This document shows, piece by piece, positions 1 through 64,000 of a stretch of DNA of 64,000 nucleotides (position 1 is its first letter; every line of letters starts with the position of its first letter). The notes under the pieces are model-generated. The model saw nothing but the letters and a program-made list of their open reading frames with translations, had not been told where the DNA came from and ran no database searches. The translations under genes were made by a program, and so were the position numbers. The stretch is from a bacterium (lineage in GTDB: Bacteria; Elusimicrobiota; Elusimicrobia; UBA1565; UBA9628): NCBI GenBank assembly GCA_021822495.1, contig JAKAQO010000002.1, forward strand, positions 159,044 to 223,043, in the 5' to 3' direction.

Positions 1-183
1 GGTATTGGAAATCCGTAGCGGGAAATTGACGAGATCTTGAAGCGAATAGGTCCGCCCGATTTTAAGCCCCTTGACCTCGACCTCGGCGAATTTCGTCGAT
101 AGCCCGCGCGTGGCGAAAACCGGAGCGGAGAGTAATAGAAAAAATATCGTCATTTTCATGCCCTGAGCGTTTAATTTTTTCAT
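1..183 (-). CDS. Exported protein of unknown function, 5' part only
   Basis: Only the first 61 codons are in the window; the gene runs off the left edge. The ATG at 181-183 is preceded by a good Shine-Dalgarno (AGGAGA) 10 nt downstream of the stop of the giant gene, so the two are probably co-transcribed. The N-terminus is basic, then hydrophobic (MTIFFLLLSAPVFA), a typical signal peptide with likely cleavage after VFA. The visible mature part (STKFAEVEVKGLKIGRTYSL) matches no family I can name. The position directly after a surface-type protein suggests an envelope role, but that is inference only. Confidence 0.7.
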   Translation of the reverse strand, partial: MKKLNAQGMKMTIFFLLLSAPVFATRGLSTKFAEVEVKGLKIGRTYSLQDLVNFPLRISNT

Positions 184-193
184 AAGTTCTCCT

Positions 194-3100
194 TTAATTC
201 GAGCATACGCCTCCATCCGGAACGGCGGTCACGGTCACCTGAATTTCCTGTGGCGTACTGGTCGCCGCCGTTGTTCCCCCGTAAATTGAGGCCGTGGGCG
301 ATAAGAGTTTAAACCACAATCCGAGACTCGTCGTGGGAAGAGTTCCGGCGCCGCTTTCTCCGTCGGCATAATTTCCACCGGAGGCTCCGCATTGTTGCGG
401 AGTGTTGTCCACTGAACTTGTAACAACATCAAAGTCGGAGGAATGGGGCTGGACGGCGTTAAACAAGGCTTCTAAAACAGGGTGTTCGGCCGAGGGCTGG
501 GTGCTTGCGGTCAAGGTCCAAATGGATCCCGGAGTGACGGTTGAGGCCGAGAGCTCGTAGGTCTCGGTGGAATTGCTGATGTTAGAGACGGTGATGGATG
601 AGACGGAAATCGTGGAGACGCCTACTCCCATCGTAATCGAGGTCCCGCCGGGCGTGAAATTGTAGTCATTCGTCGAGACGCTAACGGCCAAGAAGGAAAC
701 CGAGGTCGAGGCTTGACGAGTTTGTCCTGTCGAACCCTGGTTCGGCACGCAACCATTCGGCGCGGGTTCTTTGCCAAGCCCATCCGGCCCCGTGGTTGTC
801 TCCGTGGGATCGGCGGCGTCTATCGTTGGAGATGTCTGAGAGTCCTGAGTCCATCCAGAACAAGTTGAGAAATAATCGCCTGCGGGTCCCGTGCATCTTC
901 CAGTGTTAGTCCCGCTTCCCGCCGACATCGGGTGAAAGTCCTCAACGCCTGAAGACGGGTTATACCACAGAGGATTTGAGGCGATAGAATGAGCATCCGC
1001 GCCCGCGACCAAGGCCTGCCAGCCGGAAAGGGTGTTAGTTGAAATCGATCCCCAAACAAAACTGTTCGCGGAGTTGGAGCTGAACCAATCGTTGTAATCG
1101 GAATTAAATCCGGAGGTCACGTCGGCGGTGAAGGTAGCCGATGAAGTGGCCGTAACCGAGCTTAAGAAAATATTGTCGCGGATCGTGACGGTTGAAGCCG
1201 CAAGCTGCATCAAATAGGCGTTGGTCAGTCCTGTTCCCGTCGAATTGACATCGTTAAATTTAAAGGTATCGCCGGTGGACCCCGTGAAATAAGCCCCGAC
1301 ATAGCTTCCGCCGGTAATCATGCCGGGTTCGTTGATTCGGTTGTGATGGAAATTAAGTCCTTGGGTGGATTGCGCGTAGAGGCCGTAAGACGTGTTGCTT
1401 CCCATCGTTCCCGAGCTTCGGTAATAAATCCCGTTATTATAAATCGTGGCGCCGGTTGTGAGGTTGGAAAGTTGGATTCCTATCGTGTTTTGGGTCGTCG
1501 CAAGAATGGGGAGGATGGTGTTTGAAGATATCCAAATTTGAGTTCCCGCGTTTTGAGTGGTAATGGAAATTCCATATTCCGCGCCGGAAATGGTGTTGGT
1601 CGAAATAAAGAAGGCCCCAAAATTATTTGGACTCACTCGGATTCCCACGCCTTGCGCTCCACCAACGACAATGTTTGACAAAAGCGATGAATTAGAACTT
1701 CCCCCTGATATTTGCGCCCCATACGCGTAAACGCTTGTCGCGGTGACGACGCTATTTTCTAAAATTGTGTCGGTTGATCCGTTGATATCGATGGCCGTTC
1801 CGGGGAAAGCTCGGATGTAATTCCCGTCCAAGGTGTCGGAAGAGGATCCGCCAAGATAAACGCCGTTGTAACCGCCGGCGGCGATGCTGCTGAGCGTTAC
1901 CGCGTCTTGGGAATCTCCCAATGTATCAATTCCGTCAGCGGCCCGGGGCGCCTCAATAAGGCTTTGCGTCAGAGTGTTTGATGAGGAACCGGCAAGCTCA
2001 ACTCCGGCGTAGTTATGACTGTTATCCCGCGCGATGATCACGCTTCCAATAACGGTATTTGAGGAAGATTGGTAAATATAAGCTCCATATCCGCCGGAAG
2101 CACTAGTCATCGTGCTGTATTGAATTATGTTGTCGTTGGAACCAGCGGTGAGTTCGACGCCGTTGGATGTCGCGGAATAAATGGAGCTCCCCATAATCGT
2201 GTTGGACGAAGCGGAGTTAATAAAAAGGCCGGAATAATAATTAGCTGTGTCGTTGGCGGTGATGGAGGAATATGCGATAGTGTCGGAAGAGGACTGAGAA
2301 AGATAAACTCCGTATCCGCCGGAAGCACTAGTCATCGTGCTGTATTGAATTATGTTGTCGTTGGAACCAGCGGTGAGTTCGACGCCGTTGGATGTCGCGG
2401 AATAAATGGAGCTCCCCATAATCGTGTTGGACGAAGCGGAGTTAATAAAAAGGCCGGAATAATAATTAGCTGTGTCGTTGGCGGTGATGGAGGAATATGC
2501 GATAGTGTCGGAAGAGGACTGAGAAAGATAAACTCCGTATCCGCCGGAAGAGCTGATGATGACGCTGTTTTGGATGGAGTTGTTTGAGGAGACGCCGTCT
2601 AATTGAAGCGCGGTATTGGCGTAGGCGGTAATGGATGAAAATGATATCTCATTTGAGTAGGAAGCGTTGATGTGAATGCCGTAATTGCTGAAAGCCGTCG
2701 CCGCCGTAATCGTGCTGTTTTTGATTAAATTGCCGTTTGAACCAGCGAAGAGGTCGGCTCCATCGTTTCCATTTGTATACGCATAATTTCCCGATAGAAC
2801 GTTCGATGAGGCGGTATTTAAGTAAAGCCCCACTCCCCCTCCCATGGCAGTCCAGCTGCTGTAAGAAATTTCTGCCCTCACGCTTCCCTGAAGATAGAGA
2901 GCCGCGGCTGTAATACTCCTGAGATTGTCATTAACCGTAATGCTGGATACGACGAGGTAATTGGAGGAAACATAGACGCCGTAGGCTACGGCGTTAGTTG
3001 GCGCAACGCCGATGTTGAGAAGGGTCACGCTGTCGTTTAGAATTTGAAACGCGGCGGTGGAATTGATTGGCGGATCGACGATCGGTTGCGAGCTTACAAA

Positions 3101-6100
3101 GGTTGGATCCGCCATAATTTGAACGAGGGTTCCCGTATATCCGCTGGGCGTAAAGCCCTGAACCGTGACCTGTTCGGAATAAGTCGCGGTGTCGCGGATG
3201 ACGACGCAGGCGGAAGTGCTCAAGCTCACCGGAATGTCCGAGATGGCATTTGAGATAGTTGCGTAGGGGTAGCTTCCGTTTTTTCCGACATTGTAAATCT
3301 TGCCGCAACCGGCGATGGAGGAACCAGGAGAGCTTTCAGAGGCCTCGGTCGTGTCTCCGTAGGAGCCTTGATTGACTTTGTTTCCATTGGGCTGGGGTTC
3401 GAGACTGTAAGCCTCGGCGGGGTCTCCGGCATCAATGGAAGAAGATTCCAGAGCGTCTTTTTGCTCTAAGGGACACGCCTGTGAGAAAATATTGACGCTT
3501 CCGCCGGGGTCATAACAACGACCAACGGTAGACATCGGGTGAAAGTCTTCAACGCCTGAAGACGGGTTATACCACAAGGGGTTAGCGGAAATTGAATCAT
3601 CGTCATTGGGAGCAACCAGGGCCTGCCAGGCCGAGAGGCTATTGGCGGATTGGGAGCCCCAGACAAAACTGTTCGCCGAGTTCGAGCTGAACCAATCGTT
3701 GTAATCGGAATTAAATCCGGAGGTCACGTCGGCGGTGAAGGTAGCCGATGAAGTGGCCGTAACCGAGCTTAAGAAAATATTGTCGCGGATCGTGACGGTT
3801 GAGGCTGAAAGCTGCATGAGATAGGCGTTGGTCAGTCCCGTTCCGGTCGAATTGACATCGTTAAATTTAAAGGTATCGCCGGTGGACCCCGTGAAATAAG
3901 CCCCGACATAGCTTCCGCCGGTAATCATTCCGGGCTCGTTGATTCGGTTGTGATGGAAGTAGAGCCCGGAGGAGTTCGTGACATAGAGGCCGTAAGAATA
4001 GTTGGAGCTGATATTAGTCGGCGGCCCGCGGTAATAAATCCCGTTATTATAAATCGTGGCGCCGGTCGTGAGACCGTTTGTGTAAATTCCATAGGTATCG
4101 TAAGACGCGCTGAGAGTCGGCAAAATGGTGTTTGACGCAATCCAGATTTGGGTTCCGGCGTTTTGAGTCGAGAGATAAACTCCCCACTCGCCACCGGAAA
4201 TCGTATTTGTCGAAAAGGTCAGGTTTCCAGAATTTCCCTGATCAATCCAGATGCCGTGGCCCTGCGCGCCTCCAGTAATGGAGCTTGAGGAAAGGCTCAA
4301 ATTCATTCCGCCTAGATTGTCCATGTAAATCCCTGAGCCAGTGGTAATCGTCGCGACAATGACGCTTCCGCCAATAGTGGTTCCGGTGGATCCTGAAATG
4401 TAAACGGCGGTCGAACCTTGGATGTAGGAATTAAATATTTGCGCGGCAAAACTTTGATGCAGGTAAACAGCCGGGTCGACGCTTCCGGTTGTCATCGTGC
4501 TTTGGCTGATCGTGTTGTTTTGAGATCCTGGTTCAAAATCAACGGGGTAGGCGTTGCCGATATTACTTGGATCGGGATCAGTGATATAGCTTTGGGTAAT
4601 GGAGTTGGAGGATGAATTGATGATAAAAAGCGCGGCGACGTATCCGCCGTTGATGGTTGTCATCGTGCTTTGACTAATCGTATTGCCGTTAGAATTGTTC
4701 GCGAGTCCAAGAGCGTTGTTTCCCCCTAAGTTGGGATTACTGATGTAGGTTTGTGCGATGGTGTTGGAAGAGGAGTTATTGAGATAAACAGCGTCATATC
4801 CTCCGCCACTTTGAGTAGTAATTGAGCTTTGGCTGATTGTGTTGGAGTTTGAGCCAAAAAAATCAATGGCGTCAAAACTCGTAGCGTTGACAAAGGTATT
4901 AATAAAATTATTGGAAGAAGATGAAATAAGGTAAATCGCGGGAAGAGCCGTGCTTCCTGATCCGATTTCGGCTATAGTGCTCTGCTTAATCGTGTTGAAA
5001 TTAGAATTCGTGCTCAAATACACGCAAGCTCCCGAATTATTTCCGTTGGGCGCGTTGAAATAGCTTTGGGCGACAGTATTGGAGGAGGCGCCGTTCAACA
5101 GAAGAGCGGCATTCATGCCCGAACTGTTAGTGGTCACCGAACTGTAGGAGATTTGGTTTAAATTTCCGTTAATGACCACAGCGGTGGAATTGACCGTGAT
5201 GAAGGAATAGGAAACCGCGTCAGAACTGGAAAGATTGACTCCGGCGGCGCCGATATAACCGCCAAGATCGTTCACATTGACGCTTGAGAGCGTGATGTTC
5301 GGGGAAGAGGCCTCAACGCCGTAGACGGTCGGGCTGGTCGGAATAACCCCAACATTGAGAAGGGTCACGCTGTCGTTTAGAATCTCAAACGCGGCGGTGG
5401 AATTAAGGGGCGGGTCAACCACGGGCTGCGAGCTCACAAAGGTTGGATCCGCCATGATTTGGACAAGGGTCCCCGTATATCCGCTGGGCGTAAAGCCCTG
5501 AACCGTGACCTGTTCGGAATAAGTCGCGGTGTCGCGGATGACGACGCATTCAAGCCCGGAGACGCTTGTTGAAAGTTGACTCAGAGCTGATCCGATGGCT
5601 GTCGTTACGGAGCATCCAGCTGGGGGAGAATTTTTTTCGACATTGACAACAGTTGAACATGCAGGCGGATTTTGAAAAGGGCATACAGCCGGCGCGGAGG
5701 GAGCGGGAATTTGAACAATGGCGGAATTAGAGGGAACCCCGTCCGCTTCTACAAACAACATATAGTAGCCCGGCGTCATCGTAGATGGAACTTGAAAAGT
5801 AAGAGAACTGGCGGAAACGCCATTTGAGTAATTCAGCGCTTCTCCCGCGCCATAAATGGAACTGGAAACATCAATCGTCTCGACATTGTCATTATCGGAG
5901 GAATTTCCATCGTCTAAAGAGCGCAAATAGACCCTAGGGTAGTTCGTGGGAGAACCTACATTGTTTAATCCACCGCCGTCTCCTTCTCCATCGCTGGTGA
6001 ATGAACTTCCGGTCACAGTCACGAACTCTCCCGTTGAAATCGAGACAGGAAAACTCGATGAACCCCCGACCGTTAGTATCACCGGCTGCAAAGCGGGCGC

Positions 6101-9100
6101 AACCGTTGAGAGAGAAAAATCATACTCCGTATAGAGCGCTTCTTCCGAGGTTCCCAGAGAACTGACGCCGTTATCTCCTCCCGCGGCGAGGAGATTCCCG
6201 CTAGGTAAAAGCGTCGTGGTTTGGTTCTCACGAGCCGTCGTCATGGACCCCGTCGTTGCCCAAGTTCCTAAAGCGGGATCATATATTTCTTCCGTTGAAA
6301 GAACGCTGGTCCCATTACTGCCTCCGGAAACTAGGACGCTCCCACCGGGGAGAAGCGTTGCGGTCATATTTTCCCTGGTCGTGCTCATGGAACCCGTGGT
6401 CGCCCAAGTTCCAAGAGAGGGATTATAGATTTCAGCCGTTGAAAGGGCGCTCGTCCCGTTTGAGCCTCCCGCCGCTAAGACCTCGCCGTTGGTGAGAAGA
6501 ACGGCCGCATGATTTTCTCGCGCGGTCGTCATATTTCCCGTGGTCGCCCAAGTTCCAAGAGAGGGATTATAGATTTCAGCCGTTGAAAGGGCGCTCGTCC
6601 CGTTTGAGCCTCCCGAAACCAGGATGTCTCCATTTGGGAGAGTGGTTGCGGTCATACTGGCTCTCGCTACGCTCATGTTTCCCGTAGTCGCCCAGGTTCC
6701 AAGAGAAGGATTGTAAAGTTCGGCGCTTGAAAGAACGCTCGTCCCGTTTGAGCCTCCCGCGGCTAAAACCTCGCCAGTACTCAAAAGAACGGCCGCATGA
6801 TTTTCTCGCGCGCTCGTCATATTTCCCGTAGTCGCCCAGGTTCCAAGAGAAGGATTGTAAAGTTCGGCGCTTGAAAGAGCGCTCGTTCCATTTGAGCCGC
6901 CCGCGGCTAAAACCTCGCCATTGGGCAGGAGAGTCGCTGTGTGATAGGTTCTTGCCGCGATCATGTTTCCGCTGGAATTCCAATTTCCGGCGATGGGAAC
7001 ATAAATACTGGTCGATGAGTAAGCAAGGGATGTATTTCCATCCATGCTTCCTGCGATCAAGACGCTGCCGTTAGGAAGCATCGTGGCCGTATGCGCTGCG
7101 AACCCAAAAGTCAGGGGAGAAACAGTACTCCAGGTTCCCGCGTTGGGATCATACACTTCATCGGTGGTGATATCGGTAGTGCCATTGAGTCCTCCGGTGA
7201 CCAAAACCTTGCCGTTAGGGAGTAATGTGGACGCGTCCTGAGTGCGCACCGTACTCATGGGAGCGGTCGTAGCCCAACTCCCGAGTGAAGGATTGTAGAG
7301 ATAAGCGGCGCTTTCCTCGGAAGCTCCATGATCTCCGCCGTCCAATAGCACCTGCCCGTTGAGAAGAAGGGTGGCATTGGCATATTCGAGGCTTGTCAAC
7401 ATGCTCCCTGTCGTCGTCCAGGTGTTGAGCGTTGGATTATAAATTTCCGCTCCCGAGGTTAGAGAACCATGCGAACTGGTAAGACCTGTGGCTACTAAAA
7501 CGTTTCCATTCTGGAGGGTCACCGCAATGGCCCGATCATGGATATAATTCATAATTGGAGTCGTGGTCCATGTTCCGGATGCGGGGTCGTAAATCTCAGC
7601 CGTTGACAGAAACGTGGATCCGCTTACGCTTCCTCCGGCGACGAGAACTCCACCGTTTTGAAGCAGATTAGCGGTATGGTGTTGACGGGCAGTGCTCATG
7701 GAACCAGTTGTGCTCCAATTACCGGTTGCCGGATTGTAAATTTCGCATGTGGAAAGACCAGCAGATCCATTATTTCCCCCCGCGACCAAGACCGTTCCGT
7801 TAGGTAAAAGCGTCGCTGTATGCAGATATCTAGGCGTGGTCATGGATCCTGTAGTTGTCCAGGTATTAGTTTTCGGATCGTAGAGTTCTGCGCTAGAGAA
7901 AATGATAGTACTACTTGTATAAGTAGCTCCCCCGGCGACAAGAACGCGGCCATCCGGCAAAAGCGTGGCCGTTGCCTGGTATCTAGCCGTATTCATGAGA
8001 CTGATATTGGCCTGGCTCCATGTGGGGTCTATGAGCAAGGGATATTGGAGCCTGGCATCATCAAATCGGAGGGTTAAAAAATACGAATTCTTTTGTTTCT
8101 TAAGCTCATATTGTCCAAAGAGAGAGCGCCCGCCGCTATCAAAAATTTTCGGCGGAGAAAGCTGAAATAGAGCCTTCCCTCCGCGAGAGAGGGCTTCAAG
8201 ACGGCCTTTTGAGAGCTTAAAAGAGGCGATTTTCGCGCTGCCGGATACTTTCCAGCCCAAGGGATGTGGAAGTGGTCTGTGTAGAAAGTAAAGGGTTTCC
8301 ATCCCATACGGCCTTGGAACATTGACGACATCCGTCCCGTGATAGGAGTTAGGATAAACAAATAAGCCATTGAACTCGACGCCTTTCGCCGAACGAGCCC
8401 CTTGAGCCCGCATCAACACTTCGATTTCTTTTCCTGATTCTAACGCAAAAACCCCATATTTTTTGGATAGAAAAAAATGAGGGACAGGAAAAGGATGCGA
8501 GGATTTTTCTTTTTTTATCGAAGGGAGATATGCCGAGCCTTCGTTGACTCCTGGGATACTTTGAGAAAGAAATTTTATCTCGGCTGATTCATAACCAATC
8601 CCATCGGCCTCATCGAGGCGCGGGGCTATTTCCGGAAACCGCCGCAATCGAGAAAAAATGGAAAGAGCGTGATAAACTTCCGTTTTTTGCTTCTTTGACA
8701 AGAGAGCTTTCTCATAGATTTTAAGATTATGCCGAACTTTTTTCATCCGAGGATTTTGATGGAGCAGTTGCCGACTCAGAACAATAGCGCGATGAAGGCG
8801 TCCTGATTCGGCATAGGCAAGCGCTAAATTGCTTAGGATTTCAGAACTTGCGATATCAGCTCCAGGCGCGCGTTTTTCGATGGAGATAAGATAAGCTTTT
8901 TTGAGGGCGCTCGCGGATTTTCTCGCATTTCCCATCTTGAGGTAAGCGGCCCCTATTCCCGCCAAGGCGTCCGCCGCATCAACGCGAACCTGGAGGGTTT
9001 TTCGATAATCGGAAATGGCCCTTTTTATTTCCCCATGCTGCATATCAAATTTACCCATGCTGCTTAGGGCCGCCCCGTATTTCGGGTCAATAACGAGGGC

Positions 9101-10420
9101 AAGCTGAAATTCTCTTACGGCTTTCTTAAATTTTCCTTCCTGGGCGTAGACTCGTCCGAGCCCGTAGTGCATTCTTGCGCTTTGAGGACAAGTTTTGAGA
9201 GTGGCTAGAATAAGGCTTTTCGCGTTTCTCCAGTCACCATTCCTAGAAAACGTCAGCATTGCGTAAAGCATGAGCGGAACAAAAATGAGTAACCCCAGAC
9301 TCGCTGAAGCTAGAAGAGTCGCCGCGTTGGCCATGACCAAACCAAATCCCATCACTGAAAAATAGAGAAATCTCTCGGCCATGATAGCTTTAATGGGAAT
9401 AATATTTGAGACCGGGCCCAGACCAATGAAAAATAACAGGACGCCGAGAAACGCCGCTGGCACTTTTCGCCGCAAAGAAAATGCGCAATAAAGCGACCCA
9501 ATGGATAAAAGCGCTGAAAGTATAACGGCGGGATCCAGGCACGAGCGCGGAACGGAAAAAAGATACTCCAGACTCAGCGGATGAGGCCAGAACATCAAGC
9601 GCAGATAAGTCGCCAAGGCTTTTGTCATGGTCAAAACTTGGAAATAAAAAGACCCCGCCCAGTAATGGGTTTGCCCCAATTTGCCCAGAAGCTCAAAACG
9701 CGCCAGCACAAATGCGAATATTAACGCGAGATAAGGGATTATCGGGGGAAAAGATTGCGCGAAGAGAGTTTCCCTAAGCGGCGAGAAATTATTTTTGGGC
9801 CGCTCTCTCTCGATGATCTGCCAGGCCCATAAAAACAGGGGCATGACAACCGCTTCTTCCTTGCAGAGAAGGGCGAGAGTGAAAAGAAAAAGAGATGTCT
9901 TAGACGCTTTTCCTTTACGGAGATGAATCCAAAGCGCGGACATTGAAAACAAAAAGGCCATGATATTAGACCTCTGACTAACCCAGACCACGGTCTCAAC
10001 TTGAGTGGGATGCGCCAAGAATACCGCGGCGGAGGTAAAAGCCCCTAATCCAGGGTTTTCCATCTTTAATTTTTCTAAAAGTCTTAAAGACAAAAGGAAG
10101 ACCAAAAGGGAGTTTAGAACATGGAGGACAATATCGAAAAGTCTGTAGCCGAATGGATTGAGCTTCCCGAAATGGTAGTTAATCGCATAAGAGAAGACAA
10201 CCAAGGGACGATAGTTATCATGGGCTAAATCAGATTGGGAAGCCAGACTTTCCGGCAGGAAAAATTTCAGAGGATGTTTCAGATTTCGAATGGCATGATT
10301 GAGGACTATAAATGAATCGTCATCATAAAGAAAAGGAAAATTGAGCGTCCGACCGTAAAGAATGAATCCAAACAAAAATAGAACGATCCCGTAGATGATA
10401 GGCCGGTTATTTTTTTTCAT
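194..10420 (-). CDS. Giant TMTC-like / TPR / kelch / beta-helix fusion protein, 3408 aa
   Basis: Domains in order: residues 1-410 are a polytopic membrane domain like the TMTC/GT-C glycosyltransferases (early YDDDSFIVLN acidic loop, NYRPLVVFSYAINY, then HPTQVETVVWVSQRS). About 415-575 are TPR repeats. About 575-807 form an unassigned soluble region ending YPLLIDPTW. About 808-1430 hold 13 kelch repeats of ~48 residues (TATLLPNGxVLVAGG...YNPxxGTWxTTGxM). About 1432-1575 look like the galactose-oxidase-type E-set domain (PGYYMLFVEADGVPSN). Two right-handed beta-helix modules follow (about 1577-2330 and 2370-3240; SSNTIxxSxI repeats), then a C-terminal ~170-residue domain. The ATG at 10418-10420 has a weak SD (AGAAG). 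In eukaryotes TMTCs are O-mannosyltransferases; here the membrane part may glycosylate or only anchor. Ser/Thr/Asn-rich repeats suggest an exposed surface protein. No frameshift is seen. Confidence 0.85.
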   Translation of the reverse strand: MKKNNRPIIYGIVLFLFGFILYGRTLNFPFLYDDDSFIVLNHAIRNLKHPLKFFLPESLASQSDLAHDNYRPLVVFSYAINYHFGKLNPFGYRLFDIVLHVLNSLLVFLLSLRLLEKLKMENPGLGAFTSAAVFLAHPTQVETVVWVSQRSNIMAFLFSMSALWIHLRKGKASKTSLFLFTLALLCKEEAVVMPLFLWAWQIIERERPKNNFSPLRETLFAQSFPPIIPYLALIFAFVLARFELLGKLGQTHYWAGSFYFQVLTMTKALATYLRLMFWPHPLSLEYLFSVPRSCLDPAVILSALLSIGSLYCAFSLRRKVPAAFLGVLLFFIGLGPVSNIIPIKAIMAERFLYFSVMGFGLVMANAATLLASASLGLLIFVPLMLYAMLTFSRNGDWRNAKSLILATLKTCPQSARMHYGLGRVYAQEGKFKKAVREFQLALVIDPKYGAALSSMGKFDMQHGEIKRAISDYRKTLQVRVDAADALAGIGAAYLKMGNARKSASALKKAYLISIEKRAPGADIASSEILSNLALAYAESGRLHRAIVLSRQLLHQNPRMKKVRHNLKIYEKALLSKKQKTEVYHALSIFSRLRRFPEIAPRLDEADGIGYESAEIKFLSQSIPGVNEGSAYLPSIKKEKSSHPFPVPHFFLSKKYGVFALESGKEIEVLMRAQGARSAKGVEFNGLFVYPNSYHGTDVVNVPRPYGMETLYFLHRPLPHPLGWKVSGSAKIASFKLSKGRLEALSRGGKALFQLSPPKIFDSGGRSLFGQYELKKQKNSYFLTLRFDDARLQYPLLIDPTWSQANISLMNTARYQATATLLPDGRVLVAGGATYTSSTIIFSSAELYDPKTNTWTTTGSMTTPRYLHTATLLPNGTVLVAGGNNGSAGLSTCEIYNPATGNWSTTGSMSTARQHHTANLLQNGGVLVAGGSVSGSTFLSTAEIYDPASGTWTTTPIMNYIHDRAIAVTLQNGNVLVATGLTSSHGSLTSGAEIYNPTLNTWTTTGSMLTSLEYANATLLLNGQVLLDGGDHGASEESAAYLYNPSLGSWATTAPMSTVRTQDASTLLPNGKVLVTGGLNGTTDITTDEVYDPNAGTWSTVSPLTFGFAAHTATMLPNGSVLIAGSMDGNTSLAYSSTSIYVPIAGNWNSSGNMIAARTYHTATLLPNGEVLAAGGSNGTSALSSAELYNPSLGTWATTGNMTSARENHAAVLLSTGEVLAAGGSNGTSVLSSAELYNPSLGTWATTGNMSVARASMTATTLPNGDILVSGGSNGTSALSTAEIYNPSLGTWATTGNMTTARENHAAVLLTNGEVLAAGGSNGTSALSTAEIYNPSLGTWATTGSMSTTRENMTATLLPGGSVLVSGGSNGTSVLSTEEIYDPALGTWATTGSMTTARENQTTTLLPSGNLLAAGGDNGVSSLGTSEEALYTEYDFSLSTVAPALQPVILTVGGSSSFPVSISTGEFVTVTGSSFTSDGEGDGGGLNNVGSPTNYPRVYLRSLDDGNSSDNDNVETIDVSSSIYGAGEALNYSNGVSASSLTFQVPSTMTPGYYMLFVEADGVPSNSAIVQIPAPSAPAVCPFQNPPACSTVVNVEKNSPPAGCSVTTAIGSALSQLSTSVSGLECVVIRDTATYSEQVTVQGFTPSGYTGTLVQIMADPTFVSSQPVVDPPLNSTAAFEILNDSVTLLNVGVIPTSPTVYGVEASSPNITLSSVNVNDLGGYIGAAGVNLSSSDAVSYSFITVNSTAVVINGNLNQISYSSVTTNSSGMNAALLLNGASSNTVAQSYFNAPNGNNSGACVYLSTNSNFNTIKQSTIAEIGSGSTALPAIYLISSSSNNFINTFVNATSFDAIDFFGSNSNTISQSSITTQSGGGYDAVYLNNSSSNTIAQTYISNPNLGGNNALGLANNSNGNTISQSTMTTINGGYVAALFIINSSSNSITQSYITDPDPSNIGNAYPVDFEPGSQNNTISQSTMTTGSVDPAVYLHQSFAAQIFNSYIQGSTAVYISGSTGTTIGGSVIVATITTGSGIYMDNLGGMNLSLSSSSITGGAQGHGIWIDQGNSGNLTFSTNTISGGEWGVYLSTQNAGTQIWIASNTILPTLSASYDTYGIYTNGLTTGATIYNNGIYYRGPPTNISSNYSYGLYVTNSSGLYFHHNRINEPGMITGGSYVGAYFTGSTGDTFKFNDVNSTGTGLTNAYLMQLSASTVTIRDNIFLSSVTATSSATFTADVTSGFNSDYNDWFSSNSANSFVWGSQSANSLSAWQALVAPNDDDSISANPLWYNPSSGVEDFHPMSTVGRCYDPGGSVNIFSQACPLEQKDALESSSIDAGDPAEAYSLEPQPNGNKVNQGSYGDTTEASESSPGSSIAGCGKIYNVGKNGSYPYATISNAISDIPVSLSTSACVVIRDTATYSEQVTVQGFTPSGYTGTLVQIMADPTFVSSQPIVDPPINSTAAFQILNDSVTLLNIGVAPTNAVAYGVYVSSNYLVVSSITVNDNLRSITAAALYLQGSVRAEISYSSWTAMGGGVGLYLNTASSNVLSGNYAYTNGNDGADLFAGSNGNLIKNSTITAATAFSNYGIHINASYSNEISFSSITAYANTALQLDGVSSNNSIQNSVIISSSGGYGVYLSQSSSDTIAYSSITANDTANYYSGLFINSASSNTIMGSSIYSATSNGVELTAGSNDNIIQYSTMTSASGGYGVYLSQSSSDTIAYSSITANDTANYYSGLFINSASSNTIMGSSIYSATSNGVELTAGSNDNIIQYSTMTSASGGYGAYIYQSSSNTVIGSVIIARDNSHNYAGVELAGSSSNTLTQSLIEAPRAADGIDTLGDSQDAVTLSSIAAGGYNGVYLGGSSSDTLDGNYIRAFPGTAIDINGSTDTILENSVVTATSVYAYGAQISGGSSNSSLLSNIVVGGAQGVGIRVSPNNFGAFFISTNTISGAEYGISITTQNAGTQIWISSNTILPILATTQNTIGIQLSNLTTGATIYNNGIYYRSSGTMGSNTSYGLYAQSTQGLNFHHNRINEPGMITGGSYVGAYFTGSTGDTFKFNDVNSTGTGLTNAYLMQLAASTVTIRDNIFLSSVTATSSATFTADVTSGFNSDYNDWFSSNSANSFVWGSISTNTLSGWQALVAGADAHSIASNPLWYNPSSGVEDFHPMSAGSGTNTGRCTGPAGDYFSTCSGWTQDSQTSPTIDAADPTETTTGPDGLGKEPAPNGCVPNQGSTGQTRQASTSVSFLAVSVSTNDYNFTPGGTSITMGVGVSTISVSSITVSNISNSTETYELSASTVTPGSIWTLTASTQPSAEHPVLEALFNAVQPHSSDFDVVTSSVDNTPQQCGASGGNYADGESGAGTLPTTSLGLWFKLLSPTASIYGGTTAATSTPQEIQVTVTAVPDGGVCSN
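900..5560. repeat. Duplicated beta-helix module inside the giant gene
   Basis: Two copies of a ~2.3-2.6 kb coding module lie in the same orientation. Near-identical stretches are 928-970 with 3534-3576, about 1054-1345 with 3662-3952, and about 3005-3220 with 5345-5550. The conserved ends encode the opening segment (CVVIRDTATYSEQVTVQGFT) and the closing segment (WYNPSSGVEDFHPMS), while the beta-helix coils between them have diverged. This pattern fits an old module duplication with recent conversion or strong selection at the ends. Confidence 0.85.
2091..2540. repeat. Perfect 225-bp tandem duplication (75 codons x 2)
   Basis: Positions 2091-2315 and 2316-2540 appear base-for-base identical by eye. 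The unit is 225 bp, a multiple of three, and encodes 75 residues of beta-helix (three coils of about 25). Perfect identity implies a very recent event, or an assembly collapse/expansion point. It lies within the second beta-helix module. Confidence 0.9.
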
Positions 10421-10555
10421 TTTGATTTGCTTTCTTCTAATAGCGCGCGCATTGGTATAACTATAGGAAATCCGTGCGAAATTTTTATTGCGTCCGCGCG
10501 AAATCTTGGCGAAATAATTTGACTGTTTTTATCGGAATCTGGAGCGCTCAATAAA

Positions 10556-10638
10556 AGAGGACTGTGCCGTTTCCTCATAATTCTTAGGGGCGGCGCTGTC
10601 CCGACCTTAAGATTATTATTGAGGAACGGGACTGTCCC
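10556..10638. repeat. Long imperfect palindromic element (about 83 bp)
   Basis: The left arm starts GGACTGTGCCGTTTCCTCA and the right arm ends TGAGGAACGGGACTGTCC; the arms are imperfect reverse complements over ~38 nt each, with the centre GGCGGCGCTGTCCCGACC. The right arm contains the GGGACTGTCCC core (10628-10638) found at many other places in this window. Its left half resembles 59741-59855, so this is a dispersed element. From 10421 to 10555 I see nothing else convincing apart from possible promoter sequence for the giant gene. Confidence 0.7.
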
Positions 10639-10646
10639 TGATTTTT

Positions 10647-10676
10647 TTGACACCCCGCCCTCGAATCTGCATCAAT
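10647..10676 (+). promoter_or_regulatory. Putative sigma-70 promoter of the HEPN remnant / nucleotidyltransferase
   Basis: A perfect -35 box TTGACA lies at 10647-10652 and ATCAAT at 10671-10676, spaced 18 nt. The ATG of the downstream small ORF begins only 5 nt after the -10-like box, so the transcript would be leaderless or nearly so. Confidence 0.45.
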
Positions 10677-10681
10677 AGCGT

Positions 10682-10804
10682 ATGACGCTGAATTTGAATG
10701 CCTTGGAAAAAGGAATTTCTTCCCTGGAGTCCGCGCTTCGGTTTGCGGGCTCGCCGAGCTATCTTCGGCTTTCCGAGGAGGAACGAGTTGAAAAACCGCA
10801 ATGA
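10682..10804 (+). pseudogene. Truncated HI0074-type (HEPN) nucleotidyltransferase partner, 40 aa
   Basis: The ORF reads MTLNLNALEKGISSLESALR... and ends EERVEKPQ. It matches only the first ~35 residues expected of the HI0074 / NTase substrate-binding (HEPN-fold) family, whose members have the core RFEFxxELAWK and the RxxxxHxY motif; both are missing here but present in the intact paralogue at 58953-59474. Its TGA overlaps the ATG of the next gene (ATGA at 10801-10804), the coupling usual for these pairs. The simplest reading is an internal deletion that kept the start and the coupling stop. A genuine short peptide cannot be excluded. Confidence 0.55.
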
Positions 10805-11124
10805 TTGACGTTTCGGCCGAACACTTAGCCATAATCGAAAAAATACTGCTTCGGCGCGTGCCGCGCGCCAAAGTGATGGCTTTCGGTTCGCGCGTAGCGG
10901 GAAACGCCGTCGATTATTCCGATCTCGATTTGGCCATAGAAGCCGATGGGAAACTCGATCTCGCGACTTTGGGAAATCTCAAGGCGGATTTCGATGATTC
11001 CGAGATTCCCTTCAGGATGGATGTCTTGGACTTTAACGCCGTCTCTCCAGAATTTAGGGAAATTATAAAATCCCATTGCGAGACAATCCTTCTTCCCGCT
11101 GCGTGTCAAGGGGAAGCGAAATGA
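10801..11124 (+). CDS. MNT-type minimal nucleotidyltransferase (HI0073-like), 107 aa
   Basis: A small nucleotidyltransferase of the pol-beta superfamily. The hallmark GSx10DxD motif is present: FGSRVAGNAVDYSDLDLAIE at about residues 29-48, with a third acidic residue in RMDVLDF near 77. In this family MNT proteins pair with HEPN partners; in MntA/HepT-type toxin-antitoxin modules the MNT protein acts as antitoxin by adenylylating HepT. Here the partner just upstream is truncated, so this may be an orphan antitoxin. The start overlaps the upstream stop by ATGA. Confidence 0.8.
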   Translation: MIDVSAEHLAIIEKILLRRVPRAKVMAFGSRVAGNAVDYSDLDLAIEADGKLDLATLGNLKADFDDSEIPFRMDVLDFNAVSPEFREIIKSHCETILLPAACQGEAK

Positions 11125-11160
11125 ATTCTCGGGGTTCCAGGGACGCGTCCTGTAATTTCG

Positions 11161-11232
11161 CGTCATTGCGGCGTTTCATGCGGACGGAATAGTTCAGTTT
11201 GGATTCCCCGCTTAAGACCGCGGGGAATGACG
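11161..11232. repeat. MITE-like palindromic element, 72 bp
   Basis: The ends are inverted repeats (CGTCATT at 11161-11167, AATGACG at 11226-11232). Inside is a perfect 9-bp stem ATTCCCCGC (11203-11211) / GCGGGGAAT (11220-11228). The layout resembles short non-autonomous palindromic repeats that begin CGTCATTGCG and end GGGAATGACG in many bacterial genomes. No coding content. Confidence 0.55.
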
Positions 11233-11237
11233 GCTTT

Positions 11238-11266
11238 AAAAAAAAGGGGACTGTCCCCTTTTTTTA
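11238..11266. repeat. GGGGACTGTCCCC palindrome with A/T flanks (terminator-like)
   Basis: An A-run, then GGGGACTGTCCCC (11246-11258), then a T-run: a symmetrical stem that could act as a bidirectional rho-independent terminator after the nucleotidyltransferase. The same core recurs at 10628, 25695, 25743, 42852, 42881, 48665 and 62675, so it is also a dispersed repeat rather than a local terminator only. Confidence 0.65.
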
Positions 11267-11368
11267 ATGAATAAACCGGAAAAGGGCCATGGGGAGACCC
11301 AAGAAGGCGACGGTTAAGGCGCTGGCCCTGATGATCAGCTTGATCATCTGCTCAAATCTTGCGTTCAT
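11264..11368 (-). CDS. Possible small membrane peptide, 34 aa
   Basis: ATG at 11366-11368, TAA at 11264-11266. The peptide starts MNARFEQMIKLIIRASALTV and continues with a hydrophobic AFLGLPMALF segment, so it could form one membrane helix. No clear Shine-Dalgarno precedes it. The stop lies in the T-run of the palindrome. It is the only plausible ORF in the gap before the M1 peptidase gene; it may be chance. Confidence 0.3.
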   Translation of the reverse strand: MNARFEQMIKLIIRASALTVAFLGLPMALFRFIH

Positions 11369-11414
11369 GACGTTTCGGCCGAGCGCCGCGCGTTGCCAAA
11401 AAGACTAAAACTCC

Positions 11415-14400
11415 CTACTGGTTTTTCACGTGCGCGTTAAGCCAGGCCGACAAAGCTTGAGATTGGGTTTCTTTAAAATGAACCCCGATCTCAAGGGCTT
11501 CCAAAGTCTGGCTGATTTGCTTGTCCGCCCCCTCCACCTGATGTTGGGGATCGGCGAAAAAGGTTTTGATTTGATTGAGCCAATCCTGAGACCACAAGTT
11601 GGAAAGTGACCCGATAATTCTCAAAGCTCCAAGCCCGCCGGCTTTTTTCAAGAAATCGGCCCAGTGACCCTCGACAAATTTCCAAGCCGTTCCCTGAACC
11701 TCTTTGTTCGCCAAAAGACCGCTGACTGATTTCCAGGAATCTTGCCCGCGAATTTCATCGGTCAAACTCATTTGAAGAAGTTTTTGGGCCAAGGCGTCCT
11801 GTTTAAAATCCGTCATCGCCATCTGAAAATTATTTCTCTCCTCCGGCGTTTTGGCCGCGTCCATTCTTTGACGATACTCCTCAAAGAGCGCCTCGTTACC
11901 GGACTTGGCCCCAAGCCCCAAAACGACGCCGACCAAGGAAGGATCAAGCGTGTTGGGATCTTTTAAATATTGATTAAGGCGGTCTTGAATCTGAGCCGAG
12001 AGTTCCGGCGTCGGCGCGATCTCTCCCAAAGTCGAAAGAACGGCGGCGCGAGAAGATTTTATCTCATCCGAATCATTCGGGCTTCCCCATCCCAACTTTT
12101 CCCAATGCGGAAGCAGAATTTCCTGGGCCCACTTTTGCATCAACGGCCGGTCTTGAGGAGAAGTCAAATTATCATCCATCGCCAGCAAATACCCGGCGAT
12201 ATCGCGCAAGACAATGCGGCTATCATCAGTCTTAAGTTTCTCAAGAGCGTTCAAAAAAACCGATAGCGGAACGTCTCCCGCCTTGGCCTCGGCCCACAAA
12301 TCGTTAAGGAAACCCGAACGTTCAATCGGGGTTAAATCCGAAATTGAATTTTCAAGCGCGCCTTGGAACTTTGAGTCCAAAGCCGTCCGGTAAAAACCGG
12401 TTTGGTCTTGATTGGCATAAACCCACTCAACCGCGCCTTGAGCGGGAAGAGAAACCGTCATCTTTTTTTGTTTTAAATTCACGCGGTAAGAATGAACGCC
12501 GGATGAATCCTTATATTTCAAAACGACGGGAATGTTCCAGAGAGAATCTCCGCTCTCGATACTCCCATGCGCGGAGAAGCGGCGCTGGGATAAACTAAGC
12601 GCACGGTTATCCGGAGAAAGAGAAGAAACGCTCACCAGGGGATAACCGGGAATCGTAATCCAGTCATTGGCAATGGAGGCAACATCTTGGCCGGAAGCCT
12701 TTGATAGTTCATTCCACAAATCTTCTTTATTGGTGTTTTGGTATTGATACTTCGTCAGATAATTGTGAAGGCCTTTTCTGAAATTCACGTCTCCCAAATA
12801 ATTTTCCAGCATCCGCAAGAAAGCCCCGCCCTTGTTATAGGTCAAGGCGTCAAACATCGCCTGCGCCTGTTGCGGAGAAGAAACCTTTGAAAAAATCGGC
12901 CGCGTGTTTCTCAAGGAATCAACCGACAAAGCCGAACGGGTAGACTCCAAGAAGTCTTCCCAGATATTCCAATCGGGATGGAGCTCGCTGATGGTCTTGT
13001 ACGACCTAAAATCAGCGAAGGCCTCGTTTAAAAAAAGTCCGTCCCACCATTTCATCGTGACCAAATCGCCAAACCATAAATGTTCCTGTTCATGGTCAAC
13101 GGTGATGGCGACGTTTTTCTTGACCCCCAAGGATGACCGGGCATCGGTAAAAATGGCGGCGTCCCGAAAGAAAATAGAACCCCAGTTTTCCATCGCCCCC
13201 GCGTCAAAGTCCGGCACCGCGACCAAATCCAGTTTAGGAAGCGGGTAATTGACTCCGTAATATTCGTTAAGGTGAAGAAGATTGGAGACGGCTTCGTTTA
13301 AGGCAAAATCCACCTGGTTCATATCCTCGGGTCGCGCCCAAACGCGAATCAAGGTTTTTCCGGCCATCTTGCTTTTAGAATCAAGCCGAGCGACCGCCAA
13401 AGCCAAGAGATAGGTTGACATTTTGGGAGACTGGGCGAAAGAAACCGTTTGAAGGTTTCCGTTTTCCACGCGCGAAAGGTCCGGCATATTGGAGACGATG
13501 GATAAATCTTTCGGCGCCGTTACGGTCAGCTTAAATTTTGCCTTAAAAAACGGTTCATCCCAGGAGGGAAACATTCTTCGCGCATCCGCCGGCTCAAATT
13601 GGCTAAAAGCGTAATTTTCTTCTTGGCCGTCGTGTTTGGCCTTTGACAAATAGAGGCCTCTTAGGTTTTGATTGAGCTTTGCCGAATATCGAAACTCAAG
13701 AGACACAGGGCCCAAGGGAAGCGTCTTTCCGGCGTCAAGGGTCAAGATTTGTTTTTCTGGGTCAAAATGAATCTGACTTTGAGGGAGAACGGCCCCGTTT
13801 AAACGCACTTCCGAAATATCCATCGCCGCGGCGTTAAGAATAATTTTGTCGGTTTCCTTCTTAACCACGGCTTGAATGGTCGCCTCGCCCGAAAAATCCT
13901 GGGTCTCCGGATTGACACTCAGTTTCAGATCATAGGTTTGAGGCAAAATATCGGTCGGAAGCTGACCGGGATAAGATTCTTCCAAGGCGGGCTTTGAAAG
14001 CCTTAAACTCGACGCAGAGATTCCTTCTTCGTTTTTCGCAAGAATCTGACCGCGACCCGTCCCATGATCGAAGAGACGTTCTAAGCGGCCAAAAGCGCGA
14101 TCCGGGGAAACAAGATTCTGAATATTATTTTTAAGGACGCGCGCTTTTTTCTTAAAGGAAAGGACCGCTTCTGAAATTTTGGAGAGTTTGGAAGCGGGCG
14201 CCGGAACATGGTTTGAGACTTTGACCGCGTTTAAATGTTGGACGGATTCTAGCGGCGCATCTATTTTAATCTGTTGTTCAACGCCCGCCTCATCCTGATT
14301 TAAGATCAAATTTTGGTCCGGCAAGGCGCTTAAAATTCCATTTTCTCCGGCAACGGGTAAATCTTGAGACTGAATCTCAATGGGAGAGCCTTGAAGAGAA

Positions 14401-14495
14401 GATTCCATTTTAGCCGATTCCTGAAGGGCAAAAACCCGCGCTGAAATAAGAATTCCCGGCAAGACGCTGAGTAAAGAGTAAGGTTTCCTGGGCAT
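11415..14495 (-). CDS. Exported M1 family aminopeptidase, 1026 aa
   Basis: A zinc aminopeptidase of the gluzincin M1 family. Around residue 433 is the exopeptidase motif GAMENWG; around 466-470 the zinc motif HEQEH, with the third ligand Glu in WDGLFLNEAFADF. The C-terminal third resembles the ERAP1/Ape2-type helical domain (DQTGFYRTALDSKF). The first ~25 residues form a signal peptide, followed by ~150 residues of low-complexity pro-region ending in FGRLERLFDHGTG, an extension not usual in the family. A similar pro-region occurs in the CPBP-HtrA protein at 23747-26242. The start is supported by an AAAGGAGAA SD and an upstream promoter. It probably acts in the periplasm or outside, trimming peptides. 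Confidence 0.93.
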   Translation of the reverse strand: MPRKPYSLLSVLPGILISARVFALQESAKMESSLQGSPIEIQSQDLPVAGENGILSALPDQNLILNQDEAGVEQQIKIDAPLESVQHLNAVKVSNHVPAPASKLSKISEAVLSFKKKARVLKNNIQNLVSPDRAFGRLERLFDHGTGRGQILAKNEEGISASSLRLSKPALEESYPGQLPTDILPQTYDLKLSVNPETQDFSGEATIQAVVKKETDKIILNAAAMDISEVRLNGAVLPQSQIHFDPEKQILTLDAGKTLPLGPVSLEFRYSAKLNQNLRGLYLSKAKHDGQEENYAFSQFEPADARRMFPSWDEPFFKAKFKLTVTAPKDLSIVSNMPDLSRVENGNLQTVSFAQSPKMSTYLLALAVARLDSKSKMAGKTLIRVWARPEDMNQVDFALNEAVSNLLHLNEYYGVNYPLPKLDLVAVPDFDAGAMENWGSIFFRDAAIFTDARSSLGVKKNVAITVDHEQEHLWFGDLVTMKWWDGLFLNEAFADFRSYKTISELHPDWNIWEDFLESTRSALSVDSLRNTRPIFSKVSSPQQAQAMFDALTYNKGGAFLRMLENYLGDVNFRKGLHNYLTKYQYQNTNKEDLWNELSKASGQDVASIANDWITIPGYPLVSVSSLSPDNRALSLSQRRFSAHGSIESGDSLWNIPVVLKYKDSSGVHSYRVNLKQKKMTVSLPAQGAVEWVYANQDQTGFYRTALDSKFQGALENSISDLTPIERSGFLNDLWAEAKAGDVPLSVFLNALEKLKTDDSRIVLRDIAGYLLAMDDNLTSPQDRPLMQKWAQEILLPHWEKLGWGSPNDSDEIKSSRAAVLSTLGEIAPTPELSAQIQDRLNQYLKDPNTLDPSLVGVVLGLGAKSGNEALFEEYRQRMDAAKTPEERNNFQMAMTDFKQDALAQKLLQMSLTDEIRGQDSWKSVSGLLANKEVQGTAWKFVEGHWADFLKKAGGLGALRIIGSLSNLWSQDWLNQIKTFFADPQHQVEGADKQISQTLEALEIGVHFKETQSQALSAWLNAHVKNQ

Positions 14496-14521
14496 AACGA
14501 TTCTCCTTTGGATATTGTTTT

Positions 14522-14569
14522 ATTGTACAAGGAGACTTAAAAGTTTGCCTGGGCCCAAAGGCCTAGAAA
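14522..14569 (-). promoter_or_regulatory. Promoter with AGGCCTTTGGGCCC upstream box (M1 peptidase)
   Basis: On the minus strand: AGGCCTTTGGGCCC ending at 14551, exactly 23 nt, then TACAAT (14527-14522), then ~26 nt containing the SD before the ATG. The same box, spacing and -10 precede the gene at 23747-26242. The box overlaps the last codons and stop of cinA. Confidence 0.6.
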
Positions 14570-15873
14570 CGCCTTGAAAAAAGGCCTAGTGTAGTGTCCG
14601 CTAATTCATGGAGAGCGAAATGAAATGCCCAGGAGACGGCGCGTTTTCTGACCGCTTCACGGTCTCCCGACAAGCGCAGTTCGCGCGCAAAGGGCTTTGA
14701 GCCAAAACCCGAAAGCCCCACATAGACCAACCCGACGGGTTTTTTTGCGCTTCCTCTGCCGGGGCCGGCAATGCCGGTAATTGACACTCCAAGAGAGGCC
14801 TTCATTTTATGGCGCGCGCCTTCGGCCATTTCAATGGCGCACTCAGGCGAGACCGCCCCGAAGCGAGAAAGAGTTTCCGGACGGACGCCCAAAAATTCTT
14901 TTTTAATCTCGTTGGAGTAGGAAATGACCCCGCCAAGAAAATAATCGGAACTTCCGGGAACGCTGGTTAGTCTTGAGGCTAAACCTCCGGCCGTGCAAGA
15001 CTCGGCGACAACTAAAGTTTTTTTCCTTTTCAAGAGTTCTTGTCCCAACGCGTTTTCAAGGGTCGCATCTCCCTCCCCAAAAACAAACGCGCCTACTTTT
15101 CGCAAAATCTCGGCCTTGATCTTAAGCATGAGCTTCTTAGCTTCTCCGGCAGTTTTGCCTCTGACAGAGACGTGGAAATCAACCTGGGCCGAAAGCCCCA
15201 AGATCGTAAATTGCGCCTGGTTTTTAAACGCCCGCATGACCGAGGATAATTTTTCATCCGCCACCGATTCAAAAATTCCGGACAAGTGAAAGACCCTTTG
15301 TTCGACAAATAAACCGCGCCCATACAGAGAACGCAAACGAGGCAATACGATATTTTCAAACATCGGAGACATCTCGGCGAAAGGCCCGGGCAAAAGAAAG
15401 AGCGCTTGGGGCCAATCATTCTTGCGGGGAATTTTCAGCATTTGACCGGGAGCCGATCCATTAGGGTTTTCAATGACCCGAGCGCCTTGAAGAACGTAAG
15501 CCTGCTTCTTATTCTCCTCTGGAATAGGAAGCCGGAAGCGAGAGAAGCGCGCTTTAATTTTCTCAAAAATCTCCGGATGATAGATGAGCGGCCTGTTTAA
15601 AGCCTCGGAAGCGGCTTCGCGGCTGAGATCATCAAAGGTCGGTCCCAAGCCTCCACAAACAATTAGCGCGGCGGAATGGAGCGACCAATCCCGAATCGCG
15701 GAAGAAATTGCTTTTTGGTCATCCGGAACGGTGGCCGCCCGAACGACGGAAAAACCCGCGTTTTTTAGCCGCAAGCACAAATAATTTTGATGCGTGTTCG
15801 GACGCCCTTCCAAAAGCTCGGTTCCGGTAAAAATAATTTCAATTCGAGGCGTTCGTTGAGGAGAAGCGTTCAC
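14563..15873 (-). CDS. cinA: CinA family protein (MoaB-like domain + nicotinamide-nucleotide amidase domain), 436 aa
   Basis: The N-terminal ~170 residues are the MoaB/COG1058-type domain (IEIIFTGTELLEGRPNTHQN, IVCGGLGPTFDD). The C-terminal ~160 residues are the CinA/PncC amidohydrolase domain (VVAESCTAGGLASRLTSVPG, then GVISYSNEIKKEFLGV, SITGIAGPGRGSAKKPVG). PncC deamidates NMN in pyridine-nucleotide recycling; the N-terminal domain is described as an ADP-ribose pyrophosphatase in some members. Full length for a two-domain CinA. It starts with GTG at 15871-15873, overlapping the TGA of the DUF3467 gene (GTGA). It is last in the envelope operon that begins at 18298. Confidence 0.92.
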   Translation of the reverse strand: MNASPQRTPRIEIIFTGTELLEGRPNTHQNYLCLRLKNAGFSVVRAATVPDDQKAISSAIRDWSLHSAALIVCGGLGPTFDDLSREAASEALNRPLIYHPEIFEKIKARFSRFRLPIPEENKKQAYVLQGARVIENPNGSAPGQMLKIPRKNDWPQALFLLPGPFAEMSPMFENIVLPRLRSLYGRGLFVEQRVFHLSGIFESVADEKLSSVMRAFKNQAQFTILGLSAQVDFHVSVRGKTAGEAKKLMLKIKAEILRKVGAFVFGEGDATLENALGQELLKRKKTLVVAESCTAGGLASRLTSVPGSSDYFLGGVISYSNEIKKEFLGVRPETLSRFGAVSPECAIEMAEGARHKMKASLGVSITGIAGPGRGSAKKPVGLVYVGLSGFGSKPFARELRLSGDREAVRKRAVSWAFHFALHELADTTLGLFSRRF

Positions 15874-16178
15874 TGGTAGAACGTGGAAGATTTGGAGGAA
15901 GCGGGGTTTTCACCGGCTTTAATCGGGCCAAAACGCCCTTCGTATTTTTCAATACTGTCTTTCAGCGCCCATAAAAATCTTTTGGCATGAATGGGAGATG
16001 AAATAATCCTCGACAAAACCTTGGTCTTGGGCGTTTGGGGCTGCAAGAGTAAAAAGTCAAAAAAGAATTCCGTTTCGCTGTGAGCCACCAGGGAGAGATT
16101 GGCATAAGCGCCCCGGGCCGTGGCCTCGTCTATCTCAATCTGGATTTGTTGCGGCTGGATTTTATCTCCTTTTTCCAT
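15870..16178 (-). CDS. DUF3467 domain protein, 102 aa
   Basis: A short cytoplasmic protein matching the DUF3467 pattern: IQIEIDEATARGAYANLSLVAHS near the N-terminus, a central FFFDFLLLQP segment, then SSPIHAKRFLWALKDSIEKYE. Function unknown; the family often sits beside envelope or gas-vesicle-like genes. The ATG at 16176-16178 lies 11 nt after the SurA/PpiD-like stop, and the stop overlaps the cinA GTG. Confidence 0.85.
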   Translation of the reverse strand: MEKGDKIQPQQIQIEIDEATARGAYANLSLVAHSETEFFFDFLLLQPQTPKTKVLSRIISSPIHAKRFLWALKDSIEKYEGRFGPIKAGENPASSKSSTFYQ

Positions 16179-16189
16179 AAAGTTCCGAG

Positions 16190-16894
16190 TTAAACCCCGG
16201 ATTCTCTTTGTTTGAGATAGCTCCGAATGGGAATCTGGGTGACTAATTGACGTAAATAATAATTCAAAATATCCAAGGCTTGGGCTTGTCTCAGTTGATC
16301 CGCGAATTTAGCTCTATCCTTGGCATAGCCTTTAAGAGAACCCTTATGCTCCCGGGCATAAGCTTCTTGAACTTCCCCGGGAACTAATTTAACGGACTGA
16401 TAAATCATCTGCTTAAACAAGGAAGAAAGAAGCTGCCTTTTGCGCATTTTCTCATAGGCTTTCGGCGAATCATGATAAACGCTTCTCACTGCATAAAAAT
16501 AAAGTTGCTGATTGAAAACTCCGTCATGCTGAAAAGCGGGAGTGCTCTCGATATCGTCGGCTAACTGTTGACTTGTAATGCGAAGCCCCATTTTCTTGGC
16601 TTGTCTCGCCAAAAGATATTCGACGATCATGTCGCGAAGCATTTCCTGCTTAACCTGGCCCAAGACCTGGTCGCTCACGTCAGTTCCGCGATTTCTTAAG
16701 GCATCGGCGTACTGATTGACCCGAGCGATAAAAATGGAATAGGGAATTTTAGCCGAACCCACCGAAGCGACGGCATCGGAAGAGTCGCTCGAGGTCAAAA
16801 GATATCCCCCCAGGCCGACGAAGGTCCCGATCAAAAAAATCGCGACCGTCCCGATAAACAAGGGTTTCTGATAGCGGCTAAACCAAGAGATCAT
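16190..16894 (-). CDS. SurA/PpiD N-terminal-like membrane-anchored chaperone, no PPIase domain, 234 aa
   Basis: The N-terminus has one membrane anchor (PLFIGTVAIFLIGTFVGLGG, residues ~10-32), then a SurA_N-type helical domain (VGSAKIPYSIFIARVNQYAD ... VLGQVKQEMLRDMIVEYLLA). This is the layout of PpiD/SurA folding factors, but the parvulin PPIase domain is absent and the protein stops after ~234 residues. It likely acts as a periplasm-facing chaperone. It sits between bactofilin and DUF3467 genes in one operon. Confidence 0.75.
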   Translation of the reverse strand: MISWFSRYQKPLFIGTVAIFLIGTFVGLGGYLLTSSDSSDAVASVGSAKIPYSIFIARVNQYADALRNRGTDVSDQVLGQVKQEMLRDMIVEYLLARQAKKMGLRITSQQLADDIESTPAFQHDGVFNQQLYFYAVRSVYHDSPKAYEKMRKRQLLSSLFKQMIYQSVKLVPGEVQEAYAREHKGSLKGYAKDRAKFADQLRQAQALDILNYYLRQLVTQIPIRSYLKQRESGV

Positions 16895-16905
16895 TTTTGC
16901 TCCTA

Positions 16906-17319
16906 TTATTCTTTACTGGCCGCTACGGGAGGAACCGGCGGCGCATTTTTATGAACCTTTCTTTGATGTTCCTGCCCCATGACGACGCAACCTTCTAAAA
17001 TAGCGCCTTCCTCGACTTTTAACTTCTGCGTTCGAACATTTCCAATGAGCCGGGCCTGGGAGAAAAGCTCTATCGAGTGAGCCGCCGACACGTCTCCCTC
17101 AATGGTTCCGGCCAAAACCAAGCTCTCGGCGGCGACGTTTCCCTTAATGCGCCCCTTGGGCCCAACTTCAACCCGGATTGCGTCGGTCACGTCTCCCTCG
17201 ACTACTCCTTCGATTCTCAGCGAACATTTCGCGGACAAGACTCCGTGAAAATAAGCCTCTTCGCTGATTAAAGTCATCGCCCCCGAAGCCGAGTCCAAGC
17301 TTATTGTTTTACCGAACAT
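16906..17319 (-). CDS. Bactofilin, 137 aa
   Basis: A polymer-forming cytoskeletal protein of the bactofilin (DUF583) family: repeated short beta-turns such as SLRIEGVVEGDVTDAIRV, GRIKGNVAAESLVLAGTIEG, LIGNVRTQKLKVEEGA. Bactofilins scaffold cell-wall enzymes at the membrane. I chose ATG at 17317-17319 because GGAGGG lies 8 nt upstream; a GTG at 17328 is possible. The gene overlaps the end of the M23 gene by 11 nt. Bactofilin next to an M23 endopeptidase is a known arrangement linked to cell shape (for example CcmA and Csd proteins). Confidence 0.92.
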   Translation of the reverse strand: MFGKTISLDSASGAMTLISEEAYFHGVLSAKCSLRIEGVVEGDVTDAIRVEVGPKGRIKGNVAAESLVLAGTIEGDVSAAHSIELFSQARLIGNVRTQKLKVEEGAILEGCVVMGQEHQRKVHKNAPPVPPVAASKE

Positions 17320-18298
17320 CGCTGTCACCCTCCTGCTCTTCTTTTAAGCCGGCATGAATTTTAAGAAATCTCTGCGGGTTTACGGGACGGTCATGAATGC
17401 GAACTTCGTAATGAAGATGCGCGCCGGTTGAACGCCCGGTGGTTCCCATGTAAGCGATTAATTGACCGCGGCGCACGTGTTGCCCCACCTTGACTAAAAT
17501 CTTCGAGGTATGCCCATAGACGGTGCTGACCCCATAACCGTGATCGATGAGAATCATCTGGCCGTATCCATGAAACCAGCCCGCGGCACGAACGGTGCCG
17601 TCAGCGGTCGCATAAATGAGAGTATCCGGACGGTTGGCGATGTCAATGCCGGGATGAAACTCCGCCTGATTCTCCGTGTCATCTCGCCGCATGGGGTTAA
17701 AGCGGTAGCCAAAAAGCGACGTAATGCGCCCTTCCGTCGGCCAGATATCGGGAGTCGCCCGGTAAAGACTGCGCTGATTGCTCATATACCAGCCGATTTC
17801 CTGAAAGCTGGCCAGGCGTTTATAGGACTGTTCCCGGATTTTAGATATCCGGTGGCGCCACTGGGGCAAATTAATCGCCTCGGGGCCTTCGAGCATAATT
17901 TGACGAAGACGCGCGCTGTCTTCGGCCGTAGGGCCCCCGACCCCCGAATAATCGTCGCGAGAGGCACGCGGAGCCAAATTAAGCAAAGTCCGCATCTCAT
18001 GATCGGTGGTCTCGACCATATTTAGAGCCACTTCAGATTTATCCATCTCTCTTGAAATAATGGCGAGTTTGGTGCGCAAAAGCTCGTTGTCGCCCTTGGT
18101 AATCCAATAATCCACGTGTCGGCCGACGATAAAGCAAGCCCATAGCGTAAATCCGCTCCACAGAAAAATGGCGGATAAAAAAAACGCCGTCGTGCATTGC
18201 CAGCGGAACGTGCGGTTTCCGCCGGAAGGAACGGCCAAAAAAGTCACCGGCCGATTAAAAAATCGGCTTAGTTTTTGCCTGAGAGAGAACATAAGCAT
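17309..18298 (-). CDS. M23 (LytM) peptidase with membrane anchor, 329 aa
   Basis: One N-terminal transmembrane segment (TTAFFLSAIFLWSGFTLWAC, ~36-56), a coiled region (~65-110), then a C-terminal M23 domain. Zinc and catalytic residues are visible: HPGIDIA (HxxxD), GHTSKI, and HLHYEV. Such enzymes cut peptidoglycan cross-bridges. ATG at 18296-18298, with an alternative ATG 6 nt downstream. The 52-nt gap to the divergent potA-like gene must hold both promoters; TATAAC at minus-strand 18308-18303 may be the -10. Confidence 0.92.
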   Translation of the reverse strand: MLMFSLRQKLSRFFNRPVTFLAVPSGGNRTFRWQCTTAFFLSAIFLWSGFTLWACFIVGRHVDYWITKGDNELLRTKLAIISREMDKSEVALNMVETTDHEMRTLLNLAPRASRDDYSGVGGPTAEDSARLRQIMLEGPEAINLPQWRHRISKIREQSYKRLASFQEIGWYMSNQRSLYRATPDIWPTEGRITSLFGYRFNPMRRDDTENQAEFHPGIDIANRPDTLIYATADGTVRAAGWFHGYGQMILIDHGYGVSTVYGHTSKILVKVGQHVRRGQLIAYMGTTGRSTGAHLHYEVRIHDRPVNPQRFLKIHAGLKEEQEGDSDVR

Positions 18299-18350
18299 CT
18301 ATGTTATAACAGAACAAAAAGGGACTGTCAATAATCATTTTTCTAATGCT

Positions 18351-19442
18351 ATGATTATCAATGAAATGGAAAAGGGCAATTTGGAAATAGACTTTTCTCG
18401 CACGAGCGCGCCGCCGCTTCTTCGAATCGAAAACATCGTCAAGCGCTTCGCCTCAACCCGCATACTCAACCAAGTTTCTCTGACCATTGAAAAAGGAGAG
18501 TTCGTCACATTCCTAGGGCCCTCCGGCGTCGGGAAAACGACGGCGCTCAGAATCATCGCGGGTTTTGAAAAACCGGATTCGGGACGCGTCTATTTATCGG
18601 GAGAAGACGTCACCGATCTTCCACCTTACCGGAGAAATCTCCATACCGTCTTTCAGCATTACGCGCTTTTCCCCCACTACGACGTCTTTAAAAATGTCGC
18701 GTTCTCTCTCGAACTCAAGAAATTCCCCAAGGATGAAATTAGGAAACGGACTCTTGAAGCCTTGGAATTGGTTCAGCTCTTGGGATTTGAACGCCGAAAG
18801 ACCGGCGAACTCTCAGGGGGACAGATGCAGAGAGTGGCTTTAGCCCGCGCTCTTGTTGGGCGCCCGGCGCTGCTTTTACTTGACGAACCGATGGGCGCTC
18901 TCGATTTTAAACTTAGAAAAATGATGCAGATAGAACTTAAGAACATCCAAAAAAAGCTCGGCATTTCCTTTATCTATGTCACCCACGATCAAGACGAGGC
19001 GTTAACGATGTCTGACCGCATCGCGGTATTTAACAATGGGCGGATAGAGCAGCTGGGAACGCCCCAGGAAATTTACGACCGTCCGCGAACGGCTTTTGTC
19101 GCGGAATTCGTGGGAACCGCCAATATCTTTTCCGAGAAAATCAGGGCCGCCGCGGGGCTGGGAAGCGAAAACGCGCTTTTTGCGGCGCGGCCGGAAAAAA
19201 TTTTGGTCCACAAAAATCCCGTTTGCTCCCCCCAAACGGTTTGTATTCCTTCAATTGTTATTGACACCGCCTACGCGGGTTCCGTTCGGCAAGTCTTTTT
19301 CAATCCGGAGAACGGAAACGGAAAGGCCTGGGTCGCCTATGCGGGAAACTCGGATTCTTTTTCTCCCGGAGACAAGGTCTGGGCTAAAATAAAAGTTGAA
19401 AATGTCATCAGCCTTTGCCAAAAAATCGAGGTCAATCAATGA
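18351..19442 (+). CDS. potA: Spermidine/putrescine-type ABC transporter ATPase, 363 aa
   Basis: ABC ATPase with Walker A GPSGVGKT, Q-loop FQHYALFPHYDV, signature LSGGQMQR, Walker B LLLLDEPMGA, H-loop YVTHDQDEA, and a C-terminal TOBE-like regulatory part (FAARPEKILV). This fits PotA of polyamine importers. The open frame extends upstream to 18168 but would overlap the divergent M23 gene, so I take ATG 18351 (MIINEMEKG); ATG 18366 is also possible, and neither has a clear SD. The stop overlaps the next ATG (ATGA). Confidence 0.9.
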   Translation: MIINEMEKGNLEIDFSRTSAPPLLRIENIVKRFASTRILNQVSLTIEKGEFVTFLGPSGVGKTTALRIIAGFEKPDSGRVYLSGEDVTDLPPYRRNLHTVFQHYALFPHYDVFKNVAFSLELKKFPKDEIRKRTLEALELVQLLGFERRKTGELSGGQMQRVALARALVGRPALLLLDEPMGALDFKLRKMMQIELKNIQKKLGISFIYVTHDQDEALTMSDRIAVFNNGRIEQLGTPQEIYDRPRTAFVAEFVGTANIFSEKIRAAAGLGSENALFAARPEKILVHKNPVCSPQTVCIPSIVIDTAYAGSVRQVFFNPENGNGKAWVAYAGNSDSFSPGDKVWAKIKVENVISLCQKIEVNQ

Positions 19443-20509
19443 AAAAATCTTATACCCGGCGTGAGTTTTTAGAACTCTCGGCTCTTGCGGCCGCCGGAGC
19501 GGCGGTTCTCCCGTCTCTTCTAATGGAAGCCTGTTCCAGCGGAAAGAATACGGTCAATTTTTTTAATTGGTCCCGTTATATCGCGCCGAATACTCTTCCC
19601 CGCTTCACCCAAAAAACCGGAATCAAGGTGAACTACGAAGAATTTTCAAGCGAGGACGCGATGTTTGCAAAACTTAAAAGCGGCGCGCAAGGCTATGATC
19701 TCGCCGTCGTCACCGATTACCTTGTTCCGAAATTCAAGGCCCTCGGCCTCATTGATGAATTTCCGGACGGATCGGTTCCCAACGCAAAAAATATCGCTCC
19801 TCATTTTCGCCGCCCTCCCTATGATCCCAGCGGCGCCTACGCCCTTCCCTATCTTTGGGGAACCACCGGAATCGGGTTTAACCGCTTGGATTTAAAAAAG
19901 CGGCCCGATTCCTGGCATGATCTTTGGAACCCGCTCTATGCGGGGAAAATATCGATGTTGGACGACGCCAGGGACTGCGTCGCCACCGCCCTTTTGATGC
20001 TCAATCGTCCCGAGGGGACGCAAGACCCGAAAATTTTAGACCAGGCCAAACAACTCCTTATTTCGCAGCGCCCGCTGGTTTATCAATACTCCAACGACAC
20101 CTACATTGATTCCCTTTCGGCGGGAAATGTGTTCTTAGCCATGGGCTGGTCGGGAGATGTCTTGCAGGCTTCCGAGGAAAATTCCCACATAGACTATACG
20201 ATCCCCAAGGAGGGAAGCTACCTTTGGGTGGACAATCTCTGCTTAATCCACAATTCACCACACAAAAAAGAAGCCCTCGAACTCGCCAATTATCTCCTTG
20301 AAGGCAAGGTCGCCGCCGACATCGCCAATTTTGTCCGCTACGCGACCCCCAACGCGGCCGCGCTTCCCCATATCGCGCCGAGTTTACTGCATGATCCGCG
20401 AATTTATCCAACTCCAACAATTAACCGACGCCTGCGATTTACCGCCATTATTAACGATGAGACCGAAAGAAAATGGAATCAAATTTGGATGGAGGTCAAG
20501 GCCGCTTAA
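19439..20509 (+). CDS. potD: Spermidine/putrescine-binding periplasmic protein, 356 aa
   Basis: Extracellular solute-binding protein family 1, PotD type. The N-terminus has a twin-arginine-like motif (YTRREFLELSA) and a hydrophobic stretch ending LMEACSS, a weak lipobox, so export by Tat as a lipoprotein is plausible. NFFNWSRYIAPNTLPRF and YALPYLWGTTGIGFN are typical of PotD/PotF proteins. It delivers polyamine or a related cation to PotBC. ATG 19439 overlaps the potA stop by 4 nt. Confidence 0.9.
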   Translation: MKKSYTRREFLELSALAAAGAAVLPSLLMEACSSGKNTVNFFNWSRYIAPNTLPRFTQKTGIKVNYEEFSSEDAMFAKLKSGAQGYDLAVVTDYLVPKFKALGLIDEFPDGSVPNAKNIAPHFRRPPYDPSGAYALPYLWGTTGIGFNRLDLKKRPDSWHDLWNPLYAGKISMLDDARDCVATALLMLNRPEGTQDPKILDQAKQLLISQRPLVYQYSNDTYIDSLSAGNVFLAMGWSGDVLQASEENSHIDYTIPKEGSYLWVDNLCLIHNSPHKKEALELANYLLEGKVAADIANFVRYATPNAAALPHIAPSLLHDPRIYPTPTINRRLRFTAIINDETERKWNQIWMEVKAA

Positions 20510-21396
20510 TGGAACAAAAACGCCTATCGCGGGAAAAATTTAGTTCTTGGCTCATTAGCGGCGCCGGAAATTCCCCGACCCATGTTCTCCTTTCCCCCGC
20601 TCTTTTTTGGATTCTGTTTTTTCTGGCCATTCCCGGGATATTCATTCTTCTCATCGGGTTCACCAAGCTCGGCCCCAATGAAAGCTGGGGATGGGTTTGG
20701 AGTACGGAAAATTTTAGAGAAGCCTTGAATCCTTTTTATTTGCCGCTGGTCATCCGAACCGTTTCCTACGCATTTTTAACGACGACAATCTGCCTGTTTT
20801 TGGGTTTTCCTCTGGCTTATTATATCAGCCAAGCGCCGCCTCAATACCGCGGAATATTGACGCTTCTCTTGATGTTTCCTTTTTGGACCTCGGTTCTGGT
20901 GACGATTTATTCCTGGCTTATCATTCTAGGGCGCGAAGGACTTTTAAACGGAGTTTTGATGCGAATGGAAATCATCAAGACCCCTATCCAATTTCTCAAC
21001 ACTCCTTTTTCTCTTTTGCTCGGACTGGTTTATTTCTACCTCCCGTTCATTGTTTTACCCCTCACGGCTTCTCTTGAGAAAATTCCCGGAAGTCTTCTTG
21101 AGGCGGCTTCCGATCTCGGCGCAAGACCTCTGACAAGGTTCATCAAGATCACCTGGCCTCTGGCCCGTCCCGGTATTTTTGCCGGATGCCTGTTGATTTT
21201 TATTCCCGCTCTTGGAGATTTCCTGACCGCGGAATTTCTGGGCGGCCCCAGGACGTATTTACTTGGGAATCTAATCGAAAACCAATTTCTTGCCTCTCAA
21301 AATTGGCCGTTTGGCGCGGCCTTGACCACGCTTTTGATTTTGTGGCTAAGCGCGGGGCTTTATTTTTACAACAATATCGAAAATAACCGCCTGTGA
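20509..21396 (+). CDS. potB: Polyamine ABC transporter permease 1, 295 aa
   Basis: Six hydrophobic segments and the ABC permease EAA loop EAASDLGARPLTRFIKITWP (about residues 201-220), which contacts the ATPase. It starts at ATG 20509, sharing one base with the potD stop (TAATG), with GGAGG 13 nt upstream. Its stop overlaps the GTG of the next permease gene. Confidence 0.9.
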   Translation: MEQKRLSREKFSSWLISGAGNSPTHVLLSPALFWILFFLAIPGIFILLIGFTKLGPNESWGWVWSTENFREALNPFYLPLVIRTVSYAFLTTTICLFLGFPLAYYISQAPPQYRGILTLLLMFPFWTSVLVTIYSWLIILGREGLLNGVLMRMEIIKTPIQFLNTPFSLLLGLVYFYLPFIVLPLTASLEKIPGSLLEAASDLGARPLTRFIKITWPLARPGIFAGCLLIFIPALGDFLTAEFLGGPRTYLLGNLIENQFLASQNWPFGAALTTLLILWLSAGLYFYNNIENNRL

Positions 21397-22169
21397 AAAA
21401 ACCAAACCCGCTGGCGATTTACGCTTCTGTAATTTACGGCTTTCTTTATCTTCCGCTCGCCGTGATGTTTGTTTTCTCTTTCGACAAGGCCCCCCGAAAC
21501 ATCGTCTGGACGGGTTGGACTGGAGAATGGTATCTTCATCTCTTTCACGACGCCGCCTTGTGGAAGTCTTTTTTGACCAGTCTTGGAGTCGCAATCACCG
21601 CCGCCGCTATTTCTTCTTTAATTGGGGTTTTCGCCGCCTATGCCCTCGCCGTGCGCCCGCGTTTTAAAGGCCGCGGAGCCTACTCGGCCTTGATTAATCT
21701 GCCCCTGATCATGCCGGAAATCGTCATGGGAGTCGGAATTTTAATCTTTTTCGTTAAAGCGCGCGTGCCGCTGGGTTTTTGGAGCTTGTCTTCCGCGCAC
21801 GCAATGATAACCCTTCCCTACACCGTGAGTCTTATCCGCGCGAGATTTCTTTCGCTGAGGGATTCTCAAATGGAGGAAGCCGCGCAAGATTTGGGCGCGA
21901 CCCCGTGGCAGGCTTTTGTCAAAATTACTCTCTCCTTGGCCAAGCCCGCGATACTCGGGGGCGCGCTTCTGGCTTTTACCATCAGCTTCGAGGATTTTAC
22001 GACGAGTTTTTTTATTTCGGGGATCGGGATTACGACCTTGCCGGTCAAGATTTATTCGATGATGAAGTTCGGGGTGACGCCGGAAATCAACGCCCTGTCC
22101 TCCATTCTCTTGGGACTCACCATCGCGGCCCTGATTTTCGACCGCATCCTTCTGCGCGAGAAAAGTTAA
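21393..22169 (+). CDS. potC: Polyamine ABC transporter permease 2, 258 aa
   Basis: Second permease of the importer; six membrane segments and EAA loop EEAAQDLGATPWQAFVKITL. The PotC-like ending includes ISFEDFTTSFFISG. GTG start at 21393 within the GTGA overlap with potB. Last gene of the four-gene potA-D-B-C order; it converges on the aldehyde dehydrogenase gene with a 25-nt gap in which no clear terminator is seen. Confidence 0.9.
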   Translation: MKKPNPLAIYASVIYGFLYLPLAVMFVFSFDKAPRNIVWTGWTGEWYLHLFHDAALWKSFLTSLGVAITAAAISSLIGVFAAYALAVRPRFKGRGAYSALINLPLIMPEIVMGVGILIFFVKARVPLGFWSLSSAHAMITLPYTVSLIRARFLSLRDSQMEEAAQDLGATPWQAFVKITLSLAKPAILGGALLAFTISFEDFTTSFFISGIGITTLPVKIYSMMKFGVTPEINALSSILLGLTIAALIFDRILLREKS

Positions 22170-22194
22170 ATCCGAAATTCAAAAAATTCGATCT

Positions 22195-23703
22195 TCACCC
22201 CTTGGTCTTGGACTTCCGAGCGATGGCGCCGCTTGGCTTATTTCCATTCCCATAGGGATACCACCAAGGCTTGTTTTCCTGTTCAAAATCCCAATGGACA
22301 TGCTTGGTCTGACGGAAAGCTTCCAAGCCTTCCTCTCCAAGCTCGCGATGTCCTCCCGTCGCTTTATAGCCCCCAAAAGGCCCCGCGTCATTATCCGTCA
22401 GCGGATCATTAATCCAAATAGTACCGGCTTGGACGTTCTCAAAAAACTTTTTTATTTTTTTGGAGTCATTGGTGTAGAGTACGGCGCCGAGACCGTAAAT
22501 GGTGTCATTGGCAAGAGCAATTGCCTCGTCGAAATCCTTATAGGTCATAATTGGACAAACAGGACCGAACGTCTCGTCGCGCATCACCCGCATGGAGCGC
22601 TCGACTCCAGTAAGGATGGTCGGCTCGTAAAAATATCCCTTCTTGAGATGTCCAGGGCGTTTGCCGCCAAAAATCGCCTTGGCTCCGCGCTTAATGGCAT
22701 CGGCTACGTGCGCCTCCACTTTTCTACGGTTCTCCGCTCCAATCATGGGTCCGATATCGGTATCTGGATTCATTCCCGGCCCGACAACAAGACCCTTGGT
22801 GAAGTCCGCTAGTTTTACGACAAATTCTTGGGCTATGGATTGGTGGACATAAATGCGTTCCGAGGACGTACACACTTGGCCCGCGTTTAAAAAAGCTGCC
22901 CAGGCGACCGCTCGGACAACGACCTCGATATCCGAATCTTCCGCTATCACGAAAGGGTCTTTGCCCCCAAGCTCGAGATGGCATTTTTTGACCATCTCCG
23001 CGCATATTTTAGCGATAGTTTTCCCCGTTTCAAGCGAACCCGTGAAGGCGACCATGGCTACGTCCGGGTGACGCACCAATGCGTCGCCGGCGGTTTCGCC
23101 GCGGCCAGTGACTATATTGACGACGCCGGAAGGCAAACAGTCAAAAATTGAGGAAAGCATAAGCGTCGAAAGAGGCGTTTGTTCCGCCGGTTTGATTACC
23201 ACGGTATTGCCGGCGGCCAAAGCCGGCGCAACTTTCCATGCAAGAAGAAGAATCGGATAGTTCCAAGGTATAATACAGCCAACTACCCCATAGGGCTCTT
23301 TGAGCACCATGGCAAGCTGACTCGATTCAACCGAAGGAATAACTCGGCCACGCGCATTGCGCTGCAATTCCGCATAATAGTCGAAACAGTTGACCACCCA
23401 TCCGATTTCATCGACATTTTCATTGAAAGGTTTTCCGCCTTCCAAGGTCATGACTTTGGCGATTTCCCTCGTCTTGACCTTGAACCGATGAGCGATTTCG
23501 TGGAGAAGCTCCGCCTTTTGATGGGCGGCGACTTCTTTCCACCAAGTGGGAAACGCCGTCTTCGCGGCCGCGACCGCGCGAAAAACGTCATCGCGGGTGG
23601 CGTCTGGAACTTCATCGATGATTTCTTCGTTTGCCGGATTAATAACGGGGATGGGTTTACCCCCGCTTTGGAAAGAACGATGGTTGATCCACAGCGTCTT
23701 CAT
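22195..23703 (-). CDS. NAD(P)-dependent aldehyde dehydrogenase, 502 aa
   Basis: ALDH superfamily, full length. Motifs: PWNYPILLLAWK, VIKPAEQTPLS, FTGSLETGK, catalytic Glu in LELGGKDPF, catalytic Cys in LNAGQVCTSSE, and FGPVCPIMTY. It is similar to betaine-aldehyde or gamma-aminobutyraldehyde dehydrogenases. Next to a polyamine importer, oxidation of an aminoaldehyde from putrescine or spermidine breakdown is a reasonable inference, though no aminotransferase or amine oxidase is nearby. ATG at 23701-23703 with GAGGAA upstream; 43 nt after the protease gene. Confidence 0.9.
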   Translation of the reverse strand: MKTLWINHRSFQSGGKPIPVINPANEEIIDEVPDATRDDVFRAVAAAKTAFPTWWKEVAAHQKAELLHEIAHRFKVKTREIAKVMTLEGGKPFNENVDEIGWVVNCFDYYAELQRNARGRVIPSVESSQLAMVLKEPYGVVGCIIPWNYPILLLAWKVAPALAAGNTVVIKPAEQTPLSTLMLSSIFDCLPSGVVNIVTGRGETAGDALVRHPDVAMVAFTGSLETGKTIAKICAEMVKKCHLELGGKDPFVIAEDSDIEVVVRAVAWAAFLNAGQVCTSSERIYVHQSIAQEFVVKLADFTKGLVVGPGMNPDTDIGPMIGAENRRKVEAHVADAIKRGAKAIFGGKRPGHLKKGYFYEPTILTGVERSMRVMRDETFGPVCPIMTYKDFDEAIALANDTIYGLGAVLYTNDSKKIKKFFENVQAGTIWINDPLTDNDAGPFGGYKATGGHRELGEEGLEAFRQTKHVHWDFEQENKPWWYPYGNGNKPSGAIARKSKTKG

Positions 23704-23746
23704 ATTAATTTTTTCCTCGAATTGTCCGGAAAAATAGCGCGGAAAA

Positions 23747-26242
23747 TTAAATTCTCGGCGCGCCGAAAATAATGGGCAGCGTCACGAAGACATTGCCTCG
23801 GCGGACAACCAAACTCGCCGGATCTCCGGGGCGGAGATGCACTAGGGCTTTCTCCAGAGAACGGAAATTCGGAGTGTTAATCACCATCGGCATTCCGCCA
23901 ATGGGAATCAAGATAACCCGCGCAATCACGTCCCCGGGCCGTAACTTGGCCGCGGCGGCGGGAGAGCCCGGGCGAACGGCGTCAATCTGAACGCCCTTGG
24001 CCGGGCGCAAAGAGGCGATAATTCCCAGATGGGCAAAGTCAATATTGCCGACGGCCTGATATTCCGAAACCGCGTCCAACAGCTCATTTGCGGCAATCGC
24101 AAATCCGATTCCAACCGAACCTCCCTCTTGAGCCGGCGTGTAAATCGCGACATCCATACCGACAAGTTCGCCCTTGGAATTTAAAAGCGGGCCGCCGGAA
24201 TTACCCGGGTTAATCGAGGCATCAGTCTGAATATAATCATAAAGAAATTCCGGGCCGTTTCCAAGACGGCTGACGATGCCCCGGCTGGCAGTAAGCCCCA
24301 CGTCATAAGGATATCCCAAGGCAATCACTTTATCCCCCATGACTGGAGCGGTTCTCGCAATGGAAATATACGGATAGTTTTGGCCGGCGGGCAAAGTTGG
24401 AAGCCTTAAAATCGCGATGTCTTTTTGATGGTCGATGGCCAAGACTTCGGCGACGCTGGGAATACCGTTAATTAAAATTTTCAAGGCCGTTCCGGGCGGG
24501 ACATCCCCCGCGACATGGGCATTGGTCAAAGCGATGCCGGAAGGCGAAATCAAATATCCGGTTCCGAGTCCTCGCCCATCTCCTGAATAGACCTTGAGAA
24601 CGGCGGGCTTCACTTTCTCAATAATTTGTTTGGGAGAAAGAGAGGGCAAATTACGCGGAGCCTCAGGCACGGAAAACTTTTCAATCGCGGGCACTTGCGC
24701 CACGATGGAAGGAACCGCTAACGTAACGGCGGGCAGCGCTAGGGAATTTACATTCGCGCGAAACTCGCTTCCAGAGATTCCAAGAGAAACGGCAATCAAA
24801 AGAGCCGGGATTAAAAATCTCACGCTTTGACGCAGCTTCCGAATATCCCATTGCCCTTTTTTAAATTTTTGATATAAGCTTTTCACGAACGCAAAACCCA
24901 AAACGCCCAGGGACGCGACGGCCAAGGTAATCCTATAGTCCTTAAAAACCGCCGGAGAAGCAAAATGAGACAACGCAATCCAGGTTCCCAAAAGCCAGAG
25001 AAAATTATAGGCGTAATGGGCGACCGTCGAAGAAATCAAGGATCGGCTACGGTAAACGACAAAAGACAAAGCCGCTCCCATCACGCCCAGTTGAGCTAAA
25101 ATCAAGGGATAAGCGCCCCAAGCCGCGAGATGGGCTTTGGCAAAAAGAACAGCCGAGGAACCCGCCGCGACAAAAAAGGCGTTAGAGGTTATTTTTTTCC
25201 CAATCCAGTTAAGAGCCTTGGGCAAGCGATTTTTAAGCGGAGAAAAGAAATCCGGCAACAAACTTAATTTTTTGGATATAAAATTAAAAGTTGGACGAGC
25301 CGCAGCCGCCGCCAGGAAAACGCCGCCAAATAAAAATCCGCGATAATGAATTTCCTCTAAAGCCGCTTTTGAAAATAATCCCCAGGAAAGAAAAGACCCC
25401 GCGTGAGCGTTCAAGGCCGCCATAATCTGAGCCGGCCCGTCGTGAATCAGAAGTTCCGCGTGCCCGGACTTTTGAAGAGCCTCCGGCGTAAGACCCAAGA
25501 GCCAGTTGAGCTTTAAATGGTTCACCCAGGCGGAATTTAAAATCTGGCTTATCGCATAAACGATTAAGTGCGAAATTCCTTGCATGATAAATCCCCACTT
25601 AAGGCCGTAGAGAATCTGGCCGCCGAGAGTCATCTTCTTATAGGACGGGCCGCCATAAGAATCCGGAACTTGAACTTCGGGGATGACGGAGTTAGGGACT
25701 GTCCCTGATTCCGCGCTAGGCCTCAAAGAGTTGACGGAATTGGGGACTGTCCCTAACTCCTTAACTCCAGCGCCCGCTTCCAACTTTCCCGTTCCAGCCT
25801 TTTCTCCGAAAAATCGATCAAGAAAACTTTTGGAAACCGCAAGATTTTTTCGCCCCAACGCCGCCTGAGTCTTTTTTTGAAATTTTTGGAAACCTTTTTT
25901 AAATGAATGGAGGGATTTTTCCTTGGAGCGAGATTTCGGAGCTCTCCCTAATTTCTTAAGTTTTTTCTCCGCTTTCGGCCAAAACCCTTCCTTCATTAAC
26001 ACAGAGGGCTTGGCTAATTCAACGGAAACGGAGATAGGGAGTGTCCCTATTTCCGCGTTAGGCATTAGGGAGTTGGAATTGACGTCCAGTGTCCCCATCT
26101 CGATAGGGGCATCATGTCCGGCATTTTCTTCCGCCCCAATTCCCGCCCACGCGAGCGGCGAAAGACTGCCCCAAATCAAGCTTAAGGATAAAATGAAAGA
26201 CAGCAGGGAGCGAAGATGAAAACGGGTTTTTAAAGAGTTCAT
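23747..26242 (-). CDS. CPBP intramembrane protease - HtrA/PDZ fusion protein, 831 aa
   Basis: Residues 1-33 are a signal peptide (LSFILSLSLIWGSLSPLAWA), followed by ~170 residues of basic, low-complexity pro-region. About 205-460 is a multi-pass CPBP (Rce1-like) domain with EEIHYRG (~296), FAKAH (~368) and HYAYN (~410), the three catalytic motifs. About 525-735 is a trypsin-like domain with His in LTNAHVAGD, Asp in HQKDIAIL and Ser in NPGNSGGP. About 740-831 is a PDZ domain. All catalytic residues of both proteases are present. The fusion of intramembrane and HtrA proteases is unfamiliar to me. Two palindromic repeats are inserted in frame in the pro-region. The ATG directly follows a -10 box, with no SD. 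Confidence 0.9.
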   Translation of the reverse strand: MNSLKTRFHLRSLLSFILSLSLIWGSLSPLAWAGIGAEENAGHDAPIEMGTLDVNSNSLMPNAEIGTLPISVSVELAKPSVLMKEGFWPKAEKKLKKLGRAPKSRSKEKSLHSFKKGFQKFQKKTQAALGRKNLAVSKSFLDRFFGEKAGTGKLEAGAGVKELGTVPNSVNSLRPSAESGTVPNSVIPEVQVPDSYGGPSYKKMTLGGQILYGLKWGFIMQGISHLIVYAISQILNSAWVNHLKLNWLLGLTPEALQKSGHAELLIHDGPAQIMAALNAHAGSFLSWGLFSKAALEEIHYRGFLFGGVFLAAAAARPTFNFISKKLSLLPDFFSPLKNRLPKALNWIGKKITSNAFFVAAGSSAVLFAKAHLAAWGAYPLILAQLGVMGAALSFVVYRSRSLISSTVAHYAYNFLWLLGTWIALSHFASPAVFKDYRITLAVASLGVLGFAFVKSLYQKFKKGQWDIRKLRQSVRFLIPALLIAVSLGISGSEFRANVNSLALPAVTLAVPSIVAQVPAIEKFSVPEAPRNLPSLSPKQIIEKVKPAVLKVYSGDGRGLGTGYLISPSGIALTNAHVAGDVPPGTALKILINGIPSVAEVLAIDHQKDIAILRLPTLPAGQNYPYISIARTAPVMGDKVIALGYPYDVGLTASRGIVSRLGNGPEFLYDYIQTDASINPGNSGGPLLNSKGELVGMDVAIYTPAQEGGSVGIGFAIAANELLDAVSEYQAVGNIDFAHLGIIASLRPAKGVQIDAVRPGSPAAAAKLRPGDVIARVILIPIGGMPMVINTPNFRSLEKALVHLRPGDPASLVVRRGNVFVTLPIIFGAPRI
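25688..25760. repeat. Palindromic element copy inside the CPBP-HtrA coding sequence (copy 1)
   Basis: 73 bp with perfect 12-bp inverted ends: GGAGTTAGGGAC (25688-25699) and GTCCCTAACTCC (25749-25760). It contains two GGGACTGTCCC cores 48 nt apart (25695, 25743). Read on the minus strand in frame, it encodes ELGTVPNS...ESGTVPNS. No stop is introduced. Confidence 0.8.
26030..26102. repeat. Palindromic element copy inside the CPBP-HtrA coding sequence (copy 2)
   Basis: A diverged copy of the element at 25688-25760. Cores start at 26037 (GGGAGTGTCCC) and 26085 (TCCAGTGTCCC), again 48 nt apart, and TTCCGCG(C/T)TAGGC between the cores is shared by both copies. The minus strand encodes EMGTLDVNS...AEIGTLPIS in frame. 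More mutated than copy 1, hence probably older. Confidence 0.7.
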
Positions 26243-26248
26243 GCCGCT

Positions 26249-26296
26249 ATTGTAAGATTCTTTCGCCGAAAAGAAATGGGTCCAAAGGCCTAGAAA
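26249..26296 (-). promoter_or_regulatory. Promoter with AGGCCTTTGGACCC upstream box (CPBP-HtrA gene)
   Basis: Minus strand: TTTCTAGGCCTTTGGACCC ending at 26278, exactly 23 nt, TACAAT (26254-26249), then 6 nt to the ATG. Box, spacing and -10 match the M1 peptidase promoter at 14522-14569. A third related box (CAAAGGACCTAG) lies at 26306-26317. Confidence 0.6.
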
Positions 26297-26340
26297 TTAA
26301 ACGGCAAAGGACCTAGAAGGAGTGGGTCTAAAAATGTTAT

Positions 26341-26391
26341 CAGGCCTAGGCCCTTTGGCGCTATACGTCTTATAAGAAAACATGGAATAAT
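26341..26391 (+). promoter_or_regulatory. Putative divergent promoter with CCTAGGCCCTTTGG box (ChaN-like gene)
   Basis: Plus strand: CAGGCCTAGGCCCTTTGGCG at 26341-26360, then ~24 nt to AATAAT (26386-26391). This resembles the box of the two protease promoters but with one extra C and a less exact -10. About 30 nt of leader with a GGAG follow. Confidence 0.4.
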
Positions 26392-26427
26392 ACGTAAGGA
26401 ATACGAAATAGCAATGGAGCCATGCAA

Positions 26428-27402
26428 ATGAAAAGGATAGCGTTTCTCTGTTTTCTGGCGTTGATTACCCCGCGAAATTTATTTTCCCAAAGCGCGATCA
26501 AGCAACTTAAATCCTTGGCGGGAAATAACTCCGCCATGGCGAAGATTAAGCTCAACCCAAAACCCGTCACCCTGTCCTGGAATGTTTCGCCCCAAACCCT
26601 TATTTTTTCGGCCAAAGCCAAAAATTTAATTTCGGTGGAAGACTTTGAGGCGGCCCTTTCCCTTCTCAACATCGTCTATGTCGGAGAATTTCACGATAGT
26701 CTCGCCGATCACAAAATTCAAGCCGCCGTTCTCTCTGAAATGGCCAAAACTCATCCGCGCCTTGTCCTGGGCCTTGAGGCGGTGAATGTTCTCCATCAAA
26801 AAACCCTCGACGATTATATTTCCGGAAAAATTTCTGATTCGCAATTCGCCGATTTTTGGAATCACAATGTGGGCTTTCTCAAGGATTATCGCCCTGTTTT
26901 GGAAACGGCCAAGCGAGAACACATCCGCCTCATCGGCCTTAACGCGCCTCCCGCCATCGTTCACAAAGCGCGGGAGGACGGGCTTTCGGCTCTCACACCC
27001 GAAGAGCGCGCCCTTTTGCCGAAAACGATCGGAGAAATCAAGAACCCTCGTTATTACGCGATGGTCAAAAGTTATTTCGGAGAAATCTCTCCCAAGGAAC
27101 TGAAGCGTTATCTCTTGGCCATGCAGATTTGGAGCGAGACCATGGCCTCAAACGTGGTCAAGCAGAGACGACTCGGAAATTCCGTCATGGTCATCGCGGG
27201 GCTGGGCCACATGGTTTATGGAGGCGGAATACCCGAAGGCGTCAAGGCCCGCCTTCAAGACCAGTCCAGCGCGGTCATCTTGCCCTATCCCCCCAACGGA
27301 GAAAGCCAAAGTAAAAGCGAAATTCTTAAAACGCTTTCCAATCCAAACGAGGACGCCTCTCAGTGGGCGGATTTCTTCTGGCTTTTGCCCTCGGGTAATT
27401 AA
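26428..27402 (+). CDS. ChaN-like (haem-binding uptake) exported protein, 324 aa
   Basis: The ChaN / DUF399 family pattern is clear: NIVYVGEFHDSLADHKIQ (~88-105), LVLGLEAVN, FWNHNVGFLKDYRPVLETAK, IWSETMASNV, and GLGHMVYGGGIPEGV near the C-terminus. ChaN of Campylobacter is a haem-binding outer-membrane lipoprotein tied to iron uptake. The signal peptide (MKRIAFLCFLALITPRNLFS) lacks a lipobox Cys at the usual place, so it is probably soluble periplasmic. I prefer ATG 26428 over 26422 because GGAG is 8 nt upstream. It ends in a 4-bp convergent overlap with the M23 gene. Confidence 0.88.
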   Translation: MKRIAFLCFLALITPRNLFSQSAIKQLKSLAGNNSAMAKIKLNPKPVTLSWNVSPQTLIFSAKAKNLISVEDFEAALSLLNIVYVGEFHDSLADHKIQAAVLSEMAKTHPRLVLGLEAVNVLHQKTLDDYISGKISDSQFADFWNHNVGFLKDYRPVLETAKREHIRLIGLNAPPAIVHKAREDGLSALTPEERALLPKTIGEIKNPRYYAMVKSYFGEISPKELKRYLLAMQIWSETMASNVVKQRRLGNSVMVIAGLGHMVYGGGIPEGVKARLQDQSSAVILPYPPNGESQSKSEILKTLSNPNEDASQWADFFWLLPSGN

Positions 27403-28439
27403 AAATTCGGCGGCAACACGGATTTGATTCGGCGGAAATTAAGATCAGACTTTAGGGGCGCTGGAAATTTCCAGATTTGAGAGGTCTTTTTTCCCGTGAA
27501 GTCTGAAACGACGACCTCAAGGCCCACGCAACCAACCGGAAGACTTTTTATCTCAGGAAAACGAAAGAGAAATCTCCGGGAACGGCCCATGTCCACTTCG
27601 TTTTTCAAATTTTTTCCGCTTGAAAAAGAAATCGGCGCGGTTTGATAAATCCGGGAAACCCCGGTAAAAAAATCTTTTCCGGGCAAGCGGTCAAATTTTC
27701 TCTGGGCCAGTAGAATTCTTTTTTTCGCGCCCCCCATTAGAGCCCAGACCGAGATAGAAGCGGGCGTTGTCTCAACCTTTGAGGGAGAAACGACATCAAA
27801 GGCGTCCACAATCAAGGCTGCGGATTTTGAATCGCTCGGTTCAACCTGAAACCCCCGCTGGTTGTCAGCCAAGACCCGGTTTTGAGAGTCAATCAAATAA
27901 AGTCCACGAATGACGGGCGGAGTATCTTGAGGCAAAAGCGGGAAAAACCTAAGCGGCTCCTGATAATGTCCGCTTGAATCAATCACGTTAATATGAACAT
28001 GCGGAGAAATTCCGTAACCCATTTGGGAGGCGTCATAAATTTTTCCAAGAAGGGCGCCGGAGGAAACAGTTCCCCCTTTTTTTGCCAGATCAAATAGGGA
28101 AGCGGGAATCGTTTTGGGATCGAGATGATGAAATTGCCAGACCGTCCCGTTTTTTTGAACGATCGCGATTTGAAAAGTATAGGGAATTTTAATCCGGTAA
28201 TAATATCCAAGCGAGATTTTTCCGGAAACTGGCGCATAAACCGGAGTTCCCGCCGGTTCCAAGATATCCAGGCCGTGGTGAAAGCCCGGTTCATCTCCAT
28301 AAAATTGAAGAGTATAAGCGAGATTTCCGATATTAATAGGAACGTCTTTAACGGGCCAAGGCACAACGGAAGCGCCGCTTTGAGAAAAAGAAACGGCCGG
28401 TAAAAATGCGGCAAAAATCAAAAAGCCAAGAAGTCTCAC
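27399..28439 (-). CDS. M23 family peptidase-like exported protein, 346 aa
   Basis: A signal peptide (LLGFLIFAAFLPAVSFSQS) precedes an M23 domain at ~50-175: HHGLDILEPAGTPVYAPVSG (HxxxD), WQFHHLDP and SPHVHINVID. The latter half (~180-346) is an all-beta region of unknown type. The zinc ligands appear present. The GTG start at 28437-28439 overlaps the nuoF stop (GTGA), so it would be translated from the complex I transcript, an odd partner for a cell-wall enzyme. Confidence 0.85.
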   Translation of the reverse strand: MRLLGFLIFAAFLPAVSFSQSGASVVPWPVKDVPINIGNLAYTLQFYGDEPGFHHGLDILEPAGTPVYAPVSGKISLGYYYRIKIPYTFQIAIVQKNGTVWQFHHLDPKTIPASLFDLAKKGGTVSSGALLGKIYDASQMGYGISPHVHINVIDSSGHYQEPLRFFPLLPQDTPPVIRGLYLIDSQNRVLADNQRGFQVEPSDSKSAALIVDAFDVVSPSKVETTPASISVWALMGGAKKRILLAQRKFDRLPGKDFFTGVSRIYQTAPISFSSGKNLKNEVDMGRSRRFLFRFPEIKSLPVGCVGLEVVVSDFTGKKTSQIWKFPAPLKSDLNFRRIKSVLPPNF

Positions 28440-29686
28440 TGGGATTTTGAGAGTTTAAAATCCTCCGGAAATTTTTTCATAAATCCCCGGACGACCATGC
28501 CAACGGTATCCCCTAAAGCGCAAATGACTTTTCCGGTGATGTTCTCGCCCACGCGCTGAAGATTGGGAAAATCCTCCGTAGAACCTTCTCCGGACATGAC
28601 CCGTTCTAAAATCCGGGTCGTCCATTCGGAACCCTCGCGGCACGGCGTGCACTGCCCGCAGGATTCATGCGCCAAGAAACGCTCGATGTTGTGCGCCGTT
28701 TCCACCATGTTCCGAGTCTCATCCAAAACGACAATTCCGCCGGCTCCAAGGAAAGTTCCTAAGCCCCTCAAACTTTCAAAATCCATCGGAACGTCAATTT
28801 CAGAAGCGGCAATGGGAGGAGTGGAAGTCCCGCCAGGGATGACGCATTTAAGCGCCCTTCCGCCTTTAATGCCGCCCGCGGTTTCAATCATCTTCCTCAG
28901 GGGAGTTCCCATCGGAAACTCATACACTCCGGGATTTTCAACATCTCCCGAAATGGAAAAAAGTCCGGTCCCGCCGGTTTTCGCAACCCCAAGTTTCGCG
29001 AAAGCTTCCCCCCCGTCTTTCAAAATAAGCGGAAGCATGGCCAAGGTCTCGACATTGTTGACCACCGTCGGTTGTCCCATGAGACCTTTCACCGTCGGAA
29101 AAGGCGGCGGCTGCCGGGGCCAGGCTTTTTTGCCTTCCATTGTTTCAAGAAGAGCGGTATCCAGCCCACAAATATAGGCGCCAGCTCCGCGCATGAGCGA
29201 AATACGGCAGGAAAATCCGCTACCCATGATATTTTTTCCAATAAGCCCCTCGTGTTCCGCCTCGGCGATGGCCTTAGAGAGAATTTGATGTTGAACGGCG
29301 TATTCGCCGCGAATAAAGATAAACCCGTCTTCCGCTCCAATCGCATAAGCGGCAATTAAAATCCCCTCAAGAACGCTGTGTGGAGATTTGGTCATCAAAA
29401 CTCTATCTTTAAAACATCCGGGCTCGGACTCATCGGCATTGGCCACCACATATCGGGGCCCCGGCAATTTATCCTTGGGTGGAACTGTTTCCCATTTCAT
29501 GCCGGTCGCAAAACCCGCTCCGCCAAGTCCCCTTAAATTTGATTTTTTGACCTCTGCCGTCACATCTGAGGGCTTAAGCGAAAGCGCTTTTTTAAGGCCT
29601 TCGTAACCGCCCAATTTCTTATAAGTCTCCAATTCATGCAAATTCGGCTCGTCAAAATGCTTCTTTAAAATTTTAGTCTCGGTCAT
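28436..29686 (-). CDS. nuoF: NADH-quinone oxidoreductase subunit F, 416 aa
   Basis: Flavoprotein subunit of complex I: binds NADH and FMN and one [4Fe-4S] cluster. Motifs: LRGLGGAGFATGMKWETVP, YVVANADESEPGCFKDR, YICGLDTALLETMEG, and the cluster ligands ESCGQCTPCREGSEW. The start is ATG 29684-29686 (MTETKIL), preceded by AAAGGAAACC and overlapped by the stop of the 37-codon ORF. It is last of the nuo genes in the operon. Confidence 0.95.
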   Translation of the reverse strand: MTETKILKKHFDEPNLHELETYKKLGGYEGLKKALSLKPSDVTAEVKKSNLRGLGGAGFATGMKWETVPPKDKLPGPRYVVANADESEPGCFKDRVLMTKSPHSVLEGILIAAYAIGAEDGFIFIRGEYAVQHQILSKAIAEAEHEGLIGKNIMGSGFSCRISLMRGAGAYICGLDTALLETMEGKKAWPRQPPPFPTVKGLMGQPTVVNNVETLAMLPLILKDGGEAFAKLGVAKTGGTGLFSISGDVENPGVYEFPMGTPLRKMIETAGGIKGGRALKCVIPGGTSTPPIAASEIDVPMDFESLRGLGTFLGAGGIVVLDETRNMVETAHNIERFLAHESCGQCTPCREGSEWTTRILERVMSGEGSTEDFPNLQRVGENITGKVICALGDTVGMVVRGFMKKFPEDFKLSKSQ

Positions 29687-29796
29687 GGTTTCCTTTTGCA
29701 AAAACTCTGGCTCCAACCATTTCTGACCGAATATAAATGAGGGAATGCCGCTTCCAAATTCCGTTTAAGAGAGCGGCCTCGCTTAAGCTCGGTCAT
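29683..29796 (-). CDS. Intercistronic small ORF between nuoE and nuoF, 37 aa
   Basis: It begins with an ATG that overlaps the nuoE TGA (ATGA, 29793-29796) and ends with a TGA that overlaps the nuoF ATG (ATGA, 29683-29686). It starts MTELKRGRSLKR, contains RNGW and ends KRKP. The start, the NG(W/C) segment and the RKP end recur in the 19-codon ORFs at 31617-31676 and 34476-34535; this copy has 18 additional codons in the middle. It could be a translated coupling peptide or simply the repeat that carries the SD AAGGAAACC for the next gene. Confidence 0.45.
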   Translation of the reverse strand: MTELKRGRSLKRNLEAAFPHLYSVRNGWSQSFCKRKP

Positions 29797-30299
29797 GAGA
29801 TAATCTCGTTGATTAAATTTTCGGTCGCCTTGCCTTTTAGTTCTTCGTTCACGATAAGGGCCGGAGCGTGTTCACAGGCCCCCAAACATTCCATCTCTTC
29901 CCAAGAAAACTCGCCACCCGGAGTCGTCTCAAATTCCTTGACTTTCAATTTTTTTTCAAGGAATTCGGCGATTCTATCCGACCCCACCATGGCGCAGGAA
30001 AGCCCGTGGCAAAGCCCGATTCTTTTTCTCCCGGTCGGTTTTTTTGTGAAAAGCGGGAAAAAGGTCGCGACCTGATGAACATGGTTTTGAGTCGTGTTAA
30101 AAATCTCGGCTAAATACGCCTCGTCTTCCGGACGTACGCACAAATGCCAGGTCTGCACCTGCCGCATGGCCTCTAAAAGGCCCATAATCGGATGCGGATA
30201 GGCCTTCGTCCAAGACTGAAGGATTTTTTCTTCCTCCGGCGAAAACGGCGAAACGCCAACCGTCTTTTTAGTTTTTTCCTCTGCTGAAATAGCGCTCAT
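29793..30299 (-). CDS. nuoE: NADH-quinone oxidoreductase subunit E, 168 aa
   Basis: Thioredoxin-like [2Fe-2S] subunit of the NADH dehydrogenase module. The cluster ligands are visible: CHGLSC (C-x4-C) and CLGAC (C-x3-C). The helical N-terminus (EEKILQSWTKAYPHPIMGLL) and NHVHQVATFFPLF are typical. ATG at 30297-30299, 1 nt after the nuoD stop. Confidence 0.95.
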   Translation of the reverse strand: MSAISAEEKTKKTVGVSPFSPEEEKILQSWTKAYPHPIMGLLEAMRQVQTWHLCVRPEDEAYLAEIFNTTQNHVHQVATFFPLFTKKPTGRKRIGLCHGLSCAMVGSDRIAEFLEKKLKVKEFETTPGGEFSWEEMECLGACEHAPALIVNEELKGKATENLINEIIS

Positions 30300-30300
30300 A

Positions 30301-31620
30301 TTACCGGTCCAATTCCCCCGCGATCATATTGACGGATCCAAAAGTCGGAACAATATCAGCCACCCAACCGCCATCAATTATTTTAGAAAGAGCGGCCATC
30401 GGGTTTAAGCACGGTGGGCGGCATCTGACGCGATAAGGGCGATCTTCTCCGGAGCTAACGACGTGAAAGCCGAGTTCGCCGTTCCCACCTTCAACCGCGA
30501 AATAAACCTCGCCTGCGGGAATTCTAATTCCCCAATTCCACATTACAAGCTCGAAATGATTCATAAGCCCTTCAATCGAGCCATAAGTCTCTTCTTTGGG
30601 CGGCAAAACTGCCGTGCGATTAGCCGCGCGAGCGACCCCTACTTCATTTCGGTCATAGCCCTCTAACGTCGCATCCACCTTGGCTTTATATTTTTTCAAG
30701 AGCGCGGTATCGCCTTTTTTGCCCGCATCCTGATAAACAAAAGCGTCCTTCATTTCGGAAACTTCCAAGGAATGCTTCCCCTCGGGAATTTGTTTCAAGC
30801 ATTGCTCTATTAAGCGCAAGCTTTGCTCGATTTCAGCCATGCGCACTAAATAGCGGTCGTAATTGTCGCCCTTCAAACCAACCGGAATTTCAAAATCCAA
30901 GCGATCGTAAATCAGATAGGGATGCGCCCGTCTAAGATCGTAGGGAACGCCCGTTGAACGCAAGAAAGGCCCGGTAATTCCATAGGCAATGGCGTCATCA
31001 GCGGAAATGACACCCACATTTTCCATGCGGTCCCGAAAAATGCGGTTTTTGGTCAAAAGCTTATCGGAATCAACAACCGCTTCCCGCACTTTCTTAAAAA
31101 CCTCGCGGAGATTTTCGGCGAAATTTTGAGGCAAATCGCCTTTGACTCCGCCCACCCGGGTATAAGAAGTGGTAAGCCGCGCGCCGGTCAATTGATCCAC
31201 CATTTGATACAAATATTCCCGCGCTTTAATAAGGTAGAGAAAAACCGTGAAAGCCCCGAGTTCCATGGCCGAAGCCCCGATGCAAGTTAGATGATCAGTG
31301 ACCCGCGAAATTTCGCAGGCAATGGTCCGCAAATACTGTCCTCTTTCCGGAATCTCAATTCCCGCCAATTTTTCGACCGCCATGCAATAACCGACATTAT
31401 TAATCAGCGGAGAGACGTAGTTCAGGCGATCCGTGTAGGGAACGACGTTGTTCCAAATTTCATTTTCTGATTGTTTCTCGAAAGCGCGGTGGAGATATCC
31501 AATCTCGGCGTCAGAACGGACGATTTTTTCGCCGTCTAATTCCAAAACCAGGCGCACCACGCCGTGCATCGCCGGATGTTGCGGCCCCATATTCAAAAGA
31601 AAGTTTTTTTGCTCAGTCAT
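30301..31620 (-). CDS. nuoD: NADH-quinone oxidoreductase subunit D, 439 aa
   Basis: The 49-kDa subunit forming the quinone site with NuoB. Typical: LNMGPQHPAMHGVVRLVLELDGE near the start, IGYLHRAFEK, YTDRLNYVSPL, GVKGDLPQNF, and the C-terminal RPPCLNPMAAL...GSVNMIAGELDR. Start ATG 31618-31620 (MTEQKNF) with GGAAGGAAACC upstream; an in-frame extension to 31650 is less likely. The ATG overlaps the stop of the 19-codon ORF. Confidence 0.95.
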   Translation of the reverse strand: MTEQKNFLLNMGPQHPAMHGVVRLVLELDGEKIVRSDAEIGYLHRAFEKQSENEIWNNVVPYTDRLNYVSPLINNVGYCMAVEKLAGIEIPERGQYLRTIACEISRVTDHLTCIGASAMELGAFTVFLYLIKAREYLYQMVDQLTGARLTTSYTRVGGVKGDLPQNFAENLREVFKKVREAVVDSDKLLTKNRIFRDRMENVGVISADDAIAYGITGPFLRSTGVPYDLRRAHPYLIYDRLDFEIPVGLKGDNYDRYLVRMAEIEQSLRLIEQCLKQIPEGKHSLEVSEMKDAFVYQDAGKKGDTALLKKYKAKVDATLEGYDRNEVGVARAANRTAVLPPKEETYGSIEGLMNHFELVMWNWGIRIPAGEVYFAVEGGNGELGFHVVSSGEDRPYRVRCRPPCLNPMAALSKIIDGGWVADIVPTFGSVNMIAGELDR

Positions 31621-31676
31621 GGTTTCCTTCCATACAAACCGTTGAACCAACCATTTCTTCGCTTAGGCTCAGTCAT
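31617..31676 (-). CDS. Intercistronic small ORF between nuoC and nuoD, 19 aa
   Basis: Complete peptide MTEPKRRNGWFNGLYGRKP. The ATG (31674-31676) overlaps the nuoC end by 8 nt, and the TGA overlaps the nuoD ATG (ATGA). It matches the ORF at 34476-34535 in length and at 10 of 19 residues. The last part of the ORF supplies the SD for nuoD. Confidence 0.45.
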   Translation of the reverse strand: MTEPKRRNGWFNGLYGRKP

Positions 31677-32304
31677 ATTTCACCGTGGGGCGGATGATGT
31701 TAAAGCTCGGGCTATTCTCGCGCTCGCCGGAGGATGGGCCGATCAAGGGCTGCCTTTTGGTAATCGGATAATCCTTGCGAAGGGGATGACCTTTAAACTC
31801 TTCATACATGAGAAGGCGCTTGATGTTGGGGCGGTCAATAAACGAAATTCCAAACATATCCCAGACTTCTCTTTCCAACCAGTCCGCAATTGGCCACAAA
31901 CTCATGACCGAGCGCAAAACCGGCGGGGTTTCCGGCGCTCCGCAATGAACATAAACCCGCCCGAGATCGTCTCCGGTTTTTGGGTCTAATTTCATCAAGC
32001 GGTAAACGACTTCAAATCTGTCCTGAACCGGAGCTTTAATGTTGGGTTCGCTTAAACTATCCGTTCCGGGGAGATGCGGAGTTCCGTATTCTTCTCCCTC
32101 GGCGGAAGCCAAGGGACGCGGAATAATTTGCTGTTGAAGTGGATGCGCCCGCTTCCAAGAATCAGTTTTGTCTCCGGAAGAGCCGTAGGCGGAATAATCC
32201 ACGGCGGTCAAATCAACGAGCATATTGTAGCCTTCGTCTTTAAGCTTCTTGAGGGTCTCAAAGGCTTCGGAAGCCGAAACTCGCATTTCTTTAAGCTCAG
32301 TCAT
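31669..32304 (-). CDS. nuoC: NADH-quinone oxidoreductase subunit C, 211 aa
   Basis: The 30-kDa subunit: MLVDLTAVDYS, RFEVVYRLMKLDPKTG, SVMSLWPIADWLEREVWDMFGI, and HPLRKDYP. Between VDYS and RFEVVY is an insertion of roughly 50 residues not usual in bacterial NuoC. ATG at 32302-32304 overlaps the nuoB stop. The gene starts ATGACTGAGCTTAAA, almost the same sequence that opens the small intercistronic ORFs. Confidence 0.94.
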   Translation of the reverse strand: MTELKEMRVSASEAFETLKKLKDEGYNMLVDLTAVDYSAYGSSGDKTDSWKRAHPLQQQIIPRPLASAEGEEYGTPHLPGTDSLSEPNIKAPVQDRFEVVYRLMKLDPKTGDDLGRVYVHCGAPETPPVLRSVMSLWPIADWLEREVWDMFGISFIDRPNIKRLLMYEEFKGHPLRKDYPITKRQPLIGPSSGERENSPSFNIIRPTVKYD

Positions 32305-32777
32305 TTGATTGCCTCGCCCGCTTGTTTCTCAATTTTCTTTTGAAGAAGAATGAGACCTTCCAAAACGATTTCTGGACGCGGCGGACACCCAGGGATATAA
32401 ACGTCGACCGGAACAATCGTATCAATTCCCTGAACGGTTGAATAATTATTGTAAAAACCGCCGGTGCAGGTGCAAACCCCGAAGGCAACCACCCATTTGG
32501 GGGCAGCCATCTGGTCATAAATGCGGCGCAACACCGGGGCGATTTTATGCGAAATTGTTCCCACCACCATCAAGCAATCGGCTTGCCGTGGAGAAAAACG
32601 AGGAAAGGCCGCGCCAAAGCGGTCTAAATCATAATGAGACGCCGCCGTTGACATGAACTCCATTCCACAACAAGCGGTGACAAAAGGATATTGGAAAATT
32701 GAATACTTGCGCGCCCATCCCAAGGCGGCGTCCAATTGCGTCGTGACGACTCCGTCTAAAGTTTCATCTACCGGCAT
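32301..32777 (-). CDS. nuoB: NADH-quinone oxidoreductase subunit B, 158 aa
   Basis: Carries the N2 [4Fe-4S] cluster next to the quinone site. All four cysteines are visible: the CC pair in VTACCGMEF, Cys in FGVCTCTGG, and YIPGCPPRPE. The start is ATG 32775-32777 (MPVDETLDG), with GGGGG upstream and a 10-nt overlap with nuoA; the longer open frame upstream is only the shadow of nuoA. Confidence 0.95.
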   Translation of the reverse strand: MPVDETLDGVVTTQLDAALGWARKYSIFQYPFVTACCGMEFMSTAASHYDLDRFGAAFPRFSPRQADCLMVVGTISHKIAPVLRRIYDQMAAPKWVVAFGVCTCTGGFYNNYSTVQGIDTIVPVDVYIPGCPPRPEIVLEGLILLQKKIEKQAGEAIK

Positions 32778-33115
32778 TCTAAAACCCCCTTCGCCCAAAA
32801 ATAAGCGACCATGAGGGCGGTAATCAAGACAAACAAGGTCACCGATAAAACACCGAGCAAGGTCAAATGCGGGCGGCTTAAAGCCCACGGAAATAAAAGA
32901 GCGAGATCGACGTCAAAAACGACAAAAAGAACCGCGAATTTCCAGTAGAGAACGGAAATTTTTTCTTCCGCATGCTCGATGGGCGGCATTCCGGTCTCAT
33001 ACGGGAGATTTCCGTCTCCTTCGTGTTTCGGCGCGGGCCCCAAAAGACGCCCAGCATAGGTCATAATCGTCGCGATAGCGCCAACAACTAAAACATCTAA
33101 AATAAGAGCAATCAC
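32768..33115 (-). CDS. nuoA: NADH-quinone oxidoreductase subunit A, 115 aa
   Basis: Small membrane subunit with three helices: an N-terminal one, then ISVLYWKFAVLFVVFDVDLALLFPWAL and a C-terminal one. NLPYETGMPP is the family's conserved loop, but the usual Cys of the YECG loop is a Thr here. I take GTG 33113-33115, which overlaps the nuoN stop (GTGA) and gives the usual length; a GTG at 33148 would add 11 residues. Confidence 0.93.
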   Translation of the reverse strand: MIALILDVLVVGAIATIMTYAGRLLGPAPKHEGDGNLPYETGMPPIEHAEEKISVLYWKFAVLFVVFDVDLALLFPWALSRPHLTLLGVLSVTLFVLITALMVAYFWAKGVLECR

Positions 33116-34479
33116 CCTAAAACTCTCTGAAAAGCGGATAGAATCCACGGTAAAAATCCAACAATGGCTGAATACGCGGCGCTCAAAGAAACAATGAGAC
33201 TGACGGCACCAGTCCCCGCCGCAATTTTTGAAGTCGAAACCCCTTCCTCCAAATACATTTCTCGGACAATGCGGAGATAATAAACCAAGGCCGCCAAGGT
33301 CGCGAAAGAAGCGGCAATTAAAGGAACGTAAAGCCCGGCTTTAAAGGCCTGCCAGAAAATAAGAAACTTCGCTAAAAACCCGGCTGTCGGCGGAATTCCA
33401 GCTAAAGACAAGGCCAAGGCGGCAAAACAAAAAGCCAAAACCGGGCGAGTCTTTCCTAAACCTCTTAAATCCTTCCATTCTGAAACGCCGGTCAGCTCCA
33501 AAAAGAAGAAAGCGCCGTTACTCATGAAAACGTAGGAGAAAAGATAAAAGAAAATAGGAAGCGCGTTTTTTTCGTTGGCGCCCAGCAAAAGCCACGCTCC
33601 CACGCCTAAAACTAAAACTCCCGCGTGCCCCAAAGACGAATAAGCCAAAAGCCTTTGAAGCCGGGTTTGGTTTAAAGCCGCGAAAGCCGCGACCAGCATT
33701 GTCAAGGCGCCAATAGCCGGAAGAAGAGAAATAAAACTCCCCTGGGAATATTGTCCAAGGCGCATCAAGAGAAAAACTCCGGCGGCTTTAACTGAAGTGG
33801 ACAAAAATCCGGACAGCATGGGTTCTGAAGCCTCATAAACATCAGGCAACCAAAAATGCCAAGGCACCGCGCCAATCTTAAAAAGAGCCGCAATGGCCAT
33901 GAGGCTAAAGGCCACTTGGTCCAGAAATGAGCCGTTTCCGGCAAAGAGAAAGCCGCCGGTCGCCGAATAATGACAAGCCAACCCCAAAAGAAAGAAAGCG
34001 GCGCTGAGCGAGCCGGCAAAGAAATATTTAATGGCCGCCTCCCAAGAGGGCTTGCCTTTAGCCGGAGTTAAGGCAACCAAGAGATAAACGGGAAGGCTTA
34101 AAAGTTCTAAAGAAATAAAAAGCATGAGAAGGTTCGCAGAAAAAGCGAGGAATGTCATCCCCAAAAGACTCCCCAAGAGAAGAAGCACCGCCACCTCATC
34201 TTCCCATGTTCCAGCAATTAAGAAAGGAAGAGCCCCCACATAGAAAACTGCGCACCAAGCTTTCGTGATGGCATCGGCCTGAAGAAGAGTGGAGATGCTT
34301 CCAGTCGCGGGATGAGCAAAAACAAACACGGCGGCAAGAGCCAAGCTCAAAAGCCCTAAAACCCGAACAAGCCCCACATTGATTTTTTTAAAGAGGCCGA
34401 CACAAGCGACCCCCAACACTCCGCCAAACAAAGAAATCCCAGAACCCAATGGAGCAATTCTTAAAAGCAAAGCGGTCAT
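33112..34479 (-). CDS. nuoN: NADH-quinone oxidoreductase subunit N, 455 aa
   Basis: Antiporter-like membrane subunit with about 14 helices. Signature WLPDVYEASEPMLSGFLSTS and the conserved Lys-rich proton path (SVKAAGVFLL). Start ATG 34477-34479 (MTALLLRIAP) with GGAAGGAAACC upstream, overlapped by the small ORF stop. Confidence 0.95.
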   Translation of the reverse strand: MTALLLRIAPLGSGISLFGGVLGVACVGLFKKINVGLVRVLGLLSLALAAVFVFAHPATGSISTLLQADAITKAWCAVFYVGALPFLIAGTWEDEVAVLLLLGSLLGMTFLAFSANLLMLFISLELLSLPVYLLVALTPAKGKPSWEAAIKYFFAGSLSAAFFLLGLACHYSATGGFLFAGNGSFLDQVAFSLMAIAALFKIGAVPWHFWLPDVYEASEPMLSGFLSTSVKAAGVFLLMRLGQYSQGSFISLLPAIGALTMLVAAFAALNQTRLQRLLAYSSLGHAGVLVLGVGAWLLLGANEKNALPIFFYLFSYVFMSNGAFFFLELTGVSEWKDLRGLGKTRPVLAFCFAALALSLAGIPPTAGFLAKFLIFWQAFKAGLYVPLIAASFATLAALVYYLRIVREMYLEEGVSTSKIAAGTGAVSLIVSLSAAYSAIVGFLPWILSAFQRVLG

Positions 34480-34535
34480 GGTTTCCTTCCGTACGGAATC
34501 TGGAGACAACCATTCCCTCGCTTAAGATCGGTCAT
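34476..34535 (-). CDS. Intercistronic small ORF between nuoM and nuoN, 19 aa
   Basis: Complete peptide MTDLKRGNGCLQIPYGRKP. The ATG overlaps the nuoM TGA (ATGA, 34532-34535) and the TGA overlaps the nuoN ATG (ATGA, 34476-34479). Same length and same start, middle and end as the ORF at 31617-31676. Confidence 0.45.
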   Translation of the reverse strand: MTDLKRGNGCLQIPYGRKP

Positions 34536-35977
34536 AGAATAAGTTTTCCTATGGCAGGACCAACAATATTGAGAAGTGGTCCCGGGTGAAGACCGATGAC
34601 AAACATCGGAATGATTAAAAGCCAAAGAAGAGCTTGTTCTCTCAAATCCAAATCAAACACCTTTGGGCTCACTGAAGCAGGCTTTCTTTCGCCTAGAAAA
34701 ACGGCCTGAAACGCGGGCAAAAGATAAAACGCCGCAATCGTCACCCCAAAAACTCCGACAACCGCAATCGGCAAGGACACCTTCGCCATTCCGGACAAAG
34801 ACATGAATTCTCCTACAAAACCGTTGAGTCCTGGAAGTCCAATCGAGGCAAAAACCGTCACGCCGAAAAAGAAAGTAAGGAGCGGCGCCTGGGACACCAA
34901 ATCGCCGAAATCAGCGAGCCCTCTTTTATGCGTGCGCTCATAAAGGAATCCCACCATTAAGAATAAAGCTCCGGTCGTCAGACCATGGTTAATCAACTGC
35001 AAACTCCCTCCGGCAAGCCCTTGGGCGGTTCGAGAAGCGATTCCCAGAACGCAAAAACCCAAATGCGCAATCGAAGAATAAGCGATTAAGCGCTTAAGGT
35101 CCATCTGCGCCATGGCCGACAGCGCGCCGTAAATGACGTTAATTGCGGCTAGCCCACCAAGCCAAGGAAGAGCCTTCATGCCCCAGTCCGGAAATGCCGG
35201 AAGAAGCACGCGTAAAAACCCATAGACGCCCACTTTAAGAAGAACTCCCGCCAAGATAATCGAGCCTGCCGCAGGGGCTTCTGTGTGCGCGTCAGGAAGC
35301 CAGGTGTGGATGGGAACTAGCGGGATTTTGACCCCAAAACCGACAACGAAAGCCGCGAAAGCGAGAATCGCGTAAAGGCCGTGATTGGGCGCGCGCAAAA
35401 TATTCATATCCCAGCTCCAAACCCCGGTGGTTTGATGATGGAAAACGACCAAGGCCAGGATTCCCAAAAGGAGAAACAAGCTTCCAAAAAAAGTAAACAA
35501 GAAAAATTTAATGGCCGCGTGCTTGCGGTTTTCCGAACCCCAAAGGCCGATGATGAAAAACATCGGAATCAACATCGCTTCCCAGAAGATGTAAAAGAAG
35601 AAAAGGTCTTGCGCGAGAAAAACTCCCATCACCGCGCCTTCAAGAAAAAGAAAAGACGCCCAGAAGCCCGCGGACAAATCTTGTTTCCAGGAGGACAAGA
35701 GAGCGATGACGGTCAAGAAAGCGTTGAGAAGGCAAAGCGCCCATGAAAGCCCGTCCATGGAAAATGAGTAACTGATTCCATAGGTAAGGAATTTTCCCGG
35801 CTCAGAGAGAGAAGCCAAATGCCCGCTCCAAAAGCCAGTACCAGCCTGTAAAACGAGATAGAGTTCCATCACCGCGCAAATAAGAGAAATCCAGCGCGCG
35901 CGCGCGTTAAACGCGGGAGCAAACAAAGTAAAGAGAGCCCCGATAATCGGAAAAGCCCAAAAGAGCGTTAAAATCAT
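34532..35977 (-). CDS. nuoM: NADH-quinone oxidoreductase subunit M, 481 aa
   Basis: Antiporter-like proton-pumping subunit: FWEAMLIPMFFIIGLWG, VPIHTWLPDAHTEAPAAGSI, LLKVGVYGFLR, YSSIAHLGFCVLGI. Start ATG 35975-35977 (MILTLFW) overlapping the nuoL stop; the frame is open further upstream only by chance. Confidence 0.95.
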   Translation of the reverse strand: MILTLFWAFPIIGALFTLFAPAFNARARWISLICAVMELYLVLQAGTGFWSGHLASLSEPGKFLTYGISYSFSMDGLSWALCLLNAFLTVIALLSSWKQDLSAGFWASFLFLEGAVMGVFLAQDLFFFYIFWEAMLIPMFFIIGLWGSENRKHAAIKFFLFTFFGSLFLLLGILALVVFHHQTTGVWSWDMNILRAPNHGLYAILAFAAFVVGFGVKIPLVPIHTWLPDAHTEAPAAGSIILAGVLLKVGVYGFLRVLLPAFPDWGMKALPWLGGLAAINVIYGALSAMAQMDLKRLIAYSSIAHLGFCVLGIASRTAQGLAGGSLQLINHGLTTGALFLMVGFLYERTHKRGLADFGDLVSQAPLLTFFFGVTVFASIGLPGLNGFVGEFMSLSGMAKVSLPIAVVGVFGVTIAAFYLLPAFQAVFLGERKPASVSPKVFDLDLREQALLWLLIIPMFVIGLHPGPLLNIVGPAIGKLIL

Positions 35978-37833
35978 CTCAGCAACCTCAAAAGCATTAC
36001 GCCTCCACCTAAAAGGATCCACCACAAAGAATCATTCAGACGCCCAGAGGCCAAGGAAGAAACGCTTTTCGCCGCGTCTTCCGCCCAGGCGGAAGTATTT
36101 TCAATCCAGCCGTCCCAGGTTTTCTTATCCCAGAGAATGCCCAATAGATAACTCAACTCCTCAAAAAACAAGGTCAAAGCCCCAACTAAAGGCTTTACGC
36201 CGAAATCCGCGTCAAAACCTTTTTCAACTTTGGGAATTTTTTTGCGCCAAACCCAATCAAAAGAAGGCCATTGCATGGTCCACAAATAAGCCGCTAAAAT
36301 TCCAAGAGCGGCCATAGAGGTTGAACGAGTAAAAGAAGACCAGTCAAAGCCAGGAATCTTCACCATCGGAGACGCTCCAAGCCAGCCGGAACTCACCAAG
36401 TGATAAAACTGCGCTCCAAACCAGCCGACTCCCAAGGCTCCCAACACAATGAAAAAGAGCGGAACGTTCATCATGGGGCCGGCCTCATGCGGATGCTCCG
36501 GCGGATTTTGCTCTTTTCGAGGGCCCAGAAAAGCCAAAAAGAGCATCCGGAAGATATAAAACGCGCTTAAAAAAGCGATCGCGAAACCCGCAACGGAAGC
36601 CCAACCCCCGCGATCAAAGGCGGCGCCAAGAATCGCGTCCTTGCTGTAAAAACCCGCAAAGGGCCAAATACCGCTCAAAGAAAAAGCGGCCACAACAAAG
36701 AAAACGGCGGTAACAGGAATTTTCTTGAGGAGCCCGCCAGTCTCATCCACAGACGCGGTGGGTTTATGAAGAGCGTGGGCGATGTTTCCGGCGCAAAGAA
36801 ATAAAGCGGCCTTAAAAAACCCGTGAGTGAAAAGATGAAAAACCGCGGATGAAACTTCGCCTAAACCCAAACCAAAGGCCATGATGCCCAAATGACTAAC
36901 GGTCGAATAAGCCAAAATGCGCTTGAGATCCTTTCTTGTGGCGGCAATGATACCGGAGAAAACCGCAGTCAACGCTCCCACCGCCGCGATAGTGTTAGGT
37001 AAATGCGGAACTAAGGAAATCAGAGGCCAGGAACGCGCCATCAAGAATATTCCTGCCGTCACCATGGTGGCCGCGTGCATCAAGGCGGAGACGGGAGTGG
37101 GGCCTTCCATGGCATCTGGAAGCCAAAAATAAAGCGGAAACTGCGCCGATTTCGCAATCGCGGCTAAAAAGAGAAACCATCCCACGTAGGAGATAGCGGG
37201 CGACCCCTGGCCTAACAAAGGAAATAAAGCAGAAAACCGAGTTTGAGCAACGGGATAAACATTCATCAAAATTAAAAGCGCCAGGAAAAACCCGATGTCT
37301 CCAATACGGTTGGTAAAGAAAGCCTGTAAAGCCGCTCTCCGGGCTGAAGCCTTTTGATACCAGAAGCCGATCAGCAAATACGAGGAAAGCCCGACCATCT
37401 CCCAGAAAAGATACATCTGAACGTAGTTGTTGGCGACCACAAGCCCAATCATCGAAAGATAAAACAAATGAAACGCCAGAAAGAAGCGTCCAAAGGCGGG
37501 GTCATTTTCCATATATCCACCGGCATAAACATGAATAAGACCGCCAACCAGGGAAACTAGGCACAGCATCATCGCTGACAAACCGTCCAAACGAACGCCA
37601 AAGGAAATGGACCAAGAGCCCAGCGGCATCCATTTAAAAGGAGAAACATCCACAATATGGCCGGAATAAACTTGAGCCGCAATAGAAGCCGCCGCCACCC
37701 CCACGACCGCGCAGGACAAAATCATCGGCCAGTGCATCCACTGAGGCTTTCTCTTTAAAAGGAAGAAATATCCAAAAAGAAGAGCTGAAACCGGAGCTAC
37801 GAAAAGGCAGATAACCGAAACAGGAATGCCCAT
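35974..37833 (-). CDS. nuoL: NADH-quinone oxidoreductase subunit L, 619 aa
   Basis: Largest proton-pumping subunit, with a full-length antiporter core: FWEMVGLSSYLLIGFWY, FYFWLPDAMEGPTPVSALMHAATMVTAG, RKDLKRILAYSTVSHLG, and a long C-terminal extension that includes the lateral helix region. ATG at 37831-37833, 1 nt after the nuoK stop. Confidence 0.95.
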   Translation of the reverse strand: MGIPVSVICLFVAPVSALLFGYFFLLKRKPQWMHWPMILSCAVVGVAAASIAAQVYSGHIVDVSPFKWMPLGSWSISFGVRLDGLSAMMLCLVSLVGGLIHVYAGGYMENDPAFGRFFLAFHLFYLSMIGLVVANNYVQMYLFWEMVGLSSYLLIGFWYQKASARRAALQAFFTNRIGDIGFFLALLILMNVYPVAQTRFSALFPLLGQGSPAISYVGWFLFLAAIAKSAQFPLYFWLPDAMEGPTPVSALMHAATMVTAGIFLMARSWPLISLVPHLPNTIAAVGALTAVFSGIIAATRKDLKRILAYSTVSHLGIMAFGLGLGEVSSAVFHLFTHGFFKAALFLCAGNIAHALHKPTASVDETGGLLKKIPVTAVFFVVAAFSLSGIWPFAGFYSKDAILGAAFDRGGWASVAGFAIAFLSAFYIFRMLFLAFLGPRKEQNPPEHPHEAGPMMNVPLFFIVLGALGVGWFGAQFYHLVSSGWLGASPMVKIPGFDWSSFTRSTSMAALGILAAYLWTMQWPSFDWVWRKKIPKVEKGFDADFGVKPLVGALTLFFEELSYLLGILWDKKTWDGWIENTSAWAEDAAKSVSSLASGRLNDSLWWILLGGGVMLLRLLR

Positions 37834-37834
37834 G

Positions 37835-38131
37835 TCAGCCTTTCAACTCCATTAAAGCATCCGAATCCGGAAGCGTTTTATTTTTTCTCAAATGCAAAAT
37901 CAAGGAAAGCCCGACCACCGCTTCCGCCGCCGCCACGCACAAGATAATTAAGGCCGCGGCAAGGCCGTTTGAATCTTGAAAAGCCGAGGCTTGAGCCACG
38001 AGCGGAATCAAGGCCGCGGAAATCATAATCTCAAGACCAAAAAGCATGAGTAAAAGCTGTTTTCGTAAAATCACGGCGCAAAGACCGGAGACAAAAAGAG
38101 CCGCTGAAATTAACCACACCCAGGGATTCAT
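37835..38131 (-). CDS. nuoK: NADH-quinone oxidoreductase subunit K, 98 aa
   Basis: Three-helix membrane subunit with the conserved acidic residues within helices: MLFGLEIMISAALIPL and AAAEAVVGLSLILHLRK. Normal length. ATG overlaps the nuoJ stop by 4 nt. Confidence 0.95.
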   Translation of the reverse strand: MNPWVWLISAALFVSGLCAVILRKQLLLMLFGLEIMISAALIPLVAQASAFQDSNGLAAALIILCVAAAEAVVGLSLILHLRKNKTLPDSDALMELKG

Positions 38132-38610
38132 GCGCCTTTCCTTTTTCCCACTAACGCCAGTCCCGCTAAAAACATCAAAAGAGTTGCGGCTTCTGTTGCC
38201 GGAGAATACGCCCCGAACAAAACCGACCCTACCGCTAAATTATTCGGCGCAACCGCAGTGGTTGACGGAGAAAGCGCGCCCCCGTGAAAAATCAAAAAAA
38301 GTTCCGCCAAAAAACCCACTAAGAGAAGCGCGGCTATGGGGCGAGGAAGCAAAAAATCTCCCCAACGGGAACTCGTTGGTTTTGGAAAAGCCATGATGAC
38401 GACGACGACCAAAACCATCACCGCTCCGGCGTAAATCACCATCTGCATCAACCCTAAAAGCGGCGAACCAGACAAGGAGAAAAGAAGCGCCACCTGAAGC
38501 ATAACGCACAAAAGGCACATCGCCGCTGAATAAAGCGATTTCTGAAAGAGCATGAGGACTGAAAAGAAAACCGCCAGGCCTCCCGCAACCAACAGCATCA
38601 ACCCCTCCAT
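38128..38610 (-). CDS. nuoJ: NADH-quinone oxidoreductase subunit J, 160 aa
   Basis: Five-helix membrane subunit: LYSAAMCLLCVMLQVALLF, LGLMQMVIYAGAVMVLVVVVIM. First gene of the nuo operon here. No SD is seen; TAAGAT ends exactly 6 nt before the ATG, suggesting a leaderless message. Confidence 0.94.
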   Translation of the reverse strand: MEGLMLLVAGGLAVFFSVLMLFQKSLYSAAMCLLCVMLQVALLFSLSGSPLLGLMQMVIYAGAVMVLVVVVIMAFPKPTSSRWGDFLLPRPIAALLLVGFLAELFLIFHGGALSPSTTAVAPNNLAVGSVLFGAYSPATEAATLLMFLAGLALVGKRKGA

Positions 38611-38616
38611 AGACCT

Positions 38617-38646
38617 ATCTTAGTTTTTTTAAAAACAGGGAATCAA
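38617..38646 (-). promoter_or_regulatory. Putative promoter of the nuo operon
   Basis: Minus strand: TTGATT (38646-38641), 18 nt, TAAGAT (38622-38617), then 6 nt to the nuoJ ATG. It lies in the 69-nt gap after the PorV-like gene; the T-rich stretch nearby (38623-38635) might also serve as a terminator tail, but no stem is obvious. Confidence 0.5.
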
Positions 38647-38679
38647 ATCAAAAATATTTTTTACGTCTGGAATTTCGGA

Positions 38680-39792
38680 CTAATGGACAATGATGAGAGA
38701 ATCGTCATTTTGGAGCGAGTTATTGTTCTCTCCGCTATTGTTTTGAGATTTTTTATTGGAAGGCTGAACGTTTGGAGACGCGCTCGAAGAATTGGAGGAA
38801 CCGGACTGAGGGGAATTTCCTTCATTGGGAGAATAAAACATGCTGGAATGGGTTCCACCCCACTTAAAGGTCAGGGAAATTCGGTTGGCCTGTCCCAAGG
38901 CCCCGTAAGGAATGAGCGCATAGTCAAAGCTCAAATCGGGGCGGGCCACGCCAAAGCCGAAAGAAAACCCGGTAAATCCGCCGATGCTGTTAAGCGTGTA
39001 AGAACTGTATCCCGCCCGCCCGGAAAAGTCCCACTGGGAATCTCGCCAAATATCATATTCCGTCCCGATATTAAAATAGGGATTTCCCCCTTCAGGGAAA
39101 CCGATATCCAAAGCTCCCAGCCAATTGGGCGAAATCTGATACGACGATCCCACGTGCATCGCAAACGGCAAAGGACTTGAAACCTGATCAAAAGTCATCG
39201 GCGGTCCCCAATTATCCACCGTCAACGCCCAGCGAAATTTTCCGCCCAGATAAAGCGGCGACAGAAGCCCTAAATTGACCGCTTCGCTGTTGGCTTGACT
39301 GACAATTTCAGACTCAATAAACGAGCCGGAAAAGCCCAGCGAATACCCCGACAACATTCCCGCATTGTCTCCCAGGGGATAGGCGTAACCAGCGGAAAGA
39401 GCGAGATCATAGGGATTAAAATTCCCGATGTTTTGATAATTTTGCGTCTCGGCAATGGAGCCCGCGGAAAAATACTGCGCCGAAAAACCTAAAGCGCCGT
39501 CTGTTCCCATATTATGGGAATAAGCTCCGTAGTCAAAAGAAGTGTTCGCCAAATACGGAGCGTACATCACCGTCGCGGAATTATTCGGCGTTTGGGTTAG
39601 AGCCGCCGGATTCCAATACATCGCCGTCGCGTCGTTGGCGACCGCCGTATAGGCCCCGCCCATTCCCATCGCTCTTGCCCCCACGCCAAGATTTAAGAAA
39701 TCGGCCGTCGTAATTCCGTTGGCCGCCGAGGAAAAATTCGCGGCTTTAACGGGCGCGCCGAAAACGGTAAAAAATAGAAAAATAAGAGGCAT
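38680..39792 (-). CDS. PorV/PorQ-family outer-membrane beta-barrel protein, 370 aa
   Basis: A signal peptide (LIFLFFTVFGAPVKA) precedes the family's clear N-terminal pattern FLNLGVGARAMGMGGAYTAV and AMYWNPAALTQ. Repeated amphipathic beta-strands follow to ~residue 320, then a Ser/Asn/Gln-rich tail of ~48 residues. In Bacteroidota PorV shuttles cargo of the type IX secretion system; PorV-like proteins also occur in other phyla. The gene follows 1 nt after the S53 protease gene, whose C-terminus looks like a type IX-type sorting domain, so a chaperone/receptor-cargo relation is a fair inference. Confidence 0.85.
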   Translation of the reverse strand: MPLIFLFFTVFGAPVKAANFSSAANGITTADFLNLGVGARAMGMGGAYTAVANDATAMYWNPAALTQTPNNSATVMYAPYLANTSFDYGAYSHNMGTDGALGFSAQYFSAGSIAETQNYQNIGNFNPYDLALSAGYAYPLGDNAGMLSGYSLGFSGSFIESEIVSQANSEAVNLGLLSPLYLGGKFRWALTVDNWGPPMTFDQVSSPLPFAMHVGSSYQISPNWLGALDIGFPEGGNPYFNIGTEYDIWRDSQWDFSGRAGYSSYTLNSIGGFTGFSFGFGVARPDLSFDYALIPYGALGQANRISLTFKWGGTHSSMFYSPNEGNSPQSGSSNSSSASPNVQPSNKKSQNNSGENNNSLQNDDSLIIVH

Positions 39793-39793
39793 T

Positions 39794-42700
39794 CTATCTC
39801 TGAACGGCGACTTTCAAAGTCGTTTCCGTTCCGTTTCCACGCACAAAAACAAAATAGACTCCGCTCGCGACCATGCGCCCCGAGGAATTGGTCGCGTCCC
39901 ATTTAGCCACCCCGGTTGAGTCCGCCGTCAGGCGCTTAACAAGAAGCCCCGAGATCGTATAAATTTCAAGGCTCGAATTTGCCGGAAGATTGCTGAAAGT
40001 GGTATCAGTAATTCCGCGAGCCGGACGAATGGGATTATTTGAAATTTGAATTCCCTGGGTCGAAGAGGGCAGGGAAGCCAGCCCCATAATCTCGAATGTG
40101 GAAAAACGATCGCTGGAAGCGGTGACAAGCTCTTGAGAGGTATCCGAGTTGGAAATTAAGGGAATCCAGGTTCCGACATTTAAATCGCAACGGGCGATAA
40201 AAAAATTCTGAGGCTGAACGCCCGGCGGCAAAACGGCATTAGCGTAAGAAATGGAAATGGGAACCTCGAAATTAGGCGGCGGTTCAACGGCGGGGTTTAA
40301 GGCGACCGTGATCCCGACCCCCTCATCGGTCATCGGCTTTCCCGGCGGCATTTGACAAGAAAGGTCTGACAAAGACGGAGTCGTCACGACAACAGTGACT
40401 GGCTCATTAAAAGTATTCGGAGGAAAGTCAATGGTCGAAAGTCCCTTTGGTCCCAAAAAAGTCACCACTCCGCCGGATGAGGTAATCACCTGCGCGGCCT
40501 GGGAAATAGACAAGGTCGAAGTTGAAGCCAGCGAAATATAGTTAGGGCTTAAAGCCCAATTGAGAGCGCCTAGTCGCAGATAATAAGTGGTCTCGGGATA
40601 AAGGTTGGACAAAACTAGAGAATAAAGCGCGGTGTTTTCCGTCAAGCTGGAAGTCACGACCCCGGTAAAATCAGAAGCGGTCGAGGTTTCGAGTAGATAT
40701 CCCGCGCAATTGGAACAAATTGCATAAGTTACGCTGATGCTGGAAGCAAAAACAGTCTCCGCAGGAGTGTTTGAATTTTGAGTCAAAGGAGAAGCGAGAG
40801 TGACAGAATAGGACGGAGAACTAGTCGGTCCTTGGTTTCCTAAGACGTTCACGGCCCCAATCGTCAATGCTTCCGTGGTGTTAGGTGGAAGGCCGGTCAG
40901 GGTAAAAGAAGAAACCGAGGCTGACACATTGGCCAAAAACTCATTGGGCGAAACCGTGGCGGAATAAACGTTATAAGAAGAAACTCCCACGACCGGAGAC
41001 CAGGACCAGGTGATGGATGAAACTCCAATCATGATCGGCGAAACGTTTTGCGGAGCAGGAAGCGGAGCCAGGGCCTCGATCAAGGCGTTTCCTTTGAAAG
41101 AACCCCAGCCCGAGGCATTATCATAACCAGGCCCGGCGTTGTAATAACCGTTATTGCCGCTCGTGATATCGTTAAAAATTGTGGAATAAGAAGAACCTGA
41201 AGCCAAGGCGTAAAGAGCGGGACTGACAAATCCCAGAGGAGAATATCCTTCGCTTGCGCGAAGTTGGTTAATACGCGCGGTCATCGCCGCCCAAAGAGGC
41301 GCGGCGCAACTGGTTCCTCCAGTAAGGGTTGCATTCCCGTTATTACATGTGCCTCCAATACAAATGCTATAGGGGGATGAGTTCGGATCGGCATTTAAGG
41401 CCACATCAGGGACATTGCGGTTGGTCGAGGAGTATTCGGTCGAAACTCCATTTTGATAGCTCGGCAAGGGCCAATTGGTTGAAGGATAATTCGCGACCCC
41501 GCCACCGCCCGCGCCATAAGTCGCGCAATTGGTTCCGGGATTATTTGAAGAATTACACTCATTATTATAATTCCAGACTGTTTCGGTAATGGAACCGCCC
41601 AAGGTTCCCGACAAACTCGTTCCGCCGACTCCCGTCACATAGGGTTGGGACGCCGGATCGTCGGTCAAAAGGTTTCCGGACCAAGACTCTCCATACCCAG
41701 AGGCGTCATAGGCCCCGGCATCGCCGGCGGCGGCGTAAATGGTTTGCCCTTGGCTCGCCATTTGCTGAAAAATCGTATTTTCAGTATTCATAAAAGAGTT
41801 GTCCGAGAGATAGGTGTCTTCCTCATCCTGTCCCCAGGAAGTGCTGATATTATTAGCCAAATCCGAGGAAGCGATTAGAGAATAAGCATCAAGAATTCCT
41901 TGGTCTGTGTTGGGAGCGGTATAGACCAAAATATCTGAGGCGCCAGACGAAAGAGCCACCATGAGTTCCATATCCAAGGCGACTTCAGTCATGCCTCCAT
42001 CCGAAGACGCGGTTGAGGAATTGCAAGGCAGATTTTGTCCTGATCCGCAAAGATTAGCTTGATTATCCACCGAGACATAGGTAATTGGAGTCTGTGGAAG
42101 AGAAAATTGTCCCTCGTAAAGCGCAACATCGGAGGGATAGCCATTGGAATTAGTGATGTACCCATCCAATTCCAAAAGAGCCAAGGTTTGCCCGGAACCG
42201 TTGAGAGAATTATTGAGAGAATAAACCGATTCAATATCGGCCGGAGCGAGCCCCGGGCCAGGTCCCGTCATTCCCGACAAAGTTTTAGGCGAGGCTAAAC
42301 CCGATATTCCTGAACGCCGAAACGCCAAACGCGGCTTGTGCGCCCCTCTGAAATTGGAAAGGCCCACCACCGCCAAGAGATTCGGGGTTAAGGATTGGGG
42401 AATCATCGGGTTTGAATCATTGGCGCGAAAAATCTGTCCGCTTGGATGCTGATAATAATTCAGATGAACGCTCAAGGCATTTTCAACTTGAGAAGCCGAA
42501 CCCATGACCTTAACCACCAAACTGTTCGGATCATCCGGACCATCCAGAGAAAGACCCGCCGATTGAGCAAAAGATTTAAGGGTCTGCCTTTTGAGCGCCA
42601 AATTAAACTTCTGGGCAAATTGCGCTGGCGTCAGAAAATTTCTGTGGAGTGGATCGCCTGAATAAATTTGAGCCAAGGTCTGATTCATCAGATTCTGATC

Positions 42701-42937
42701 AACGGCGACGACCAGACTCAAATGAACGGTTTCCGTTGAAGCCACCGGGGCAATTTTAGATGAAACCGCGATTTGAGGCGCAATATGACCCGTCAAAGCG
42801 ACTAAGGGGCCTGCGGCCCTGGCGAAAACGGGAAACAAAAGAAATAAAAAAGGGGACAGTCCCCTTTTTACTAAAAAAAAGGGGACTGTCCCTTTTTTAC
42901 TAGCGAACCTTGACTTCTTCGTAAATGGGCGTCCCAC
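39794..42937 (-). CDS. S53 (sedolisin/kumamolisin) protease with FN3 and Por-type C-terminal domain, 1047 aa
   Basis: Pro-kumamolisin domain at ~50-190 (VHLSLVVAVDQNLMNQTLAQ). The catalytic S53 domain spans ~225-640: Glu/Asp in EVALDMELM (~320), oxyanion Asp in AAAGDAGAYD (~405), nucleophile Ser in GGTSCAAPLWAA (~542). Two FN3-like domains follow, then a ZU5-like region, and the last ~75 residues (NPIRPARG, IYTISGLLVKRL, ASGVYFVFVRG) resemble a type IX-type sorting domain. S53 enzymes act at acid pH outside the cell. The only usable start is GTG 42937, overlapping the ilvE end by 38 nt; the signal peptide is encoded by two palindromic repeats. Confidence 0.9.
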   Translation of the reverse strand: MGRPFTKKSRFASKKGTVPFFLVKRGLSPFLFLLFPVFARAAGPLVALTGHIAPQIAVSSKIAPVASTETVHLSLVVAVDQNLMNQTLAQIYSGDPLHRNFLTPAQFAQKFNLALKRQTLKSFAQSAGLSLDGPDDPNSLVVKVMGSASQVENALSVHLNYYQHPSGQIFRANDSNPMIPQSLTPNLLAVVGLSNFRGAHKPRLAFRRSGISGLASPKTLSGMTGPGPGLAPADIESVYSLNNSLNGSGQTLALLELDGYITNSNGYPSDVALYEGQFSLPQTPITYVSVDNQANLCGSGQNLPCNSSTASSDGGMTEVALDMELMVALSSGASDILVYTAPNTDQGILDAYSLIASSDLANNISTSWGQDEEDTYLSDNSFMNTENTIFQQMASQGQTIYAAAGDAGAYDASGYGESWSGNLLTDDPASQPYVTGVGGTSLSGTLGGSITETVWNYNNECNSSNNPGTNCATYGAGGGGVANYPSTNWPLPSYQNGVSTEYSSTNRNVPDVALNADPNSSPYSICIGGTCNNGNATLTGGTSCAAPLWAAMTARINQLRASEGYSPLGFVSPALYALASGSSYSTIFNDITSGNNGYYNAGPGYDNASGWGSFKGNALIEALAPLPAPQNVSPIMIGVSSITWSWSPVVGVSSYNVYSATVSPNEFLANVSASVSSFTLTGLPPNTTEALTIGAVNVLGNQGPTSSPSYSVTLASPLTQNSNTPAETVFASSISVTYAICSNCAGYLLETSTASDFTGVVTSSLTENTALYSLVLSNLYPETTYYLRLGALNWALSPNYISLASTSTLSISQAAQVITSSGGVVTFLGPKGLSTIDFPPNTFNEPVTVVVTTPSLSDLSCQMPPGKPMTDEGVGITVALNPAVEPPPNFEVPISISYANAVLPPGVQPQNFFIARCDLNVGTWIPLISNSDTSQELVTASSDRFSTFEIMGLASLPSSTQGIQISNNPIRPARGITDTTFSNLPANSSLEIYTISGLLVKRLTADSTGVAKWDATNSSGRMVASGVYFVFVRGNGTETTLKVAVQR
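42849..42899. repeat. Double GGGGACWGTCCC palindrome forming the S53 signal-peptide coding region
   Basis: GGGGACAGTCCCC at 42852-42864 and GGGGACTGTCCC at 42881-42892, each flanked by A and T runs. The stretch lies between the ilvE stop and the conserved part of the S53 protease and is read through in frame as KKGTVPFF...KRGLSPFLFLLF. Confidence 0.8.
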
Positions 42938-43793
42938 TCGATCGCGCGTATTCCTGGAAGGTCTGGGTTAGTTTTTTAGTGATGGGTCCCGGAACGCCGC
43001 CGCCAATCAAATGACCGTCTATCTTAACCGCCGCGACCACTTCCGCCCCGGTCCCAGTCACAAACGCCTCATCGGCCCGGTAAAGCTCATGAACGGTGAA
43101 GAGTTTTTCCTCGACCTCAAGTTTTAAGGAATTGCGCGCAAGCTCGATCACCGCGCTCCGGGTCACCCCATTTAAAATCCCCGCGTAAACCGGCGGAGTG
43201 TAGAGCCGTCCGCTTGAGACGTAAAAAATGTTATCTCCCGTGCATTCGGAAACGTATCCTTGCTGATTAAGCAAAATCGCCTCTTGCGCCCCCGCCCGCA
43301 CGGCTTCAGCCCGCGCCATGATATTGGGCAAATAGTTCAGAGACTTAATCGCCGGAGACAACTGATCAGGCGTTCTTTGGCGGATGCTTGAGGTAATCAA
43401 CTCGAGACCTTTCTCGTAAAAACTCGGCGGATAAAGCTCGATTTTGTCCGCGATGATAATGACGCTCGCGTTTTTCTTGCATTTCCGCATATCCAAGCCC
43501 AAATCCCCGATTCCCCGGGTCACGACCAGACGAATATAGGCATCCTTGAGTTCGTTGATGCGAAGACTCTCAAGCAAGGCCTCTTCAATTTTCTTAAGCG
43601 ACATCGGCACCGAAAGAAAAATAGCCTTGGCGGATTCTTCCAGGCGCTTTAAGTGTTCGTCTAAACGAAAGACGCGTCCGTTGTAAGCCCGAATGCCCTC
43701 AAAAACCCCGTCTCCATAAAGAAGCCCGTGATCGAATACGGAAACTTTCGCGTCCTCTTTTTCATGAAACTTGCCGTCAATAAATACTTTCAT
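42900..43793 (-). CDS. ilvE: Branched-chain amino acid aminotransferase, 297 aa
   Basis: Class IV PLP aminotransferase: VFDHGLLYGDGVFEGIRAY, the PLP lysine in AIKSLNYLPN, ECTGDNIFYV, and GVTRSAVIELA. It transfers amino groups between Glu and branched 2-oxo acids. D-amino-acid transaminase is a less likely alternative. ATG 43791-43793 is preferred over the GTG just before it. Confidence 0.9.
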   Translation of the reverse strand: MKVFIDGKFHEKEDAKVSVFDHGLLYGDGVFEGIRAYNGRVFRLDEHLKRLEESAKAIFLSVPMSLKKIEEALLESLRINELKDAYIRLVVTRGIGDLGLDMRKCKKNASVIIIADKIELYPPSFYEKGLELITSSIRQRTPDQLSPAIKSLNYLPNIMARAEAVRAGAQEAILLNQQGYVSECTGDNIFYVSSGRLYTPPVYAGILNGVTRSAVIELARNSLKLEVEEKLFTVHELYRADEAFVTGTGAEVVAAVKIDGHLIGGGVPGPITKKLTQTFQEYARSSGTPIYEEVKVR

Positions 43794-43811
43794 CACGCAA
43801 CCTCTACTCTG

Positions 43812-44531
43812 TTAGGATTGAACCCCAAGGACCTCGCTTAAAGCCCCGTCCTGCATATGAAAAACCCGAAACGCCTTGAGCGCGGCTTCTTCATTATGCG
43901 TCACCAAAATGACCGCGGTCAAACGTTGGCGGGCCAAGGCCTCTAAATCTTTAAATACCATTTCTCCGTTAGCCTTGTCGAGGTTTCCCGTCGGCTCATC
44001 GGCCAGGATAATGTCGGGCTGATTCATCAAAGCCCGGCAAAGGGCGGCCCGTTGGCGTTCCCCGCCCGAAACCTGAGATGGGTAACGTTCGGCAATTTGA
44101 AGAAGCCCCAAATGCTCCAAAAGCCCCAAGGCCCGCTTTCGTGCCTCGGAATAAGACGCTTTTTTGGCGCGAGTGGAAATCAAGGCCGGAAACAAGATAT
44201 TTTCAAGAATCGTAAACTCTGACAGAAGGGCGTCGAATTGAAAAACAAAGCCCAGTTTTTCGTTTCGCAACAAAGCGCGGGCTTCTTCTTTTAAAGCCAG
44301 GGTCTTTTTGCCGGCGATGAAAACATCTCCGGAATCCGGCTGATCCATCAGCCCCAGCATATTGAGGAGGGTTGATTTTCCCGATCCGCTGGGACCTAAA
44401 ATGGCGACAAACTCTCCGGGTTTCACGGCAAACGAAACGTCTTTTAAAGCCGCGACGGAATTTTCGCCTTTTCCATAGGATTTTTTTAAATTTCGCGCTT
44501 CTAAAACGTAAGAAGACTCCGCTTTATCCAT
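43812..44531 (-). CDS. lolD: Lipoprotein-releasing ABC transporter ATPase, 239 aa
   Basis: MacB/LolD-type ATPase: Walker A GPSGSGKSTLLN, signature VSGGERQRAALCRAL, Walker B IILADEPTGNLD, H-loop LVTHNEEAA. Together with the preceding permease it extracts lipoproteins from the inner membrane for the outer membrane. ATG 44529-44531 overlaps the permease end by 8 nt. Confidence 0.93.
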   Translation of the reverse strand: MDKAESSYVLEARNLKKSYGKGENSVAALKDVSFAVKPGEFVAILGPSGSGKSTLLNMLGLMDQPDSGDVFIAGKKTLALKEEARALLRNEKLGFVFQFDALLSEFTILENILFPALISTRAKKASYSEARKRALGLLEHLGLLQIAERYPSQVSGGERQRAALCRALMNQPDIILADEPTGNLDKANGEMVFKDLEALARQRLTAVILVTHNEEAALKAFRVFHMQDGALSEVLGVQS

Positions 44532-45756
44532 AGTGAATGGCCTCAACTGGCTCAACTAGGGACGCTTTCCGGGCCGGATATAAAGTCGCCAAAACCGCAA
44601 GCAAAAGACCCACGACCGACACCGCAATAACATCCGTCGCTTGAATGTCCACGGGAACGCGCGAGAGATAATAAATATCTGAGGGAAGACGGACAATCGG
44701 ATAATGGACGATGACGTAGCAGAGAGTAAAACCCAGTAAAAGCCCCATCAAGAGACCAAAGCCGCCGATGATGAGGCCCTCAGCCAGAAAAATCCGGCGA
44801 ATCTGTTTGGGCGTTGCGCCCATCGCTTTTAAAATTCCAATATCCCGCGTTTTTTCAACGCTGTGGACAATCAAGGTCGAGGCGATATTGAGGCTGGCGA
44901 CCAGAATAATCAAAACCAAAATTAAAAACATGACAAACTTTTCAAGTTTTAAGGCGGAAAAAAGAGTCTGGTTCATCTGGGCGTAGGTGCGGACCACCGC
45001 GCCAAAGCCGAGCTTTTGCCGCAACTCATCTGCGACTCGAGAAACCAAGGAGATATTTTTTAGCCGAACTTCGAGCCCTGTCGCCTGGGTTTTAAGGCCG
45101 AAAAATGCGGCCGCCGCGGGAATATTGGTATAGGCCGTCATGGAATCATATTCATAGTAGCCAGTGTGCAAAAGCCCCAACACCTTGAATTTTTGCATTT
45201 TGGGAACGAGCCCGATGGCCGTCGCCATTTCCTTGGGAGAAACCAAAACGACTTCATCTCCCACCCACGCGCCGACGTTTCGGGCTAATTCTTCTCCCAG
45301 AACAATTCCGGGGATTTCCCCGTTTTTGTCCAAGTCCTTCCAGGAGCCTTCGCGAAGTTTTTGGCCCAAATTATTGACCTTAAATTCGCTTGCCGGCTCC
45401 AGCCCCTTTAAAATAATGCCCGAGGTGTTGTGGTCATAGCTTAAAATCGCTTGTCCAATGACAAAAGGCGCCACCGCCTGAACATGAGGATTCGAGAGAA
45501 TTATTTTTTGAAAACCCGCGATATCGGCTGATTGACCCAATCCGTAAACAGTCATGTGCGCCTGAGCGCCAATAATTTTTTTCTCGATATCGGTTTGAAA
45601 ACCGTTCATCACCGACAAGGTCGTAATCAGAGCCGCGACTCCCACGCAAACGCCCAAAATGCCGATCAAAGCCGTCGCGCCAGCAAAAAGACCCTTGCGT
45701 TTAGCTTTAAGATACCGGAATGCGACAAAAAGCTCAAACGGAAGAATCTGTGTCAC
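44524..45756 (-). CDS. lolC: Lipoprotein-releasing ABC transporter permease (LolC/LolE type), 410 aa
   Basis: Four-helix MacB-like permease: FELFVAFRYLKAKRKGLFAG at the N-terminus, a large periplasmic domain (~50-260), then EKTRDIGILKAMGATPKQI between the later helices. A single permease gene suggests a homodimeric LolCE-like complex, although another copy may lie elsewhere. GTG start overlapping the lysS stop (GTGA). Confidence 0.92.
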   Translation of the reverse strand: MTQILPFELFVAFRYLKAKRKGLFAGATALIGILGVCVGVAALITTLSVMNGFQTDIEKKIIGAQAHMTVYGLGQSADIAGFQKIILSNPHVQAVAPFVIGQAILSYDHNTSGIILKGLEPASEFKVNNLGQKLREGSWKDLDKNGEIPGIVLGEELARNVGAWVGDEVVLVSPKEMATAIGLVPKMQKFKVLGLLHTGYYEYDSMTAYTNIPAAAAFFGLKTQATGLEVRLKNISLVSRVADELRQKLGFGAVVRTYAQMNQTLFSALKLEKFVMFLILVLIILVASLNIASTLIVHSVEKTRDIGILKAMGATPKQIRRIFLAEGLIIGGFGLLMGLLLGFTLCYVIVHYPIVRLPSDIYYLSRVPVDIQATDVIAVSVVGLLLAVLATLYPARKASLVEPVEAIHYG

Positions 45757-47321
45757 TGGCCCCCGTTCGGGTTCTTGGGTTGCGAGAGTTCGACGCTCGG
45801 CTTAAGGGTAGGAAAGAAAATGACGTCTCGAATAGAGCTTTGACCGGTGAAAAGCATGACCAGGCGATCAATTCCAATTCCGATTCCGCCGGTCGGCGGC
45901 ATTCCCGCCTCCATGGCCTCGACAAACTCCGCGTCCAAAATATCCGCCTCGTCATTTCCCTCGTCTTTTTTCTGACGCGCCTGTTCTTTAAGGCGCTCGA
46001 CTTGATCGAGAGGATCGTTGAGCTCGCTATAGGCGTTTGAAATTTCCTGCCCGGCGGCGAAGCACTCAAAACGCTGAACCAGGGACTCGGTTCCAGATTT
46101 AAGTTTCGCCAAGGGCGTCACCGCCGTCGGATAATCAAAAACAAAGGTCAGCCCCTCAAAATGGTTGAGGATATGTAAATCCATGATGCGGTCGAAAATT
46201 TTAGCGCTGGAAGCTCCGTCTCCGGCGGGAACATGAAGGCGATGGGCCAAATCCAGAAGAGCCGCGGAGTTAAAGCGCTTTCCGTCTAAAATCCGGTCAA
46301 TTTTTTCGCCGCAAAATTTTTCCCAGGCCTCCGGAAGATAAACCCTGGCAAAAGGGGGCTTAAGCGAAATCTTTTTGCCGTTAAATTCAACCTCATGAAT
46401 CCCCGTCGCCTCCGCGCAGGCCGCGACCAAGCGCTCAAAAAGAAGGGCCATGCCTTGGTAATCGGAATAGGCTTCATACGCCTCAATCATCGTAAACTCG
46501 GGGTTGTGCCGGGTGTCAATGCCTTCATTTCTAAAAACGCGCCCGATTTCGTAAACCTTGTCGAACCCCCCGATGATCAGGCGTTTTAAATAAAGTTCGG
46601 TCGCGATACGCAAAACCATGTCGGATTCAAGGGCGTTGTGATGGGTCTCAAAGGGTTTGGCCGAAGCCCCGCCCGCCTGGGATAAAAGAACCGGGGTTTC
46701 AACCTCGATAAAACCCAACGAGTCCAGGGTCTTTCTAATGGTTGAAATAATGCGGCTTCTCAAGACAAAAACCCGGCGGGTTTCTTCAGAAGAAATGAGA
46801 TCCAAATGGCGCTGGCGGTATCTGAGCTCGACATCTTTAAGCCCATGCCATTTTTCCGGCAAAGGACGAAGAGCTTTAGCCAATAAAACCGTCTGCTGAG
46901 CGGCAATCGTCGGCTCTCCGGTTTTAGTTTTAAACATGGCCCCGGAAACGGAAACAAAATCTCCGGCATGGACATCTCTTTTAATAAGCTCAAACTCCGG
47001 TTCCTTCATCGCGTCTTTCTTAAAATAGACCTGAATTTTTCCGCTTGAGTCCTGCAAATGAGCGAAAAGGCTTTTACCCATATCCCGAAGGCTGACCACC
47101 CGGCCGGCTGCGGCGACTGTTTCCGTTCCGTGTTCGCCGGCTGAAAGGTTTTGCGCCAGATTAAAAGCCGCGAGGCAAGAATGAGTTTTTTGAGACTGCG
47201 CCGGATAGGGGTCAACGCCGCGCGAGCGCAAATCAAGAACCTTGGCGATTTTCTGGGAGCGAACTTCTTCCAAGCCGCCAGAAATTGGAATAGAGCCTTG
47301 CGTTTCCGCCGAATGAGTCAT
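45753..47321 (-). CDS. lysS: Lysyl-tRNA synthetase, class II, 522 aa
   Basis: Anticodon-binding OB fold at ~70-185 (VSLRDMGKSLFAHLQDSSGK), then the class II core with motif 2 (RVFRNEGIDTRHNPEFTMIE) and motif 3 (GGIGIGIDRLVMLF). Charges tRNA-Lys. ATG 47319-47321 starts 1 nt after the response-regulator stop. The frame is open upstream but without need. Confidence 0.95.
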   Translation of the reverse strand: MTHSAETQGSIPISGGLEEVRSQKIAKVLDLRSRGVDPYPAQSQKTHSCLAAFNLAQNLSAGEHGTETVAAAGRVVSLRDMGKSLFAHLQDSSGKIQVYFKKDAMKEPEFELIKRDVHAGDFVSVSGAMFKTKTGEPTIAAQQTVLLAKALRPLPEKWHGLKDVELRYRQRHLDLISSEETRRVFVLRSRIISTIRKTLDSLGFIEVETPVLLSQAGGASAKPFETHHNALESDMVLRIATELYLKRLIIGGFDKVYEIGRVFRNEGIDTRHNPEFTMIEAYEAYSDYQGMALLFERLVAACAEATGIHEVEFNGKKISLKPPFARVYLPEAWEKFCGEKIDRILDGKRFNSAALLDLAHRLHVPAGDGASSAKIFDRIMDLHILNHFEGLTFVFDYPTAVTPLAKLKSGTESLVQRFECFAAGQEISNAYSELNDPLDQVERLKEQARQKKDEGNDEADILDAEFVEAMEAGMPPTGGIGIGIDRLVMLFTGQSSIRDVIFFPTLKPSVELSQPKNPNGGQ

Positions 47322-47322
47322 T

Positions 47323-47727
47323 TTATTTTTTCCCGGCCAAGAGGTTAACAATCAAATCTTTCAGGACTTTCGGATTAAAGGGCTTTTGAACGTAGGCCGC
47401 GACATTAGGAGCCATTTCAAAAAGCTCGCGCATTTTTTGACCCTTGGCTGTTAAAATGACGATGGGGATTTTCGCCGTTCTCGGGTCGGCTTGGAGTTTT
47501 GCGTTCAAGGCGTATCCATCCATCACCGGCATCATGATGTCCAAAATAACGATATCGGGCAAAACGACGTTTGAATCCACCGGCTCAATGCCGAAATGTT
47601 TCAAGGCCAGTTCGCCGTTGGCGGCGTCCGAGACCTCAAAACCCGATTTCTCCAAAAACGCCTTAAGAAGAGTCACGATTTCCGGCTCATCGTCTACAAT
47701 TAAAACCCCTGGTTTTTTTTCGCTCAT
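47323..47727 (-). CDS. Single-domain (CheY-like) response regulator, 134 aa
   Basis: Receiver domain only: acidic pocket VDDEPE, phospho-Asp in IVILDIMMP, Thr/Ser in VILTAKG and Lys in YVQKPF. No output domain. Paralogous to the next gene upstream, with which it overlaps by ATGA. No histidine kinase is in the window, so its partner is unknown. Confidence 0.92.
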   Translation of the reverse strand: MSEKKPGVLIVDDEPEIVTLLKAFLEKSGFEVSDAANGELALKHFGIEPVDSNVVLPDIVILDIMMPVMDGYALNAKLQADPRTAKIPIVILTAKGQKMRELFEMAPNVAAYVQKPFNPKVLKDLIVNLLAGKK

Positions 47728-48119
47728 TTTTTACGCTCCAGAACCTGGGCGATGACTTGTCTGAGCTTTTGAATATCAAAAGGCTTGTTGACATACGCGG
47801 CGACGTTCGCCCGGTCAAAGAGCTCCCGCATTTCGCCCTTGGCCGTCAAAACAATGACCGGAATTAAGCGAGTTGACTCTATTTCCTGAAGTTTTGTGCA
47901 AACGGAATAGCCGTCCATGATCGGCATCATGACGTCAAGCAAAATCAAGTCAGGAACAAATTGAAGAGCTTCTGTTTTCTTGTTGAGGTCAATCCCCATC
48001 TTACCCAAAGCTTCAAGTCCGTTATAGGCTTCCGTCACCTTGTGCCCGTCTTTTTCAAGAAGAAATTTGAGTAAGGTGACGACATCTTTTTCATCCTCAA
48101 CGACCATGATGTTTGCCAT
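47724..48119 (-). CDS. Single-domain (CheY-like) response regulator, 131 aa
   Basis: Receiver domain with VVEDEKD, phospho-Asp in LILLDVMMP, VLTAKGE and YVNKPFD. It has 6-7 extra residues between helix 2 and beta 3 (GIDLNKKTEALQF), as does its neighbour. First gene of a long operon; TAAAAT ends exactly 6 nt before its ATG and no SD is seen. Confidence 0.92.
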   Translation of the reverse strand: MANIMVVEDEKDVVTLLKFLLEKDGHKVTEAYNGLEALGKMGIDLNKKTEALQFVPDLILLDVMMPIMDGYSVCTKLQEIESTRLIPVIVLTAKGEMRELFDRANVAAYVNKPFDIQKLRQVIAQVLERKK

Positions 48120-48125
48120 AGGGGC

Positions 48126-48164
48126 ATTTTAACATTTTTTTGATAGCGCTGAATAAATTAAAAT
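48126..48164. promoter_or_regulatory. Divergent leaderless-type promoters (response regulator / smpB)
   Basis: Minus strand: TAAAAT (48131-48126) then 6 nt to the response-regulator ATG. Plus strand: TAAAAT (48159-48164) then 6 nt to the smpB ATG. Both genes lack an SD. -35 boxes are weak on both strands. Confidence 0.5.
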
Positions 48165-48170
48165 ACCTAT

Positions 48171-48656
48171 ATGGCGGTCAAAAAAACCGAAGCGGACAAA
48201 AGTAAAATCAGCGTCGCCTTGAACCGAAAGGCGCGTATGCTCTATGAGATTTTTGACACTTTTGAAGCGGGCTTGGCTCTTAACGGCGGAGAAGTCAAAT
48301 CTCTGAGATCAGGACGCATTTCCTTGGACGGCTGTTTCGGACAATCAAGAGACGGCGAGCTTTATCTTTTCAATCTCCATATTCCCCATTATAGTTTCGA
48401 CTCCAATGCCCCCGCCGATCCACGACGATCTCGAAAACTCCTTTTGCATAAGGGCGAAATAAGAAAAATTTTAAACCAGATTGACGTCAAGGGAATGACC
48501 CTGGTCCCGCTTGAGATTTATTTTAAGCGCGGCTGGGCCAAGGTGAGTCTCGGGATCGCGCGCGGAAAAAAAGGCCCCGACCGACGGGAAGAACTCCACA
48601 AAAAAGCGCTCAAGCGCGAAACCGAAAAAAGTTTTAAAGGAAAGTTTAGGGCTTAA
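48171..48656 (+). CDS. smpB: SsrA-binding protein SmpB, 161 aa
   Basis: tmRNA-binding protein for ribosome rescue: ALNRKARMLYEIFDTFEAGL, LNGGEVKSLRSGRISLDG, then the basic tail KGPDRREELHKKALKRETEK. Full length. The tmRNA gene itself is not seen in the window. Confidence 0.95.
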   Translation: MAVKKTEADKSKISVALNRKARMLYEIFDTFEAGLALNGGEVKSLRSGRISLDGCFGQSRDGELYLFNLHIPHYSFDSNAPADPRRSRKLLLHKGEIRKILNQIDVKGMTLVPLEIYFKRGWAKVSLGIARGKKGPDRREELHKKALKRETEKSFKGKFRA

Positions 48657-48660
48657 CAGA

Positions 48661-48682
48661 AAAAGGGGACAGTCCCCTTTTT
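48661..48682. terminator. GGGGACAGTCCCC palindrome between convergent genes
   Basis: A-run, GGGGACAGTCCCC (48665-48677), T-run. It sits 4 nt after the smpB stop and touches the stop of the convergent gene, an ideal place for a bidirectional terminator. Same core as the dispersed repeat. Confidence 0.6.
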
Positions 48683-49424
48683 AAAACCGCAGGCCTAAAC
48701 CGCCTTCCGTTCCGCTTTCGCCGTGGAGAAGAACATAGGCAAGATGAATATAGAAAAACTGGCCAGGACGAAATTGAACTCCGGCGGTAAAGCGGTCTCC
48801 CCAAGCCCTGACATAGTCGCCGTCCAGGGAAGGATCGAGGTTCGCATTTTTGACGGAAAGATTCGTTAAATCAACGCCAGCCCCCAAATAAGGCGTAAAT
48901 TTCTGAGTTCCCATGGAAGCCACCAAATTGCATCCAAAATGGCTAGCTGAAAAATCCTGTTCGGTCACCGAATCAGCGACGCCTGAAATCATGAGCTGCG
49001 GAGACCAGGGCGTGTCTTTGGGCTTAATGATTCCATATCTTAAGCCGCCGCCCGCGACGGTCAAGCCGTCATAACTCATGCCGCGCACGAAACCGTCAAT
49101 GCGAAAAGGAAGCCCCACTTCCGCTTGAACCATGGGCATACCGAAAGTTTGAGGTCCGTTGTGGCCTAAAATGGTGTCCCCCGCTTCGGGCGCAAATTGC
49201 GCGACCGCGTGAACCCCCACGTCAAAACCGGAAAAGCCCAAAATGCGCCCGGAATGAAAAGTGGATGAGCCCAAAATACCGCCCAAATCCCGGGCAAAAG
49301 GAGCGAGGGAAGATTTCGTCGCATAACTCGCGAAATTGTCATAGGATGCCTGGGCGAAAAGCCGAGACGGCAAAAACAGAACCCCAATGATTAGAAAAAC
49401 GAGAAGCCGTCCACAACTTCTCAC
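48681..49424 (-). CDS. Predicted outer-membrane beta-barrel protein, 247 aa
   Basis: Signal peptide (LLVFLIIGVLFLPSRLFAQA) followed by alternating Gly/aromatic strands and a final Phe (GGLGLRF), the usual end of an outer-membrane barrel. No named family recognised. GTG start at 49422-49424 overlaps the coaX stop (GTGA); a TTG at 49439 is less likely. Confidence 0.7.
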   Translation of the reverse strand: MRSCGRLLVFLIIGVLFLPSRLFAQASYDNFASYATKSSLAPFARDLGGILGSSTFHSGRILGFSGFDVGVHAVAQFAPEAGDTILGHNGPQTFGMPMVQAEVGLPFRIDGFVRGMSYDGLTVAGGGLRYGIIKPKDTPWSPQLMISGVADSVTEQDFSASHFGCNLVASMGTQKFTPYLGAGVDLTNLSVKNANLDPSLDGDYVRAWGDRFTAGVQFRPGQFFYIHLAYVLLHGESGTEGGLGLRF

Positions 49425-50185
49425 CGTAATTTCTCCCAAGCGATCCGGAGTCCTTCCAAGGTGAGATTTGGCGCGAAAATAGTACCGCTTGGCAAATCCT
49501 TTTTGAAGAGATGAGAAAGACCGCCGGTCGCGATTAAATGGGTTTTTGCTTTCAGAGTTTTCATCTCTTTGAGACTTAAGTCTAAAATTCTTTCAATCAT
49601 GCCCAGATATCCAAAGTAAAGCCCGGCTTGGATACATTCGATTGTATCTTTTCCGAGCGCTCTTTTTGGCTTTTTGACTTGGACTAAAGGAAGCTTCGCC
49701 GTTTTTTCTTTCAGCGCCCACGCGGTCATGTTAGGGCCCGCCAAAATCGCGCCTCCCAAATAGACGGAATCAGCGGAAACACAATCAAAAGTCGTCGCCG
49801 TTCCAAAATCAATGACCACGGCTGGAAGACCATGAATTTCTTTGGCCGCCAAGGCATTAAGAACGCGATCGGCCCCCACCTCACCATAATTTTTCACGTT
49901 AAAACGAAGGCCCAAGGGCGACTGGGAACTGACCTGAATCGGGGAAACCCCAAAAGCGCCTTTAATAGCCTTACGAATTTTAAAATCCAAGGGCGGGACC
50001 ACGCTTCCAAAAACGGCCGCGTCAACCGTCACGCGATTTTTTCTCGCCCCTTGGGAAAATCTTTTGACCCAATCTTTTAAAGAAAGTTTTGGAGAACTTG
50101 GGTATTCCCAGCGAGCGACAAGGCGCCCTCTTTCGAAGGCGCCTGCCGTCACGCTGGTATTTCCAACATCGAGGGCCAACAACAT
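49421..50185 (-). CDS. coaX: Type III pantothenate kinase, 254 aa
   Basis: First step of coenzyme A synthesis. ASKHA-fold motifs: LLALDVGNTSVTAG, VFGSVVPPL, YGEVGADRVLNALAA, DFGTATTFDCVS, GGAILAGPNM. Its place behind CoA-thioester genes (mutase, epimerase, carboxyltransferase) fits the need for CoA. 11 nt after the mdh stop. Confidence 0.95.
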   Translation of the reverse strand: MLLALDVGNTSVTAGAFERGRLVARWEYPSSPKLSLKDWVKRFSQGARKNRVTVDAAVFGSVVPPLDFKIRKAIKGAFGVSPIQVSSQSPLGLRFNVKNYGEVGADRVLNALAAKEIHGLPAVVIDFGTATTFDCVSADSVYLGGAILAGPNMTAWALKEKTAKLPLVQVKKPKRALGKDTIECIQAGLYFGYLGMIERILDLSLKEMKTLKAKTHLIATGGLSHLFKKDLPSGTIFAPNLTLEGLRIAWEKLR

Positions 50186-50196
50186 TGAAACGGGTC

Positions 50197-51126
50197 TTAT
50201 TTCAAAGCTGCCGCCAAGTCTTTCACCGCCGAGGCTGATTTCTGAAGCGCCGCTTTTTCCTCGTGAGTGAGCTCGAGCTTAATAATCTCTTCGATTCCTT
50301 GAGTCCCTAATTTAACGGGAACGCCGACAAACACGCCCTCGATTCCGTATTCTCCTTGAAGGTAAGCCGCGCAAGGAATAATTTTATGCTTGTCTTTCAA
50401 AATCGCCTCGACCATTTCAGCCGCTGAAGCCGACGGCGCGTAATAAGCCGAACCGGTTTTGAGGAGCTTTACGATTTCAGCTCCGCCGTCCCGGGTTCTC
50501 TGAATGATGGCGTCCATCTTGTCCTTGGCGATAAATTCAGAAACCGGAATCCCCGCGACCGTCGAAAACCGGGGCATGGGAACCATCGTGTCTCCGTGTC
50601 CACCCAAGACCATGGCATGAACGTTTTCGGCGGAAACGTTCAAAGCGTCCGCGATAAAAAAGCGCATCCGGGCGGAATCCAAAGCCCCCGCCATTCCGAT
50701 GACGCGATGTTTAGGAAATTTGGAGGTTTTAAGCGCGACTTGACACATCGCGTCCAGGGGATTGGAAACGATAATCAAAATCGCGTTCGGAGAATATTTC
50801 GCGATTTCCTGCGTCACGTTTTGGACGATCCCGGCATTGATGTTTAAAAGATCGTCGCGGCTCATGCCGGGCTTTCTCGGAACGCCGGCCGTGATAACGA
50901 CGACATCGGAATTCTTAGTCGGCTCATAGGTCGTGGCTCCAGTGATTTTCGAGTCATAACCGTAAATCGGAGAAGACTCCATCAAATCAAGGGCCTTTCC
51001 CGCGGGCATCCCCTCGGTTTGAGGAATGTCAACCAAAACCACATCTCCCAATTCCATCTCCGCGAGTCTCTGGGCGAGACTGGCTCCGACATTTCCGGAT
51101 CCGACGACCGTCATTTTTTTTCGCAT
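50197..51126 (-). CDS. mdh: Malate dehydrogenase (LDH-like type), 309 aa
   Basis: Rossmann motif [47 protein letters not shown], and the catalytic His in [12 protein letters not shown]. The [15 protein letters not shown] loop with two Arg points to malate rather than lactate. It links oxaloacetate and malate in the succinate/propionate route encoded upstream. SD AAGGAGA before the ATG. Confidence 0.94.
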
Positions 51127-51143
51127 AATAAGTCTCCTTGTTT

Positions 51144-52718
51144 TTATAGCGGCATATTGCCGTGCTTCTTTTTGACTCCTTCCACTTTTTTATTTTTGAG
51201 GAAGCGCAAAGCGCGAATGACCTTTTGGCGAGTTTGAGAGGCGACAATCACCTCATCCACGTATCCGCGGCTGGCCGCCTGATAGGGAGAAGCGAACTCC
51301 TCCCGATAAGCTTTCAAAAGCTCTTCCCGGCGCTTGTTCGGATCGGGAGCGCGTTTGATCTCATCTTTAAAAAGGATGTCCACCGCCCCTTGCGGACCCA
51401 TGACCGCGATTTCAGCCGAAGGCCAGGCGAAATTAAGGTCCCCGTGAATATGCTTGGAACTCATAACGTCATACGCCCCGCCGTAAGCCTTTCGCAGGAT
51501 AACGGTCACTTTTGGAACCGTCGCCTCGCAATAGGCGTAAAGAAGTTTCGCGCCTCTTCTAATAATTCCTCCGTGCTCCTGATCGATGCCCGGCCAATAG
51601 CCGGGAACATCCACCAGTGTCACAATGGGAAGGTTAAAAGCGTCGCAAAAGCGAACAAAGCGAGATCCCTTTTCGCTTGCTGAAATATCGAGAGCTCCGG
51701 ACAAAACCCCCGGATTATTGGCGACAAGACCCGCGACTTCCCCGTTTAAGCGGATAAAACCGACCACTAAATTCCGCGCAAAGCCGCGATGAACTTCCAG
51801 AAATTGCCGGCTGTCGGCCAATTCTCGAATCACTTCATGGATGGAATAGGATTTTTTAGGATCCATTTCGGCCACTTCGTCAAAAAAAGGGCTCACCCGG
51901 TTGGGATCATCCGACGGCAAAACCGAAGGCGGTTTTTCCCCCGCGTTTTGGGGGAGATATTCCAAGAGTTCCCGAATCTGCCGAAAACAATCTTGTTCGC
52001 TTCCAGCCACAAAATGGGAAACCCCAGATTTTTGGCCGTGGGTCTCGGCCCCTCCCAAGGTCTCAAAATCGCACACCTCCCCGGTGGCAGACTTGACGAC
52101 ATCCGGACCCGTGATGAACATATGGCTGATTCCGTCGACCATGAAAACAAAATCCGTCAAGGCCGGAGAATAAACCGCGCCGCCCGCGCAAGGACCCATA
52201 ATCGCTGAAATCTGGGGAATCACTCCGGAGGACTCAACATTCCGGTAAAAAATTTCGGCATATCCGCCAAGAGCCTCGACTCCTTCTTGAATGCGGGCGC
52301 CCCCCGAATCGCAAAGCCCAATGACGGGAATTCCGGATTCCAAGGCAATATCCATCACCTTGCAAATTTTTCGGGCGTGAGCGAGCCCCAAGGTTCCGCC
52401 CGCGACCGTAAAATCCTGAGAGAAAACGCAAACCGGACGGCCATGAATGCGGCCAAAGCCGGTAATCACGCCGTCGGCCGGAAAATATTTTTTATCCAGA
52501 CCAAACTCTCGCGCGCGCTTTTCGACTAATAAATCCAACTCTTCAAAAGAATCGTCATCTAAAAGAAGGTCCAGCCTTTCCCGGGCGGTCAATTTCCCTT
52601 TCTCTTTATGCGCCTTTTCCCGCTCGGGCCCGCCGCCCGACATCGCGCGCTTCTGGCGGCTCTCCAAGGCCTTGGTCTTGGGTGAGATTCTGGAATCCTC
52701 GACAAATTCGTTATTCAT
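51144..52718 (-). CDS. Propionyl-CoA carboxylase beta / methylmalonyl-CoA decarboxylase alpha subunit, 524 aa
   Basis: Carboxyltransferase of the biotin-dependent acyl-CoA family: [86 protein letters not shown]. It moves a carboxyl group between biotin and propionyl-CoA. No biotin carrier, biotin carboxylase or membrane decarboxylase partner is nearby, so carboxylase versus decarboxylase cannot be settled here. ATG 52716-52718 overlaps the epimerase end by 8 nt. Confidence 0.92.
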
Positions 52719-53109
52719 GGGGCTCCACAAGTTCAATGAGAGTATTCTGGGTTCCCTTGGGATTGAGGAAACAAACCTTGTGTCCGCGCGCGCCAATTCG
52801 AGGACGCGCATCAATCAAGGGAAACCCTAGATTTTTTAGTTCTTCCATCTTTTCGGAAATCCGGGAAGTCTCGAAAGCCAGGTGATGAAGGCCCGGCCCT
52901 CTTTTTTCGATAAAACGCGCGACCACGCTATCGGGGCTCGTCGCCTCCAAAAGTTCCAGAAAAGTCTCCCCCGCCTTTAAAAACGCCACCCGCACCTTTT
53001 GACTGGGAACCTCTTCTTCGGAAAAAATCTCAAGACCAAGGGCCTTTCGGTAAAACGCCGCGGAATCTTGAATTGAATGGACCGCGATGCCGATATGTTC
53101 CAGTTTCAT
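52711..53109 (-). CDS. mce: Methylmalonyl-CoA epimerase, 132 aa
   Basis: Glyoxalase/VOC-fold metalloenzyme: LEHIGIAVHSI, ETFLELLEAT, GPGLHHLAFET, and the C-terminal LIELVEP. Metal-binding His and Glu are present. It interconverts (R)- and (S)-methylmalonyl-CoA between the mutase and the carboxyltransferase. Overlaps meaB by ATGA. Confidence 0.93.
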   Translation of the reverse strand: MKLEHIGIAVHSIQDSAAFYRKALGLEIFSEEEVPSQKVRVAFLKAGETFLELLEATSPDSVVARFIEKRGPGLHHLAFETSRISEKMEELKNLGFPLIDARPRIGARGHKVCFLNPKGTQNTLIELVEPHE

Positions 53110-54110
53110 TTTAAAATTTCAGACGCCAAATCTACTAAATTCATTTTATGATCGACCAAGTCTTCAATATCTTTTTCCGAGACCTTGCTTAAAAAATCAC
53201 GGTAAAGCCGTCTGGAGACGTAGAGAGACAATTCTTCCCGGCACTGGTTTTTAAGACGCCTCCGTCCCTCGGAGGTTTCTTTCAAATATTTTTCATGTCG
53301 GTCTAAAGACTCAAGGAGAGGCTCAAGCCCCTCTCCATCACGCGCAGACGCCGCCAAAACCGGAGGCTCCCAAGCTCGAGGCTCTTTTGTTTCGACGAGA
53401 ACGCCAGCATCCAGACCGCCATGATGAAGACGTTCTTGGACAGACAACGACCTCGCTTGCCCCAAACCCAAAGCCGCGCGAATGTCGGAGACCGCCTTAT
53501 CTTTTCCTTCTAAGTCCGCTTTATTGACCACGAATAAATCTCCGATTTCCATGACTCCGGCCTTCATCGCCTGAATTTCATCTCCCAACTGCGGGGTTGT
53601 CACATAAACGACGGTATCGGCCGCGCGCGCAATGGCCACTTCATCTTGACCGATGCCAACTGTTTCAATCAAAATCTTATCGCATCCATAGGCTTCGAGA
53701 ACATGGATTTGGGAAAAAATGGTGCCGGAAAGCCCGCCTACCATCCCCCGGGAGGCGATCGAACGGATAAAAACTCCCGTATCCCCGATATGCTCTTGAA
53801 TGCGCAAGCGATCTCCCAAAAACGAACCGCCTGAAATCGGACTGGAAGGGTCCACCGCGAGCATTCCCACTTTTAAATTTCGCTTGCGGTAAAGAGAAAT
53901 GAGTCGCGAGGATAAGGACGATTTTCCCACGCCCGGCGGGCCGCAAAGCCCGATTTTTTGCGCGCGGCCTAAATCCTTAAAAAAAGCCCGCAAAATTTCA
54001 TCGGCTTCTTTCTGTCCATCCGCCGCCAAGGTCAGGGCTCTTGAAACCGAAACCAAATCTCCGCGCTTGACGCCTTCGATGGCGTCGGAAACCTTGCTAT
54101 TTTTTTTCAA
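53106..54110 (-). CDS. meaB: MeaB/ArgK-type GTPase (mutase chaperone), 334 aa
   Basis: G3E-family GTPase protecting and reloading B12-dependent mutases: P-loop [39 protein letters not shown], and NKAD. Located between the small mutase subunit and the epimerase, as is common. It overlaps the small subunit gene by 14 nt. Confidence 0.94.
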
Positions 54111-54525
54111 GTCTTTCTCTCAAATAACCGACAATAGAAGAAAGCGGAGTCCCGGGGCCAAAGACTTGATCGACGCCTTGTTTTTTCAGTTTGGCCACAT
54201 CCTCATCCGGAATAATTCCGCCGCCGAAAACGACGACATCCTCCAAGCCTTCTTTTTTCAAAAGCCGAACGACTTCCGGAAAAAGAGTCATGTGCGCCCC
54301 CGACAAAAGAGACAAGCCGACCGCGCTCACGTCTTCCTGAAGAGCGGCATTCGCGATCATCTCCGGAGTCTGTCGGATGCCGGTATAAATGACTTCAAAA
54401 CCGGCGTCTCTAAGAGCCCGCACGATGACCTTGGCCCCCCGATCATGCCCGTCCAGACCAGGTTTCGCGATCAAAACGCGATGAGGCCTCAAATTTGACT
54501 CCTGAACATTTCCCGCTTTCACCAT
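54097..54525 (-). CDS. Methylmalonyl-CoA mutase small (B12-binding) subunit, 142 aa
   Basis: Cobalamin-binding Rossmann domain with the base-off His motif in LDGHDRGAK, then [10 protein letters not shown] and [12 protein letters not shown]. It forms the C-terminal domain of single-chain mutases; here it is a separate gene, as in split enzymes of archaea and some bacteria. Separated from the catalytic subunit gene by two unrelated genes but in the same overlapping operon. Confidence 0.93.
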
Positions 54526-55601
54526 ATTCCCTCCGGATTTTCCATTAAATGAATAAACGCCTCCACAACGCGCGGATCAAAAGCCGTTCCCGAACCTTCC
54601 TTGGCCTCTTTAAGGGCTCGCACATAAACTTCATCTTTTGTTTGGCCGGACATGCGCAGTTCCTCAACGGCTTCAACCAAGCCCAAAATTCTCGCGCCCA
54701 GGCAAATTTCTTCTCCCTTGGCTCCGCTAGGAAAACCCGTCCCGTCAAATTTTTCATGGTGCTGACTGATCATGGGAATGGCCGCGCTCAACATCTTGAT
54801 TCCTTCCAACATTCGAATGGAAAATTCCGGATGCATGGACTCCATCGGCCGTTCCACTCCCCACAAATCCAAAAGCCGCGGATTTTTTAAAGCGAGATAG
54901 CCCATGTCATGCAAAAGCCCCGCGTAATAAAGCGCGCGATAATCCTGCCCCTCAAGCTCTAACTCCCGCCCAATCGCACAGGCCAGGCGCGCCGATCTCT
55001 CAGGATGCCCGAACATGGACGGGCGAACGCTCTCAACGCAGGAAATGAGTATCTCAAGAACATTGGCGAAAAAGTTTTTCTGCTCGGTCAAAATTTTTGT
55101 GTTAATCACCGACAAAGAAGCCAGGGAAGCCAGGCTTGAAAGAATCTTGACGTCTTCTTCTGTATAAACGCCCTCGCATTTATTGAGGACCTCAAGAACG
55201 CCGACGACTTCGTTTTGAAAAAGCATCGGAACGCAAACCAAAGAGCGGGTTTGAAAACCGGAAGCATGATCAAAGCGGCCTAAAAAGCGCGGATCGGACT
55301 TGGGATCGTTGATGAGTTCAGGCTTTTTGGTTTGAGCGACCGCCCCCGCAATCCCTTGACCGACCGGTAAGGTCATGGTTTTAAGGGTGCGGCTCCCTTC
55401 GCCGGAGGCGACGCGAAAATAAAGATTTTTCTTATCTTCCGTTAAAAGTAAAATAGAACTGGCCTCGGAATTAGACAGTCGTTCCGCGGCTTTCCCGATT
55501 TTTTCAAGCAAATCGTCCAAATCAACCGCGCTGCCGAAATTTTTCGCAATCTCGAAAATCTCAGTTCCAACAAGAGGAGAAGACTCCATTTCTTTAGTCA
55601 T
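54519..55601 (-). CDS. GAF - HD-GYP domain protein, 360 aa
   Basis: GAF domain at ~10-165 ([32 protein letters not shown]), then an HD-GYP-type phosphohydrolase domain at ~175-350: [23 protein letters not shown] (HD), [14 protein letters not shown], where GYP has become GFP. HD-GYPs degrade cyclic di-GMP. ATG 55599-55601 overlaps the ATPase end by 8 nt. It sits between the two mutase subunits; a link between B12 metabolism and c-di-GMP is not implied by the sequence itself. Confidence 0.9.
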
Positions 55602-57396
55602 TATCCTCAACCCCTCCCAAAACTTCTCGAACCGTCGTAAGACCCGTCTTCACTTTCTCAAGACCGTCTTGAACCAAGGTCTTTAAGCCCTCTTTAACGG
55701 CTTCTTGCCGGATCAAATCAGCCGGAGACTCTCGAAGAGCCAAGGACTTGAGATTATCCGACATCAACAAAAGTTCATGAAGCCCCAAACGTCCTTTGAA
55801 ACCCAGGCTGTTGCAAGCCGAACACTTCGCCCCTCCAATGGGAGGCCCGTAAAGTTGAATCTTGAGAGGCAAATTAACGCCGTGATCTTTAAACACCCGC
55901 ATTTCTTCGGCGGTAGGCTCATGCGGAATCTTGCACTCCGGACAAAGGCGGCGAGACAACCTTTGCGCCAACACCGCTTTAATCGTGGTCGCGACCATGA
56001 AAGAAGGAATCCCCATCTCAATGAGGCGCAGAATCGCGGCGATGGAATCATTCGTATGAATGGTCGAAAAAACCAGGTGTCCGGTCATGGCCGCTTCCAT
56101 GGCAATTTTAGCCGTTTCCTCATCCCGGATTTCGCCGACCATGATCACGTCCGGGTCGAGTCTCAAAAACGAACGCAAAGCCGAGGCGAAATCGAATTTC
56201 TTGCCTTCTCCCAGTTTAATATCCGGATTGACGGGAACCTGAACGATGCCGTCAAGATTGTATTCGACCGGATTTTCGGCGGTTAAAATTTTAATGTCCG
56301 GGCGATTAATGTAATTGAGCGCGGCGTAAAGAGTCGTCGATTTTCCCGAACCCGTAGGCCCGCTGAGCAAAACGAGTCCATAATTCTTCTTCCCGCCGAT
56401 TCCTTTTAAAATACCCGTGAATTTTTCCAACGTCTCGGGCAAAAAGCCCATTTTCTGGATATCCACTTGGACCGCCTTGCGGTCTAAAATTCGCATAACG
56501 CAAGATTCGCCGTAAACGGTCGGCACCATCTCGACTCGAAACTCCAAGGGGCGCCCTTCCGCCAACACTTGAATGCGGCCTGATTGAGGAACCCGGCGCT
56601 CAGTGATATTCATCGAGTTGGTCATGATCTTAATTTTCGCGGAAATGGCGTTCCGATAATTCCACGGAACCGTAAAAGGCCCCGGAACCAGCGTTCCATC
56701 CACGCGGTAGCGAACAAGAATTTTCGAGCTTTTTCCCGCGGGGTCCTCAAAAGGTTCGATGTGGATATCCGAAGCCCTTAACGACACCGCCGTCAAAATA
56801 ATGGCGTTGACGATTTTCTCGATTTCCGGAGCGTCGGCGTCGATTTCAGCGATATCGGAACGGGGAGCGTCAAGGCCGAATCCTTCCGCATTTTGTTCGA
56901 CCACCACCTCTTTGTTGACCATTTCGGCCACCATTCGATTGACGGCCTCGACTTTCCCGTAGATTTTTTCAAAAGCTTTGGAGATATCTTTCGGCAGCGC
57001 CAGATGAGGAACAATGTCAAAACCCGAGCGCAAAGAAATATCTTCCGCCGCGAAAAAATCCCAGGGATCGGCCATAGCCACTGAAAGAGACTTCCCCTCT
57101 TTGGCGAAAGCCACTGATTTATAACGCCGGGCCGCGGGCTCGGGAATAATTTTAACGACGGTCTCATCCAACTCGACACTAGGCAAATCGACGCTTTTCA
57201 CCTGCCACTCTTTTCCCAAGGCTTCCAGCAGAACTTTTTTTTCAACAAAGCCGCCCTCGGCAAAAGCGTCTAGAAGCGAGACTCCATTGACTCTGGAAAA
57301 ATTCTCAACCTCCGGAATTTTTCCGCTCTCAAGGAGCTTGGCTTCCATCAAAATTTCAAAAGCGGACTTTCGCCTGCTCAATCCCCTAACCGCCAT
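55594..57396 (-). CDS. PilB/GspE-type secretion or pilus assembly ATPase, 600 aa
   Basis: An N-terminal MshEN/T2SSE domain (~20-160) precedes the ATPase core: ASDIHIEPFEDPAG, Walker A SGPTGSGKSTTLYAAL, Asp box RLDPDVIMVGEIRDEETA, His box MTGHLVFSTIHTND, and the zinc-binding tetracysteine (CPEC ... CSAC). It powers type IV pilus extension or type II secretion. No other pilus gene is in the window. ATG 57394-57396 has GGAG 6 nt upstream; it overlaps the mutase end by 11 nt. Confidence 0.93.
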   Translation of the reverse strand: MAVRGLSRRKSAFEILMEAKLLESGKIPEVENFSRVNGVSLLDAFAEGGFVEKKVLLEALGKEWQVKSVDLPSVELDETVVKIIPEPAARRYKSVAFAKEGKSLSVAMADPWDFFAAEDISLRSGFDIVPHLALPKDISKAFEKIYGKVEAVNRMVAEMVNKEVVVEQNAEGFGLDAPRSDIAEIDADAPEIEKIVNAIILTAVSLRASDIHIEPFEDPAGKSSKILVRYRVDGTLVPGPFTVPWNYRNAISAKIKIMTNSMNITERRVPQSGRIQVLAEGRPLEFRVEMVPTVYGESCVMRILDRKAVQVDIQKMGFLPETLEKFTGILKGIGGKKNYGLVLLSGPTGSGKSTTLYAALNYINRPDIKILTAENPVEYNLDGIVQVPVNPDIKLGEGKKFDFASALRSFLRLDPDVIMVGEIRDEETAKIAMEAAMTGHLVFSTIHTNDSIAAILRLIEMGIPSFMVATTIKAVLAQRLSRRLCPECKIPHEPTAEEMRVFKDHGVNLPLKIQLYGPPIGGAKCSACNSLGFKGRLGLHELLLMSDNLKSLALRESPADLIRQEAVKEGLKTLVQDGLEKVKTGLTTVREVLGGVEDND

Positions 57397-58960
57397 GGTG
57401 TTCTCCAAAGACCTTTCGCAAAACGCCGCAGATTTCGCCTAAACTCGCGCGACTTTCAACGCAAGACAAGATCAATGGAAAAAGATTGTCCTTGCCACAA
57501 GCAGCCTCTTCAAGCTCTCCGAGAGAGCGGCTGGCCGCCTCCTGGTCGCGGGTTTTTTTAAATTTTGAAAGGCGAGAAATGGCTTCTTTTTCAAGTTTCA
57601 AAGAAACTTTCAGAATTTTCGTTTTGGAATCTTTTCCGCCTTCGGCCAAAACATTGACGCCGACAATTTTGCGCTTTCCGCTTTCAATCTCGGATTGATA
57701 CTGATAAGCCCGGTCGTGAATTTCTGATTGCGGTTCTCCCTTTTCAATTAATGAAACCATTCCACCCGCCGCGCGAATGGCCTTGATTTTCTCAAAGACT
57801 CGACGCTCAATATCATCGGTCAATTTTTCAACGGCCCAAGAGCCGCCCACTGGGTCCACCACATCCGGAACGCCGGTCTCATGAGCCAAAATTTGCTGCG
57901 TTCTTAGCGCCAAGCGCGCCGATTCTTCCGTGGGAAGCCCCAAGGCCTCATCATAAGAATTCGTATGCAGGGATTGCGCGCCGCCTAAAATGGCTGACAT
58001 GGCCTGGAGAGCAACCCGAACCGCGTTGTTTTCAGGTTGCTGACTGGTCAAGGTCGAACCGCAGGTCTGAACATGAAAGCGCAAGGACATGGCTTTAGGG
58101 TCAGTGGCCCCGTAATCTTCCTTCATCATTTTGGCCCAAATCCGCCTCGCGGCTCTAAATTTCGCGATTTCCTCAAGAAAATGATTATGACACCCGAAGA
58201 AAAAGGCAAGCCTTGTCCCGCATTGATCGGCCGAAAGCCCGCGAGAAAGCATTTCTTTCAAATAGACCTCGGCGTTGCCGAAAGTAAAAGCGAGTTCCTG
58301 AATGGCGTCAGATCCCGCTTCCCGAATATGGTAGCCGGAAATCGAGATGGGATGAAATTGCGGGATATGCTTAAACGAATACTCCATCGCGTCCGCCGCG
58401 AGCCTCAAAGACGGCTGCGGAGGATAGATGTAAGTTCCGCGCGCGAGAAACTCTTTTAAAATATCGTTTTGAAGCGTGCCGCGCAAGGCGGATAAAGCCA
58501 CGCCTCTTTTTTTCGCCACCGCCGCGTAAAAAGCGAGGAGCACAATCGCAGTCGCGTTAATGGTCAAGGAAGTCGAGACTTGATCCAAAGGAATTTGGTC
58601 GAACAAAGTCTCCATGTCCTCGATGGTCCCAATATGAACCCCGGTGCGGCCCACTTCGCCCTTGGACATGGGGGCATCCGCGTCAAAACCCATCTGGGTC
58701 GGTAGATCAAAGGCCGTCGAAAGACCGGTTTGCCCTTCTTCTAAAAGCCAGCGAAACCTCTGATTGGTTTCTTTCGCCGTTCCAAATCCGGCGTATTGAC
58801 GCATCGTCCACAAGCGCCCGCGATACATATTTTTTTGAATTCCGCGCGTAAACGGATATTCTCCGGCGTTTCCTAAGTCCTTGGGCGGAACATTATCGGG
58901 GCCGTAATAACGCTCAATTTCAATCCCGGATGGGGTGGTAAACGATAAATCCTCAGTCAT
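57386..58960 (-). CDS. Methylmalonyl-CoA mutase large (catalytic) subunit, 524 aa
   Basis: TIM-barrel subunit: FPFTRGIQKNMYRGRLW-type start (here YPFTRGIQKNMYRGRLWTM), RQYAGFGTAKETNQRFRWLL, STAFDLPTQMGFD, LRFHVQTCGSTLTSQQPENN, and AAILGGAQSLHTNSYDEAL-like segments. It lacks the C-terminal B12 domain, which is the separate gene at 54097-54525. Rearranges methylmalonyl-CoA and succinyl-CoA. ATG 58958-58960 overlaps the HEPN gene by 8 nt. Confidence 0.94.
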   Translation of the reverse strand: MTEDLSFTTPSGIEIERYYGPDNVPPKDLGNAGEYPFTRGIQKNMYRGRLWTMRQYAGFGTAKETNQRFRWLLEEGQTGLSTAFDLPTQMGFDADAPMSKGEVGRTGVHIGTIEDMETLFDQIPLDQVSTSLTINATAIVLLAFYAAVAKKRGVALSALRGTLQNDILKEFLARGTYIYPPQPSLRLAADAMEYSFKHIPQFHPISISGYHIREAGSDAIQELAFTFGNAEVYLKEMLSRGLSADQCGTRLAFFFGCHNHFLEEIAKFRAARRIWAKMMKEDYGATDPKAMSLRFHVQTCGSTLTSQQPENNAVRVALQAMSAILGGAQSLHTNSYDEALGLPTEESARLALRTQQILAHETGVPDVVDPVGGSWAVEKLTDDIERRVFEKIKAIRAAGGMVSLIEKGEPQSEIHDRAYQYQSEIESGKRKIVGVNVLAEGGKDSKTKILKVSLKLEKEAISRLSKFKKTRDQEAASRSLGELEEAACGKDNLFPLILSCVESRASLGEICGVLRKVFGEHHGG

Positions 58961-59474
58961 ATCTTCTCTCCTTAAGCGCTTTCAACAAATCCCGGCAAAG
59001 AGAAAACGCTTTCGGCAGGGTTGGGAATATCGCTTCGGCCGCCTTCTCATTGTAGACGTGAGATAAAAGATTCCTATTGTCTAGCATCTTAAGCCAAAAC
59101 GGTTCGTCTCCGATGAGGCCTTGGACAAATGCCTCACGGATCACTCCCTTCGGAGAACTGAGGGAATTGGGAGCGCTCGCCGGCTTCATCTCCAGTTTTA
59201 AATTTTCAATTAAGTAGACCCTCGTGGTCTTCCAAGCCAGCTCCACGCTAAACTCAAACCGCTGCAAGGCCGAGTCGCGGACGATGTCATCGTCGCCACA
59301 AGGCCTGGCTAAAACCTCCTCGAATTTCGAGACCGCGCGCTCAAAATCGGCCAACATAAGCTCGAAGCGATTATTAAAACGATCCGGGCCCGCCTCCCGG
59401 ACGACGGAGGCTTTTCCAAAGGCAACGGGCTTGGCCTTACTGTTCGTAGATGATTTTAATTTTTTTCTTGGCAT
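58953..59474 (-). CDS. HI0074-type HEPN protein (nucleotidyltransferase partner), 173 aa
   Basis: All-helical HEPN fold of the NTase substrate-binding family: LQRFEFSVELAWKTTRVYL, SPKGVIREAFVQGLIG, and RNLLSHVY, which is the RxxxxHxY motif used as RNase site and adenylylation target in HepT toxins. Residues ~1-35 are a basic, poorly conserved extension. ATG 59472-59474 is chosen; in-frame ATGs at 59498 and 59504 exist. It overlaps the nucleotidyltransferase gene by 38 nt and the mutase gene by 8 nt, so it reads as the head of the mutase operon. Confidence 0.85.
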   Translation of the reverse strand: MPRKKLKSSTNSKAKPVAFGKASVVREAGPDRFNNRFELMLADFERAVSKFEEVLARPCGDDDIVRDSALQRFEFSVELAWKTTRVYLIENLKLEMKPASAPNSLSSPKGVIREAFVQGLIGDEPFWLKMLDNRNLLSHVYNEKAAEAIFPTLPKAFSLCRDLLKALKERRYD

Positions 59475-59751
59475 GGTTTCTAAAAGTCTCGGAAACATCC
59501 GCAAAATCGACGAGATCCACTTTTTGAAGGACAGGAATCTCTTCTAAATCCCACTGCATGGGAAGAAAGGTCTCAGACGGCATTTTTTCATCCGACTCAA
59601 TCCCAATATCAAAATCCGAGCGTTCATTGGCCGTCCCCCATGCGCGCGAGCCAAAGAGAAAAACCTTAAAATGCCGATCCGGGAAATATTTTTTCGCCAA
59701 ATCCGTCACGGCGTTAAAAACGATTTTTTCGGCTCTATGCCTGTTCCTCAT
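59437..59751 (-). CDS. MNT-type nucleotidyltransferase (HI0073-like), 104 aa
   Basis: GSx10DxD motif in FGSRAWGTANERSDFDIGIE and a third acidic residue in KVDLVDF. Likely antitoxin partner of the HEPN protein. Its first codons (MRNRHR) fall inside a dispersed palindromic repeat; a GTG at residue 15 is a possible original start, since family members usually begin close to the VFLFGSR strand. Confidence 0.83.
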   Translation of the reverse strand: MRNRHRAEKIVFNAVTDLAKKYFPDRHFKVFLFGSRAWGTANERSDFDIGIESDEKMPSETFLPMQWDLEEIPVLQKVDLVDFADVSETFRNHAKKKIKIIYEQ

Positions 59752-59855
59752 AATAATCCTAGGGACGGCGCCCGGCGTAATATATGCGCCGAGTGCCTGC
59801 GGAAAGGTTATATACGCTGACGCTTCCTCTTGCCGCAGGCATTGTCCCGACCTTA
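59741..59855. repeat. Compound palindromic element upstream of the nucleotidyltransferase
   Basis: TTCCTCATAATAATCCTAGGGAC begins like the left arm of the element at 10556-10638, and TGTCCCGACCTTA near the end is identical to 10597-10609. Between them is an extra ~70 bp with a perfect 9-bp stem TGCCTGCGG (59794-59802) / CCGCAGGCA (59833-59841). It includes the start codon of the nucleotidyltransferase gene. Confidence 0.6.
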
Positions 59856-59873
59856 TGAATACGAAGAAAGGGA

Positions 59874-60227
59874 CTAGGGTTTAAACTCAAGAGCGTCTCC
59901 TTTTGAAATCTGATCCGCCGCGCCCGCAGCTAATTCCAAAACGCTGTAAGCGCCCCACACCCAAGGCGTCGCGCGCCAAGGCTTGAGGCTCCTAAATATT
60001 CTCACCACTCTATTTTGCCTATCTAAGAAAACCGCGTCAATGGCAAAGTTCATAAAAAACATATGAATCATCGCGCAGGGAATAATCCACATTCCTTCAT
60101 CTGGGGAAAGCGCCTTGCGCCCCAAAAGCCCGCGAGAGCGAGACTCCCAGGTATCCGCCTTAACGATTTTCTCGGCGACCTTAAGACCCCGCGTCTTGTT
60201 AAAAGCTATCAAAAAGGAACTTGTCAT
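59874..60227 (-). CDS. DUF192 family protein, 117 aa
   Basis: The DUF192 pattern is clear: ADTWESRSRGLLGRKAL, GMWIIPCAMIHMFFMNFAIDAVFLD, RVVRIFRSLKPW, VLELAAGAAD. Family members are small beta-barrel proteins of unknown role, usually exported, but this one has no signal peptide. Its ATG directly adjoins the S8 protease stop (60228). Confidence 0.88.
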   Translation of the reverse strand: MTSSFLIAFNKTRGLKVAEKIVKADTWESRSRGLLGRKALSPDEGMWIIPCAMIHMFFMNFAIDAVFLDRQNRVVRIFRSLKPWRATPWVWGAYSVLELAAGAADQISKGDALEFKP

Positions 60228-61973
60228 TCAACGAATCACCGAAAAACGACCCTTGGTATCGCCCGAACCCGTGGTGACTAGAAAAATATAGGTTCCCGAG
60301 GCCACCATTTGGCCGCCAGAATTACGCCCATCCCAAGTTAAACCCGTGATCGTGTTAACCAATTGTCCAGCTATGGTATAAATTTTAATCGTGGGATTAC
60401 TCCCAGCGATAGCGCCCGGAATGGAGAAAGACAATTCCCCTTGATTCGGATGAAAAGGATTGGGAAAGGCGATCGCTTTGGTTTGCCCGGAAAAAGTGGC
60501 CAAAGTCCCATTTTGAGCAAGTCTGAGACTCTTAAAGACATTAATTCTGCCAGAGCCTTGATAATTAGCCTCCGCTCCGATATTATCGGCCCCGCCGCGA
60601 ATCCAAGACTGAACCTGGGAAGGCGTCGCCGTGGAATGCGCCGAAAGAAGGAGCGCCATGAGCCCCGCCACATGCGGAGCGGAAAAAGACGTTCCCGACG
60701 CGGCATTGGTTGTTTGGCTTGAAACGTCGGTCGTCACATCGTTGACCCCCGGCGCCACCACGCCGTTAGATGCAAGTTCCGGGCCATTGGATGAAAAATA
60801 CGCAATCTGATTATTTTGATCATCGGCGCCGACCGGAATGACTCCTCCGCTATTGGTTGTTCCCGCGCAATTGGCCGGAGCGTTGACCGAGGAACCGTCG
60901 TTTCCAGCCGAAATGGCCAACGGAATTCCCGTTGCGGTCGACAGGGCAATCGCATCCGCCATGGCCGTTGTCGTCGTTGATCCATCCGTAGAAACGCACG
61001 GCGTTCCGCTCGCCCCAAGACTCATATTAATGACAACTCGCCCGCCAACCGCGGGATTGGTCGCCAAAGAGACGGCATATTCAATAGCATTGACAATGGC
61101 GGCATCATCGGTTGAGCAGCAACCGCCAAGAACTCCGCAAAACGAATTCACGTCTCCACAATCAATGGTGCAATCAGTGGGATTAAAGACGCGCAGGGAA
61201 AGAAGCTTCGCCCCCCAGGACACTCCCGCGATGTCAAGACCATTATTGGTTTGAGCGGCGGCAACGCCGGAAGTGCGGGTCGCATGATTACAAGCGTAAA
61301 CGGGAGGAGAGTCGGAAGCGCATGGAGAACCCGTCGCATCTGGATCGCAAAATTGACTCTCAAAACCGCCTTGATTTAAAAGTTTTCCGTCCAGATCGGC
61401 TTGCCCGGTTCCATCAATACCGGTGTCAATCATCGCGATCGTCACCGTGCTGGTTTGCCCCGTCTCATATTGCCAACCGCCCGGCGCGTCAATTTGGCTG
61501 AGCGGATATTGAGAGGAAAAAAGGGGATCGTTGGGAGTCGGCGTGGAATTGGCTTTATAGGCACGGTCAATATCTACGGACAGAATCCCGGGTTTTCCAC
61601 GGATGAGATTAAAACCATCGGCCACGCTCACGGAAGGTGAAAGAGAAATCAAGGTCCAGCCGAGATTGGGATAATCCTTGGCCACGGAAAAACCTAAAGA
61701 CGCAATTACAGACGTCCTTTGAGACGCGGGTAAAGTTGGATTAAATTTAACCCATAAACGTCCGGAAGCGACGGGAATTCCGTTTGGCTTTTGCCCCGGA
61801 GCGGCCGCGGCGGGCTTAAACGCGCGCCCCTGCGCGCCTATCTGAAAAAACTCCACTTTAAGCGAATAGGCGGGAGCTGAGGCAAGAACGCAGAGAAAAA
61901 AAAGCGCCGCTTTCCAACAGACCTGGATGCGGCACTTCCTCATCGATTCTCGGTCGGCCGCTTTCCGGCTCAT
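60228..61973 (-). CDS. S8 subtilisin-like protease with Por-type C-terminal domain, 581 aa
   Basis: Signal peptide (~18-37). Catalytic Asp in AMIDTGID (~181), His in CNHATRTSG (~229), oxyanion Asn in ISAGNDGSS (~355), Ser in GTSFSAPHVAG (~427). The usual HGTHVAG around the His is changed to HATRTSG. A Cys-rich insert (DCGDVNSFCGVLGGCC) follows. The last ~75 residues (FPNPFHPNQG, IYTIAGQLVNTI, ASGTYIFLV, RFSVIR) look like a type IX-type sorting domain, as in the S53 protease. ATG overlaps the HAD gene stop (ATGA). Confidence 0.9.
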   Translation of the reverse strand: MSRKAADRESMRKCRIQVCWKAALFFLCVLASAPAYSLKVEFFQIGAQGRAFKPAAAAPGQKPNGIPVASGRLWVKFNPTLPASQRTSVIASLGFSVAKDYPNLGWTLISLSPSVSVADGFNLIRGKPGILSVDIDRAYKANSTPTPNDPLFSSQYPLSQIDAPGGWQYETGQTSTVTIAMIDTGIDGTGQADLDGKLLNQGGFESQFCDPDATGSPCASDSPPVYACNHATRTSGVAAAQTNNGLDIAGVSWGAKLLSLRVFNPTDCTIDCGDVNSFCGVLGGCCSTDDAAIVNAIEYAVSLATNPAVGGRVVINMSLGASGTPCVSTDGSTTTTAMADAIALSTATGIPLAISAGNDGSSVNAPANCAGTTNSGGVIPVGADDQNNQIAYFSSNGPELASNGVVAPGVNDVTTDVSSQTTNAASGTSFSAPHVAGLMALLLSAHSTATPSQVQSWIRGGADNIGAEANYQGSGRINVFKSLRLAQNGTLATFSGQTKAIAFPNPFHPNQGELSFSIPGAIAGSNPTIKIYTIAGQLVNTITGLTWDGRNSGGQMVASGTYIFLVTTGSGDTKGRFSVIR

Positions 61974-62659
61974 ACCGCGACGGCATTCTCTCGGCGGATA
62001 ATCGTCACTAAATCATAAATATCCGAAAGTTCAAATTCCGCCCCAGATTCTTTCGTGTCAAAAGTATTCCCATATTTGGCCCAAGCCGTGCGAATGCCCA
62101 AGGCCTTGGCCCCGGCAATATCTCTTTCCGCCCAATCGCCGACCATGATGGTTTCCGCCGGACTGGTCCCCAAAACCTTGAGCGCCTTACGGAAAGGCTC
62201 TGGAGCGGGTTTCTTGGCCACATTATCTTCGCCCGTAATGACGTCGTCAAAATAATGGTGAAGCCCCAGCCCCACGATTCTAAGCCAAACTTCCAATTTG
62301 GGAGCGTCCGAAACGACGACCATCTTAAGCCCCATCTTCAAGAGTTCCGATAAGGTGAGCCCCACATGAGGATACAAAGTCATCGTACCGGCTTTGGAAC
62401 GACGATAAGAGACAATAGCGGCGGCAAGAAACTTCGGATCAATTTTCCCAAATTCTTTCAAAAGAACCTTGTCAAAAATCTTTTGATCCTCAACCCCGTC
62501 CTTCCAATAAATCTCGAAGATTTTTTCAACCATCGCATTTTTCTCGACCTTAAGGCCCACGTCAATCATGCCTTCGACCGCGGCGTCAACAGCCGCGCGC
62601 TTGGTCCTCATGAAATCCGTCAAGGTGTTGTCGCAATCAAATAAAACCGCGCGAATCAT
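61970..62659 (-). CDS. HAD superfamily hydrolase, 229 aa
   Basis: Class I cap HAD phosphatase: motif I LFDCDNTLTD, motif II MVVVSDAP, motif III Lys in AKKPAPEPF, motif IV MVGDWAERDIAGA. Substrate not predictable; phosphoglycolate or nucleotide phosphatase are typical. Follows efp with a palindrome in between. Confidence 0.9.
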   Translation of the reverse strand: MIRAVLFDCDNTLTDFMRTKRAAVDAAVEGMIDVGLKVEKNAMVEKIFEIYWKDGVEDQKIFDKVLLKEFGKIDPKFLAAAIVSYRRSKAGTMTLYPHVGLTLSELLKMGLKMVVVSDAPKLEVWLRIVGLGLHHYFDDVITGEDNVAKKPAPEPFRKALKVLGTSPAETIMVGDWAERDIAGAKALGIRTAWAKYGNTFDTKESGAEFELSDIYDLVTIIRRENAVAV

Positions 62660-62670
62660 AATAATGTAAG

Positions 62671-62694
62671 AAAAGGGGACTGTCCCCTTTTTTT
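62671..62694. terminator. GGGGACTGTCCCC palindrome after efp
   Basis: GGGGACTGTCCCC at 62675-62687 with A and T runs. It follows the efp stop (62693-62695) directly and precedes the HAD gene on the same strand, so it may end or attenuate the efp transcript. Also a copy of the dispersed repeat core. Confidence 0.5.
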
Positions 62695-63259
62695 ACTCCT
62701 TGGCCACGCGCTCAATGTAGGAACTATTGCGAGTATCCACCTTAACGCGGTCCCCTTCCTTGATAAAGAGAGGAACCTGAATTTCAAGTCCGGTGTCCAA
62801 GGTCGCGGGCTTCATCATGTTGGAAACCGAATCGCCCTTGATTCCCGGAACGGTGGAAACGACGGTCAAGACGACGTTCGGCGGAAGTTCGATAGCGGTC
62901 AGTTTTTCATCAACGTAAACGCCCAGGACCTGCATATTCTCTTGAAGAAATTTAGACTGGTCTCCCAAGCGTTCTTTCGGAAAAGAAACCTGCTCATAAT
63001 TTTCCATGTCCATGAACACCGCATTGGCGCCTTCGTCATAGATGTATTGTTTTTCCCGACGAGCAACCGGGACATCACGAAATTTGGTTCCTTCGCGATA
63101 GGATTTTTCAAACACGTTCCCGCTGGCTAAGGACCTCACCGTCGCGCGATAGGTGGAACGAGACTGGGACATTCGGTGCTGCTGATAAGAAATAATCTGC
63201 CAGAATTGTCCCTCATCCTCAAAAACAAGTCCCTGCTTAAAGTCCGAAGTCGTAATCAT
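62693..63259 (-). CDS. efp: Elongation factor P with atypical tip, 188 aa
   Basis: Three beta-barrel domains of EF-P: TTSDFKQGLVFEDEGQFWQI, GNVFEKSYREGTKF, YVDEKLTAIELPPNVVLTVV, and the C-terminal VPLFIKEGDRVKVDTRNSSY. It relieves ribosome stalling at proline runs. In an ungapped alignment with E. coli EF-P the tip PGKGQA becomes MSQSRS, so the modified Lys34 is a Gln here. SD AAGGAG before the ATG. Confidence 0.92.
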   Translation of the reverse strand: MITTSDFKQGLVFEDEGQFWQIISYQQHRMSQSRSTYRATVRSLASGNVFEKSYREGTKFRDVPVARREKQYIYDEGANAVFMDMENYEQVSFPKERLGDQSKFLQENMQVLGVYVDEKLTAIELPPNVVLTVVSTVPGIKGDSVSNMMKPATLDTGLEIQVPLFIKEGDRVKVDTRNSSYIERVAKE

Positions 63260-63302
63260 GAATTTCTCCTTGTTGAAAAGCGTGAATTATCAATAATTTA
63301 TT

Positions 63303-64000
63303 TTACAATTTTTCAGAGCGCCCAAGAGTGGATTTTGCGTTCGCTAAGCGAAAAGTATCCCGCGCAATCAACAGTTCTTCATTGGCGGGGATAACGTAGG
63401 CTTGAATACGGGAATCGGAAGCGGAAATGAGCTTTTCCTCTCTGGACTGATCTAAATTTTTCCGAGAGTCAAGAATGAGCCCAAAGGGTTTAAGCCCCGC
63501 GCAGATACGCTGTCGAATTTGAGGAGAATAGGTTCCGATTCCGCCGGTAAAGATGACCGCTTTGGCTCCCCCCATCTCAGCCAAATAAGCCCCGATATAG
63601 CGCCGGGCGCGCAGACAAAAAATTTCTATCGCCAGATGCGCCCTGCGATCGCGGCTCTCTTTTTCTTCATCCAACAGCTCCCTCATGTCGGAGGTAATGC
63701 CGGAAATGCCTAAAAGCCCCGATTCGCGGTTGAGCATCGCAAGCGCTTCGGAGACCGACATTCCTTCTTTATGCGAAATATATTCGATAATCGACGGGTC
63801 AATATCCCCGGAGCGCGTTCCCATCACCAAACCTTCCAATGGCGTAAACCCCATCGAGGTATCAAAAGACTTTCCCCCTTTGATTGCGCAAACGGAACAA
63901 CCGTTTCCCAAGTGGAGACTGATAATGTCGGTCTCTTCAGGCGGAACCCCGGCGAGAGCCTGGTAGCGCAATGCGATATATTGATGCGAAATGCCGTGAA
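63303..64000 (-). CDS. ackA: Acetate kinase, C-terminal part
   Basis: The frame is open to the right edge, reading FHGISHQYIAL before the visible core; FHGxSHxY is the conserved acetate kinase segment with the catalytic His. Further motifs: LHLGNGCSVCAIKGGKS, DTSMGFTPLEGLVMGTRSGDIDP, VIFTGGIGTYSPQIR, and VIPANEELLIARDT at the end. It makes acetate and ATP from acetyl phosphate. About 232 codons are seen of the usual ~400. 43 nt upstream of efp. Confidence 0.95.
   Translation of the reverse strand, partial: HGISHQYIALRYQALAGVPPEETDIISLHLGNGCSVCAIKGGKSFDTSMGFTPLEGLVMGTRSGDIDPSIIEYISHKEGMSVSEALAMLNRESGLLGISGITSDMRELLDEEKESRDRRAHLAIEIFCLRARRYIGAYLAEMGGAKAVIFTGGIGTYSPQIRQRICAGLKPFGLILDSRKNLDQSREEKLISASDSRIQAYVIPANEELLIARDTFRLANAKSTLGRSEKL

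Follow-up and report, generated by a model that had tools for sequence, protein, structure and literature searches.

The protease gene and its two palindrome pairs

The window, meaning the whole 64,000-nucleotide stretch of DNA analysed, carries a gene for an 831-residue protease, identified from Pfam matches (Trypsin_2, 6.9e-26; Rce1-like, 1.2e-08; PDZ, weak) and from same-genus orthologues with identities of 61-77%. Two inverted palindrome pairs are lodged in its pro-region, after the signal peptide and before the first domain, the Rce1-like match beginning at residue 289. The open reading frame passes through both pairs without a stop. The elements of the gene, and further members of the same repeat family in the window, are as follows.

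23747..26242, reverse strand: host gene, CPBP (Rce1-like) + trypsin/HtrA + PDZ protease, 831 aa
25688..25760, reverse strand: copy 1, inverted palindrome pair in frame, ELGTVPNS ... ESGTVPNS (repeat analysis; hairpin z -8.3)
25688..25712, reverse strand: palindrome 1b, coding strand GGAATCAGGGACAGTCCCTAACTCC
25713..25735, reverse strand: inner part of the copy 1 spacer (full 37-nt inter-core spacer, 25706-25742)
25736..25760, reverse strand: palindrome 1a, coding strand GGAGTTAGGGACAGTCCCCAATTCC
26030..26102, reverse strand: copy 2, decayed pair, EMGTLDV ... EIGTLPIS (weak hairpin, z -1.7)
10628..10638, forward strand: another core of the family, intergenic
11247..11257, forward strand: core with class A stems (AAAAGGGGACTGTCCCCTTTT), intergenic
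42853..42892, strand unassigned: inverted pair of class A, close to the 5' end of an open frame of 1057 aa
48666..48676, reverse strand: class A core, intergenic
62676..62686, forward strand: class A core at the edge of a 240-aa open frame

In copy 1, two intact cores (GGGACTGTCCC, at 25695 and 25743) are spaced 48 nt apart within inverted arms of 26 nt (25688-25713 and 25735-25760) that are 88% complementary, and the single strand is predicted to fold into one long, almost perfect hairpin of -24.4 kcal/mol (z -8.3). Copy 2 keeps the 48-nt spacing, with one core at 26037 (GGGAGTGTCCC) and a decayed one at about 26085, and its predicted fold is weak (-9.6 kcal/mol, z -1.7). The original prediction had described two inverted pairs with cores 48 nt apart, in frame and free of stops, which add GTVPNS and GTLPIS peptides to a variable pro-region, copy 1 being nearly perfect and copy 2 decayed. 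This description is confirmed in each respect. No Rfam family matches at gathering score within 23000-28500.

The same prediction spoke of a palindromic repeat of about 73 bp. A dispersed palindromic repeat is indeed present, but the 73-bp block is not its unit: over its full length, the block of copy 1 matches nothing but itself in the genus, and elsewhere only the palindromic ends recur. The 37-nt spacer is common to copies 1 and 2 alone (0 of 2000 shuffles as similar), with no further match in 934 kb of genus DNA. A simple 73-bp insertion as the unit of spread is rejected, given the dispersal of the ends only and this unique spacer. Since both copies contain it, independent insertions into the protease, as originally supposed, are argued against; a local duplication is no less likely, and the two copies probably derive from one pair in this way. 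In the protease orthologue of the related genome G002 (L034), an exact core is found inside the signal peptide, reading ILGTVPSS where the orthologues have VWGSLSPL, with the length unchanged.

A dispersed palindrome with a constant core and variable stems

The dispersed unit is a symmetric, near-perfect palindrome of about 23-25 nt, consisting of a constant core, GGGACWGTCCC, and variable stems of about 6 nt. In the genome of the window (G000), 86 sampled copies yield the 25-nt symmetric consensus AAAAAGGGGACTGTCCCCTTTTT. These copies hold no information outside the 23-25 nt, and neither a GTAG, CGTC or other tag nor a conserved head tetranucleotide stands beside the palindrome; the family is therefore termed RAYT-associated REP-like (RAYT, REP-associated tyrosine transposase) and not GTAG REP. 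The genome-wide count is 142 exact cores in 2.2 Mb, with 0 for the reversed control. The window contains 34 core matches with at most two mismatches, against 12.4 expected, and 0 of 100 shuffles reach this number. Cores had also been predicted between genes elsewhere, which agrees with the intergenic copies of the window and with 49 of the 86 sampled cores.

Pairing is a regular property of the family. Among 100 listed places, 18 close pairs occur where 0.65 are expected, 12 of them in inverted A-T centre order (p 2e-4), and close inverted pairs are predicted to fold as hairpins with z of about -8 to -11. The spacings of close pairs in G000 group near 26-29, 36-38 and 48 nt, roughly in helical-turn steps. 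Among the matches listed, the palindrome is also present in Coriobacteriia, Clostridia, Prevotellaceae, Myxococcales, Acidobacteria and other groups. A search of literature outside subscription journals returned no published record of the GGGACWGTCCC core as a bacterial repeat.

Two further arrangements involve the same cores. A composite repeat of about 85 bp (GACCTTAAG ... GGCACAGTCCCC) adjoins some of them (L013:14930-15020, L011:9634-9724 and about 10550-10640 of the window), and at least 12 related copies, part of them in tandem, occur in G003. At locus L349 (G000:C14:98601-118301), an island-like run of unknown genes of 170-300 aa, all on one strand, extends from about 2300 to 15400; the genes are separated by duplicated segments, each with a GGAAATAGGGACAGTCCC palindrome, which is a G003-type stem, and a phage-type tyrosine integrase is located at the contig end. 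The stem type, unlike the rest of the genome, suggests a transferred island.

Association with a RAYT transposase

The Y1_Tnp gene of G000 at G000:C11:85009-85341 (locus L009) is a RAYT, scoring 82.4 bits against NF047646 (cut-off, 80 bits) and possessing the HxH motif (NHVHF). Five cores flank it or fall inside it, two of which encode its C-terminus, KKGTVPFFEISPKKGTVPFFSYQ. In the sister species G002, the orthologous RAYT (L064; 79 bits, just below the cut-off) keeps its position and its neighbours, and cores flank it as well. Cores lie within 500 bp at 9 of the 44 RAYT loci examined. Eight belong to core-rich genomes (one each in G000 and G002, five of the six in G042 and one of the five in G043), and the ninth to a gammaproteobacterial bin that the palindrome itself had led to. 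RAYT loci of copy-poor genomes among the 44 show none within this distance. Both sides of the gene are occupied in G000 (L009), G002 (L064), four of five G042 loci and L179, and the core-flanked RAYTs span sister species, a more distant genome and the gammaproteobacterial bin.

The stems flanking a RAYT mirror the main classes of its genome, class A in G000 (83%) and classes A and B1 in G002 (68% and 21%); in G042, the RAYTs shown differ from one another in the stems that surround the identical core. The sister species G001 has lost the RAYT at the syntenic locus and retains only 13 cores in its genome, and no RAYT is detected in G003 (23 cores) or in G004 (100 cores), the syntenic locus of G004 falling between two contig ends. 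At L308:2570-3000 (G001:C156), CGTC-type (dRS3-like) palindromes stand where other species have the RAYT or GGGACWGTCCC repeats, and the same is seen at L127 (G003). The palindrome family is accordingly assigned to the RAYT-associated REP/REPIN repeats.

Copies inside genes

In-frame copies occur in many genes of this Elusimicrobiota lineage. The 86 sampled cores comprise 49 intergenic ones and 37 in predicted genes; of these 37, 21 are internal, 9 lie close to the N-terminal end and 7 close to the C-terminal end. The share in genes, about 43% (95% interval 32-54%), is an estimate from a simple codon-usage gene finder applied to 382 kb chosen around cores; set against 92.6% coding sequence, it amounts to a strong depletion from genes, although the intergenic location is by no means exclusive. 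The hosts include arginine-tRNA ligase, argS (TIGR00456, 405 bits), and, by family models, a long-chain acyl-CoA ligase, an aldehyde dehydrogenase and dTDP-glucose dehydratase (rmlB). Class A stems are open in all six frames. For the stems found in the window copies, the GTVPNS frame is open on either strand, and ELGTVPNS is the sole open frame of the AGTT stem; this accounts for the GTVPNS in the protease peptides. The palindrome-encoded peptide is probably neutral filler. A terminator role was considered and rejected, as intergenic copies show no significant excess between convergent genes (8 of 35, p 0.21).

The same palindromes are paired in frame in an Atopobiaceae bin (L140:4700-4810), as CELGTVPNSQ ... 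CELGTVPNLQ, just before an apparent ABC-transporter ATPase domain. The CoA-transferase subunits (L013:6700-6900; orthologues L101, L102 and L103) form one open frame of 462 aa in G001, G002 and G004, joined via the palindrome or its relic; in G000 the subunits are separate, with a class A pair at the junction.

Linker lengths at occupied sites

Copy 1 was originally regarded as inserted, a view that its length does not bear out: the linker from FFGEK to YGGPSY measures 58 residues, against 58-60 in all four orthologues, with no net gain. The refuting condition named in the original prediction, the same peptide at the same place in relatives, does not arise for copy 1: the peptide is absent from these four same-genus proteins, and a relic search there detected none. 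This last negative is weak, as the matrix used also failed to score the visible relics at L013:6773 in G001 and G002 as significant. In the region of copy 2, G004 carries the pair intact, and G001 has a relic that has decayed.

Net gain is likewise absent for pairs taken together. Across 26 comparisons, pair-bearing linkers of G000 are longer by a median of 0 residues than those of orthologues with no intact core, where +17 to +24 residues are expected; these comparisons come from about a dozen sites of variable length and are not independent within a site. Pair-bearing linkers being no longer than pair-free ones, simple insertion is unproven. Singletons are longer by 9-11 residues at three of four sites. 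For the window copies, the same-genus orthologues yield no plainly empty site that would reveal a net insertion. These sequence comparisons disfavour simple insertion, and the linker lengths would be compatible with insertion combined with deletion.

Shared sites with species-specific stems

Orthologous stretches of G001-G004 were compared against G000. Of 14 sampled G000 sites with a counterpart in G004, 11 hold an intact core there, where about 0.01 is expected per site (100 cores in 2 Mb). The stem class differs at 8 of these 11 common sites, including L013:11786, which aligns poorly, and is unchanged at L021:5041, L021:5677 and L014:7976. Each genome has its own main stems: AAAA in G000 (83%), mostly AGAT and AGTT in G004, mostly AAAT in G003, and AAAA with AAAT in G002. 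At 12 orthologous cores, stem identity between G000 and G004 is 43%, against 51% for random cross-species pairs; within species it is 77% and 64%, and the flanking DNA is about 75-80% identical. The radical-SAM protein site reads EKGTVPFFQKKGTVPFS in G000, ELGTVPNSKELGTVPNS in G004 and, decayed, ELETASHSKKSGDASYA in G001, at equal length. The aldehyde dehydrogenase linker reads EKGTVPFS in G000, DKGTVPIS in G003 and ELGTVPNS in G004. The stems thus follow the species and not the site, a pattern of concerted evolution at inherited or repeatedly used sites.

Discussion

The feature is quite probably two inverted pairs of a RAYT-associated REP family, held in frame in a protease pro-region and spread and renewed by the RAYT. 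Other RAYTs have REP-dependent nuclease activity and are tied to their cognate REPs (PMC2817692, PMC3686654). By analogy, a RAYT of the HUH, Y1 type would cut and join single-stranded REP hairpins, so that the palindromes would propagate and be renewed. Gene-disrupting copies would be purged by selection, and the survivors would reside in tolerant linkers, in a frame left open. The RAYT of each lineage may favour its own stem type and spread that type, and older copies at shared sites, coding and intergenic alike, would be overwritten by the current stem type of the lineage, with REP-for-REP exchange by the RAYT as the candidate mechanism. In-place replacement of older copies, possibly by the RAYT, fits the pattern best. 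Several observations count against the RAYT-based reading: the palindrome has no GTAG, CGTC or other tag beside it, the window copies have no plainly empty counterpart, G003 and G004 hold cores although no RAYT is detected in them, some shared sites retain their stem class, and the argS copy of G004 is read in a different frame. The fuller proposal is tentative, with a probability well below one half: that RAYT-driven exchange overwrites inherited sites in place, including those in essential enzymes, and makes stems and peptides evolve in concert across the genome.

A serious contender, though it too is held to fall short of probable, is that ancestral sites were empty and that each species independently inserted its own current palindrome into the same tolerant linkers, with no exchange of old for new. 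The argS copy of G004 is read in another frame than those of G000 and G002, which points to re-insertion at that loop, and in G003 or G001 the argS, caspase-like and CoA-transferase sites are taken up by CGTC-type repeats, the argS one in G003. L013:3755 is empty in G002, and the gains of the singletons resemble those of an insertion. Against this, the exact register is common between species at the aldehyde dehydrogenase linker, the HExxH hydroxylase, the radical-SAM protein and rmlB; pair linkers lack the expected gain; and decayed relics at some shared sites suggest an older occupant. Replacement and repeated independent insertion may both operate.

A host-functional motif maintained by selection on point mutations, in the manner of uptake-sequence dialects or HIP1, its stems tracking a changing binding protein, would explain the fixed core with species-specific stems, the orthologous sites of constant length and the presence inside genes. 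It is nevertheless improbable, as the same palindromes flank RAYTs in separate lineages, the pairs keep an inverted order, genes are strongly depleted of copies, and 142 exact cores in 2.2 Mb is a low density for an uptake signal. Elements like those of Rickettsia, or CGTC-type elements, with no dedicated transposase, share the in-frame residence in unrelated genes described for R. conorii; this is very improbable in view of the RAYT flanked by palindromes, the missing CGTC tag and the separate occurrence of CGTC-type elements in G001 and G003. That the protease merely carries ancestral sequence, palindromic by chance, would accord with the unchanged length at copy 1 and is scarcely credible given the genome-wide excess of cores, the hairpin z of -8.3 and the lack of peptide or relic at copy 1 in all four orthologues.

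Like the RAYT-associated REPs and REPINs (Nunvar 2010, PMC2817692; Bertels and Rainey 2011, PMC3116915; Nunvar 2013, PMC3686654), the palindromes are short, numerous, arranged in hairpin-forming inverted doublets and found beside the RAYT gene, with REP class tied to the RAYT. They differ in being perfect palindromes that lack a conserved head tetranucleotide (such as GTAG or GTGG), and in that about 43% of sampled copies lie inside genes. Intragenic REPs of the GTAG/CGTC type and their dimers also lie in frame in known genes, encode about 20-30 residues and have tRNA synthetases among their hosts (PMC3733652); the palindrome here is another one, untagged, and its core is absent from the main text of that report. 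The dRS3/CGTC-1 repeats, which in G003 and G001 are found in some of these linkers, are CGTC-tagged, differ in sequence and have no known transposase (PMC3733652). The likeness to Rickettsia palindromic elements (Ogata 2000, reviewed in PMC10969869), originally proposed as a family resemblance, does not hold at that level and is retained as an analogy: those too are in-frame repeats tolerated by unrelated proteins, but their published description, families of about 150 bp, sets them apart from a unit of about 23-25 nt with a linked RAYT. Intragenic REPs (PMC3733652), REPINs (PMC3116915) and the 'orthoswitch' of REP class at orthologous RAYTs (PMC3686654) are already published. What looks new is the switch of stem class, in frame, at one and the same orthologous site. 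It extends past the published model, which leaves old copies in place to decay.

REP elements rank with the most common repeats of bacteria, yet there is no settled account of their movement and persistence. With sites common to five related species, fresh insertion can be weighed against overwriting in place, the reading frame serving as a built-in marker of each such event. The repeated in-frame linker peptides (GTVPNS, KKGTVPFF, RGQSPF) occur in open frames of several phyla, where they can mislead annotation and alignments.

Follow-up and report, generated by a model that had tools for sequence, protein, structure and literature searches.

Three mini-ORFs between complex I genes of an Elusimicrobiota genome as probable copies of a miniature mobile element inserting in start codons

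Results

Mini-ORFs at three nuo junctions

The window, a 64,000-nt stretch of DNA analysed as a whole, belongs to the genome G000, and four genomes of the same genus (G001, G002, G003, and G004) were used for comparison. Three mini-ORFs lie on the minus strand of the window at nuoE/F, nuoC/D, and nuoM/N, with the lengths and positions given by the original prediction. The mini-ORFs, the element copies that they contain, and the parts of these copies are as follows:

29683..29796, minus strand, mini-ORF of copy 1 at nuoE/F, 37 codons, starting at the former nuoF ATG and ending in a TGA that overlaps the present nuoF ATG
31617..31676, minus strand, mini-ORF of copy 2 at nuoC/D, 19 codons, MTEPKRRNGWFNGLYGRKP followed by stop
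34476..34535, minus strand, mini-ORF of copy 3 at nuoM/N, 19 codons, MTDLKRGNGCLQIPYGRKP followed by stop
29686..29795, minus strand, element copy 1 in the nuoF start codon, 110-nt composite (short element plus inverted palindromic module)
31620..31675, minus strand, element copy 2 in the nuoD start codon, 56-nt form
34479..34534, minus strand, element copy 3 in the nuoN start codon, 56-nt form
29687..29695, minus strand, element-borne Shine-Dalgarno AAGGAAACC before nuoF, assigned from sequence
31621..31629, minus strand, element-borne Shine-Dalgarno AAGGAAACC before nuoD, assigned from sequence
34480..34488, minus strand, element-borne Shine-Dalgarno AAGGAAACC before nuoN, assigned from sequence
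29715..29719, minus strand, left hairpin arm TGGTT of copy 1, partner 29686-29690
31649..31653, minus strand, left hairpin arm TGGTT of copy 2, partner 31620-31624
34508..34512, minus strand, left hairpin arm TGGTT of copy 3, predicted to pair with 34479-34483 from the fold of copy 3 and compensatory changes
34479..34483, minus strand, right hairpin arm AACCA of copy 3, its last base being the A of the nuoN ATG

The likeness among the three mini-ORFs is far above chance, profile matches within the window reaching E = 1.5e-19, 3.2e-18, and 3.9e-10. The TGA of each overlaps the ATG of the next gene as ATGA (3/3 nuo sites), and the same kind of overlap joins nuoE and nuoM to the starts of their mini-ORFs. 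The exact coupling at both ends, originally claimed for all three, does not hold at nuoC, where the overlap spans 8 nt (ATGACTGA) and the ATG is not on the stop codon itself. The start of nuoC does resemble the mini-ORFs, as had been pointed out, but the resemblance is coincidental, since nuoC natively begins with ATGAGCGAAATTAAAGAA in G001 and G004; it was therefore rejected as an additional element copy.

A dispersed family of short units

The element reads TGACCGAG…AATGGTTG…AAGGAAACCA, with a short form of 56 nt and composite forms of 110 or 161 nt, and is homologous to standalone palindromic repeats of G000. Copies were sought by pattern, DNA, profile, and concatenated-protein searches, plus targeted stretches. 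The same unit recurs elsewhere in the genome and is not specific to nuo: the exact pattern AATGGTTGN{8,36}AGGAAACC gave 11 matches (0 for the reversed control), all 11 directly followed by ATG, though the pattern itself contains none, and 19 copies could be delimited in G000. The genes behind the copies have unrelated functions, including fabF, cysS, lgt, rpe, metS, and a radical SAM gene.

Profile matches numbered 15-40 each in G002, G003, G004, G013, and G040, and fewer in other genera. Within the order, related copies are spread over several genera and three families, and another family of the class has two more. Pattern matches outside Elusimicrobiota (Bacteroidales, Paenibacillus, and others) were taken as chance, the profile matches there being weak, partial, and devoid of the 5' part; a nuoD query against viral contigs gave no match, as expected. 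A set of 86 delimited copies served for all counts of placement, phase, target, and Shine-Dalgarno; in 84 of them the 3' end is Shine-Dalgarno-like.

Empty and filled sites

Element presence at the nuo junctions varies among G001-G004, the sites being empty, filled, decayed, or tandemly occupied. The nuoE/F site is empty in G001, where GAGATTGCGGC directly adjoins ATGACTAAAATT, and the same flanks enclose a single copy in G004 and a tandem pair in G002. The nuoC/D copy is intact also in G003 and decayed in G001 and G004. At nuoM/N, the site is empty in G001 and G003, reduced to a 17-nt remnant in G004, and occupied in G002 (L224). Empty/filled pairs were found at about 25 further loci, comparing orthologous genes of same-genus genomes, and decayed copies mostly retain the Shine-Dalgarno end. 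Mobility follows from the dispersed copies together with the orthologous empty sites.

Insertion site and start-codon placement

Empty and filled orthologues place the insertion at N^TG of the native start codon (the caret marking the insertion point), with the consensus CCA^TGA and base frequencies of 52% (C), 83% (A), 100% (T), 95% (G), and 81% (A). The native start codon becomes that of the mini-ORF, while the last A of the element and the native TG form a new ATG behind the element's Shine-Dalgarno. A locus with a native GTG illustrates the exchange: it reads GTGAGYGAR where empty (G000, G001, and G003), and GTGAC... at the 5' end and ...ACC ATGAGYGAA at the 3' end where filled (G002 and G004). 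IS200/IS605-type (Y1) elements insert without duplication at a short fixed target resembling their right end; here the target CCA^TGA is identical to the junction at the right end, ACCA^TG, but no Y1 transposase is linked to the element. The sequence common to both ends and the target is at most T or TG, indistinguishable from element sequence. Dispersal, empty sites, and insertion rule are all established here by sequence comparison.

Altogether, 79/86 copies end at an ORF start or at a further TGACCGA-type unit, a few such units being themselves gene starts; one of the 7 other copies is an rpmG-like start (L227). Exactly 6 nt before the start codon, 18/86 targets carry a -10-like TAnnnT.

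A possible, though doubtful, explanation of this placement is selection alone, whereby the element enters at many T-containing sites and only copies recreating a start persist. T is indeed the sole invariant target base, and stop codons (T^TGA, T^TAG, and C^TAATG) or the N-terminal coding region, in frame (G^TTTTG and C^TATTTC; L218 and L219 are such in-frame cases), hold a few copies. However, neutral non-coding sites should then keep copies as well, the window having about 47 ORF starts but 87 ATGs in non-coding sequence, and the CCATGA target differs from ordinary ORF starts, with A after ATG in 70/86 targets compared with 12/25 ordinary starts (p = 0.0016). It may tentatively be proposed that the insertion machinery itself recognises translation starts, for example through the mRNA initiation region or exposed single strands, and not only a short DNA motif. 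Our literature search, limited to open-access papers and hence weak evidence of absence, found no start-codon-inserting element.

Search for a mobiliser

That the element is a REP moved by a RAYT (TnpA-REP, a Y1 HUH transposase) appears rather unlikely. Its homology to the standalone palindromes of G000, the presence of Y1_Tnp genes in this genome, and insertion after CA, the cleavage dinucleotide reported for one TnpA-REP (PMC8266576), would fit such an origin. Against it, the GTAG tetranucleotide is absent 5' of the hairpin, the repeats next to both G000 RAYTs are different ones, and no copy occurs near the 27 PF01797 loci from 15 genomes. PF01797 had no match in G001, G003, or G004, two of which (G003 and G004) carry many copies. 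RAYT was rejected as the mobiliser on account of the PF01797 loci and the repeats flanking the G000 RAYTs.

Hairpin structure

A five-pair stem, TGGTY...RACCA, flanks the Shine-Dalgarno, with 98% of cells paired and both sides changed in 10 cells, against 2.2 in shuffles; 5' of the stem, nearly all copies carry GCGAGGAAA or a variant. These compensatory changes across genera, the location of the Shine-Dalgarno and start codon at the right arm, and the retention of the Shine-Dalgarno end in most decayed copies would suit a cis RNA regulatory leader, a translation-control hairpin recruited by many genes and selected, with mobility secondary or long past. We nevertheless regard this as improbable: presence per gene differs among same-genus genomes, the target genes share no pathway, the element has no Rfam match, and single short copies fold no more stably than shuffles (z -0.1 to -0.95).

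Reading frame and mini-peptide

Units of 53, 56, 59, 107, 110, and 161 nt are all 2 mod 3 in length, with the frame open to the TGA, while in 57-nt variants the frame runs into the gene or stops early (at codon 10 in G040). The phase is 2 mod 3 in 64/86 copies, and 57/86 have an exactly coupled, overlapping stop and start. Phase conservation rests on few independent events, as the structural types are related by descent. The association between phase and a TGA-making second codon (p = 0.01 overall) lost significance within genus (0.71), and selection for the coupled stop is accordingly not claimed.

Nonsynonymous changes were in excess in a first comparison (111 observed and 91 expected; synonymous 24 and 36) and in a second (47 and 37; synonymous 7 and 15.5), indicating that the peptide sequence is not under purifying selection. 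Although the nuo copies are intact and share MT(E/D)xKRxNG...RKP, the assembly peptide initially envisaged, or any other dedicated small peptide such as a leader with a conserved sequence function, is refuted as a sequence-specific product by this excess, the unrelated genes that also follow the element, the frameshifts or early stops of several copies, the sites left empty within the genus, and another 53-nt type that occupies the same position but encodes an unlike peptide (MTEHSEEMVDSEVVGGRP). A translational relay, also suggested at the outset, is plausible as a by-product keeping the downstream gene translated, since the frame is open and the unit length in most cases 2 mod 3, which would let ribosomes pass from the old start to the new one; the relay would be neither specific to nuo nor universal, given the 57-nt variants.

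Discussion

Each of the three mini-ORFs very probably represents one copy of a miniature mobile element of Elusimicrobiota, non-autonomous and REP/MITE-like, which inserts almost exclusively in start codons between the first base and TG. Of the readings first proposed, a repeat that spreads without breaking operons is the correct one, in view of the dispersed copies, the empty sites, the element's own Shine-Dalgarno, and the recreated start codon.

The element resembles REP and REPIN (BIME) sequences in being a dispersed, non-autonomous imperfect palindrome of the 20-60 bp class with a hairpin, occurring as singlets and inverted composites, and in its homologues among the standalone palindromes of G000. 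Unlike REPs with TnpA-REP, it lacks the GTAG tag and a linked RAYT, sits in start codons or a tandem-like context and not in extragenic DNA, and carries a Shine-Dalgarno and a translatable frame. With bacterial MITEs (BOX, RUP, ERIC, and Correia type) it shares short length, dispersal, lack of autonomy, and empty sites in relatives; it differs in that the short form has no terminal inverted repeats (5' TGACCGAG against the reverse complement of 3' TGGTTTCC), the composite form alone having internal inverted modules, and no parental transposon was found; any target-site duplication would not exceed the T or TG shared with the target. Rickettsia palindromic elements (reviewed in PMC10969869) are likewise palindromic, with a translated frame compatible with host genes, and a few copies of the present element (L218 and L219) also lie in frame in N-terminal coding sequence. 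The Rickettsia elements, however, become part of gene bodies and carry a conserved peptide, whereas the present element targets and regenerates start codons.

The overlap of the mini-ORF stop with the next ATG, just behind a Shine-Dalgarno, recalls termination-reinitiation coupling at ATGA overlaps (PMC6728339), except that the coupled minicistron is here supplied by a mobile element. The axe-txe minigene (PMC8708949) is an example of the regulatory mini-ORFs in which, as here, a short ORF precedes the gene and frame and distance matter, but axe-txe is a single-locus regulator, while the element is dispersed.

Under the mobile-element reading, ribosomes would start at the old codon as before, either on a leaderless transcript or after an upstream gene that overlaps this codon. 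They would then translate the mini-ORF of 18-54 codons and melt the TGGTY...RACCA hairpin around the Shine-Dalgarno. Initiation would follow anew at the overlapping ATG, except that ribosomes on the 57-nt form would read directly through into the gene. The mini-peptide would have no sequence-dependent role, the open frame serving to keep the insertion harmless. Invaded operons would remain translatable because the element brings a ribosome-binding site, and insertion would be tolerated because, in addition, the start codon is recreated and the frame is usually open and coupled.

As a rule, mobile elements either spare genes or destroy them. The present element sits at a gene's most sensitive position, the start codon, and does this in core genes and operons (complex I, metS, cysS, and fabF), which raises the question of how start codons are located during transposition. 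Should the machinery indeed recognise translation starts, the element would be the first one known to target start codons, and it would rewire initiation, leaderless or overlapping starts giving way to the element's Shine-Dalgarno with a coupled minicistron. The element would also account for one class of small proteins annotated spuriously in Elusimicrobiota, and its copies may serve as natural experiments on leaderless versus Shine-Dalgarno initiation, as at the targets with TAnnnT.

Mini-ORFs at the nuo junctions

The three mini-ORFs at the nuoE/F, nuoC/D and nuoM/N junctions were found in the sequence as originally described, the nuo genes lying on the minus strand of the window. At all three junctions, the mini-ORF stop overlaps the next ATG as ATGA. 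The same coupling, proposed for the mini-ORF starts, holds after nuoE and nuoM, whereas the nuoC/D mini-ORF begins 5 nt ahead of the nuoC stop (ATGACTGA, overlap of 8 nt), thus limiting the ATGA-type start overlap to nuoE and nuoM. These mini-ORFs are by-products of a dispersed mobile element that is not specific to nuo.

Dispersal of the element

The suggested search for the same unit elsewhere in the genome (G000, 2.2 Mb) was positive: the pattern AATGGTTGN{8,36}AGGAAACC returned 11 matches, against none for the reversed control, and all 11 are followed by ATG, though ATG is no part of the pattern. Additional and longer copies were recovered by DNA search, and 19 were delimited, comprising 13 short copies (56-57 nt) and six composites of 110 or 161 nt with one or two extra palindromic modules. 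A sequence model built from 23 copies matched 24, 29 and 15 times in the same-genus genomes G002, G003 and G004, and 32, 40, 11 and 11 times elsewhere in the order (G013, G040, G011 and G019), with fewer matches in other genomes. Outside the order, 150 genomes drawn from the phylum yielded one more with the element; it belongs to a different family of the class and has two copies, each at a start codon.

Empty and filled sites

The nuoE/F junction of the same-genus genome G001 is empty (GAGATTGCGGC^ATGACTAAAATT, ^ marking the insertion point); with the same flanks, G004 carries one composite copy and G002 two in tandem. At nuoM/N, a full copy is present in G000 and G002 and a 17-nt remnant in G004, while G001 and G003 are empty; at nuoC/D, copies are intact in G000 and G003 and decayed in G001 and G004. 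Filled and empty sites were also compared at about 25 other genes, among them cysS, lgt, fabF, rpe and metS, through concatenated-protein search and targeted stretches. Two other insertions were observed at these junctions. In G003, nuoE and nuoF are held apart by an unrelated insertion of ~300 bp (L138, about 12760-13070), unlike the other genomes, which have the start-codon element or nothing there, and in G001 nuoC and nuoD flank an insertion of two small genes that look like a nucleotidyltransferase/HEPN pair (L139, about 13580-14330).

A gene with a GTG start in G000, G001 and G003 is filled in G002 and G004, where it shows a 5' GTG and a 3' ATG, and at locus L218 the native ACC G^TTTTG becomes ACC G-TGACC...AAACCA-TTTTG when filled. 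From these two cases, the element is TGACCGAG...AAACCA and goes in at N^T, in most cases N^TG; the native codon stays at the 5' end, and the 3' ATG combines an A from the element with the native TG. The target consensus, CCA^TGA, is the same as the right-end junction of the element itself. Both ends and the target have at most a T or TG in common, which may belong to the element or be duplicated.

Placement, translation signals and reading frame

Placement, phase and Shine-Dalgarno (SD) counts were based on 86 delimited copies, whose 5' codons are ATG (71), GTG (11), TTG (3) and CTG (1). Seventy-nine either terminate where an ORF of 80 or more codons starts or precede a TGACCGA-type unit, some of these units being true tandem copies and some genes starting ATGACCGA. 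The other seven lie at the start of an rpmG-like gene of 51 residues (L227), at stop codons (L208, T^TGA; L179, T^TAG), where a stop and a start overlap (L226, C^TAATG), in frame within N-terminal coding regions (L218 and L219) and, in one case, in an ambiguous context (L183). Since the window holds 87 non-coding ATGs versus about 47 ORF starts, placement is far from random.

An SD-like 3' end occurs in 84 of the 86 copies, and an SD-like motif ahead of the 5' codon in just 25, even by lax criteria. In 18 targets, TAnnnT lies exactly 6 nt upstream of the start codon, a phased, -10-like peak which suggests that transcripts at the targets are leaderless and that such transcripts are common in these Elusimicrobiota.

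Of the 86 copies, 64 have a unit length of 2 mod 3. The mini-ORF is exactly coupled, its stop overlapping the new start, in 57 copies, fused in frame in nine, stopped early in 14 and running on in six. Phase and open frame are kept at all of the lengths 53, 56, 59, 107, 110 and 161, suggesting that the frame of the element matters; the length types are, however, related by descent. The coupled frames may act as a working translational relay.

Selection does not conserve the amino-acid sequence of the mini-peptide, given the excess of nonsynonymous (111 versus 91 expected) and the deficit of synonymous changes (24 versus 36) in the 56-nt type with the SD region excluded; stops were also in deficit (4 versus 11). 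The main 53-nt type followed the same trend (nonsynonymous, 47 versus 37; synonymous, 7 versus 15.5).

The arms of the hairpin stem covary (TGGTT/AACCA to TGGTC/GACCA, and once TGGCT/AGCCA), with the A of the new ATG ending the stem and the SD next to its right arm. Single short copies fold no better than shuffles, and the stem may thus serve mobility, translation or both.

Related repeats and classification

The element can be aligned with standalone palindromes of G000 (GACCGAGCCTAGGCGAGGAAGTGCCGCTTCC...GAAGCGGCC). Standalone palindromes headed GACCGAG at L031, L039 and L040 of this genome are its apparent parent family. A large protein in the window (23747-26242, minus strand), which by eye has CPBP-like and trypsin-like parts, carries several GTVPNS/GTLPIS repeats in frame, apparently a palindromic repeat family within coding sequence.

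G000 has two Y1/RAYT-type transposase genes (L103, G000:C11:83000-87500; L104, G000:C5:14000-18500), each flanked by a palindromic repeat of its own (GGGGACAGTCCC and AATTAAGTGATGTGTCCC types, respectively), unrelated to the start-codon element. None of the Y1 transposase loci in 15 genomes carries a copy of the element, and G001, G003 and G004 gave no Y1 transposase match. REPs linked to RAYT (TnpA-REP, a Y1 transposase) carry a GTAG tag (PMC8266576), whereas the start-codon element has none; it was not assigned to that class. The element works like REPs and MITEs, and is a miniature mobile element with nearly exclusive placement at start codons.
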